Position numbers and translations under genes: made by a program. A stretch of 37,822 nt of DNA, from positions 89,170 through 126,991 of the forward strand of contig CACJUH010000004.1 in NCBI GenBank assembly GCA_902596545.1, given 5' to 3'. Source of the DNA: an uncultured Candidatus Actinomarina sp. GTDB lineage: Bacteria > Actinomycetota > Acidimicrobiia > Actinomarinales > Actinomarinaceae. This document shows, piece after piece, positions 1-37,822 of the stretch. The notes under the pieces are model-generated. The model did no database searches. It had not been told where the DNA came from and worked only from the letters and a program-made list of their open reading frames with translations. The stretch's first letter is position 1. Each line of letters begins with the position of its first letter.

Positions 1-465
1 GGAATAACCTACAAAAAAATCTTCACCGGCTTTTAGTCCTGACATTTTTTCTAAATTTGGAATTAATACTTCTACAGTTGTTCCAGGATATGTAGTCGAC
101 TCCAGTATCACCACCTGATTCTTTACAAGATTCTCTCCAACAGTCTTTGCAGCATTTATTACATAAGATAGATCTGGTTGATAATCAGTTAAAGGAGTAG
201 GTACGCTAATTACAATATTTCTACACTGTGATAGCTCTTTACTCTCTATAGTTGAATGAAAGTTTTTATGAGATTGTGATAATTCTTCATTTGATATATC
301 TTCTATTGGGGAATGGCCGTTGTTTATCATTTCAACTCTTTCAGAATTAATATCAAAACCTAATACTTTGAGACTACTTGTCGCTGCCTCCACTGCTAAG
401 GGTAATCCAACATAGCCAAGCCCTACTACTCCCAAGTCATATTTAAATTCAGTATTACTTACCAT
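1..465 (-). CDS. UDP-N-acetyl-hexosamine 6-dehydrogenase (WbpA/WecC type), N-terminal part, cut by window edge
   Basis: Reading leftwards from the ATG at 465 gives 155 codons that run off the window at base 1. The protein opens with a Rossmann nucleotide-binding motif (VVGLGYVGLPLA, about residues 13-24) and later shows SVPTPL and ESTTYPGTT, which is typical of UDP-GlcNAc/UDP-ManNAc dehydrogenases rather than of Ugd. The family oxidises C6 of a UDP-HexNAc to the uronic acid with two NAD+. The catalytic cysteine lies beyond the window. The start overlaps the stop of the upstream UDP-GlcNAc 2-epimerase by 11 bp, so the two are probably co-translated and together would make a UDP-ManNAcA-type precursor. 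The family is clear; the exact substrate (GlcNAc or ManNAc) is not. Confidence 0.88.
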   Translation of the reverse strand, partial: MVSNTEFKYDLGVVGLGYVGLPLAVEAATSSLKVLGFDINSERVEMINNGHSPIEDISNEELSQSHKNFHSTIESKELSQCRNIVISVPTPLTDYQPDLSYVINAAKTVGENLVKNQVVILESTTYPGTTVEVLIPNLEKMSGLKAGEDFFVGYS

Positions 466-1546
466 TAAAATCCTTAAAGATTCTCTCAGATGTATTACCA
501 TCCCATAGTTCTATTTCTTTGTAAGATGCAATTTTAGTATTTAAAGCATTGTTAATTTCATTAATAATATTTTTATTTACTCCAATCACTTTGTTTGTAC
601 CTTTACTTACTGTTATAGGTCTTTCAGTCTCTTCTCTTAAAGTTAAACATTTTTTATTCAAATAAGTTGTTTCTTCCTGTAGCCCTCCAGAATCAGTAAG
701 ACAAAGTTCCGAATTATACACTAAACCTAGAAACTTTATATAAGGTTGTGGATCAATCACTTTGAATTTAGATGTGTCAATTTTATTTTCATTGACATAC
801 TCTTTAAGTCTTGGATGGGCAGGAATTAATATATCATAATCATTTGTAAATTCAGAAATTCCACTAAAAATGATTTCTAAATTTTTATCTGTAAGATTGA
901 TTGGCCTATGTAAAGTAAGAACAAAGTATTTTCTTTCAATGGAAAATTCTTGTGGTGAAAAATTATCTATTGATGTGATCAAATCAAGATTTTTTGTTAA
1001 GGTATCAATCATTATATTTCCAACATTATGAATTTTTTCTTTTTTTATATTTTCACTAAGCAAATTTTCAACAGCATCATGTGACGGAGTATATAATTTA
1101 TCACAGACAGCATCAACCATAACCCTATTCCTCTCCTCAGGGGCATTTAAATTTTTTGACCTTAAACCTGCTTCTACATGAAAGCATTTGATGGAGTTGT
1201 TTTTGGCGGCTATTGCACCTGCAAGTGTAGAGGTTACATCTCCAAAAACAAATAAACTATTGACTTTGTTTTGGTTTAAGTGATTATCGAGCTCTTGAAT
1301 CATGTTTCCAAGTTGTTGATTCATTGATTTTTTTTGAATATTTAAATTTATATCAGGTTCTCTTAAGCCTATGTCTCGAAATATATCTTCGGACATGTTT
1401 TTATCCCAATGTTGTCCAGTATGAATAAATAAAACATTTAAGTTATTTTCTTCAAATTTGCTTAAAAGAGGAGCAACTTTGACAAAATTTGGTCTTGCAC
1501 CAACAAGCATTGCAGTATCATAATTTGTTTTTGTCACGTTTACCAT
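455..1546 (-). CDS. wecB: UDP-N-acetylglucosamine 2-epimerase (non-hydrolysing)
   Basis: The 363 aa product has the normal length for WecB/WbpI. It carries VGARPNFVKVAPL at the N-terminus, the GDVTSTLAG loop with the conserved Asp, HVEAGLRS, PEERNR, LTLHRP (conserved His) and DSGGLQEE near the C-terminus. These match the WecB catalytic set of Asp, two Glu and His. It interconverts UDP-GlcNAc and UDP-ManNAc in the cytoplasm. It is the first gene of a leftward unit; the next gene is a UDP-HexNAc dehydrogenase overlapping by 11 bp, which points to UDP-ManNAcA. A second, more divergent WecB homologue lies at 11612-12760. Start: ATG at 1546, with a TATTAA hexamer 11 nt upstream as a weak promoter candidate and no Shine-Dalgarno sequence. 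Confidence 0.92.
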   Translation of the reverse strand: MVNVTKTNYDTAMLVGARPNFVKVAPLLSKFEENNLNVLFIHTGQHWDKNMSEDIFRDIGLREPDINLNIQKKSMNQQLGNMIQELDNHLNQNKVNSLFVFGDVTSTLAGAIAAKNNSIKCFHVEAGLRSKNLNAPEERNRVMVDAVCDKLYTPSHDAVENLLSENIKKEKIHNVGNIMIDTLTKNLDLITSIDNFSPQEFSIERKYFVLTLHRPINLTDKNLEIIFSGISEFTNDYDILIPAHPRLKEYVNENKIDTSKFKVIDPQPYIKFLGLVYNSELCLTDSGGLQEETTYLNKKCLTLREETERPITVSKGTNKVIGVNKNIINEINNALNTKIASYKEIELWDGNTSERIFKDFNGK

Positions 1547-1577
1547 AATAGTAGGTATTAATAATCAAATTATTAAC

Positions 1578-1583
1578 TATTAT
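1578..1583 (+). promoter_or_regulatory. -10 box TATTAT, 7 nt before start codon (leaderless promoter)
   Basis: TATTAT is followed by exactly 7 nt and then the ATG at 1591, so transcription would start at or next to the A of the start codon. No Shine-Dalgarno sequence is present. The same spacing recurs at most other divergent gene heads in the window. No convincing -35 element was found. Confidence 0.55.
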
Positions 1584-1590
1584 TGAATCA

Positions 1591-2547
1591 ATGGCGAGAG
1601 TTGTCTTAAATATTTGTGGAGTTAAATCTAAAGGTGGAGTAACTGTCTTCAATAATTATCTAGAAAATAACTCAAATTTAGATTTATTTATAATTTATGA
1701 TAATCCTGATCTCGAAAGCCTTGTTACAAAGTATGAAAACGAATTTATTAGAGTACCTAGATACTTTCATCCTTTTTTAAACTTTTTTATTAATAAAACT
1801 ACAAAACAAAAAATTAATAATTACGAAAATATAATTCATTTTGGAAATTTAGCCTTCAAAACAAAACTAAAAACATTTACTTTTATTCAGAATATATTGC
1901 CGCTTGTAGCCCCAACTAATTCACTTAGAAATTTATTTCTTCGTATTTTTTACAGTTATAGTTTTAAAATTTCGGATGAAATTATTGTTCAACAGGAACA
2001 TGTTGCTAAATTAATTCCAAATACATCAGAAGTAAATATTATTGGAAAAATAAATTATTACGATATTGAACAGTCGAACAAAAGTGGTTTCATAATTATT
2101 TTTGAAAATATAAAAAATAAAAATCCAAAATTTACTTTAGATTTAATAATTGAATTATCAAAGCTGGATCACATAATAAATGTCATAGATTCAGAGAATT
2201 ATTTGCAAAAACTAAATAATATAAATTTATCAAGTAAGAATATCAATTTATATAATGACATTAGTTATTCTCAACTACAAAATCTATTTAGGCAAAACAA
2301 TACCTATATTCACTCAAGCGAATATGAGACTGTAGGTTTACCTATCTATGAAGCACTAAGTAATGGATTAAATGTAGTAATGCCAGACAGAGAATACTTT
2401 CAATTAAATACTCAAAATGTATTCAAGTATAAATTGAACAACTTAGAATCTGCAGTTACAGCTTGTAAAAATTCTACTACTAAACAACAGTCTAAAATTT
2501 TAAATGTTCCTATTTATCATGAAGACTGGAATTTAAATTTTCAATAA
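1591..2547 (+). CDS. Glycosyltransferase, GT4-like
   Basis: A 318 aa protein of glycosyltransferase type. The C-terminal half has the GT-B donor-site signature HSSEYETVGLPIYEALSNG, with the E-x7-E pattern of retaining GT4 enzymes. The N-terminus (NICGVKSKGGVTVFNNYL) resembles the acceptor domain start. It is shorter than the usual 350-400 aa and the N-terminal domain is divergent. It stands alone on the plus strand between two leftward units, with its own candidate promoter. Its last 38 bp overlap the 3' end of the convergent glycosyltransferase gene. Donor and acceptor cannot be deduced from the sequence. Confidence 0.75.
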   Translation: MARVVLNICGVKSKGGVTVFNNYLENNSNLDLFIIYDNPDLESLVTKYENEFIRVPRYFHPFLNFFINKTTKQKINNYENIIHFGNLAFKTKLKTFTFIQNILPLVAPTNSLRNLFLRIFYSYSFKISDEIIVQQEHVAKLIPNTSEVNIIGKINYYDIEQSNKSGFIIIFENIKNKNPKFTLDLIIELSKLDHIINVIDSENYLQKLNNINLSSKNINLYNDISYSQLQNLFRQNNTYIHSSEYETVGLPIYEALSNGLNVVMPDREYFQLNTQNVFKYKLNNLESAVTACKNSTTKQQSKILNVPIYHEDWNLNFQ

Positions 2548-3751
2548 TACTTTTTGAACTAAAATTATTTTCAAAATTATCAATATTTAATTTAACAGTT
2601 TGTAATTGAAAACTTTGTAAGAATTTTTGTATGTCTTCTTTTTGAGTATTGCTATTTATAATTTTTAAATTATTAAATAAATTTTCAAATTTATACATTG
2701 GATCATTTGAAATTTCAGCAAAATGCAGTACTGGTTTACCAAGTGAAATATACTCAATTACTTTACTTGGCAGTTGATAAGTGTTTTTGTTTCCGATAGA
2801 AAGAAGGATATGCATTTTATTTATCATCAAATCAATAGCTTCTGTTCTTGGGACAAGATTTTTAAATGTATGTTGTTTGTTGTTCAAATATGAAATAAAA
2901 TATTTTTTTGATTCGTTATTTATATACCAATAATGATGAAAATCAATTTCTGAATCTTTACAAATACTATTTAAATAATTAGTTGGTTCTCTAATTCCTT
3001 CAGTAAATATACCAAAGTAACCGATATTGACAGGAACACCTGAATAATTGTATTTTTCAGATGAAGAGATTTTATTTAAATCTATTTTTGATATTGGGTG
3101 TCCTATAATTAATTTTTTTGGATCAAGATTAAAATGTTCTTGATGAAATAACATTGACTCATAGTGCGTAAAAATAATTCTTTTACATTTTGTATAGTAT
3201 TTTTTTTCAAAATAAGTATTAATGAAAGAATATAAAAACTTATTATTTTCAGGTGAATCTTTTTTTAATGAAAATGGGTCGCCAATATCCATAATCCAAT
3301 CTGATGAGTGTTTAGACAATATTGATCCACATAGATGTGAAGTAAAAGGAAGACTTACTGAAAATATATAATCATAATTTTTTGGTATTTTCTTTTTATT
3401 TTTGTATATTGTAAAAGCCCAAAACATGGCATAATCTGGCCAAGAGAATGTCTTGAATAAAAATCTGTAGAGTTTTTTTAAAGAATTATAAACAAAATTC
3501 TTGATAGCGGTATTTTGAGCATTATTATTTGCATCTTTTCTTATTGAAGAAATAGTCGATGATATTTTTTTGTTACCAAAATATAATATATCATAATTTT
3601 TCACAGAATCATCTGGAGGAGTTCCCGTAAGTATAGTCACTTGATTTCCTCTCTCAATTAGATCATCAATTATCATTTTCCAACGAGTTGTTCTCGGACT
3701 GACGTGAGGTAAAAACTGGTGTGTTGCAATTAGAATTTTTTTATTATTCAT
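2510..3751 (-). CDS. Glycosyltransferase, GT4-like
   Basis: A 413 aa cytoplasmic GT-B-fold glycosyltransferase. The N-terminus (KKILIATHQFLPHVSPRTTR) is a typical GT4 start including the glycine-poor acceptor loop, and QLPSKVIEYISLGKPVL near the C-terminus is the donor-binding stretch with its conserved Glu. It is last in the asnB-flippase-heparinase-polymerase unit, and its ATG overlaps the polymerase stop by 8 bp. It probably adds one residue of the repeat unit handled by that flippase and polymerase. The 3' end overlaps the convergent gene by 38 bp. The sugar specificity is unknown. Confidence 0.8.
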   Translation of the reverse strand: MNNKKILIATHQFLPHVSPRTTRWKMIIDDLIERGNQVTILTGTPPDDSVKNYDILYFGNKKISSTISSIRKDANNNAQNTAIKNFVYNSLKKLYRFLFKTFSWPDYAMFWAFTIYKNKKKIPKNYDYIFSVSLPFTSHLCGSILSKHSSDWIMDIGDPFSLKKDSPENNKFLYSFINTYFEKKYYTKCKRIIFTHYESMLFHQEHFNLDPKKLIIGHPISKIDLNKISSSEKYNYSGVPVNIGYFGIFTEGIREPTNYLNSICKDSEIDFHHYWYINNESKKYFISYLNNKQHTFKNLVPRTEAIDLMINKMHILLSIGNKNTYQLPSKVIEYISLGKPVLHFAEISNDPMYKFENLFNNLKIINSNTQKEDIQKFLQSFQLQTVKLNIDNFENNFSSKSIIENLNSSLHDK

Positions 3752-5114
3752 TTTTACTCATATTTAAGCTAAATGCTATAGCTATTGCTAAATGTGATGA
3801 TAGTTCTTCTGCTTGATATGAAAACATAAAGAGCGTTGAAATTATGCTTGTTAATATAAATGGTTGTAATTTGGAATTTTGTAATACTAATTTTCTTAAT
3901 ATATCAATAATTATGTAAAGAAACCACAACAGTCCAATAAGTCCAGTTGACATTAATATATTCGCATATAAATTATTAAAAGAAACTACTTGTCCTGGAT
4001 TTCTGTAAATTATTTGATTATCTATTTCTTTTCTCGATGCTTCATCAGCTGCATATGAAAAAATAATATTTGAATGTCCAAAACCATCACCAAATAACGA
4101 AAAACCTTGGTCAAATATATAATCAATTAAAAAAGCTGTATTCTCAAATGCATCAAGACCAATTGATGTAATTTCACTTAATCTTCCAAAAGTAGCATCT
4201 GGTACACTTTGTGAATTTTTAAGCTCATCGAGCTTATCTTCAGAAACACATACGCACTCGCTTAAATTTTCACAATATTTATTGTCAGGAGGAAATTGAT
4301 AGGAAATTGAACTAGAAAAGAAAGTTACTATCAGGAATATTGCAAGCATAATCATTAAATTAAACTCGGCTTTCTTATGTATCAATATGATTAATAAGAA
4401 AATTAAAATAGCTGAAAAAAACAGCGCAGTATAGCCAGTTAAACTTCTGCTTAATACGATGCTCAAAATAGGTATTAATGATAAAAAATACCATTTTTTA
4501 TTCTTTTTACCTAAATAAAAGAAGTATGGAATAAATGGTACAGTCCATATTGCGAGAAAACTTGGTTCTCGAAATGTTCCGTAATTGCGTAATATGCTAC
4601 AAGCTCTTTCTATTGGTTGCGTCCAACCACCAGACCCTGATCTATTTCTTGGAAAATCACTATATCCAATTAGGTAAGAGAAGTAACTAATTATTGATAA
4701 AGTTGAAATTATCAAACATGAAATAAGTAAAAATGTAATTATTTTCTCAAAAGAATATTTTTGAAATAAATAATTTAAAGAGTAGATAATCCCTAAAAAA
4801 AGAGCTAACTTCAATATTCTCAGGCTTATGTATTGAAAATAAGAAGTGCTTGCATACTTTGGCAATACAAGGTCGTTAAACATTGATTGAAATAAAGTAA
4901 CAAACACTCCATAAATAATCCAATTCCTAATATTTATTAAATTAAAATTTGGAATTCTAAAACCAAAAAAATACAAAATTACAAAAACTAATAAAAAAAA
5001 CGAAACACCTATCCAGTAAATTGGAATATTTCTAATTGAAAAAGCATCCAGTCCTTCTAGAGTGACAAAAAATAAAAGAGAAAAACCTAAAATTTTTGAG
5101 TATTTTATATTCAA
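3744..5114 (-). CDS. O-antigen/exopolysaccharide polymerase-like integral membrane protein (Wzy family)
   Basis: A 456 aa, strongly hydrophobic protein with about ten or more membrane segments. A large hydrophilic loop (around residues 270-350) contains several cysteines (YCENLSECVCVSED). FREPSFLAIW and SRSLTGYTALFFSA are motifs of O-antigen polymerase/ligase-like proteins. Such proteins join lipid-linked repeat units on the outer face of the cytoplasmic membrane. The start is TTG at 5114, overlapping the heparinase-like gene's TGA as TTGA (4 bp); the same coupling occurs at 21652. Its neighbours (flippase and GT) make a Wzy role more likely than a WaaL ligase role, but sequence alone cannot separate the two. 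Confidence 0.75.
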   Translation of the reverse strand: MNIKYSKILGFSLLFFVTLEGLDAFSIRNIPIYWIGVSFFLLVFVILYFFGFRIPNFNLINIRNWIIYGVFVTLFQSMFNDLVLPKYASTSYFQYISLRILKLALFLGIIYSLNYLFQKYSFEKIITFLLISCLIISTLSIISYFSYLIGYSDFPRNRSGSGGWTQPIERACSILRNYGTFREPSFLAIWTVPFIPYFFYLGKKNKKWYFLSLIPILSIVLSRSLTGYTALFFSAILIFLLIILIHKKAEFNLMIMLAIFLIVTFFSSSISYQFPPDNKYCENLSECVCVSEDKLDELKNSQSVPDATFGRLSEITSIGLDAFENTAFLIDYIFDQGFSLFGDGFGHSNIIFSYAADEASRKEIDNQIIYRNPGQVVSFNNLYANILMSTGLIGLLWFLYIIIDILRKLVLQNSKLQPFILTSIISTLFMFSYQAEELSSHLAIAIAFSLNMSKNE

Positions 5115-6727
5115 TCTATCCTCTTGTAGCCATTTGAAAATTGTACTTTAATTCCGTTGTTTTCTTCTCCCCATGAATTATATTCTTCTAATTCAACATC
5201 TTTAGAAAAATCTTGAATATTCACTACTCCATCATTTATTTGAATCTTCCTATAAATTCTTCTTCCATTAAAATCAGCAAAACCAACAAAATTATTTTTA
5301 TCAAACTTTAATACTTCCCCACTCGTCATATGATTTAATTTAAAACAATCAAACTCATCCTCCTTAGGAAAATTCATTTTTGGTTGTGGTCCCCAATGAT
5401 ACGCTAATGATTTAAATTTATTTCTTAAATCAATATTATCTGTATATGTACCTGTACCAGGATCTCTTGCAATCCATTTATCTCCTGAAAAACACTCTAT
5501 AGAAAGCTGATCGTAGTGCGAATGGCCTCCAAATCCATTTTGTCCTATAGGTCCACATCTTATACTGAAATACTGATCATCATTTCTCCATATATAAATT
5601 CCAAAATCCCTTGATGTATAACATTCATAGTCTTTAGTAAAAACTTTAATACCTTTACTTTTTACAGCTTTCAATTCATCCAATGATGAAATATCTGAAT
5701 CTATAATTTGTTTGAATTTATCCTGAGTCTTATTATCTTGATTATTGCCATTGTAAAGATTGTCAATTAAATTCATTAACCAATTCATTTTTAATGGTTC
5801 ATCTTCATTAAATGAAAAATAGAATAACCTTCCAGAGTCATTATCTCCAATTTGAGATAATTCACCATCAACAATTAATAAAGAAAGGAATATTTTGTTT
5901 GCTTTAATTATTTCATCAATTTCTTCCAAAAGTTTTGATTGACTATCCATTTCTTGGATTGATAATCTACATAAAATTAAAGCTTCACTAACAAAAGCTG
6001 CATAGTGCGATGAACCTTCAAAGCTAGTACCATCATTATTAAATTGTTTTTTAATCTCAGATCTTAATTTATTTTGAAAATATTCAAATTCTTCATAATC
6101 ATTTTCAAATCTAAATGTTGCGATTGTAAGTAAAATAGAAGTTAATTCTATTAAATAATGGTTGCCCACTACATTTCCGCTATCTTCTAAATTATTTTTA
6201 ATGTACTCATAATGTTGACTTATATAAGAGCTAATCAAATCTTTATTGTTACCTAAAATTTCAGCCTTTCCTGATTTATTTTCTATAGACAAAAAATGAA
6301 ATATCAGATTTATATTACGAATTGCTACATCCATTGGGCTATCCCAGTATATTTTTGGAAATTTACTTACATCTATAGTTCCAGAACTTGCTTTCTGTAG
6401 ATATTGAAGCCTTGATGCTTCGTATGGTACTTTAACATCTGCAATATTAAAAAAAGCAGGTTTTAACTTCTTGTTCGCAAAATCGAAGTTGGAAAAAATA
6501 TCACTAGAAAGAATATATTGATCTGTAGATTTACCAAAAATCTTAATTTCTTCATCAAGGCTTATTTCATTCTCAGTAGATACTTGGCAAAATTTGTTTA
6601 TAAAATGTTGATATGAAGTATCTCTTCTTTCAAATAATTTATAATTTGAGGGAATTGATTTTTCAGAATTTAATAAATTATTAAATTGGTACTTAACTCT
6701 TTTTAAAATAGTAATCAGATTAAACAT
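5111..6727 (-). CDS. Heparinase II/III family protein
   Basis: A 538 aa protein. An alpha-helical toroid-like region (residues about 130-340) carries SGNVVGNHYLIEL (Asn-His around 189-190), TSFEGSSHYAAF (235-245) and GDNDSGR (294-300). The beta-sandwich domain begins with GFGGHSHYDQLS (398-409), the conserved His-rich heparinase II/III motif. Family members are polysaccharide lyases acting on uronic-acid polymers. No signal peptide is visible, so export is unclear. Partners of this type that sit in polysaccharide loci beside AsnB may edit the polymer or may not be conventional lyases. It sits between flippase and polymerase genes with overlaps of 8 and 4 bp, so its substrate is probably the glycan made here. 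Confidence 0.82.
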   Translation of the reverse strand: MFNLITILKRVKYQFNNLLNSEKSIPSNYKLFERRDTSYQHFINKFCQVSTENEISLDEEIKIFGKSTDQYILSSDIFSNFDFANKKLKPAFFNIADVKVPYEASRLQYLQKASSGTIDVSKFPKIYWDSPMDVAIRNINLIFHFLSIENKSGKAEILGNNKDLISSYISQHYEYIKNNLEDSGNVVGNHYLIELTSILLTIATFRFENDYEEFEYFQNKLRSEIKKQFNNDGTSFEGSSHYAAFVSEALILCRLSIQEMDSQSKLLEEIDEIIKANKIFLSLLIVDGELSQIGDNDSGRLFYFSFNEDEPLKMNWLMNLIDNLYNGNNQDNKTQDKFKQIIDSDISSLDELKAVKSKGIKVFTKDYECYTSRDFGIYIWRNDDQYFSIRCGPIGQNGFGGHSHYDQLSIECFSGDKWIARDPGTGTYTDNIDLRNKFKSLAYHWGPQPKMNFPKEDEFDCFKLNHMTSGEVLKFDKNNFVGFADFNGRRIYRKIQINDGVVNIQDFSKDVELEEYNSWGEENNGIKVQFSNGYKRID

Positions 6728-7931
6728 AAGACTTTCTAAAACTAATTGTCGTTGCTAAGGCAATCAAAATTTGTGAAGCAACTATTGATAAAACAGCAGG
6801 ATTATCAGCAAAATTGTGTATTAAATAATAAGATATACAAGACAATATTGCACCAATTGTTATTGATTTTGTTAAATTAATTTCAAAATTTAAAGCTCTT
6901 GAGAATATAATATTGATTCTTGACCAGACCATTAATGGAAGGCAAAAAAGTATAGATGAAGTATATGTAGATACATCACTGAATTCACTTCCGAGCAAAG
7001 AAATAAATACATCATTTGCAATATTACGAAGCAAGAAAAATAAAATGGGAACGGAAAAAGATAAGAAAAATACTTTTTTAAGTTGAGACCTTACTTGTTT
7101 AACCTCTGACTTTTCTCGTGTTTTTGATAATTCTGGAAATAATATATCTAAACTAGCGGCTAACAATTGGAAGATAATTTCCAATATCCTTCTTGACCAA
7201 GCTAACACTCCTAATATTGGACCTGTATAAAATAAACCAAGTAAAACAATGTCTAATTCGGAAATTAATGCACTTGAAAATGTTGTAAGTACCATTTTCT
7301 TACCAGAACTTTGCAATTCAATTTTTACATTTTTTGAATTTTCAATTTTAAAAAGTACATCTTTTGTAGGAATAGATTTATGCGCAACTAAAAGAAATAA
7401 GAAAAGCATTAAAACTTGATAGCTTATCAATGTATTTACTGAAAACCCACGAATTACAATAATCCATGCACCTAGACCGTATAATATCGTTCTTAAAAAT
7501 ATTTGCTTGGAGCTAGTAACAAAATCTCCCCTTGATTGAAAATAAGCCAGTGCGACATGAATCATCTCATTAAAAACAAATCCTAATAAAAATAAGAAAG
7601 TCATTGATAAATCTCTGTTAAGTATTGAAGTCAATGGGATTAAAATAACAAGTGAAATTAAAAAATTTCTAAAAATTAAAAAATAAGAATTAGAAAACAT
7701 AAGCTTTGAATTTTCATTTTTTTGAGCTAAAAGCTTAGTTACTACTAAAGCTAATGACATAACTGCTGCTGTCCCTATTAAAACCGATAAACTTTTTGAA
7801 GATGCGTACTCACCGTATGTTTCAGCTCCATACTCTCTGCTTATAATCGTAATTAAAAAGAAATTTACAACCAAGAGAGTTAACTGCATTATTGATATAT
7901 AAACTGTATTTTTTTTCCAATTTTTAATCAA
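6720..7931 (-). CDS. Oligosaccharide flippase (Wzx, polysaccharide transporter family)
   Basis: A 403 aa membrane protein with about twelve hydrophobic segments. It begins KNWKKNTVYISIMQ, followed by a first helix and SREYGAETYGEYASSKS, the typical N-terminal signature of Wzx/PST flippases (REYG..YGEY). It would flip undecaprenyl-linked repeat units across the membrane. Start: TTG at 7931 (8 bp overlap with asnB); the alternative Met at residue 15 would remove the conserved amphipathic start. It is the only recognisable flippase in the window, although two initiating transferases and three polymerase/ligase-like proteins are present. Confidence 0.85.
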   Translation of the reverse strand: MIKNWKKNTVYISIMQLTLLVVNFFLITIISREYGAETYGEYASSKSLSVLIGTAAVMSLALVVTKLLAQKNENSKLMFSNSYFLIFRNFLISLVILIPLTSILNRDLSMTFLFLLGFVFNEMIHVALAYFQSRGDFVTSSKQIFLRTILYGLGAWIIVIRGFSVNTLISYQVLMLFLFLLVAHKSIPTKDVLFKIENSKNVKIELQSSGKKMVLTTFSSALISELDIVLLGLFYTGPILGVLAWSRRILEIIFQLLAASLDILFPELSKTREKSEVKQVRSQLKKVFFLSFSVPILFFLLRNIANDVFISLLGSEFSDVSTYTSSILFCLPLMVWSRINIIFSRALNFEINLTKSITIGAILSCISYYLIHNFADNPAVLSIVASQILIALATTISFRKSYV

Positions 7932-9768
7932 TTTTGCTCCTAGTTAAATGCCAATTTGCCAAGTTTGAGAGATACCATTTCTTTTGATAATCACTACCTG
8001 CAAGAACTGATTTTAAATATTTATTATTAAACAAATTCGTTGACTTATTAAATTCATATATACCGTCATAAAAATAGTTCTGATCTTTTTTAATCCATTC
8101 ACCTACAGGAGCTCTAAAGCCTTGCTTTGGTCTATTAAATATTTTTTCTGATATATGTTTGTTCGCAACTTTTTTTAAAAGAGGTTTTGTTTCATTGTTT
8201 TTAAAGATAATTTCTTCGGGAATTGAGAGGACAAATTCAACAAGCTCATGATCAAGAAATGGAACCCTCGCTTCAATTGAAGATTGCATTACTAGCTTAT
8301 CCATACGCATAAGCAAAAGCTCAGGAAGTCGAATTTTTAAATCGACTAAAGTCATCCACTTTGAAAGTTTTGAATTTCTATTTGAAAAATATTGATCCCA
8401 CATATTGTCAACATAATGTATTGAACTATATTCATTAGAAATACCACCACTAACTAAATTGTTTATTTCTGAGAGATTGAACCCAAGAGCTCCTCCTGAA
8501 AATGAAGTTCTATTAAATAGAATATTGGACACTAGATTACTTCTATGGTTATCAAACGTAAATGAAGAATTTCTTTTTGAAGTTATTGGTTTTATCAATC
8601 TGTTCAATTTCATAAATCTCAACCAGTGTTCATAACCGTAAAACAATTCATCAGCTCCTTCACCAACTTGGATAACTTTGATGTTATTTTTTCTGGAAGA
8701 TCTTCCTAAAAAATAAAGAGGAATACCTACCTCATCTCCTACCAAGTCATCTTGATAAAAAGAATAATTATCAAGTAATTGCTTAAAATCGGAGTAAGAA
8801 ATTGTGTCCTCTACTAATTCAACTCCAATTTCAGATGCTGCAAACCTAGCTTCTTGTACTTCACCCTTGTAGCCCTCAAAATGGTCTTCATAATCGATAT
8901 TGAAACTTTTTATTTTTGAGTCGTTACCTTCGTTCATTAATTTACCTATAAGCGAAGAATCTAATCCCCCTGATAAAAATAAACCAACTTCAACATCGCT
9001 TACTTTTCTGTATTCGACCGATTTTATCAAAAGCTCTTCGACTTTTTTTATCGCTTCATGTTCGCTTATATCATTGTTTATTTCAAATTTGAAAGGATCC
9101 CAATAAGTTTTTTTGTAAATATCTCCATTTTTATTTATCACTGTGTATTGTCCTGGTTCTAATTTAAAAATATTTTTGTTTCCGGTCTGGTCACCAGGTA
9201 TACAAAGATGTCTTAGATAGGCTAAATATGAATCTAAATTAGCCTCAAAGCTTATTACCCCTGATTGTTCGATAGTTTTTAGTTCTGAGCTGAAAATTAG
9301 AAACTCATCATTTAATGAATAATACAAAGGCTTAATGCCGATTCTATCTCTTGCTAAAAAGACACTGTTTTCAAATGAATCAAATATAGCAAATGCAAAC
9401 TGCCCTCTTAATTTCTGAAGTATTTGTTCTCCAAATTCTATATATCCATACAGTAAAACTTCTGTATCACCTTCTGTTCTAAAGCTAACACCTAAGGCTT
9501 CCAATTCTTTTCTTATTTCTCTATAGTTATAGATTTCACCATTAAATACTATTGTGAACCTTTTGTCGTCTGATTTAAAAGGCTGATTAGATCTTTGATC
9601 TAAATCAATAATTGCTAAGCGTGTATGAATAAAAACTACATTGTTTTTAATAAATTGAACTTCAGAGTAATCAGGCCCTCTATGCTCTAATGAAGCACCT
9701 ATCCTGTTTGCTATTTCTGGATTTATATCATTATCAGAAAAGTCAAATATTCCAGCTATTCCACACAT
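7924..9768 (-). CDS. asnB: Asparagine synthase (glutamine-hydrolysing)-type amidotransferase
   Basis: A 614 aa two-domain protein. The N-terminal class II glutaminase domain has the nucleophile Cys2 (MCGIAGIFDF), RGPD (30-33) and FNGEIYN (75-81). The ATP-pyrophosphatase domain has the SGGLDSS loop at 266-272, and the C-terminal part continues to the end. All key residues are present, so it should be active. It heads the leftward unit with the flippase, heparinase-like protein, polymerase and GT. In such loci the WbpS-type homologues amidate uronic-acid sugars, which suits the uronate-forming dehydrogenases found here. A housekeeping asparagine synthetase role cannot be excluded. The ATG at 9768 has a -10-like box 7 nt upstream. 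Confidence 0.9.
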   Translation of the reverse strand: MCGIAGIFDFSDNDINPEIANRIGASLEHRGPDYSEVQFIKNNVVFIHTRLAIIDLDQRSNQPFKSDDKRFTIVFNGEIYNYREIRKELEALGVSFRTEGDTEVLLYGYIEFGEQILQKLRGQFAFAIFDSFENSVFLARDRIGIKPLYYSLNDEFLIFSSELKTIEQSGVISFEANLDSYLAYLRHLCIPGDQTGNKNIFKLEPGQYTVINKNGDIYKKTYWDPFKFEINNDISEHEAIKKVEELLIKSVEYRKVSDVEVGLFLSGGLDSSLIGKLMNEGNDSKIKSFNIDYEDHFEGYKGEVQEARFAASEIGVELVEDTISYSDFKQLLDNYSFYQDDLVGDEVGIPLYFLGRSSRKNNIKVIQVGEGADELFYGYEHWLRFMKLNRLIKPITSKRNSSFTFDNHRSNLVSNILFNRTSFSGGALGFNLSEINNLVSGGISNEYSSIHYVDNMWDQYFSNRNSKLSKWMTLVDLKIRLPELLLMRMDKLVMQSSIEARVPFLDHELVEFVLSIPEEIIFKNNETKPLLKKVANKHISEKIFNRPKQGFRAPVGEWIKKDQNYFYDGIYEFNKSTNLFNNKYLKSVLAGSDYQKKWYLSNLANWHLTRSKID

Positions 9769-9775
9769 TAATTTA

Positions 9776-9781
9776 ACTTTA
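9776..9781 (-). promoter_or_regulatory. -10-like box TAAAGT, 7 nt before the asnB start (leaderless promoter candidate)
   Basis: On the minus strand TAAAGT precedes the asnB ATG (9768) by exactly 7 nt. It keeps the first T, the A and the last T of the -10 consensus. It shares the 66-bp divergent gap 9769-9834 with the promoter of the phosphoglycosyl transferase. Confidence 0.4.
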
Positions 9782-9800
9782 ATGCTCTAAAATTAATTGA

Positions 9801-9827
9801 TTAACATTAATTTTTTTAGTTTATTAT
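9801..9827 (+). promoter_or_regulatory. Promoter: TTAACA (-35-like) and TATTAT (-10), leaderless
   Basis: TATTAT at 9822-9827 lies exactly 7 nt before the ATG at 9835. TTAACA at 9801-9806 matches the -35 consensus at five of six positions, but the spacer is only 15 nt. No Shine-Dalgarno sequence is present, so the transcript would begin at about the start codon. Confidence 0.5.
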
Positions 9828-9834
9828 GTAAATA

Positions 9835-10455
9835 ATGATTAAAAGACTATTTGATATAGCAATTATTGTGATTTTTATACCTTTCTTTTTGCCAATAATT
9901 CTATTGATTTCAATTTTTTCTATTGTTAATCAAGGAAAGCCAATATTTTTCGTACAAAATAGAGTTGGAAAAAATAATAAAATATTTAAACTCTATAAAT
10001 TTAGAACTATGGAAATAACTGCTGAGGAAGACTTTCATAGATCACACTATCTAGATTTAGCAAAAGGAAAAGAAATAAAACCCTCAAACTCTCCACTAGA
10101 ACCTATAAGAATAGAAAACGATGACAGAATTACTAAATATGGTGCTTTTCTCAGAAAAACTTCACTTGATGAACTTCCGAATATATTAAATGTATTAATT
10201 GGAAATATGTCAATTGTTGGTCCAAGGCCGTTAGTTAATTATGAATCTGAACTTTATGGAGAATACAACAACAAACGTTGTTCAGTACCTCCGGGAATAA
10301 CCGGACTTGCTCAAGTTCAGGGTAGGTTAGATTTAAGTTTACAAGAAAGGCTCTTTTGGGATTTGCAATATATTGACAATTATTCTTTTTTCGAGGATAT
10401 AAAAATTATTTACAAAACTATTGCCTCTGTTATTTCAAGAAAAGGTGCGAACTAG
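9835..10455 (+). CDS. Undecaprenyl-phosphate sugar phosphotransferase (PglC/WbaP catalytic domain, monotopic PGT)
   Basis: At 206 aa this is the size of the small monotopic phosphoglycosyl transferases (PglC type), without the WbaP N-terminal extension. It starts KRLFDI and has one long hydrophobic re-entrant segment interrupted by Pro (residues 8-30). GKPIFFVQNRVG and FKLYKFRTM follow, then the catalytic Asp-Glu pair in KTSLDELPN (112-113) and SIVGPRPL (126-133). It transfers a sugar-1-phosphate from a UDP-sugar to undecaprenyl phosphate and so starts a repeat unit. It is a lone plus-strand gene between two leftward units and ends with a 4-bp overlap with the convergent GT. A second initiator of unrelated fold (WecA type) lies at 28170-29201. 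Confidence 0.92.
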   Translation: MIKRLFDIAIIVIFIPFFLPIILLISIFSIVNQGKPIFFVQNRVGKNNKIFKLYKFRTMEITAEEDFHRSHYLDLAKGKEIKPSNSPLEPIRIENDDRITKYGAFLRKTSLDELPNILNVLIGNMSIVGPRPLVNYESELYGEYNNKRCSVPPGITGLAQVQGRLDLSLQERLFWDLQYIDNYSFFEDIKIIYKTIASVISRKGAN

Positions 10456-11615
10456 AGCAAGTTTAAATATTGTTGAGAAACTGTATTTAAATTGGCGTAC
10501 TTTAAATTAACATCCTCTATATTTTGATAAATTTCATCTAAATTTTTCAAATTATTGAGTGCACTATCTATATCTGGATTCTCAGGATCGATGTTGATTC
10601 CAACATTGTACTTTTCAATGAATCTAGCTAAGCCTGATAATGGATTTGAGTATCCAATAAGTATCTTATTCATCTTAAGATAGTCAAAAGTTTTTCCGGG
10701 AAATCCTTCAACAGTCAAAGAGGATGATAATGATACTAAAGCAAAAGTTGAATTCTTAGTGTGTTTGAGTATTTCAGATCTATCAGTATAAGGATTTACA
10801 TTAATATTTTCTGACTCCATCTTTTTAATATCTTCATAACGGCTACCTGATCCATAAATTTTTAATTTATATTGATCTGAAGAATTATTTAAATTTTTAA
10901 TAAATGATTCTATGTTCTGTGGAATACCAAGATTGCCAGTATAAATGATTTCTTTATTATAGTTTTCTGGTCTTGGACTTTCTTCTGAACTAGAAAAATG
11001 ATAAATTACTTTAATTTTATTTTCTTGAATTCCTCTTGAATTAATTAAATATTCTTTTAACTCATCTGAATTAACAACAATATCATCAATAATTTTTAAA
11101 GCATAATTATCTAATTTTTTAAATAACCTAATTATTAATTTTGAGTTGATTTCGGATAATTTTGATGCGATTTCAGGATACAATTCCCATACTGAATAAA
11201 TTGTTTTCTTCTTTAATAATTTTTTTGAAATTATTGCTACTAAATTCATCGTAGGCGGATAACTAAAAATATATAAAACATCAAAAGTATTTCTATGTTT
11301 AATAAGGTATCTTATAGATCGATAATGAAATGAAATCCACTGAAAAATTCTTTTTTGTTGATTGAATGATCTTTGTGATGAGTAAATGTGATTTATTTTT
11401 ACATTTTTATAACTAGATGAATAAAGTTTTTTTTCTTTTATTTGTTTTAATTCATTATTAAAAACACTTTCATCAAAATTATATTGAGGAGTAGATGCAA
11501 GAATTTCTATATGTTGACCATTTTCAGAAAATTTATTAGCTATATCAGCAACTAGTTTTCCAGTTGATACATTGTCTGGAGGTATAGTCAATGAATGAAA
11601 TAATACTCTAGTCAT
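10452..11615 (-). CDS. Glycosyltransferase, GT4 (WbuB-like)
   Basis: A 387 aa GT-B glycosyltransferase. The N-terminus (LFHSLTIPPDNVSTGKLVAD) resembles WbuB-type enzymes, the middle domain begins at EIIYTGNLG, and the donor site is VEGFPGKTFDYLKMNKI. WbuB-type GTs in O-antigen loci commonly follow fnlA-fnlB-fnlC and transfer L-FucNAc. Here the gene follows a WecB-like epimerase, an RmlD-like reductase and a cupin, coupled to the epimerase by a 4-bp ATGA overlap. The inferred role is to transfer the L-amino sugar made by that cassette. The start is the ATG at 11615. Confidence 0.8.
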   Translation of the reverse strand: MTRVLFHSLTIPPDNVSTGKLVADIANKFSENGQHIEILASTPQYNFDESVFNNELKQIKEKKLYSSSYKNVKINHIYSSQRSFNQQKRIFQWISFHYRSIRYLIKHRNTFDVLYIFSYPPTMNLVAIISKKLLKKKTIYSVWELYPEIASKLSEINSKLIIRLFKKLDNYALKIIDDIVVNSDELKEYLINSRGIQENKIKVIYHFSSSEESPRPENYNKEIIYTGNLGIPQNIESFIKNLNNSSDQYKLKIYGSGSRYEDIKKMESENINVNPYTDRSEILKHTKNSTFALVSLSSSLTVEGFPGKTFDYLKMNKILIGYSNPLSGLARFIEKYNVGINIDPENPDIDSALNNLKNLDEIYQNIEDVNLKYANLNTVSQQYLNLL

Positions 11616-12760
11616 CCTTTAAATGAATTAGATGTATCAAATTGATAATCAGAAGGCTTGTGTTTTTTAAAATTGTCATCTTTACTCAATTGCTTAAGAT
11701 CTTCAACTATGATTTCTGATGAATTACCATCTCCGAATGGATTATTCCAATTGGTACCTATCAATTTAGTAACTTGTTCTATTGGAGAGTTATAGTCCTG
11801 CGTAGGGTCAAATTTTATTGAGGCATTAACATCATAAACTTCAGGCCTTTCAGTAGAAAATCTCATTTGAATCGATGGAATCCCTATGATGCAAGCTTCC
11901 TCCACAACTGTTCCTGAATCGGTAGCAACGTATTCTGAATTTTTTAAAAGATACATAAACTCTAAATATCCTATAGGATCAATGATCTTTACATTATTAC
12001 TTAGATTTACATTTGATTTTCTCAATATTTCTTGTGTCTTGTAACCCATTGGAAAAATTACATTTACGTCTTCAATTTCATTAAATAAGTTAATAATGTT
12101 TTCAAAACTTTTTTTATCTAGGATATTCTCTCTCCTATGACATGTAGCCAAAACAAATTTCTCATTAGACAAATTAAGAATATCTTCGGATAGATAATCT
12201 TGACCAGAATCAAAGTACTTTAAATTGTCATTGATTATATCCACAATAGGATTCCCTGTTACCTTTATAATGTTTTCACTTATACCTTCATTAAGACCTT
12301 GAGATTTGTAATTTTCTAAGTAAGCGTAAATCCTATCAGATAAATGATCTATTACTGTTCTATATTTTTCTTCAGGCATCCTCCAGTCATAAGATCGCAT
12401 ACATCCTTCAATATGAACTATTGGAATATTATGCTGAGCAGCTGCAATTGATCCCATAACCGTATTTGTATCTCCAAGAAATACTGCAGCTTTATATTTA
12501 TGGTCATTAAAGTGATTAAACAAATTCTCAATTGTTGAAGAAACAATATCTGCATCACTTCCTTTATTAATTTCAAATTCAAAATCAGGTTTAGGCACAT
12601 TAAGTTGTTTGAAAAATGTGTCTTTCATATTTTCCGAATAATGTTGGCCAGACCAAATAAAATCAAATTCAATATCACTTTGACTTTTTAATAATTTTAG
12701 TATTTTACTTGCCCTAATTACGTCAGGCCTTATACCCAAAATGATTGCTAAATCTTTCAT
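11612..12760 (-). CDS. UDP-N-acetylhexosamine 2-epimerase family (FnlC/WbvD-like)
   Basis: A 382 aa WecB homologue with the full catalytic set: GDTNTVMGS (Asp), HIEGCMRS (Glu), MPEEKYR (Glu), ATCHRREN (His) and ATDSGTVVEE at the donor site. It differs clearly from the 455-1546 paralogue (for example HIEGCMRS against HVEAGLRS), which suggests another substrate. It overlaps the RmlD-like reductase upstream by 4 bp (ATGA) and a WbuB-like GT downstream by 4 bp. In the FucNAc and RhaNAc/QuiNAc pathways this family carries out the final C2 epimerisation of a UDP-6-deoxy-HexNAc. The pathway assignment is inference from context; the family is firm. Confidence 0.85.
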   Translation of the reverse strand: MKDLAIILGIRPDVIRASKILKLLKSQSDIEFDFIWSGQHYSENMKDTFFKQLNVPKPDFEFEINKGSDADIVSSTIENLFNHFNDHKYKAAVFLGDTNTVMGSIAAAQHNIPIVHIEGCMRSYDWRMPEEKYRTVIDHLSDRIYAYLENYKSQGLNEGISENIIKVTGNPIVDIINDNLKYFDSGQDYLSEDILNLSNEKFVLATCHRRENILDKKSFENIINLFNEIEDVNVIFPMGYKTQEILRKSNVNLSNNVKIIDPIGYLEFMYLLKNSEYVATDSGTVVEEACIIGIPSIQMRFSTERPEVYDVNASIKFDPTQDYNSPIEQVTKLIGTNWNNPFGDGNSSEIIVEDLKQLSKDDNFKKHKPSDYQFDTSNSFKG

Positions 12761-13677
12761 TGTTTCATTATTTTATTTGTAATTTGAGAATTTGCTAGTT
12801 CTTCAATGTTTTCTTCTACAGTTGGAATTGAAGAATATCCAGCACATTTCCATAATTTTTCATTTACTTGCTCATTATTGGTTAAAAGAGTTCTATCAAT
12901 AATTTCTTCAGCATCGATATGTTTAATACCTATGTCTTTATTGAAATGTTTCTTAAATTCCTCTAATAGATTCGCTTTTGTTATTGTGTTTTTTGGAATT
13001 AAATGTTGTGTTTTAAAATTAAATTCATTGCTTAAGATAAATCCTTCTACAACTTTTGCAAAATTTAAAGTAGTAACTCCATTCCATAAATGGTTTTTAT
13101 ACCCAGAAATTTCTTGTTGAGTATTATTAAGAAACCAGTTCATAAGGGAAAACCCTTTACTTTGCTCAGGTCCAATAATGCTTGATCTTATCAAAGATTT
13201 ATTTGTTCCCTCGATTTCACCAACTATTTTTGATTTTCCATATAAGTCTGTTGCATCCATAAATGATGTTTCAGTATAAGAACCATCATTACCAGAAAAA
13301 ACACAGTCTGTACCAATCTGAATATATTTAATTTGGTTTTCAAAAGCAAGATTTTGGAGATCAATTGGAAAATATGAGTTTGTTAATATAGTTTCTTGAA
13401 TTGAAACTGGATTATTCTCATCTATTTTTGGTTTAATGACTCCAATACAGTTAACAATAAAATCAATTTTATTATTTACAATTTTTTTAAGATTATCGTA
13501 ATAATCGTCAGATAATTGAAAATTAGAATATTTTTTTTCAAAATTTTCTTCAATAAAAGAATTTTTGCTCCTAGAAGTTACAAAAACATTGAGTTCATTA
13601 TTTGACTTTAAATATAAGGAAACCATTTTTCCAAGCATCCCATTAGCGCCAAGAACTAATATGTTGTTATCACTCAT
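12757..13677 (-). CDS. RmlD-like NAD(P)H-dependent sugar reductase (SDR)
   Basis: I place the start at the ATG at 13677 (306 aa, MSDNNILVLGANGMLGKMV), because the Rossmann fold begins there and it gives an 8-bp overlap with the upstream cupin. The longer in-frame version starting at 13755 adds 26 residues with no fold. Features are GANGMLG near residue 10, VNCIGVIKP, GTDCVFSG (compare STDYVFDG in RmlD), YGKSK and RSSIIGPE. The family reduces 4-keto-6-deoxy sugars, as RmlD, WbvR and the N-terminal half of CapF/FnlB do. With the separate cupin upstream and the WecB-like epimerase downstream it looks like a split version of CapF/FnlB. The exact product is unknown. Confidence 0.82.
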   Translation of the reverse strand: MSDNNILVLGANGMLGKMVSLYLKSNNELNVFVTSRSKNSFIEENFEKKYSNFQLSDDYYDNLKKIVNNKIDFIVNCIGVIKPKIDENNPVSIQETILTNSYFPIDLQNLAFENQIKYIQIGTDCVFSGNDGSYTETSFMDATDLYGKSKIVGEIEGTNKSLIRSSIIGPEQSKGFSLMNWFLNNTQQEISGYKNHLWNGVTTLNFAKVVEGFILSNEFNFKTQHLIPKNTITKANLLEEFKKHFNKDIGIKHIDAEEIIDRTLLTNNEQVNEKLWKCAGYSSIPTVEENIEELANSQITNKIMKQ

Positions 13678-14128
13678 AAATTTCCGGTGAATATTTTTCC
13701 CATGGGTCCCAATAATTTGATTTAAATCTAATATCGTCTTTTGCAGACTCCTCAACAGACAAGTTTGAAAAATACATTATTTCAGAATCAGAAACAACAT
13801 TCATTGCACCATTTGCATACCCTGGAGGAACATATATTAATCCTGAATCATTATCAAATTCATATTCTAAAATTTCAATATTTTTTGAGGGTTTTTCCCA
13901 ATTGTCAATCTCAATAAGACAAACTATGAATACACCTTTTATGACTTTAATAAGCTTTGATTCAACTTTATGTCCATGCCATGCTCGTACTGTACCCCTT
14001 TTTGGATTTCTTACTATATAAAATCTTTTAAATTCATCTAGTGCAAGATCGTTGTAATACTCTAATGAGCCTCTATGATCTTCAGATACACCTTTCTCAA
14101 AAATAATAGGTTTTTCTGATGTGCTCAT
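13670..14128 (-). CDS. RmlC-like cupin, sugar-nucleotide epimerase
   Basis: A 152 aa single-domain cupin. It has DHRGSLEYY near residue 17 (the D-x-RG motif of RmlC), FKRFYIVRNPKRGTVRAWHGH (His-x-His), a KVIKG turn and IYVPPGYANG. It is related to dTDP-4-dehydrorhamnose 3,5-epimerases and to the C-terminal cupin of CapF, but is shorter than canonical RmlC (about 180 aa). It would epimerise a 4-keto sugar nucleotide before reduction by the RmlD-like enzyme next to it. The ATG overlaps the previous stop as TAATG (1 bp), and its own end overlaps the next start by 8 bp. Confidence 0.8.
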   Translation of the reverse strand: MSTSEKPIIFEKGVSEDHRGSLEYYNDLALDEFKRFYIVRNPKRGTVRAWHGHKVESKLIKVIKGVFIVCLIEIDNWEKPSKNIEILEYEFDNDSGLIYVPPGYANGAMNVVSDSEIMYFSNLSVEESAKDDIRFKSNYWDPWEKYSPEIYE

Positions 14129-15060
14129 TAACTAATTCCATATTCTTCTAGGAAATTTTGATTTGAATATCTCTTATGATTAACATTCTTTATTCTATTG
14201 TTAGCAATTAAGTCATGTATTTCATTAATACCTGTTTTTAAATCTATTAACGCTTCGAATCCTGTTTCATTAAATAACTTTGCACTGCTAACTTGATAAT
14301 TTCTAGAATCTTGGAATTTCATCGGAGTTGTTTCAATTTTTGCGGAAGGAATTTTTTCGACAATTGCCTCTGCAATGTCTATAATTTTATAATTTTTATG
14401 ATGCAAGTTATATACTCCCTTAATATCTTTTTCTAATACGTTTTCTATAGCATTAGCAACATCATTAACATGCAACAGGGGTCTCCATTGTTCTCCCCCA
14501 AATACAGTTAATTTTCCATCAGTTAGAGCTTTAGTGACTAATATATTAACTACCAGATCTAACCTTATTCTTGAAAATTCATCACTAATTCCAAAAAGAG
14601 TACCTAGTCTAAATATGACTGAATTTGTATCTTTAAGGTAATCTTCAGCCTGAATTTTTGATGATGCATATTCTGATAGTGGATTTATAGATGATTCTTC
14701 ATCTAATAATCCATCTTGAGCACCGTAAACAGAACATGTTGACAAGAAGATAATTCTCTTTTTAAAATTTTGTGCAAGAAACTTTACAGACTCTGAATTA
14801 ATTTCGAATGTTAAATCTGGATTTATAGAACATGCACCATCTCCTACAAGTGCTGCTAACCAAATAACAGCATCATTTTGATCAAATAAAGGAAGTAATT
14901 TTTCATGTTCTCTTATGTCTCCATAAATAAAATTTACATCTTTTCTATAAGATTCTTCGTAAATTAAAGAGTCATAAACTGTTACATTATGTTTATTTTT
15001 GAGATTATCAACTATTCCACCGCCAACATAACCAGCGCCACCGACTATTAAAATATTCAC
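14128..15060 (-). CDS. NAD-dependent epimerase/dehydratase family protein (extended SDR)
   Basis: A 310 aa extended SDR. GGAGYVGGG (residues 7-15) binds NAD, STCSVYG supplies the Ser/Thr, and YASSK is the Tyr-x3-Lys pair. FRLGTLFGIS and RPLLHVNDVANAI fit the GalE/epimerase superfamily. The active-site loop lacks the Asp-Glu pair of 4,6-dehydratases, so an epimerase or reductase role is more likely. It starts at GTG (15060), 20 bp after the preceding GT gene, and has a candidate internal promoter. It leads the cupin/RmlD-like/WecB-like/GT group and probably works on the same sugar. The substrate is not identifiable. Confidence 0.78.
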   Translation of the reverse strand: MNILIVGGAGYVGGGIVDNLKNKHNVTVYDSLIYEESYRKDVNFIYGDIREHEKLLPLFDQNDAVIWLAALVGDGACSINPDLTFEINSESVKFLAQNFKKRIIFLSTCSVYGAQDGLLDEESSINPLSEYASSKIQAEDYLKDTNSVIFRLGTLFGISDEFSRIRLDLVVNILVTKALTDGKLTVFGGEQWRPLLHVNDVANAIENVLEKDIKGVYNLHHKNYKIIDIAEAIVEKIPSAKIETTPMKFQDSRNYQVSSAKLFNETGFEALIDLKTGINEIHDLIANNRIKNVNHKRYSNQNFLEEYGIS

Positions 15061-15066
15061 AATTCA

Positions 15067-15072
15067 ATACTA
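15067..15072 (-). promoter_or_regulatory. -10-like box TAGTAT, 6 nt before a GTG start (internal promoter candidate)
   Basis: In the 20-bp gap between the GT4 gene (ends 15081) and the GTG start at 15060, TAGTAT sits 6 nt upstream of GTG. The other GTG-started gene, at 19693, also has a 6-nt gap. It could give the four-gene sugar cassette its own leaderless transcript. Confidence 0.35.
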
Positions 15073-15080
15073 TATGTTAA

Positions 15081-16169
15081 CTAAACATTATTCGTATTAA
15101 TATAAAATTTTTCAAAAGATTTTACTGTATTTTCAATAGAGAAATTTTGTACTATAAAATCTTTTTGTCTAATTTGAACTTGGTCTAGCTTTTCCTGTTC
15201 GTTATCAAAATAACCTCTCAATATATTTGCAATTTCTTGAGTATTTTCTCTTTCTACTAAACAGTTTTCTGTATTAATTACAAATTCATTAAGTGGGCTA
15301 ATATTTGAACAAACGACTGCTACATTATTTTCAATAGCTTCTAAAACAACTAGTCCAAATCCTTCAGATTCAGATAAAAAAAGAAATAAATCTAATTGGC
15401 TAAAAAAATCATCTATGTTTGAATAATGGTCAAATATTTCAACATAGTCCTCAAGTTGATATTTTTGTATCATGGCCTTGATATTTTCAACATAACCCTC
15501 ATCATCAGAACCCGCTAGTTTAAGTTCAAAATTAACATCTAAATTTTTTAAATAAAAGGCAGTTTCTAAGACTTTGTCCCATCCCTTCCATGGAAGGATT
15601 CTTGCTGCCATACCAATGGTGTTTTTGTGTTTATTCCTAGTGGGACGGTTATTAATTTTGACCCCGTAATGAATCGTACTTATAAGATCTTGTTTTATGC
15701 TTCTTTCGTCAACAAGCCAATTGTTTATTTTGTTTGAAATTGCAATCACTCCATTTGAATTGTTTAATATTTTTTTCCAAAAGATATTTGCTATTAGATA
15801 CTTAAATTTATTTTCACCCGCTCTAGTGCCATATTGGGCATGAACAGAAACTACATGCTTTATTCTTTTATTAAATAGCTTTAAAATTCCAATAATTAGA
15901 TCTGACTTTGGTAAATGTGAATGAATAAGATCATAATTATTGTTCTTTATAATTCTGTTTAGTAAAAAAATACTTTTAATTGAGCTTTGACTATAAATAT
16001 TTATATTGTTTAAGTTATTTAATATTGAATCGCCATTTTCATACATATCAAATGTAAACAATTCAATTTCAACATTATTTATTTCTTTAAATAATTCAGC
16101 TAACTGAACTTCAGCACCATCTTTTTTTAAAGTAGGAACAACATGCAATATTTTCATTTTGCTACTCAT
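15081..16169 (-). CDS. Glycosyltransferase, GT4
   Basis: A 362 aa GT-B enzyme. It starts MKILHVVPTLKKDGAEVQLAEL (a GT4 acceptor-domain start) and has HSHLPKSDLI, VHYGVK-like IHYGVKIN at the linker, GMAARILPWKGWD, and SESEGFGLVVLEAIE with the E-x7-E donor motif. All catalytic features are intact. The ATG at 16169 overlaps the polymerase gene by 8 bp; a second in-frame ATG at 16157 (residue 5) would leave a 4-bp gap and matches the canonical start better. The enzyme probably adds a residue to the glycan polymerised by the neighbouring Wzy-like protein. Specificity is unknown. Confidence 0.85.
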   Translation of the reverse strand: MSSKMKILHVVPTLKKDGAEVQLAELFKEINNVEIELFTFDMYENGDSILNNLNNINIYSQSSIKSIFLLNRIIKNNNYDLIHSHLPKSDLIIGILKLFNKRIKHVVSVHAQYGTRAGENKFKYLIANIFWKKILNNSNGVIAISNKINNWLVDERSIKQDLISTIHYGVKINNRPTRNKHKNTIGMAARILPWKGWDKVLETAFYLKNLDVNFELKLAGSDDEGYVENIKAMIQKYQLEDYVEIFDHYSNIDDFFSQLDLFLFLSESEGFGLVVLEAIENNVAVVCSNISPLNEFVINTENCLVERENTQEIANILRGYFDNEQEKLDQVQIRQKDFIVQNFSIENTVKSFEKFYINTNNV

Positions 16170-17343
16170 TAGTTATTTCTGATTTGAGTTTAAAAAATAC
16201 AAGAAAAAATAAAACTGAAATGGAGTGATTTTGAATAAAATCACCAGTAAAAGAGAGGGCGACAAAACCCCCAAGAAATAAATAATTTGATTTTATAATA
16301 TTTTCCTTAAATAATTTCATAAATGCTATGAATTCCCTAAGAAAAATATTTAGGAACAATATGAGACCAAAAAAACCATAGCTTAAGACAATAAATAAAA
16401 AAGAATTATGTGGTCCCGTAGGACGTAATTCATCTGAAAATTTACCAATTGATTTCAATTCATTTCTAACTATGCCAAAATTATCGAATCCATATCCAAA
16501 AATATTTTCTTGAGCAGATCGTGATGAAATGTCTTGAAAACTAGCCTGTTGCATCTGTACTCTGTCCTCTATTCCTTCTGTTTCAGATTCTGAAGTGAAT
16601 CTATCAATTAATCCAAAATTAGAAGTTATTAATAAAGTAACTATGATTGTTAAAATTCTTAAATAGTCTTTATCTAAAAATACATATATAAATAACAGCA
16701 ATACAAAAACAATAAGTGCAGCTCTACTAAATGTAAAAAAGCAACCTAATAAACTTATAAAAATAATGACGTCTTTTAAGCGACCTTTCAGATTAGGAAT
16801 GCAATATAACCCAAGGCATGCAATAATCGCACCGAATGCATTTGGACCTCCAGCTTGCAAACCATTAATCCTTCCTGCTGTAAATATCCAATTATTACTG
16901 TTAAATCCAATTTTCCAATAGTCGTAGGAATCAACCCCAAAATCTAATTTGAAGAAATAAGAAAATATGGAAAAAAGACTTAAGAATACTAATAACAAAA
17001 ATAAATATTTATCTAAAAATTGTGAATTCTTGACATTCAATATGGTAACTAAAAGTATCAAATAAAAAATATATCTTATTAAATCATTAAAAAGAAAATT
17101 TCCATTTATAAGATAGTTTTGAATAGATATATAAATAATAAATAACAAAATTGGAATAATTTCTTTTATAAAAAATTCTTTAATATTTTTTATAAAAATA
17201 TTAAATATAAATAATACAAAAAATGAAAGTACCGGAATGTCATCAAGTTGTATATTGTTAGAAATTTCAATATGAGGAGTGACTGGTATTAAAAATACAA
17301 GAGCTAATTGGGCTTCTATTAAATAATTTTTAGATTTAACCAT
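16162..17343 (-). CDS. O-antigen polymerase/ligase family membrane protein (Wzy_C type)
   Basis: A 393 aa protein with roughly ten membrane segments. GRINGLQAGGPNAFGAIIA and FTFSRAALIVFVLLL are conserved stretches of the O-antigen ligase/polymerase family. The loop after FGYGFDNFGIVRNEL ends in GPHNSFLFIVLSYGFFGLI, the conserved His-Asn motif. The loop is of ordinary length, unlike that of the related 801-residue protein at 31017. Its ATG lies inside the end of the GT2 gene (25-bp overlap). It polymerises lipid-linked repeat units or ligates glycan; polymerase is favoured because it is embedded in a GT operon. Confidence 0.82.
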   Translation of the reverse strand: MVKSKNYLIEAQLALVFLIPVTPHIEISNNIQLDDIPVLSFFVLFIFNIFIKNIKEFFIKEIIPILLFIIYISIQNYLINGNFLFNDLIRYIFYLILLVTILNVKNSQFLDKYLFLLLVFLSLFSIFSYFFKLDFGVDSYDYWKIGFNSNNWIFTAGRINGLQAGGPNAFGAIIACLGLYCIPNLKGRLKDVIIFISLLGCFFTFSRAALIVFVLLLFIYVFLDKDYLRILTIIVTLLITSNFGLIDRFTSESETEGIEDRVQMQQASFQDISSRSAQENIFGYGFDNFGIVRNELKSIGKFSDELRPTGPHNSFLFIVLSYGFFGLILFLNIFLREFIAFMKLFKENIIKSNYLFLGGFVALSFTGDFIQNHSISVLFFLVFFKLKSEITNE

Positions 17344-18047
17344 CTTTTTATTCCATTATTAATTAAAAAGATTAAAGCTTCAACAATTATTTTATTTGAC
17401 ATTTTTGACTTACCTACTCTTCTCTCATTAAAAATTATTGGAACTTCTTTAATTGACAAATTTTTTTCAACACATCTTAAAGTCATTTCTATCTGAAAAG
17501 AATATCCATCAGAATCGGTTTCTTGATACTTGATTTCGTTTAAACTTTTTTTCGAATAACACCTAAAGCCACTTGTCATGTCTTTGACTTTAGATCTTAA
17601 GAATATTCTAGAAGTAGTATTCGCTGTACTTGATAACAATTTTCTTTTAAAGTCCCAGCCTTGACTTCCCCCACCTTCTATATATCTACTACCTATGATT
17701 AAATCAAAATTTGATGAAACTTCTATAATTTTTTTTAAATCGACAAAACTATGTGAAAAGTCTGCATCCATTTCAATAAAAAATTCATACCCCTTTTCAA
17801 TACCCCAACTAAATCCATCTCTATATGCTGATCCTAAACCTTGTTTTGAAGGTCGTTTTAATAAATTAAGTTGAATATTTGATTTTGATATCTCACTTAT
17901 TAATTCCCCTGTACCATCAGGTGAATTGTCATCAACAAATAATACAGAAACATTAAATTTTGAGATTTCAGAAACAAAATTTGGAATGTTATCAATTTCG
18001 TTATATGTTGGAATTATTATTAAGTGCGAGTTAAAGTTTGAGGTCAA
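17319..18047 (-). CDS. Polyprenol-phosphate mannose synthase-like GT2
   Basis: A 242 aa protein, the size of soluble DPM1/Ppm1 domains without membrane anchors. It has IIPTYNEIDNIP, VDDNSPDGTG (38-47), the metal-binding DAD in EMDADFSH (93-99), GSRYIEGG, DMTSGFRCYS and FNERRVGKSKMS, all hallmarks of polyprenol-monophosphate mannosyltransferases. It would charge polyprenyl phosphate with mannose (or another hexose) for use outside the membrane. It lies 5 bp downstream of the NamH-like gene. The start is TTG at 18047; no ATG precedes the conserved PTYNE motif. Confidence 0.87.
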   Translation of the reverse strand: MTSNFNSHLIIIPTYNEIDNIPNFVSEISKFNVSVLFVDDNSPDGTGELISEISKSNIQLNLLKRPSKQGLGSAYRDGFSWGIEKGYEFFIEMDADFSHSFVDLKKIIEVSSNFDLIIGSRYIEGGGSQGWDFKRKLLSSTANTTSRIFLRSKVKDMTSGFRCYSKKSLNEIKYQETDSDGYSFQIEMTLRCVEKNLSIKEVPIIFNERRVGKSKMSNKIIVEALIFLINNGIKRWLNLKII

Positions 18048-18052
18048 TTGCT

Positions 18053-19627
18053 TTAGGATCCATCTCCATCAAGATCAACTGCATTAATTGTTGCATCAAG
18101 ACCAACTGCTTTACCTTCATTTTCTAAATCAAATGACCATCTGTGCTTTGGACAAATAAGGTATCTTTCGTCTTCAATTTGATGTGTTGTTAGATCACTA
18201 CCCTGATGAGGGCAAAACTTATCAATAGAGTAAAGCACTCCACCTGCTTCAACGGTTATACGCTCACGCTGGTTTTGAAGTCGCATTAAATTTTCAATAA
18301 ATTCTGGAACATCTTCTTTTTCCATTGTTAAAAAACCATTGATTGCTACTTGGTATATATCTGGTGTTCTTTTGAGTTTATGTCTAAATGAAAGCATGAA
18401 ATCTTCCCAGTTGAGATACCCGTCCAATAACCTCCCAATATCACCAGCAGAACTACTAATTTCATAAGTACTTGATGAGTTGTTTTGGTTTTTATCCATT
18501 ATTTTTATTTCTTTTTTATCAAAATAAACAAATATGGATGAATCAGGAATCTCAACAATGGAAAATTGCATAACAACATCCATATTTTGTTCTATATTAA
18601 AATTTTCAAGTTTAGATTTAAGTTCTTTAAGTAATCTTTGCTGAATTTGAATTGGATTATAAACTAATTTTTGTTCATTTCTATTTTCAAAAATATATGA
18701 ATAATTTTTCGCATATTTTTTTATATTTTCTTTAGCAAATTGTTCTTCAACGTTATCAAAAGGATGATTAATTTCGATATTATTATCATTATCAAAATTA
18801 AATGTCGAACCTGGTAAAGGTACTTCAATATTTAACTCTGGCATATTCTCAACTAAATAATTTTTAAATTTGAAAGGAGAAGAAAAAATATTAACTTCTT
18901 GGAAATTGATATTGATTAGCTCAGGATCTAAAAATACTGGAGGGCCTGCAGCAGGTATGTACAAATTAGGCTCAAACTTACTTATTAAATTACTAACAGA
19001 ATTAAATTTGCCAAAAACTTTTGATTCAGATATTTCTTTGTACTTTTTCTCTGGATAATCATAGCAAACTGGATGAAAAACAGCACCAGAAAATTGGCAT
19101 GTAAAAGCATCAAATTTTTTAAAAATGTCTTTTAACTCATCTACTCTGTCATAAACTTTACAATCATTTAGATTTAAAAAAGTGAAGTCTTTCTCTTTAT
19201 CAATTAAACCTAGTGCTGAGTCTCTTACTATTTCCTGATCATCAAGAAATAATCTTATTTCCATATTGCCAACGTTCAAGACCTCTGAATCAACAGGAGT
19301 AGTTACAGATTTTGGATTTAATTTATTTAAGATGTATGCAACGTGATCTCTTCTAAATTTTGGAGTAATAAAATTAATTTTTGAAAGATTTAAAGTTTTT
19401 AAAAATGGAACGTCAAAGTGATCTTTATGTTCATGACTAATGTAAATATATACTTCTTTTTCGGTTGATTCAATTTCATTTCGAATTTCATCTCCTAAAT
19501 CATGATTGGATGGAAATTGATACCATGAAGAATCGAAAGCTCCTTCCTTTGACATCCAAGGATCCATTAATAACATTTCATTTTTTGTTTCATACATGAA
19601 ACCTGCATGACCAAGAAATTTAAGCAT
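18053..19627 (-). CDS. namH: NamH-like N-acetyl-sugar hydroxylase: metallo-beta-lactamase fold plus Rieske [2Fe-2S] domain
   Basis: I start this at the ATG at 19627 (524 aa), which has TATTAT exactly 7 nt upstream; an in-frame extension to 19690 adds 21 residues but no domain. The N-terminal metallo-beta-lactamase fold has the metal motif HEHKDH (65-70). The C-terminal Rieske centre is CPH (472-474) and CPKH (492-495). Between them, YIPAAGP and LNWEDFMLSFRHKLKRTPDIY resemble conserved stretches of CMP-Neu5Ac hydroxylase (CMAH). Mycobacterial NamH, which converts UDP-MurNAc to UDP-MurNGc, is a CMAH relative of similar length. In an actinobacterium without visible sialic-acid genes, NamH is the best guess. 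It heads a polysaccharide unit, so a nucleotide-sugar substrate other than UDP-MurNAc remains possible. Confidence 0.7.
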   Translation of the reverse strand: MLKFLGHAGFMYETKNEMLLMDPWMSKEGAFDSSWYQFPSNHDLGDEIRNEIESTEKEVYIYISHEHKDHFDVPFLKTLNLSKINFITPKFRRDHVAYILNKLNPKSVTTPVDSEVLNVGNMEIRLFLDDQEIVRDSALGLIDKEKDFTFLNLNDCKVYDRVDELKDIFKKFDAFTCQFSGAVFHPVCYDYPEKKYKEISESKVFGKFNSVSNLISKFEPNLYIPAAGPPVFLDPELININFQEVNIFSSPFKFKNYLVENMPELNIEVPLPGSTFNFDNDNNIEINHPFDNVEEQFAKENIKKYAKNYSYIFENRNEQKLVYNPIQIQQRLLKELKSKLENFNIEQNMDVVMQFSIVEIPDSSIFVYFDKKEIKIMDKNQNNSSSTYEISSSAGDIGRLLDGYLNWEDFMLSFRHKLKRTPDIYQVAINGFLTMEKEDVPEFIENLMRLQNQRERITVEAGGVLYSIDKFCPHQGSDLTTHQIEDERYLICPKHRWSFDLENEGKAVGLDATINAVDLDGDGS

Positions 19628-19634
19628 ATAGAAT

Positions 19635-19640
19635 ATAATA
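19635..19640 (-). promoter_or_regulatory. -10 box TATTAT, 7 nt before the namH start (leaderless promoter)
   Basis: On the minus strand TATTAT is followed by 7 nt and the ATG at 19627. This repeats the arrangement at 1591 and 9835 and supports the shorter start of the NamH-like gene. No Shine-Dalgarno sequence is present. Confidence 0.55.
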
Positions 19641-19680
19641 ATAGAACTAAGAAATATCAAATAATAAACTTCAAAAGAGT

Positions 19681-19686
19681 TAGAAT
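19681..19686 (+). promoter_or_regulatory. -10 box TAGAAT, 6 nt before a GTG start (leaderless promoter)
   Basis: TAGAAT ends 6 nt before the GTG at 19693. The 65-bp divergent gap 19628-19692 therefore carries one back-to-back promoter for each direction. No -35 element is obvious. Confidence 0.45.
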
Positions 19687-19692
19687 TCAACT

Positions 19693-20685
19693 GTGGAAAA
19701 AATCGTAGTTACTGGTTCATGTGGTTTTATTGGTTACAATTTTATTAAATCAAATTCTTCAAATTTCAAAATTATTGGGATTGATTCATTAAACAATGCT
19801 TATGACAAGAAATTAAAAGACTTAAGACTCTTATCTTTAAATGATGAACCAAACTTTACATTTAAACATCTTGATCTATCAAACGAAATTGCATTAGATA
19901 AAGAATCAGAAATTTTTGAGAATGTATCTACAGTATTACACTTAGGGGCTAGAGCAGGTGTAAGACAAAGTTTTTTAGATCCAAAAAGTTATATTTTAGA
20001 CAACACAGCTGCAACAGCTAACCTGGCTTTAAATGTTAAGAAATATAAGATCAAAAAATTTATTATTGCTTCTACTTCTTCTATTTATGGAGATACTGGT
20101 GTAAATTATGCGGAAGAAAACAAAGATGAGTTAGAAAATCCTCCATCCATATATGCTGCAACAAAATCTTTTGGAGAAGTGCTTGCAAGAAATATTTTAG
20201 AAGATACTAATACGACAATCCAAATTCCAAGATTTTTTACAGTTTATGGACCTTTTGGTAGGCCTGATATGTCAATACTTAGATTTATACATTGGATTTC
20301 TACAAATCAAGAAGTAATTATTTATGGGGATGGTGAACAAAAAAGATCATTTACATTTATTTCAGATATAATTTCAGGATTAAACAAACTATTTAGCCAT
20401 GATGATTCTGGAATTTTTAACTTTGGATCAAATGAAACATGGTCTTTAAATCAAGTAATAAATCTTATAGAAAAAAAACTTAACAAAAAAGCCATCATTG
20501 TAAATAGGGAAAGAGCTATGAAAGATGTTGATATTGTTTTACCTAGTCTAAAATTATCAAAGTCATTATTAAATTGGGAACCTACTACAAGGATTGAAGA
20601 TGGTATCGATGCAACTGTAGAGTGGTATAAAAATTATAAAGATGAATTAAAGGAAATTAAGTTTAAGTATGAATACGAAAAATAA
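19693..20685 (+). CDS. UDP-glucuronate 4-epimerase-like SDR
   Basis: A 330 aa extended SDR starting at GTG. It has TGSCGFIGYNF for NAD binding (residues 7-17), then IDSLNNAYDKKLKDLRLLSL, a form of the DNLNdYYdvkLKeaRLa stretch typical of UDP-GlcA 4-epimerases. STSSIYG, YAATK (Tyr-x3-Lys) and PRFFTVYGPFGRPDM follow. It would make UDP-GalA from UDP-GlcA, whose source could be Ugd at 25844-27052. It heads a five-gene plus-strand unit and overlaps the next SDR gene by 17 bp. The substrate is inferred from family resemblance; a GalE-like or other epimerase is the alternative. Confidence 0.78.
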   Translation: MEKIVVTGSCGFIGYNFIKSNSSNFKIIGIDSLNNAYDKKLKDLRLLSLNDEPNFTFKHLDLSNEIALDKESEIFENVSTVLHLGARAGVRQSFLDPKSYILDNTAATANLALNVKKYKIKKFIIASTSSIYGDTGVNYAEENKDELENPPSIYAATKSFGEVLARNILEDTNTTIQIPRFFTVYGPFGRPDMSILRFIHWISTNQEVIIYGDGEQKRSFTFISDIISGLNKLFSHDDSGIFNFGSNETWSLNQVINLIEKKLNKKAIIVNRERAMKDVDIVLPSLKLSKSLLNWEPTTRIEDGIDATVEWYKNYKDELKEIKFKYEYEK

Positions 20686-21655
20686 TCTAAACAAAGTAAT
20701 CATAACAGGAGGAGCTGGCTTCATAGGTTCTAATTTGGTAAAAAAATTATTAGAAAATGGCACAGAAAAAATATTAATTATTGATGATTTATCTACTGGC
20801 AAATTGAAAAATTTAGAAGATTTTTCAAATAACAAAAGTATTGAAATTATAAAAAAACGAGTAGAAGACATTGATAATTTAAATACTATGTTTGAAAAAT
20901 TTGATTTTTGTTTTCACTTAGCAGCTGGGGTTGGAGTGCAATACATCATGGATAATGTTAGTAAGGCTCTTTTAACAAACATTGAAGGTACCCATATTGT
21001 TATTGAAGCTTGTAAAGAAAACAACATACCTTTATTAATCACTTCTACATCAGAAGTTTATGGAGTTTCTCAAGATGAAGTTTGGACCGAGGAAACTAAG
21101 AGTTTAATAGGCCCTCCTACGAAACTTAGATGGTCATATGCTGCTTCAAAACTAATTGATGAATTTTTGGCATTATCTGAATTTAATGATAAAAAATTGA
21201 ATCCAATAATAGTAAGACTATTTAATATTATAGGTCCAAACCAGCTATCAGAATTTGGAATGGTAGTTCCAAAATTTATTGAAGCTGCATTAAAAAATGA
21301 AACTATAGTTATACATGGTACTGGTGATCAAACTCGTTCATTTACATGGGTAGGAGATGTAGTAAATTATTTTTATCTACTAGCAAAGAATGAACTTTAC
21401 GGTGAAATTTATAATATTGGACAAACTGAAGAAATTTCTATAAAAGACTTGGCATCTTTAATTATTGAAAAATGTAATTCAAGTTCCAAAATTATTTTTA
21501 AAGATCATGAAGAAGTTTATGGAAATAAATTCGAAGATCCAATGAGAAGAACACCATCAATTGAAAAAATTGTTAATGCAACAAATTATGAACCATCAAT
21601 GACAATTCAACAAATGATTGAAGAGATAATTAAATATAAAAAAATAAACCTTTGA
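20669..21655 (+). CDS. NAD-dependent epimerase/decarboxylase-like SDR
   Basis: A 328 aa extended SDR. TGGAGFIGSNLVKKL binds NAD, STSEVYG has the Thr-Ser-Glu loop seen in UDP-GlcA decarboxylases and 4,6-dehydratase-like members, and YAASK is the Tyr-x3-Lys pair. RLFNIIGPNQ, GTGDQTRSFTWVGDVV and RRTPSIEKI follow. The GDQTRSF motif and the Glu favour a UXS/ArnA-type or GalE-type enzyme. It differs from the clearer Uxs at 24924. It lies between an SDR (17-bp overlap) and a GT (4-bp overlap, TTGA) and probably supplies a sugar to the three GTs that follow. I cannot fix its reaction. Confidence 0.75.
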   Translation: MNTKNNLNKVIITGGAGFIGSNLVKKLLENGTEKILIIDDLSTGKLKNLEDFSNNKSIEIIKKRVEDIDNLNTMFEKFDFCFHLAAGVGVQYIMDNVSKALLTNIEGTHIVIEACKENNIPLLITSTSEVYGVSQDEVWTEETKSLIGPPTKLRWSYAASKLIDEFLALSEFNDKKLNPIIVRLFNIIGPNQLSEFGMVVPKFIEAALKNETIVIHGTGDQTRSFTWVGDVVNYFYLLAKNELYGEIYNIGQTEEISIKDLASLIIEKCNSSSKIIFKDHEEVYGNKFEDPMRRTPSIEKIVNATNYEPSMTIQQMIEEIIKYKKINL

Positions 21656-22785
21656 AAATATTAATAACTGTTGGCATTTATCCTCCTGATATAGGAGGTC
21701 CTGCAAGTTTTGTACCAAGAATTGCAAAGCTTCTTGAGGAAAATGAATGTGAAGTAACTGTTATTTGCTTGTCTGATGAAAAAATTTTAGATGATGAACC
21801 TTACAAAATAATAAGAATATTAAGAAATCAAAATCTCATTATTAGATGGATTAAAACTGTTTTGAATATGCTTTCTCATGGTAGAGATGCTGAAGTGATT
21901 TTTGTAAACGGGCTTCCAATGGAAGCTTATATTGCGAATCTGTTTTTAAGAAAAAAACTTATAAGAAAAATTGTTGGTGACTGGGCCTGGGAAAGAGGCA
22001 GGAATAAAGGAATAATCAACGATTCATTTGATGAATTTCAAAAGAATAAGCATAATCTTCATCTTGAGATAGCCAAATTTTCTAGAGGTTGGACAGCAAC
22101 AAAAGCAAATTTAGTCATTACCCCATCAATGCATTTAAAAGAAGTTGTGAAAAAATGGGGTGTCTTGGAAAATAATTTAAAAGTTATTTATAATGGTACA
22201 AAAATTCAACCAAAAATTGTTAAGAAAGAAAATGAAGTTTTACATTTTGTTACAGTTGGACGTCTAGCACCTTGGAAAAACATAGACAAAATTATTCAAG
22301 CTATGGCCTTATTAAATGGTAAAGGATTTAATTTTATATTTAATATTGTTGGAAGCGGACCGATAGATCAACAACTTAAAAATTTAGTTAAAGATTTAAA
22401 ACTAGAAAAAAATATTTTTTTTCTTGGTCAGAAAAATACACATGAATTAAATAAAATTTATTTAAATTCTGACATTTACATTCAGGCATCGGGATATGAG
22501 GGTTTACCTCATGTAATTCTTGAAGCCATAAATTTTAACTTGTCAATAATTAGTACTCCTATCGGTGGAACAAATGAAATTTTACTTAATGGAAAAAATG
22601 GATGGGTTTTAAATTTAAAAGAAGACAAAGCACCCGATGAATTTGATTTACAAGAATTAATTAAATGTGTCATAGAGAATAAAGCAATAGATGAAGAAAA
22701 AATACTAAGTGCAAAAAAATACATAATTAATAACTTTGATGAAGATAAAAACTTAAATAAATATATTCAACTACTGAAATCATGA
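21652..22785 (+). CDS. Glycosyltransferase, GT4
   Basis: A 377 aa retaining GT-B enzyme with a canonical GT4 start (KILITVGIYPPDIGGPASF), including the glycine-rich acceptor loop. It also has KVIYNGTKI, VGRLAPWKNID, NIVGSGP and ASGYEGLPHVILEAI (the E-x7-E donor motif). The start codon is TTG, overlapping the preceding TGA as TTGA, which fixes the start because residue 2 already begins the first beta strand. It is the first of three consecutive GTs (21652-24933). Donor and acceptor are unknown. Confidence 0.88.
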   Translation: MKILITVGIYPPDIGGPASFVPRIAKLLEENECEVTVICLSDEKILDDEPYKIIRILRNQNLIIRWIKTVLNMLSHGRDAEVIFVNGLPMEAYIANLFLRKKLIRKIVGDWAWERGRNKGIINDSFDEFQKNKHNLHLEIAKFSRGWTATKANLVITPSMHLKEVVKKWGVLENNLKVIYNGTKIQPKIVKKENEVLHFVTVGRLAPWKNIDKIIQAMALLNGKGFNFIFNIVGSGPIDQQLKNLVKDLKLEKNIFFLGQKNTHELNKIYLNSDIYIQASGYEGLPHVILEAINFNLSIISTPIGGTNEILLNGKNGWVLNLKEDKAPDEFDLQELIKCVIENKAIDEEKILSAKKYIINNFDEDKNLNKYIQLLKS

Positions 22786-23906
22786 AAAATTTATTATTCT
22801 ATGGAACTACAAATTATGGATTTGAATTAAATGAATCTGACAAAGAAAAATTCCAAGAACTGTCAAAAAGCTTTAGTAGTTTTGTAATAACATTTGGTGA
22901 AGACAATAAATTAATCAATCATAACTATGTAACAATAAAATATATTAAAAAGCCAAGAGGCTTGATAAATCAGTATTTCAAATTTTATATATTCAATTTT
23001 AGAAAGTTAATTAAATTTATTAAAGAAAATAATATTGAGATTATTTCTGCAAAAGATCCTGTATCTGCATTTCTTCCAATATTAATTAAGAAATACGTTA
23101 TTAAAGATTTACAAACTGTAATTGAACATCATGGAGAATTTATTGATTTATTGCTAAACCAAAGAAAATTTTATTTAAAAAGAGTGATAAGAAAACTTCT
23201 CCTAATCATATCAAATTTTACCTACAAAAATTGTGATCTTATAAGAGGTGTTGAAAAAGAAAGTACAACTAAAATTGCAAAAAAATATACTAAGAAATAT
23301 ATAATTTTTCCAGCATGGGTGAATAATAAAATTTATTTTAATAAGAATTTAGACAGAAAGAATTTTCTTTTTGTTGGAAATGTAATTCCAAGAAAAGGTG
23401 TTTTATTCATTATTGAACAATTTGATAAATTTGTAAATCAAAATAAATTAGATGAAAAACTAATAATTGCTGGTGATACTCCTAATAAAAACTACTTAAA
23501 TAAATGTCAAAACTTTATAAAAATAAATAACATTAAAAATATCATATTTACAGGTAAAAAAAATCCACAGGAAATTTCAGACTTGATGAATTCATCAAAA
23601 TTGTTATTAATGGCAAGTAGCTTCGAAGGGCTACCAAGAGTCTTAATTGAAAGTGGTTTGTGCGGTTTACCTTCACTTGCAAGTGATATTCAAGGTATTT
23701 CAAGTCCATTTGGTGAATATGGCGGAACATTACTCTATAAATACAATGACGCAGAAGACTTTATGATTAATATTGATAAATTTTATAAAGATCCAGAATT
23801 GCAGTTAAAACTTAGTGACAACTCTTCTAAATTATGTAATAGCTTATCTGGAGAAAACAAGTTTAAAAAAAATTGGGAAAGAATAGAAGAGATGCTTTAT
23901 GAATAA
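22782..23906 (+). CDS. Glycosyltransferase, GT4
   Basis: A 374 aa GT-B protein. The second domain starts FLFVGNVIPRKGVLFIIEQF, then LIIAGDTP, and SSFEGLPRVLIESGLCGLPS gives the complete donor-site E-x7-E motif. The N-terminal domain is rich in Lys, Ile and Asn and divergent, with IEHHGEF near residue 118. It overlaps the upstream GT by 4 bp (ATGA) and the next gene by 8 bp, so the three GTs are translationally coupled. The specificity cannot be read from the sequence. Confidence 0.85.
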   Translation: MKNLLFYGTTNYGFELNESDKEKFQELSKSFSSFVITFGEDNKLINHNYVTIKYIKKPRGLINQYFKFYIFNFRKLIKFIKENNIEIISAKDPVSAFLPILIKKYVIKDLQTVIEHHGEFIDLLLNQRKFYLKRVIRKLLLIISNFTYKNCDLIRGVEKESTTKIAKKYTKKYIIFPAWVNNKIYFNKNLDRKNFLFVGNVIPRKGVLFIIEQFDKFVNQNKLDEKLIIAGDTPNKNYLNKCQNFIKINNIKNIIFTGKKNPQEISDLMNSSKLLLMASSFEGLPRVLIESGLCGLPSLASDIQGISSPFGEYGGTLLYKYNDAEDFMINIDKFYKDPELQLKLSDNSSKLCNSLSGENKFKKNWERIEEMLYE

Positions 23907-24933
23907 AAAACTACTTTATTTTAATTTAGCTGTAGATGAAAAAGACACTTCATTAGGCTTTGCGATTGACTGGATAAAACATGTTTCAAATGAATTTAAT
24001 CATGTAGATGTAGTGTCTCTAAGAGTCAACTCAATACCTGAATTTGATAACTCAATTAATATTTACGGACTAGAACCATCAAACAATAAAATTTCAAAAT
24101 ATCTCTTCTTTTTAAAAACAGTAAAACAACTAATCAACGAAAATAATTATGACAGATGCTTTTCTCATATGTCTCCAATTTCAGTAGTTCTAAGTTACCT
24201 TTATCTTAAAAAAAGTGGTATTAAAACTACACTTTGGTTTACCCATCCAGGTCCTAAGTTTGGAATTAAGAAATTAATTCTATATTTATCTTTCTTAATA
24301 TCTGAACAAGTTGTGACAGCATCAAATACTTCATTTCCATTCAAAGGTAAAAAAGTAAATGTAATTGGTCATGCTATAAACATTGAAAAATTTAACAAAT
24401 CAAAGACACATTATTCTTTTGAAAAATTTTTAATGCTCTCAAGAATTTCAAAATCGAAAAATCTTGAAGTTGGAATTGATAGTTTTCTTAATTCAAGATT
24501 TAAAAATTTTAGTTTAGATATTATTGGCGGACCTCTTAATAAAAAAGATGAAAAATATTTAAAATTTTTACAAAAAAAATACAAATCTAAAAATGTAAAT
24601 TTTTTAGGAAGAATTGATCATAAAGATTTGCCTGAAATAATTAGTAAATATGATGTAAATATAAATTGTGCAAAAAGAGGTTTTTATGATAAGTCCGTTT
24701 TAGAAACTTTATCTATGGGTATTATTAATTTTTATAGAAATGATGACTTCAACTCACTTTTCCTAGAGGATAATAAATTCTATTTTGAAAATGTTGATGA
24801 ATTAACCAAAAAAATTAATTCATTAGTCGATTTAAGTCATAATGATATTTTGGAAATATTTAATGAAATAGAGATAAAATTACAGAAAAATTCACTAAGT
24901 ACTCTATCCAAACGACTGTTGTCTTATTTATAG
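23899..24933 (+). CDS. Glycosyltransferase, divergent GT4-like
   Basis: A 344 aa probable GT-B protein. LWFTHPGPKFG lies in the N-terminal domain; VIGHAINIEKF, FLMLSRISKSKNLEVGID and FLGRIDHKDLPEIISKYDV lie in the C-terminal domain. The usual EGLP-type donor motif is replaced by AKRGFYDKSVLETLSMG, which keeps only the second Glu, so catalysis may differ or the enzyme may use an unusual donor. It is last in the plus-strand unit and overlaps the upstream GT by 8 bp. Its end overlaps the convergent uxs gene by 10 bp. Confidence 0.72.
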   Translation: MNKKLLYFNLAVDEKDTSLGFAIDWIKHVSNEFNHVDVVSLRVNSIPEFDNSINIYGLEPSNNKISKYLFFLKTVKQLINENNYDRCFSHMSPISVVLSYLYLKKSGIKTTLWFTHPGPKFGIKKLILYLSFLISEQVVTASNTSFPFKGKKVNVIGHAINIEKFNKSKTHYSFEKFLMLSRISKSKNLEVGIDSFLNSRFKNFSLDIIGGPLNKKDEKYLKFLQKKYKSKNVNFLGRIDHKDLPEIISKYDVNINCAKRGFYDKSVLETLSMGIINFYRNDDFNSLFLEDNKFYFENVDELTKKINSLVDLSHNDILEIFNEIEIKLQKNSLSTLSKRLLSYL

Positions 24934-25868
24934 TTTTCTTGAAACCAACCTATAGTTTCCTTAAGACCTGTCTCTAGATCATATTTAGGTTCATACCCTA
25001 ATATTTTTCTTGCTTTTGATAAATCCGGTTTTCTCTGCTTCGGATCGTCTATTGGTAAATCTTTATTTATTATTTTAGAATTTGATTTAGTCAAGTGTAT
25101 TATTTTACTAGCTAATTCGTTTATAGTTATCTCATAATCATTCCCTATGTTGAAGACATCAGAGCTTTCATGATTTAATATTTTCATAATGCCATCAAGG
25201 GTATCTTCAATAAATGAAAATGATCTAGTTTGAGAACCATCGCCAAAAATTGTTATATCTTGATTGTTAATTGCTTGATGAATGAAATTTGTTACAACTC
25301 TTCCATCATCAAATGCCATTTTGGGGCCATATGTATTAAAAATTCTTGCAATTGAACCATGTAAATTATGTGTTGTTACATACGATTGAGTAGCTGCTTC
25401 TGCAAATCTTTTTGATTCATCATACATACTTCTTGGGCCAAGAGTATTGACATTTCCCCAGTAGTTTTCATGCTGAGGAGTTATTTCTGGATCGCCATAT
25501 ATCTCAGATGTAGATGCCAGAAAAAATTTTGCGTTATGTCTACGGCTAATCCCTAATGCATTAATAGTTCCGATACTTCCTGATTTTAGCGTGTTGATTG
25601 GATAGTTAGAATAAGCAAATGGCGAGGCACAACTAGCTAAATGAACTACATGGTCAATTTCTTCATCAAGCTCAATGGGATTTTGTATATCATGATTATA
25701 AAATTTAAATTTGTCATTGTTTTGATGTTTATCAAGATTTTGCAAATTTCCAGTTAAAAGATTATCTAAAACTATGACTTTTTCTGCATTACCAATTAGT
25801 TTATCTACTAGGTTTGAACCTATAAAGCCAGCACCGCCAGTAATTAAATATCTAATACTTCCTCCCAA
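24924..25868 (-). CDS. uxs: UDP-glucuronate decarboxylase (UDP-xylose synthase)
   Basis: The 314 aa length from the TTG at 25868 matches bacterial Uxs. Motifs are TGGAGFIGSNLVDKL, STSEIYGD (about 119-126), GPRSMYDESKRFAE (Tyr149, Lys153), RIFNTYGPKMAFDDGRVV and GDGSQTRSF, nearly diagnostic of UDP-GlcA decarboxylase. It converts UDP-GlcA to UDP-xylose. Its partner ugd lies immediately upstream and the two overlap. The TTG at 25868 has no ribosome site. The canonical protein start would be the ATT at 25856 (IRYLITGG), which has GGAGG 4 nt upstream, so an ATT start (310 aa) is a serious alternative. The end overlaps the convergent GT by 10 bp. Confidence 0.92.
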   Translation of the reverse strand: MGGSIRYLITGGAGFIGSNLVDKLIGNAEKVIVLDNLLTGNLQNLDKHQNNDKFKFYNHDIQNPIELDEEIDHVVHLASCASPFAYSNYPINTLKSGSIGTINALGISRRHNAKFFLASTSEIYGDPEITPQHENYWGNVNTLGPRSMYDESKRFAEAATQSYVTTHNLHGSIARIFNTYGPKMAFDDGRVVTNFIHQAINNQDITIFGDGSQTRSFSFIEDTLDGIMKILNHESSDVFNIGNDYEITINELASKIIHLTKSNSKIINKDLPIDDPKQRKPDLSKARKILGYEPKYDLETGLKETIGWFQENYK

Positions 25869-27052
25869 AATCTAAAGTAATAAACATTTTCATATTTACT
25901 TAATTTTTCTTTATATTCTTTGAAAACATTATCACTTATTGGAAACATCTCAACATATAAAGTGTTATCTTCAAAATTTGTAATTTCATCAAAGTCTTCA
26001 TCCAACTCAATATATTGATCATAAATATATATTTTCTCTCCAAGAGCTTTCAAATTTTTATAAATTGTTAAGGTGGGTGAATGCCTTATGTCGTCAGTAT
26101 TTTCTTTAAAGGATGCTCCTAAAAGAACAATCTGTTGAAGTTTTTTTTCTTTTTTAATTTCGATTAATTGATTTCCAAACCACTCCATATGTATATTATT
26201 AGATTCATTTATATTTTTAATTATTGGAAGGTTGAGAGAATTATTATCAGCAAGATTTTGAATTTCATTCAAGTCTTTAGGAAAACATGACCCTCCCCAG
26301 CCCGGCGAAGGTCTTAAATAATTTTGTCCAATTCTAGTATCTAAGCCAATCCCTTTTAGAACGTCTCCTAAAGTTCCTCCCATAGTTGACACTAATTGGG
26401 AAGCTTCATTTGCAAACGACAGTCTTAAAGGCAAATAAGTATTAGCCAAATATTTGATAAGTTGTGAACTAATTGGATCTGTAAATAACATCTCAGAAGG
26501 AAAATTTTCATAGAGAGTAGCAATTTTTTGTGCATTATCTAAATCATCTGAGCCAATTACTATTCTGTCAGGATTAAAGAAATCATCAATTGCTGATCCT
26601 TCTCTTAAAAACTCCGGATTAAAAACAATTCTCTCAGACTTAATGTCTGAACTTTCAAGGAAAGAATTTACAGCTGAAGGATGGATAGTTGATTTAATAC
26701 ACACAATAGTATTATTTTTTAAATGTAAATTTAATTCTGAAAATACATTGGTCATGAATGAAGTGTCTAGGGTGCCATCAGTTGTTGAAGGGGTCTGAAC
26801 ACAAATCATAAAAATATCTAAATTAACCCAATCTATTTTGCTGTAACTATCATGAAAAGTTATGTTGCCATATACATCAGGAGCGACAAATAGCTCTTTC
26901 AGTCCAGGCTCATAAAATGGTAACTCTTTGTCTTTTAATTTATTAATCTTATTTGAGTCAATATCAAGAAATTGGATTTTATTATCTAATTTTGCAAGAC
27001 CTAAACCTGTAACTAAGCCTACATAGCCAACCCCTGCAATAACTATCTTCAT
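25844..27052 (-). CDS. ugd: UDP-glucose 6-dehydrogenase
   Basis: I start at the ATG at 27052 (402 aa, MKIVIAGVGYVGLVTGLGLA), where the Rossmann fold begins; the in-frame extension to 27115 would run into the divergent gene's start region and adds nothing recognisable. NPEFLREGSA is at 145-154 and the catalytic Cys256 is in GGSCFPKD. VLLGASFKENTDDIRHSP, read as LLGASFKENTDDIRHSP, marks the C-terminal domain. It oxidises UDP-Glc to UDP-GlcA, feeding the adjacent Uxs and probably the 4-epimerase at 19693. It is distinct from the UDP-HexNAc dehydrogenase at the left edge. A -10-like TAATAT lies 7 nt before the start. Confidence 0.93.
   Translation of the reverse strand: MKIVIAGVGYVGLVTGLGLAKLDNKIQFLDIDSNKINKLKDKELPFYEPGLKELFVAPDVYGNITFHDSYSKIDWVNLDIFMICVQTPSTTDGTLDTSFMTNVFSELNLHLKNNTIVCIKSTIHPSAVNSFLESSDIKSERIVFNPEFLREGSAIDDFFNPDRIVIGSDDLDNAQKIATLYENFPSEMLFTDPISSQLIKYLANTYLPLRLSFANEASQLVSTMGGTLGDVLKGIGLDTRIGQNYLRPSPGWGGSCFPKDLNEIQNLADNNSLNLPIIKNINESNNIHMEWFGNQLIEIKKEKKLQQIVLLGASFKENTDDIRHSPTLTIYKNLKALGEKIYIYDQYIELDEDFDEITNFEDNTLYVEMFPISDNVFKEYKEKLSKYENVYYFRFWEEVLDI
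25861..25865 (-). promoter_or_regulatory. Shine-Dalgarno GGAGG suggesting an ATT start for uxs
   Basis: GGAGG lies within the last codons of ugd, 4 nt before an in-frame ATT at 25856-25854. The spacing equals that of the SCP2-domain gene (GGAGG, 4 nt, ATG). It lies downstream of the TTG at 25868, so it cannot serve that start. Confidence 0.45.
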
Positions 27053-27059
27053 TAATCTA

Positions 27060-27065
27060 ATATTA
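27060..27065 (-). promoter_or_regulatory. -10-like box TAATAT, 7 nt before the ugd start
   Basis: In the 33-bp divergent gap between ugd (27052) and the GT gene (27086), TAATAT is followed by 7 nt and the ugd ATG. It fits the leaderless pattern, although it matches the -10 consensus only partly. Confidence 0.35.
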
Positions 27066-27072
27066 ACCTCAG

Positions 27073-27078
27073 TATTAA
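27073..27078 (+). promoter_or_regulatory. -10 box TATTAA, 7 nt before the GT start (leaderless promoter)
   Basis: TATTAA is followed by exactly 7 nt and the ATG at 27086. It shares the 33-bp divergent gap with the ugd promoter, which leaves no room for conventional leaders on either side. Confidence 0.45.
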
Positions 27079-27085
27079 TTTTATA

Positions 27086-28177
27086 ATGGATATAGTGATT
27101 TATTATATTGCACATTGGGATTGGATCTTAAAAAATTCAAGAGCCGAAATAGCTAAAAAAGTTGATTTTGATATAACTGGAATCTCTCCAATCATTGATT
27201 ATAAAGATGAACTTGAAGATGCATTTACAAGCAATATTAATTGGGAATACAAAAGACAAAAACTTATTCATTCAATGGGTATTTTTAGGCTAAGAAGATT
27301 AATTAAAAATTTTAAAGAAAAAGATATCCTTCACATCTTTACATTAAAATCTTTAATTATTTATTTGATATCCTCTATTTTCACTAACAAAAAACAAACA
27401 GTCATCGCATCAGTAACTGGACTTGGGTATCTTTTTGCTAATACAAAATTTGCTAATTTTCTTAAATTAGTTTTAAGGTATTTTATAAGCTCTAGGATAA
27501 ATTCACTCGTAGACGTAATAATCTTTCAAAATAAAGACAATCAAACTAAATTTGTTGAATATACAAAATTTAAAAATAGAGTTGAAATAATAGAAGGTAG
27601 TGGTTTACAAACTAAATTAATCACTAAAAAAGAATCTTTTAACAAAAAACTAAAGATAATTTTTGTAGGAAGACTTTTAAAAGAGAAAGGAATATTTGAA
27701 TATATTGATATCATCAATCATTTATCAAATCATGAGGATTTAGAATTTTATATTGCTGGTAGTAGAGATCCGGGTAATAGAAGTAGCTTAACTGAAAAAG
27801 ATTTCAAAAGAATACAAAATATTCCTGATTTACAATACTTGGGGGAAATAGATATAAATAGCGAGCTATATAAATATGATATTTTGGTACTTCCTTCTTA
27901 TCACGAAGGTTTTTCAAGAATATTACTTGAAGCAGCTTATACAGGTCTATATTGTATCGTAAACGATATTCCTGGAACTAGAAATATAATTAGCACAACA
28001 AATTGTGGAAAACTTATAAAAGAAAATAATATTGAGCAGTATGTCAATGAGCTTACAAATATTTGCAAAAAATTACCTGAGCTTAATCATTCAAGTATAA
28101 GAGAAATAATTACTGAAAATTACTCAGTTGAAGCAATTGCAATGAGAATGACTAACCTTTATAAAGAATATGTTTGA
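27086..28177 (+). CDS. Glycosyltransferase, GT4
   Basis: A 363 aa GT-B enzyme of the PglA/WbpH-like type. The N-terminal domain has ILHIFTLKSLI and ASVTGLGYLF. The C-terminal domain has KIIFVGRLLKEKGIFEYID, FYIAGSRDPGN, and LPSYHEGFSRILLEAAYTG with the E-x7-E donor motif, then NDIPGTRNII. It overlaps the WecA-type gene by 8 bp, so it is a good candidate for the enzyme adding the second sugar to the undecaprenyl-PP-sugar made by that protein. The exact sugar is unknown. Confidence 0.87.
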   Translation: MDIVIYYIAHWDWILKNSRAEIAKKVDFDITGISPIIDYKDELEDAFTSNINWEYKRQKLIHSMGIFRLRRLIKNFKEKDILHIFTLKSLIIYLISSIFTNKKQTVIASVTGLGYLFANTKFANFLKLVLRYFISSRINSLVDVIIFQNKDNQTKFVEYTKFKNRVEIIEGSGLQTKLITKKESFNKKLKIIFVGRLLKEKGIFEYIDIINHLSNHEDLEFYIAGSRDPGNRSSLTEKDFKRIQNIPDLQYLGEIDINSELYKYDILVLPSYHEGFSRILLEAAYTGLYCIVNDIPGTRNIISTTNCGKLIKENNIEQYVNELTNICKKLPELNHSSIREIITENYSVEAIAMRMTNLYKEYV

Positions 28178-29201
28178 AAATATACAATTATCACTTTTAA
28201 ATGCTTGTTTACTCTCGTTTTTAATTTCTTTTTTAACTTACTACTTTTTAGTAAAAAAAAGACCCGATTTTAAAATAAAAAATCAAAGTCAAAAAAGATT
28301 AAATGCCTTAAACATACCTCCATTAGGTGGTGTCGGAATGGCAATTAGTTTTTTTCTATCAGTTAGGTTGCTTGGTGAAGCTGAAGAAATATTCATATAT
28401 ATATCTTTTTTTGCCTTAGCAATTGCTTTTCTTGGAGTGTTAGATGATTTGTATAACTTAAACTGGAAAATTAAATTCTTTTTCCAGCTTTTGTTTGTTG
28501 GGATTCCAGTAATTTATCTTAATATTTTTTTAAATGTAGAAAATATTCTTAATTTCAAATTAGATAATAACCTGAATATAACTTTCACAATTTTTTGGAT
28601 TTTACTGATAATTAATTCAATTAATTTTACAGACAACATGGATGGTTTTGCTTCAATTAATACTTCTTTTATATGTTTGGCTTTAGGTATAATTTCTTTT
28701 TTATCCAATCAGAACTACCTAGCTGATATTAGTTTGGTTTTACTTTTTTCTATTTCTGGTTTTTTTATTCTAAACTTTCCACCTGCAAAAATTTATATGG
28801 GAGATTCAGGAAGTTTGTTTATTGGGTTTGTATTAGGTTTTATAAGTATTCTCTTTGACTGGAGTCCTGTAAATCAAAATATTTTATACAATTCTTTTAC
28901 ACCGGTTTTATTATTTTTCAGTATCCCTTTATTAGATTTTGCTACTGTGTTTACATTTAGAATTAAAAATAAAATCTCGCCTACAACTGGTGGTACAGAC
29001 CATATTTCACATAGATTATTAAAAGCTGGTAATACTGTAAAAGAAGTTCTAGGAATCTTTGTTCTAATAAATATCCTAATTTTTAGTCTTTTATCTTTAT
29101 CAATAACATATAGCCAGTTTTCTATAATCTTCTTAGTTCTATATGTGGCGTTAATTTTTTACTTATTTTTTAAATTTGCAAATATGGATATACTAGATTA
29201 G
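28170..29201 (+). CDS. Polyprenyl-phosphate N-acetylhexosamine-1-phosphate transferase (WecA/TagO family)
   Basis: A 343 aa polytopic membrane protein with about ten hydrophobic segments. The polyprenyl-P HexNAc-1-P transferase motifs are all present: NIPPLGGVGMA (48-58), GVLDDLYNLNWK (89-100), NFTDNMDGFAS (152-162), MGDSGSLFIG (210-219) and GGTDHISHRL (274-283). It transfers GlcNAc-1-P (or a related HexNAc-1-P) from UDP to undecaprenyl phosphate. It follows and overlaps a GT, and is separate in fold and position from the monotopic initiator at 9835. MraY is less likely because of the Asp-His-x-x-His-Arg ending typical of WecA. The end overlaps the convergent nucleotidyltransferase by 9 bp. 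Confidence 0.9.
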   Translation: MFENIQLSLLNACLLSFLISFLTYYFLVKKRPDFKIKNQSQKRLNALNIPPLGGVGMAISFFLSVRLLGEAEEIFIYISFFALAIAFLGVLDDLYNLNWKIKFFFQLLFVGIPVIYLNIFLNVENILNFKLDNNLNITFTIFWILLIINSINFTDNMDGFASINTSFICLALGIISFLSNQNYLADISLVLLFSISGFFILNFPPAKIYMGDSGSLFIGFVLGFISILFDWSPVNQNILYNSFTPVLLFFSIPLLDFATVFTFRIKNKISPTTGGTDHISHRLLKAGNTVKEVLGIFVLINILIFSLLSLSITYSQFSIIFLVLYVALIFYLFFKFANMDILD

Positions 29202-29900
29202 TTTCTTTAATTCTTCAATTCTATCTTCTGTTCCTGCATCAATCCACCAATCATTTAGTGTTTTAAATGAAACATTTTTAGATTTTATATAAAGATTATT
29301 TAAATCAGTAATTTCCAACTCTCCCCTTGCAGAAAATTCTAATCTATCAATTAATTCAAAACAATTATAACTGTACAAGTATAATCCAAGTACAGCCAAA
29401 TTTGATTTAGGTTTCTCTGGCTTTTCCTCAATAATTTTAATTTCTTCATTAACTATATTTGCTACACCAAATTCACTAGGATTTGATACTGGCTTTAAAA
29501 ATAAAACGGTATCAAAATTATCATATAAATTAATATTTAAAATTGGATTTTCGCCAAAAAAATTGTCACCTAAAATAAATAAAATTTTAGATTTTTTTTC
29601 TACACAATTTTTAGCTTGCTTTAATGCATGTGCAATACCTAAAGGCTTATCTTGTATAGTGTATTTAATGTCTTTATTTGGATGACTATTTTTTAAATCA
29701 TTTCTTATTAATTCATCAAATGCAGGGTTAGTAATTACGACAAATTTTTTTATACCCCAATTTGATAATTGTTGAATCTGAAGAGAGATCATAGATTGAT
29801 TATTTATATCAATTAATACTTTTGTGGAAGTGTTACCTTTGTAATTTTTAAGTCTTGTGCCTAAACCTGCTGCAGCGATAACCGCGGAAATTTTTTCCAT
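29193..29900 (-). CDS. Sugar-1-phosphate nucleotidyltransferase (RmlA-like)
   Basis: A 235 aa single-domain nucleotidyltransferase. AVIAAAGLGTRLKNYKGNTS forms the P-loop-like signature, KVLIDI replaces the usual KP-LPI segment, and LGDNFFGENP holds the metal-binding Asp. EEKPEKPKSNLAVLGLYLYS, ARGELEITDLN and WWIDAGTEDRIEE match RmlA-type enzymes. It is shorter than RmlA (about 290 aa), so the C-terminal extension is missing. It would activate a sugar-1-phosphate to an NDP-sugar. It stands alone on the minus strand; no rmlB or other dTDP-sugar gene lies nearby, so its product is open. A -10-like TAAAAT is 7 nt before the ATG. Confidence 0.8.
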   Translation of the reverse strand: MEKISAVIAAAGLGTRLKNYKGNTSTKVLIDINNQSMISLQIQQLSNWGIKKFVVITNPAFDELIRNDLKNSHPNKDIKYTIQDKPLGIAHALKQAKNCVEKKSKILFILGDNFFGENPILNINLYDNFDTVLFLKPVSNPSEFGVANIVNEEIKIIEEKPEKPKSNLAVLGLYLYSYNCFELIDRLEFSARGELEITDLNNLYIKSKNVSFKTLNDWWIDAGTEDRIEELKKLI

Positions 29901-29907
29901 TATTTTT

Positions 29908-29913
29908 ATTTTA
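29908..29913 (-). promoter_or_regulatory. -10 box TAAAAT, 7 nt before the RmlA-like gene (leaderless promoter)
   Basis: TAAAAT matches the -10 consensus at five of six positions and is followed by 7 nt and the ATG at 29900. No Shine-Dalgarno sequence is present. Confidence 0.5.
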
Positions 29914-29928
29914 AGTACTTTATTTGAT

Positions 29929-29934
29929 TATAGT
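29929..29934 (+). promoter_or_regulatory. -10-like box TATAGT upstream of the LCP gene
   Basis: TATAGT lies 12 nt before the ATG at 29947 and 6 nt before an in-frame TTG at 29941. It could produce a very short leader, or a leaderless TTG-started transcript. Confidence 0.35.
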
Positions 29935-29946
29935 TGTGATTTGGCA

Positions 29947-31053
29947 ATGAAAATAAATAAACAACTAGCACTATTAATAACTCTGGTCTTTATATCTTTG
30001 GGTGCGTATTTATTAATTCCAAATTTTGAAAGAGAAGAATTTAATACAGATATTGTTGAAGAAATTTCAACTGGAACAATTTCAACTACAACAACAATTA
30101 TTGAAGAAAATGAAAACCTTCCTGAAGAAAATTTAGAAGAATCATTAGACGAAGTATTCAAACCATCCATATACGATACTTTATTGATTAATAATAAAAC
30201 AGAAAGAATAGATGAAATATTTGAAACTTATCTAATTATTGGTAGTGATGAAAGAAGTAAAGATTCTTCTGCTAGCAGAGGATATGTAACAGGCAGTCGT
30301 GCAGACGTTATAATGTTGGTATTAATCGATAAAAATTCATTTCCCACTTTGATATCGATTCCTAGAGATTTATTGATTAAAGATCCATGTACTCAAAATA
30401 TTCAACGAATAAATTCGTCTTATGTGAGAAACGAGTGTGGAAGTAATGCAGAAAACTTATCAGCTGTATTGCTAAATATTACAGGCTTGAAAGTAAATCA
30501 TTTTGCTAAATTTAGCTTTGAAGGTTTTGAAGAAATTATCGATAGCTTTGGAGGTATAGAAATTTGTGTAAATCAAACTCAAAGAGAAGGCTATTCCTTT
30601 GAAATCCAAAAAGGTTGTAACATCCTAAATGGTGAAATAGCTTTAAATTGGGTTGTATCTAGAAATACGGAAGTTCTTGATGGAGAAAAAAGAATTGATG
30701 AAGATGGTAACGATATTTCAAGATGGAAACCTATGCAGGGTGTTAGTGATTTAACAAGAGTAAAAAAACAACAAGAAGTAATTCTTTCCCTTATGAATAA
30801 TTTAAATGATTTTGATTCATTAAATACTTTTTTTAAATTTGTAAATGCTCTAGAAGATGCGTTTACAATCGATGAGAATATTTCATTGCTTCAGGCGTCT
30901 GAGCTTATATGGTCGTTCAGAGATTTTGATTTTGAAAAAATTCAAAAATTAACAGTACCAACATATAACTACACAACAGACGCTAAGGCACAAGTTTTAA
31001 TTTTAGATGAAAATTTTTACGATTTCTTAGTGTCTAAAGATTTGGTAGATTGA
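29947..31053 (+). CDS. LytR-CpsA-Psr (LCP) family glycopolymer transferase
   Basis: From the ATG at 29947 the product is 368 aa. It has a short cytoplasmic N-terminus, one membrane helix (residues about 6-24) and a Thr/Glu-rich linker (about 40-70). The LCP domain has LIIGSDERS, GSRADVIMLVLID (116-128, pyrophosphate-binding Arg and Asp), ISIPRDL (136-142), FGGIEICV and DLTRVKKQQ (268-276). LCP enzymes move glycopolymers from undecaprenyl-PP to peptidoglycan on the outer face of the membrane. An in-frame extension to 29857 lies over the divergent nucleotidyltransferase start and is not credible. It is the likely attachment step for one island glycan. Its last 37 bp overlap the convergent ligase-like gene. 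Confidence 0.9.
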   Translation: MKINKQLALLITLVFISLGAYLLIPNFEREEFNTDIVEEISTGTISTTTTIIEENENLPEENLEESLDEVFKPSIYDTLLINNKTERIDEIFETYLIIGSDERSKDSSASRGYVTGSRADVIMLVLIDKNSFPTLISIPRDLLIKDPCTQNIQRINSSYVRNECGSNAENLSAVLLNITGLKVNHFAKFSFEGFEEIIDSFGGIEICVNQTQREGYSFEIQKGCNILNGEIALNWVVSRNTEVLDGEKRIDEDGNDISRWKPMQGVSDLTRVKKQQEVILSLMNNLNDFDSLNTFFKFVNALEDAFTIDENISLLQASELIWSFRDFDFEKIQKLTVPTYNYTTDAKAQVLILDENFYDFLVSKDLVD

Positions 31054-33422
31054 ACAAAAACTCCAATACTTAGAATAAATAAGATAAACATATCAGGTGA
31101 ATAAATCATATCATTTGTTATATTTTGAACTAAAAACATAATTATTGCTAAATATGGAAAAACATTTATAGAGTTAATTTTATTTAGCACTCTTAACATA
31201 CCAAAAATTATGACTAAGTAGAACAAGATAGAAAACAATAGTCCAAATTCAACACTAAATGTAAGGTACCCATTATGAGCAGTTGTCAATTGACTTAAAA
31301 AAGAAGGATCAACAATTGGTGGACTTGTATTTGAAATTTTGCCGTTTTGCTGAATTAGTAGTCCGCTCCTTAAGCTTTTATCACCTATATAGTTTGTATT
31401 AAGAAAGACACCTTCACTGTCTGCCCAGTAAAAAAATAATCTACCATCGACTATTTCTAATTTCCAAGATTGCACTTCTCCATTTATAATCGAAGTATTT
31501 GAAATTAAAGTTTGTCTCATTTGAGGTATTTGTGGAAAAGATAGATTCAAAATGATTTCAAAATCTTCTGAAAAATCTGAATTGTTGTTTATTGCTAACC
31601 AATATTTGTTTGGTCTAAACAACTTTATTCCATTATTTTCAAATGTTATTTTTGCATTGTAAGAATTAATCTGATTTGGTTTAAAAACAAAATAGTCAGT
31701 ATTTAAATTATCTTCTGTGAATAGAATATTTTGAACTTTGCTTTTTGAAATTATAGTAACTTCTCTAATTGAAGCATCAAGGAAAGTATTACCAAATGAT
31801 TGACCATCTGAATGTCCGCCAATTTCAATATATGAGCTATTTTGATTTAGATCTACTATCCCCCCAGTTGTCCTTTCATATCCAACCATATCCCAGTTAT
31901 TTGAATCTTGAGATGTATAAAAACTTATAATACTTCTAGGTAAAATCCCATCTTGTTTGTCAAATTTTAACTTTATATACCCTTCAACATTTCTGAAATT
32001 ACATTCTTTACAGTAGGTTTTATAATTATCATAAGATACATAATCATTTCTAATACTTAGTTGTTCAACAATAACAGCTAACTCTCCAACAGCTAATTCT
32101 CTACTTTCACATTCGTAACCACTAGATTCTGTACAAGGTACATATGTTAAGTTTTTTGGAACTTCAGAAACGATTGAAATATTGTTACCTTTGTAAATAA
32201 AATCGATAAAACAGTAGGCTTCTCCTCTTAAAATATTTAAATTAGATTCTTCAAAACAATTAGACTTTTCCATTGAAGCAAGGATTTCATCACTGTTTAA
32301 CTCATAAATTGCTGCAAAGAAATTAGCAAATAAATCTTTTTTTACTCTTACATGTTGACAGGTTATTCTATCTTCTGAGCATTCAGAAACAAATTTGCTT
32401 TGAACAAGAACTTCATACCCTCCACCAGAAGTACCAATATAAAAATCAATATTTGAATTTCTATTTTCTTCAGGAGTAATTCCTAATTCAACTTTGTTTA
32501 AATTTATATTTAAATTTTCTTCAAGAATTTTAGGATTTATAGATAAAAAATAATCTTTATAAATACTCTCAACATAATTTCCAGGTCCTAAACCTCGGAA
32601 TAAATTTATATTTTCAAAAGCAATTTGAGTCAAAAAACCTCTGTCACTTTCTTTGAGCAATATTTCTGAATTAAATAAATTTAAGAATCCTAATAGTCCA
32701 AGAATAAATGTAGAAATAATTATTGTTAATTGTTTTAAATTTTGTTTCCTCAAATAAATAAAAGCAAAAATTCCAAGTAATAAAGACAAGTAAGAACCCC
32801 TTGAATAAGTAACAAATACTAAATATATATTTAAAATAGAAAGAAATAAAAATAACTTATTTTTAATTTCGCTATAAAAATATAGGCATAGAAAAGTAAG
32901 AATTGTAAACATTCCACCAGCAACATTAGGACCAGACCCTTGAAAACCTGATAATCTTCCTCTGTCAAAAAATGAGGGATTTTCATAGTAATAAGAAATC
33001 CATCCAACTGTATTGTCAACAAAAGATAGTTGGAATAAGGATGATAGAAAATTTAAAATTGTGACAAGTGCAAATGGTATTAGAAAATACTGTAAATTTT
33101 TAGTTGATTTATTCTTTGCAAATATAGTAAATAAGTATCCTGTTACACAATAGAAAATTAATCTAAGAACAAAAAAATTAATTCCATAAAAAAACAAAGC
33201 AACAGACAATAAAAATATAAGTGATCCCCAAAATTTTGTTATATTTGAAGAAAAGTCTGGATAATTTTTATTTCTGGCATAATCAAAAAATAGTAAGAAC
33301 GAGAAAACAAGAATTAGAAAATCAGAAAATTCTAAAATACTTAATCTAAGATATCCAGGGGGCGTTATTAAAGAAATTGAAACAAGTGAACCTAATATAA
33401 ATATATTTACTTTTTCCTTCAA
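31017..33422 (-). CDS. O-antigen ligase/polymerase-family membrane protein with a ~430-residue extracytoplasmic insertion
   Basis: An 801 aa protein, about twice the usual family length. Residues 1-250 hold around eight or nine membrane segments with GRLSGFQGSGPNVAGG (155-170) and YSRGSYLSLLLG. GLGPGNYVES (277-286) opens the outer loop, and the conserved HNGYLTFSVEFGLL appears only at 716-729, followed by the last helices. The stretch between contains eight cysteines (348, 355, 389, 404, 430, 438, 471, 474) and two LamG/concanavalin-like beta-rich segments (about 475-560 and 590-680). I infer carbohydrate binding. The only usable start is TTG at 33422, one base after the tRNA 3' end and without a ribosome site. 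Whether it ligates or polymerises is unknown. Confidence 0.8.
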   Translation of the reverse strand: MKEKVNIFILGSLVSISLITPPGYLRLSILEFSDFLILVFSFLLFFDYARNKNYPDFSSNITKFWGSLIFLLSVALFFYGINFFVLRLIFYCVTGYLFTIFAKNKSTKNLQYFLIPFALVTILNFLSSLFQLSFVDNTVGWISYYYENPSFFDRGRLSGFQGSGPNVAGGMFTILTFLCLYFYSEIKNKLFLFLSILNIYLVFVTYSRGSYLSLLLGIFAFIYLRKQNLKQLTIIISTFILGLLGFLNLFNSEILLKESDRGFLTQIAFENINLFRGLGPGNYVESIYKDYFLSINPKILEENLNINLNKVELGITPEENRNSNIDFYIGTSGGGYEVLVQSKFVSECSEDRITCQHVRVKKDLFANFFAAIYELNSDEILASMEKSNCFEESNLNILRGEAYCFIDFIYKGNNISIVSEVPKNLTYVPCTESSGYECESRELAVGELAVIVEQLSIRNDYVSYDNYKTYCKECNFRNVEGYIKLKFDKQDGILPRSIISFYTSQDSNNWDMVGYERTTGGIVDLNQNSSYIEIGGHSDGQSFGNTFLDASIREVTIISKSKVQNILFTEDNLNTDYFVFKPNQINSYNAKITFENNGIKLFRPNKYWLAINNNSDFSEDFEIILNLSFPQIPQMRQTLISNTSIINGEVQSWKLEIVDGRLFFYWADSEGVFLNTNYIGDKSLRSGLLIQQNGKISNTSPPIVDPSFLSQLTTAHNGYLTFSVEFGLLFSILFYLVIIFGMLRVLNKINSINVFPYLAIIMFLVQNITNDMIYSPDMFILFILSIGVFVQSTKSLDTKKS

Positions 33423-33423
33423 G

Positions 33424-33497
33424 TGGGCCTGGCAGGACTCGAACCTACGACCGACGGATTATGAGTCCGTTGCTCTAACCAACTGAGCTACAGGCCC
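33424..33497 (-). tRNA. tRNA with anticodon CAU (elongator Met or Ile2)
   Basis: The minus strand folds as a 74-nt cloverleaf. The acceptor is GGGCCTG paired with CAGGCCC, the D arm is GCTC...GAGC, the anticodon stem ACGGA/TCCGT flanks CTCATAA, and the T arm is GTAGG-TTCGAGT-CCTGC; the discriminator is A. No CCA is encoded. CAU can be elongator Met or, after lysidine modification, Ile2; the acceptor stem does not settle this. It lies between the SCP2 gene and the island's ligase-like gene and marks the core-island boundary. Confidence 0.93.
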
Positions 33498-33504
33498 TAG
33501 ATAT

Positions 33505-33792
33505 TTAAGAAATTACTGATTGAACTTTAAGTGCAATACTCATATCACCAGCAACCTTTAATTTCCCGGTCATAAAAGCTGCTTGTGGGCTTGAAGAACC
33601 ATCCATAATTGATTGCATAGTATCAGCATCTGTTGAAATTGTACATGTAGCTTCATTATCATCTGATGAAATTTCGCCACTATTTCCATCAATCAAAACT
33701 ACATTTTCGTCAACTACAAACTTTACTGACCCACCCAAAACGCTAAGGTCTTTTCCTTCAGCTCTTTCTTTTACTATTGCTAAGTAATCCAT
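33505..33792 (-). CDS. Small SCP2 sterol-binding-domain protein
   Basis: The 95 aa product has a lone, compact SCP2-like domain: LGGSVKFVVDENVVLIDGNSG, then EATCTISTDADTMQSIMDG, then SSSPQAAFMTGKLKVAGDMS with the typical GKLKVxGDMxxAL ending. Such proteins bind lipid or acyl ligands in a hydrophobic tunnel; the bacterial role is poorly defined. It is a single gene between two tRNAs, and nothing links it to the glycan genes. The ATG at 33792 has a clear Shine-Dalgarno sequence, one of very few in the window. The protein is acidic and has no signal peptide. Confidence 0.85.
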   Translation of the reverse strand: MDYLAIVKERAEGKDLSVLGGSVKFVVDENVVLIDGNSGEISSDDNEATCTISTDADTMQSIMDGSSSPQAAFMTGKLKVAGDMSIALKVQSVIS

Positions 33793-33796
33793 TATT

Positions 33797-33801
33797 CCTC
33801 C
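33797..33801 (-). promoter_or_regulatory. Shine-Dalgarno GGAGG of the SCP2-domain gene
   Basis: GGAGG ends 4 nt before the ATG at 33792. It shows that the organism does use anti-SD pairing at some genes, in contrast to the leaderless gene heads in the island. Confidence 0.7.
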
Positions 33802-33812
33802 ATTCGCTATTA

Positions 33813-33818
33813 AGTATA
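33813..33818 (-). promoter_or_regulatory. -10-like box TATACT upstream of the SCP2-domain gene
   Basis: TATACT lies in the 46-bp gap between tRNA-Asn and the SCP2 gene and would give a leader of roughly 14 nt that just includes the GGAGG. No -35 element can be placed, because the position would fall inside the tRNA gene. Confidence 0.3.
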
Positions 33819-33838
33819 GTGAAAATAAAATTGTATAG

Positions 33839-33911
33839 CTCCGAGGGTGGGACTTGAACCCACAACCAACGGATTAACAGTCCGCTGCTCTGCCAATTGA
33901 GCTACCTCGGA
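33839..33911 (-). tRNA. tRNA-Asn (GUU)
   Basis: A 73-nt cloverleaf on the minus strand. The acceptor TCCGAGG pairs with CCTCGGA, the D arm is GCTC...GAGC, the anticodon loop CTGTTAA has anticodon GTT, and the T arm is GTGGG-TTCAAGT-CCCAC; the discriminator is G. CCA is not encoded. It lies 23 bp downstream of dnaG. Confidence 0.96.
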
Positions 33912-33921
33912 TAGCAAATTA

Positions 33922-33927
33922 ATAATA
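33922..33927 (-). promoter_or_regulatory. -10-like box TATTAT before tRNA-Asn
   Basis: TATTAT ends 10 nt before the mature 5' end of tRNA-Asn in the 23-bp gap after dnaG. It could start tRNA transcription about 3 nt upstream of the mature end. The corresponding -35 position, inside the dnaG end, is a weak match. Confidence 0.35.
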
Positions 33928-33934
33928 CTAGATA

Positions 33935-35560
33935 TTAAAGGGTATTCTGATAAATTTCTTTTTTCTTTTTGATGTCTTCTACTTCTTGAAGGAGTTGAAA
34001 ATTTTTATTTTCAGATTCTTCAAATTCATGGATTAATTCATCAATTTTTATATTTGCAAAATGTAAATATAGTCTTGAGACTGCCTCAGAGTATTGATCT
34101 TTTGTATAAGAGATATTTAGATAATCTTCTTTTTTTGTATTTTCATTTCTGATATCATCAATTAATTTTTTAAATTCAGAATTTAACTCTATCAACTTGT
34201 TAATTTCTTCATTTGAATTAAATTCATTAGAGATCATTTCTGCAATAATCAAATCTTTAAAAATAGATATAGAACTTATTGTTTGTTCTGTGATATCTTC
34301 TTTTTGTTCAGAAGTTTGGAACTTTAATTCTTTCTTGAGAATGTCTTTAGCTGTATTTAGTTTTAAAGATAATAAATCTAACGAAACATCAACTTCAAGT
34401 GGACTAAGATTAGATGTTATTTGCATAAAATAAGTAAAAACACTTTTTTTGTCAGATGTATGTTGAATAAATTTATCGATCAAGAATTCCACTATTTCAA
34501 CATTATCGTTTAAAACACTACTAAAAATATTTTCATTGTCTTCATAGAGTTCAGAAATATCTTTGTATTTATCCGGTAAATTAAGGCAATGTATTTCAAG
34601 TTGATTAGAAACTTGATTTTTAATTTCTAAAACTCTTTCTGTTGCCTTAAGTCCTGCTTCATCATTGTCAAAACAAAGTAATATTTTCTTCGTATAACGT
34701 GAGACAGCTTCTAGCTGTTGAACTGTAAGTGCTGTACCCGATGGCGAGGCACTATTAGAATAACCTAATTGATTTAATGATAAAACATCAAAGTATCCTT
34801 CAACTAAAAATACATATCCTTTCTTCTTGACTGACGATATGAACTCTTTTGTGAAATATAAATTCCTATTTTTTTTATATAAAACTGAATCTGAAGAATT
34901 TAAATATTTAGGTCCAAAATCTTGAAGTGCCCTTCCACCATATGCAATAGTTTCAGATCTAAAGTTAAGAATAGGAAACATTATTCTATTTTTAAATAAA
35001 AAATTATTACTGCTAGAGATAAATCCTAATTTTTTTAAATCAAAGTCAGAGATTTTATTTTTATCACAAAACTTTTGAAAATCTTCAACATTTGAATCAA
35101 TAAAAGATACACCATATTTTTTAAAATCTTGTTCATTGAACTTTCTTGAAATAAGGTACTCTTTTGCTGTTTTAGATTTCTCCGAATCCATCATTTCTTT
35201 AAAGTATTCATCAATGAGATTTATTTTTTGTTGAAAATTTTTAAAATCATTAGTCTGACTAGTTTCGGTATACGTAAGTTTGAATCCATACTTTTCAGCA
35301 ACTAATTCAACTGCATCTTGAAACTCCAAATTATGAATTTCTTGAACATATTTATATATGTCACCGCCCATTTTGCATCCAAAACAATGAAATAAATTTT
35401 CTACGTCTGTAAAACTCATACTTGCAGTTTTTTCACCATGAAAAGGACACAATGCCATCCCTTTAGTTCCTCTAAGTTTTCCAGTTGTAGTAGATAAAAC
35501 AAAGTCGCTAATTTTAGATCTTTTTTTTAAATCTTCGATTGATTGCTTTGATATACCCAT
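33935..35560 (-). CDS. dnaG: DNA primase
   Basis: A 541 aa DnaG, somewhat shorter than the common 580-640 aa. The N-terminal CHC2 zinc finger is Cys38, His41, Cys59 and Cys62 (CPFHGEKTASMSF and FHCFGCKMGGD). The catalytic core has YGGRAL (207-211), and the TOPRIM residues are EGYFDVLS (254-261) and CFDNDEAGLKATE (296-308). The C-terminal helicase-binding region is helical, Lys/Glu-rich and divergent. It makes RNA primers at the replication fork. The ATG overlaps the glyS stop as TAATG. Together with uppS and glyS, the order fits actinobacterial chromosomes in abbreviated form. Confidence 0.96.
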   Translation of the reverse strand: MGISKQSIEDLKKRSKISDFVLSTTTGKLRGTKGMALCPFHGEKTASMSFTDVENLFHCFGCKMGGDIYKYVQEIHNLEFQDAVELVAEKYGFKLTYTETSQTNDFKNFQQKINLIDEYFKEMMDSEKSKTAKEYLISRKFNEQDFKKYGVSFIDSNVEDFQKFCDKNKISDFDLKKLGFISSSNNFLFKNRIMFPILNFRSETIAYGGRALQDFGPKYLNSSDSVLYKKNRNLYFTKEFISSVKKKGYVFLVEGYFDVLSLNQLGYSNSASPSGTALTVQQLEAVSRYTKKILLCFDNDEAGLKATERVLEIKNQVSNQLEIHCLNLPDKYKDISELYEDNENIFSSVLNDNVEIVEFLIDKFIQHTSDKKSVFTYFMQITSNLSPLEVDVSLDLLSLKLNTAKDILKKELKFQTSEQKEDITEQTISSISIFKDLIIAEMISNEFNSNEEINKLIELNSEFKKLIDDIRNENTKKEDYLNISYTKDQYSEAVSRLYLHFANIKIDELIHEFEESENKNFQLLQEVEDIKKKKEIYQNTL

Positions 35561-36852
35561 TATATTTTTAAGAAATAATCAAGAAGGTCCTCTATTTTTA
35601 TTCGTTCCTGTTCCATTGAATCTCTATTCCTTATCGTGACTGATAAATCTTCCAAAGAATCAAAATCTATAGTTACACAATAGGGGGTCCCAATTTCATC
35701 TTGTCGTCTGTACCTTTTACCTATTGATTGAGTTACATCAACTTCTGTTCTGAAAAATTTCTGCAAAGTTTGTTGTATTTCATTTGAAACTTTAATTAAT
35801 TCTTCTTTTTTACTCAATGGTAGAATCCCTATTTGGACAGGTGCGATTTCAAAATTAAATCTAAATAGTGTTCTAGTAGTATCATTAATTACTTCTTCAT
35901 CATATGTTGAACACAGTAAAGCAAAGAGTGTTCTTGTTAATCCCCCTGCAGGTTCAATTACAACTGGTGCTATTTTCTCATTTGTTTCTGAATCAAAATA
36001 TGATAAATCCTTTCCACTAGAGCTTTCGTGTGAACTTAAATCAAAACTTCCTCGATTTGCAATTCCTTCAAGCTCACCCCATCCCCAAGGGTAATCAAAT
36101 TCAATGTCTACAGTTTTAGATGCATAATGAGCTAGTTCGTTTTCTTCATGTTCTCTCAACCTGAGCTTCTCTTCTGGTATGCCTATCCCCTTGTACCACT
36201 CAAGTCTCTTATTTACCCAGAAGTCAAACCATTCATTTTCATTTTCTTTTCTACAAAAATATTCAATTTCCATTTGTTCAAATTCTCTAGTTCTGAATAT
36301 AAACTGACCAGGAGTAATTTCATTTCTGAATGATTTTCCTATATTAGCTATTCCAAATGGAAGTTTTGCTCTCATTGTTCTTTGAACATTCTCAAAATTT
36401 ACAAATATACCTTGTGCTGTTTCTGGTCGTAGATACACTGCTGAGTTTTCATTTTGTACTGGGCCTATGTTTGTTTCAAACATAAGATTAAATTGACGCG
36501 GCTCTGTTAAATCTTCTTTTTTTAGATTTTCTGGTACTTGGTCAGCTCTAAATCTTTCACCTGTAGGTTTATGATCTACCATAGGATCTGTAAATTCAGC
36601 TAAATGGCCAGATGCTTTCCATACTTCAGAACTTTGAATAATAGCTGTATCTATAGGAAATATAGACACTTTGCTATCTTGATTTATATCTTTCCACCAG
36701 CTTCCAGAGATATTGTTTTTAAGCAGAGCACCCAATGGGCCATAGTCATAAGAGCTCCTTAATCCGCCATATATTGATGAAGCATTAAAAACAAAGCCTC
36801 TAGAATTTGCTATTTTTACAATTTTGTCGAATAAATTATCAATTTTTTCCAT
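35560..36852 (-). CDS. glyS: Glycyl-tRNA synthetase (class II, single-chain alpha2 type)
   Basis: A 430 aa protein, slightly below the usual 460 aa. It begins with VKIANSRGFVFNASSIYGG and YDYGPLGALLKNN. NLMFETNIGP and YLRPETAQGIFVNF form the motif 2 region, and GKSFRNEITPGQFIFRTREFEQ carries the catalytic Arg. SYFDSETNEKIAPVVIEPAGGLTRTL, seen as PVVIEPAGGLTRTLFAL, holds motif 3, and a short anticodon-binding domain follows. It charges tRNA-Gly. The homodimeric type is the one found in actinobacteria. The start lies 14 bp inside the uppS end and the stop overlaps dnaG as TAATG. Confidence 0.96.
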   Translation of the reverse strand: MEKIDNLFDKIVKIANSRGFVFNASSIYGGLRSSYDYGPLGALLKNNISGSWWKDINQDSKVSIFPIDTAIIQSSEVWKASGHLAEFTDPMVDHKPTGERFRADQVPENLKKEDLTEPRQFNLMFETNIGPVQNENSAVYLRPETAQGIFVNFENVQRTMRAKLPFGIANIGKSFRNEITPGQFIFRTREFEQMEIEYFCRKENENEWFDFWVNKRLEWYKGIGIPEEKLRLREHEENELAHYASKTVDIEFDYPWGWGELEGIANRGSFDLSSHESSSGKDLSYFDSETNEKIAPVVIEPAGGLTRTLFALLCSTYDEEVINDTTRTLFRFNFEIAPVQIGILPLSKKEELIKVSNEIQQTLQKFFRTEVDVTQSIGKRYRRQDEIGTPYCVTIDFDSLEDLSVTIRNRDSMEQERIKIEDLLDYFLKI

Positions 36853-37546
36853 AAGTTCTATTCCTTGAATTAAATTCTAGTAAGACATCATCTAATATGT
36901 CTGCATTTATATCAGGCCAAAGGTCTTCAATAAATAACAGTTCGGTATACGAAAGTTGGTATAGTAAAAAATTACTTATTCTGTTCTCTCCTGCTGTTCT
37001 TAATAGAAGATCAGGAAACGGAACCTCTGGGTACTGAAAGTAGTTAATAAAGCTATCTTTTATATCCTTTAAAGTAAGTTCTTTATTGAGATTTAAATTA
37101 TGTAAATTTAACACTGCATTGTGAATTTCATCATGTGACCCGTAATTAAATGCAAAATTTAAATTTAATTTAGTATTGTTTTGAGTTAAGTTTTCTGTCT
37201 CTTCCATTAATTCTTTATTCTCATCAGGTAATTTTTCATCAGTCAAGTCTCCTAAAAATCTGAACCGGACACCTTTTTGATTAAATTCATCTCTTCTCCT
37301 AATAAGAATATCTCTATTAAAAAACATCAAATATTCCACTTCTTCATCAGAACGAAGCCAATTTTCAGTAGAAAAAGCATACACCGTGAGCCACTTAATA
37401 TTATTATTTATTGCCCAATCTATTGTTGTTGATAAAGAATGTTCACCAGCAGCATGTCCAGCAGTTCTGTCAAGTCCTTTATCAAGTGCCCACCTACCAT
37501 TACCGTCCATAATGATTGCTAAATGGTCAAGATTGTTATTTTTCAT
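36839..37546 (-). CDS. uppS: Isoprenyl (undecaprenyl/decaprenyl) diphosphate synthase, cis-prenyltransferase
   Basis: A 235 aa protein with AIIMDGNGRWALDKG (catalytic Asp14), the HAAGEHSL stretch, VYAFSTENWLRSDEEV, LNFAFNYGSHDEI and the C-terminal DLLLRTAGENRISNFLLYQ (RTxGExRxSNFLxxQ). It extends farnesyl or similar diphosphate in cis to the C50-C55 carrier lipid. That lipid is the substrate of both initiating transferases in the island, so its closeness is of interest although the gene is core. It overlaps ybeY by 11 bp and glyS by 14 bp. Confidence 0.96.
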   Translation of the reverse strand: MKNNNLDHLAIIMDGNGRWALDKGLDRTAGHAAGEHSLSTTIDWAINNNIKWLTVYAFSTENWLRSDEEVEYLMFFNRDILIRRRDEFNQKGVRFRFLGDLTDEKLPDENKELMEETENLTQNNTKLNLNFAFNYGSHDEIHNAVLNLHNLNLNKELTLKDIKDSFINYFQYPEVPFPDLLLRTAGENRISNFLLYQLSYTELLFIEDLWPDINADILDDVLLEFNSRNRTYGKN

Positions 37547-37822
37547 TCCAAACCTTTTTTAGAATTGTATTTTCAATACTACTCAGCTTTTTTGTATCGT
37601 CATGAGAATATCCAATTAAATGTAGCAATCCATGAACAAGTACTAGTTGATATTCTTCAATTAATGTTTTTGTGTACTTTTTTGAATGTTTTTTTATAAG
37701 TTTTCTATTTAAGAATAAATCTCCGAGAATTTCATTATTGTTTTTGTCTAATTTATTGATACTTGCCAAGTCTTTATAAAGAGGGATAGTCAATACATCT
37801 GTAGGATAATCTTTTAGAAAAT
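37536..37822 (-). CDS. ybeY: Endoribonuclease YbeY (rRNA maturation), 5' end outside the window
   Basis: The reading frame is open to the window edge and upstream codons encode YPTDVLTIPL, the YbeY PTDVLSFP motif, so the TTG at 37793 is not the real start. LGDLFLN and the zinc motif HGLLHLIGYSHDD (His-x3-His-x5-His) confirm the family. YbeY is a metal-dependent RNase involved in 16S rRNA 3' processing and ribosome quality control. It is followed directly by uppS (11-bp overlap); in many actinobacteria era and recO lie between, so they have moved or been lost here. About 95 codons are visible. Confidence 0.93.
   Translation of the reverse strand, partial: FLKDYPTDVLTIPLYKDLASINKLDKNNNEILGDLFLNRKLIKKHSKKYTKTLIEEYQLVLVHGLLHLIGYSHDDTKKLSSIENTILKKVWNEK

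Follow-up and report, generated by a model that had tools for sequence, protein, structure and literature searches.

The gene at positions 18053–19627 of the window, the 37,822-nucleotide stretch of DNA analysed here, raises the question of which substrate would be served by a protein that joins an MBL domain to a Rieske centre and is encoded among polysaccharide genes. The gene, designated W, is intact, lies on the minus strand and encodes 524 amino acids. The open frame spans 18053..19690 (−), and the ATG at 19627 agrees with the end coordinate in the initial annotation, which had placed the gene correctly. Its features are as follows.

18053..19627, minus strand: putative MBL-Rieske hydroxylase gene (W), 524 aa, ATG at 19627
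18878..19627, minus strand: MBL domain (residues about 1–250) with a predicted diiron site (Pfam PF13483, FrsH/CmlA profile match, Foldseek)
19418..19435, minus strand: HEHKDH metal motif, residues 65–70 (H65, H67, D69, H70), conserved in W and NamH
19220..19222 and 19163..19165, minus strand: further conserved acids D136 and D155, respectively
18353..18409, minus strand: segment WEDFMLSFRHKLKRTPDIY, residues 407–425, in the W-type, CMAH-like form (likeness to CMAH a lead only); the NamH version has diverged
18098..18259, minus strand: Rieske [2Fe-2S] domain (PF00355), with C472-P-H474 at 18206–18214 and C492-P-K-H495 at 18143–18154

The MBL domain is followed by a middle region and a C-terminal Rieske centre. 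Pfam models Lactamase_B_3 (E 9e-7) and Rieske (E 6e-9, residues 457–510) match the N- and C-terminus, respectively, both over the cutoff, and no NCBIfam model covers the protein. The Rieske ligands follow the pattern C-P-H-x17-C-P-K-H (CPH, residues 472–474; CPKH, residues 492–495). The columns of HEHKDH, CPH, CPKH and WEDFMLSFRHKLKRTPDIY are conserved in relatives from several phyla and, therefore, the match is not due to chance. The Pfam hits and these conserved columns confirm the domain composition noticed originally, namely an MBL domain and a C-terminal Rieske centre, and the segment noted at residues 407–425 is present as described.

The AF2 model of the protein (pLDDT 92, pTM 0.90) was compared with the PDB using Foldseek, and the diiron MBL-fold hydroxylases FrsH and CmlA appeared within the first five matches, with FrsH in first place. 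A profile search with W retrieved FrsH (E 6e-14), CmlA (E 4e-7) and, for the C-terminus, Rieske ferredoxins; a single-protein search of the PDB returned no close relative. The model of mycobacterial NamH, taken as a positive control, gave CmlA and FrsH as its first five fold matches. Since fold and profile both match CmlA/FrsH best and the NamH model gives the same top matches, the modelled W protein looks like an oxygenase and not like a UlaG-type hydrolase. The placement with UlaG-like hydrolases that the initial annotation had named as a refutation was thus not found by profile or structure. UPF0173 and UlaG-like folds (3x2z, 3bv6) are also among the high Foldseek matches; however, FrsH and CmlA rank first in both searches and all four Rieske ligands are retained in the W clade as well as in the NamH clade, and a metal hydrolase of the UlaG/UPF0173 type with an incidental or non-functional Rieske domain is very improbable. 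The conservation of the ligands also led to the rejection of an incidental Rieske domain as such. The alpha subunit of a ring-hydroxylating Rieske oxygenase was rejected as well: the Rieske domain is C-terminal, and no Pfam match to a mononuclear-iron domain follows it.

At least 95% conservation in both the W and NamH clades is observed for 45 columns, including HxHxDH, D136, D155 and the four Rieske ligands. In the alignment with CmlA, the counterpart of D155 is the aspartate near position 403, and D136 may occupy the place of Glu377, where the alignment is ambiguous. The last CmlA histidine, the seventh metal ligand, has no conserved counterpart in the aligned W and NamH sequences and, because of this, the metal site of W may differ from that of CmlA. 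CmlA and FrsH are diiron MBL-fold beta-hydroxylases of antibiotic pathways that are not known to carry a fused Rieske domain and that act on aminoacyl substrates. They are the best fold and profile matches of the W MBL domain and share HxHxDH and the D155 equivalent with it, whereas the last CmlA histidine is not found in W. We infer that W holds a diiron oxygenase centre, to which its fused Rieske cluster supplies the reducing electrons.

The initial annotation had named mycobacterial NamH as the known bacterial relative. The NamH proteins of Rhodococcus and Tsukamurella were verified by synteny, having serS, glf, acyltransferase and HAD neighbours as in mycobacterial loci, an arrangement which we take to correspond to the Rv3818 region. 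W aligns with these proteins collinearly over the full length at 24–26% identity, and shares with NamH (Rv3818-type, Mycobacteriales) the order of MBL and C-terminal Rieske domains, HxHxDH, D136, D155, the Rieske ligands and the top fold matches. NamH has been described as UlaG plus a C-terminal Rieske domain (PMC10050696). Membership of the NamH/CMAH-type group of MBL-Rieske hydroxylases, as first claimed for the protein, is supported by sequence, by collinearity with NamH and by fold. On the other hand, W differs from NamH in the low identity, the separate clade, the 407–425 segment, its presence in surface-polysaccharide loci and its position outside the glf–serS neighbourhood. The arrangement glf ... 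namH ... serS was not found at the window locus on comparison with loci L067 and L095; it also fails in members of the NamH clade outside Mycobacteriaceae.

A genome scan revealed 15 nearer relatives with 33–40% identity, beyond which identity falls abruptly to about 25% for NamH-type proteins. The nearer relatives belong to Bacteroidota, Chlorobiota, Chloroflexota, Bacillota, Myxococcota, Gammaproteobacteria and Acidimicrobiia. In the maximum-likelihood tree, clade W (Myxococcota, Legionella and other Gammaproteobacteria, Paenibacillus, Bacteroidota, Chlorobiota, Chloroflexota and Acidimicrobiia) is separated from all NamH-type proteins with a support of 100/99, in a tree with long branches and no fixed root. 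One Acidimicrobiia MAG (locus L034) carries both a W gene and a NamH with 50% identity to mycobacterial NamH, subject to the usual caveat of MAG contamination. Simple orthology to NamH was rejected on the basis of the 24–26% identity and the separate clade. Judged by sequence, W is a separate, widely scattered bacterial branch of NamH/CMAH-type MBL-Rieske hydroxylases and is not NamH. The tree of MBL-Rieske proteins, a check suggested in the initial annotation, set the protein apart from NamH itself.

The genes surrounding W in the window are listed below.

17319..18047, minus strand: GT2 glycosyltransferase, next gene in the predicted operon
16162..17343, minus strand: Wzy_C / O-antigen ligase-like protein
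15081..16169, minus strand: GT4 glycosyltransferase
12757..15060, minus strand: NDP-sugar SDR (14128–15060), RmlC/FdtA-like cupin (13670–14128) and RmlD-like SDR (12757–13755)
11612..12760, minus strand: WecB-type UDP-GlcNAc 2-epimerase (TIGR00236, 245.5 bits, cutoff 210)
10452..11615, minus strand: GT4 glycosyltransferase, last gene of the conserved minus-strand block
19693..21655, plus strand: two divergent NDP-sugar SDR genes, the second of which (20669–21655) is 38% identical to the SDR adjoining W in locus L156
25844..27115, minus strand: nucleotide-sugar (UDP-glucose type) dehydrogenase of the same cassette
28170..31053, plus strand: WecA-type glycosyl-1-P transferase (28170–29201) and LCP ligase (29857–31053)

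The minus-strand block runs in the order W, GT2, Wzy, GT4, SDR, cupin, RmlD-like SDR, WecB and GT4. Eight genes on the same strand follow W, each overlapping its neighbour or separated from it by a few bases (about 20 bp at most), and the position at the head of a polysaccharide operon, as first described, is borne out. The SDR, cupin and RmlD-like SDR possibly constitute a deoxy-amino-sugar module. Outside this block, the genes encode further SDRs, glycosyltransferases, the nucleotide-sugar dehydrogenase, WecA and LCP; the latter two suggest a wall-linked glycopolymer.

The window's genome comprises 1.10 Mb in 17 contigs. Among 42 Actinomarina-like genomes of the genus, W occurs in four, always in the same polysaccharide cassette. 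The gene order is identical in the three other W-bearing genomes wherever the stretch is covered, one contig starting inside W. W therefore belongs to one glycotype and not to the core genome. The window has a GC-content near 28% and is flanked by glyS, dnaG and tRNAs. The flexible island fGI1 of Candidatus Actinomarinales has been reported as an envelope-polysaccharide island with 28% GC and tRNAs as hot spots (PMC7771536). The window island is presumably fGI1, as the GC-content, the flanking glyS, dnaG and tRNAs and the island content agree. Genes for tRNA-Met and tRNA-Asn are located at the island edge (window 33423–33911), in agreement with the tRNA hot spots of fGI1 (PMC7771536). Elsewhere in the window, two proteins of the 400-aa class (2510–3751 and 6720–7931), with no Pfam match at E 0.01, flank a heparinase II/III-like gene. 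Another genome of the same genus, G017, contains an MBL-only relative with no Rieske domain near polysaccharide genes (L177:9750–11072).

The surroundings of W in other bacteria were also analysed. The neighbours of W in Legionella and other Gammaproteobacteria are WecB together with an NfrA/NfrB-like pair (L035, L153), a GalE-like gene plus PelF/PelG (L033, L154), an SDR alongside PelA/PelB homologs (L036, L156), or SDR plus dehydrogenase genes (L155, L157, L158). A PelB barrel is recognised among the W neighbours of this group. An SDR or WecB gene was found within 8 kb of W in 9 of 10 such loci compared to 0 of 20 control stretches (Fisher p 7e-7, a value that overstates the case, since the Legionella loci are related and represent about five distinct arrangements). 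The markers in this comparison were taken from the window only and the controls from three of the Legionella genomes; the test was confined to SDR and WecB, as the glycosyltransferase markers derived from the window are too insensitive for distant W loci. The nearest PDB relatives of the SDR beside W in three Legionella loci are UDP-glucuronate decarboxylases, and the link of this SDR to HexNAc is tentative. W lies inside or beside Pel genes (PelABDEFG) in several of these genomes; the window cassette, in contrast, is a cluster of the Wzy/LCP type. Of 117 Myxococcales genomes, 49 carry W; it belongs there to a conserved block whose sole recognisable glycan gene encodes a chitin-synthase-like GT2. 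The GC-rich myxobacterial loci were analysed with GC3-weighted gene calling, naive ORF calling having produced antisense artefacts. A gene for a protein with no Pfam match (L161:6646–7734 and homologs) accompanies W, adjacent to it or close by, in almost every myxococcal locus that was examined. The Pedobacter locus (L031) displays no clear glycan context. Taken together, these surroundings of W favour activated amino sugars destined for exopolysaccharides over muramic acid as the substrate.

Animal CMAH differs from W in architecture. CMAH carries an N-terminal Rieske domain, as the initial annotation correctly stated, whereas that of W is located at residues 457–510, and the CMAH order of Rieske followed by MBL is not found in W. 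The two proteins have in common the MBL domain and the Rieske domain and, as a lead only, since a provisional CMAH sequence was compared, may share a W(E/D)..R.PDIY block. Against this provisional sequence, and again as a lead only, the W profile scored 78 bits and matched all three blocks (Rieske, MBL and PDIY), though with their order permuted, and the NamH profile reached 55 bits and missed the third (PDIY) block. Genes for CMP-sialate metabolism were not recognised at the W locus. Neither the scanned window ORFs nor the genes adjoining W elsewhere included a recognisable NeuB-type gene, and a search of W-bearing genomes for NeuB gave no match in Pedobacter, L. santicrucis and L. gratiana and weak ones in Myxococcus and Citreicoccus. 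NeuB presence is a useful discriminator for these genomes and is not decisive for the window's own, where another contig, 4.3 kb long, carries a gene for a NeuB-family synthase (L175:2760–3626) together with SDR and HAD-like genes. As several W genomes have no NeuB match or a weak one, a CMP-nonulosonate is unlikely as the general substrate of W.

On balance, it is somewhat probable that W, a member of a clade separate from NamH, is a Rieske-fed diiron N-acetyl hydroxylase that acts on an NDP-N-acetylamino sugar destined for surface polysaccharide such as slime or capsule. Its MBL-fold domain would hold a diiron centre of the CmlA/FrsH kind and work as an O2-dependent hydroxylase, with electrons fed by the fused C-terminal Rieske cluster. 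On a nucleotide-activated amino sugar, the enzyme would hydroxylate the N-acetyl group and so yield an N-glycolyl group; NamH carries out this conversion on UDP-MurNAc, and CMAH on CMP-Neu5Ac. The candidate substrate is a UDP-HexNAc or a UDP-deoxyHexNAc made by the WecB/SDR genes of the cassette, and the N-glycolyl product would then enter an LCP-anchored surface polysaccharide.

Production of N-glycolyl muramic acid for peptidoglycan by a UDP-N-acetylmuramate hydroxylase with NamH function would accord with the shared domain order and catalytic residues, with the LCP and cell-wall genes near the window gene and with the universality of peptidoglycan, which supplies the substrate even in W genomes with no special sugars. 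We nevertheless regard this function as unlikely given the 24–26% identity in a separate clade, the MAG possessing both proteins, the restriction to one polysaccharide glycotype in 4 of 42 genomes and the Legionella genes, which track Pel and epimerase genes rather than mur genes. The initial annotation had left the choice between modified peptidoglycan and a new N-glycolyl sugar; the new sugar, in a surface polysaccharide, is the better option, and N-glycolyl muramic acid is disfavoured by the non-orthology to NamH, the coexistence with it, the single glycotype cassette and the exopolysaccharide contexts elsewhere. Even less likely is a bacterial CMAH, that is, a CMP-nonulosonate hydroxylase yielding Neu5Gc-like acids: the WEDF..PDIY segment, the higher score against the provisional CMAH sequence (a lead only) and the NeuB of the window's genome speak for it, but the NeuB results for the W loci and the other W genomes speak against it. 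An MBL-Rieske oxygenase of another kind is fairly unlikely; its target would be another position, a sugar bound to a lipid or a polymer, or a compound other than a sugar. Only two functions have been characterised in the family, some W loci have no clear glycan genes, and the nearest solved relatives, CmlA and FrsH, use aminoacyl substrates. Against this, the NDP-sugar contexts of W are recurrent, and both characterised relatives with a fused Rieske domain, NamH and CMAH, act on the N-acetyl groups of nucleotide sugars.

Returning to hydroxylation of an NDP-N-acetylamino sugar, a broader version is tentative and rather doubtful, namely that the clade consists of phylum-crossing UDP-N-acetylhexosamine hydroxylases that give rise to N-glycolyl-hexosamine exopolysaccharides, an undescribed modification, and lies nearer to the root of animal CMAH than NamH does. 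The products, as part of the same tentative claim, would be a Pel-type polymer in Legionella, LCP-linked glycans in Actinomarina-like bacteria and a matrix polymer in Myxococcaceae. In the literature searched, N-glycolyl sugars were those of mycobacterial-type peptidoglycan and animal sialic acids, and a bacterial exopolysaccharide containing N-glycolyl hexosamine did not appear there. If a second branch of the hydroxylases is indeed linked to exopolysaccharides, many bacteria would carry hydroxylated amino sugars in their matrix, which would bear on how phages recognise cells, how glycans are degraded and how the immune system senses them. The predicted N-glycolyl groups should be directly visible by mass (+16 Da) in organisms that can be cultured, Myxococcus among them. 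The findings on W also suggest that the diiron centre of NamH and CMAH is of the CmlA type and is supplied by their fused Rieske cluster, and clade W would offer a route to the origin of CMAH.

Single-protein searches of viral contigs and phages revealed no close relative of W, and a similar search of plasmids retrieved NamH-type or MBL-only relatives alone. Two IMG/VR viral contigs of 160–180 kb (L105:9995–11380 and L106:9995–11437) encode an MBL-Rieske protein with 27% identity that keeps the Rieske ligands. On a 13.7 kb viral contig (L107:6101–10825), a CMAH/NamH-like MBL gene, truncated at the end of the locus, closely follows two glycosyltransferase genes. The MBL-only relatives on haloarchaeal plasmids (L024:7995–9338) adjoin nucleotide-sugar genes.
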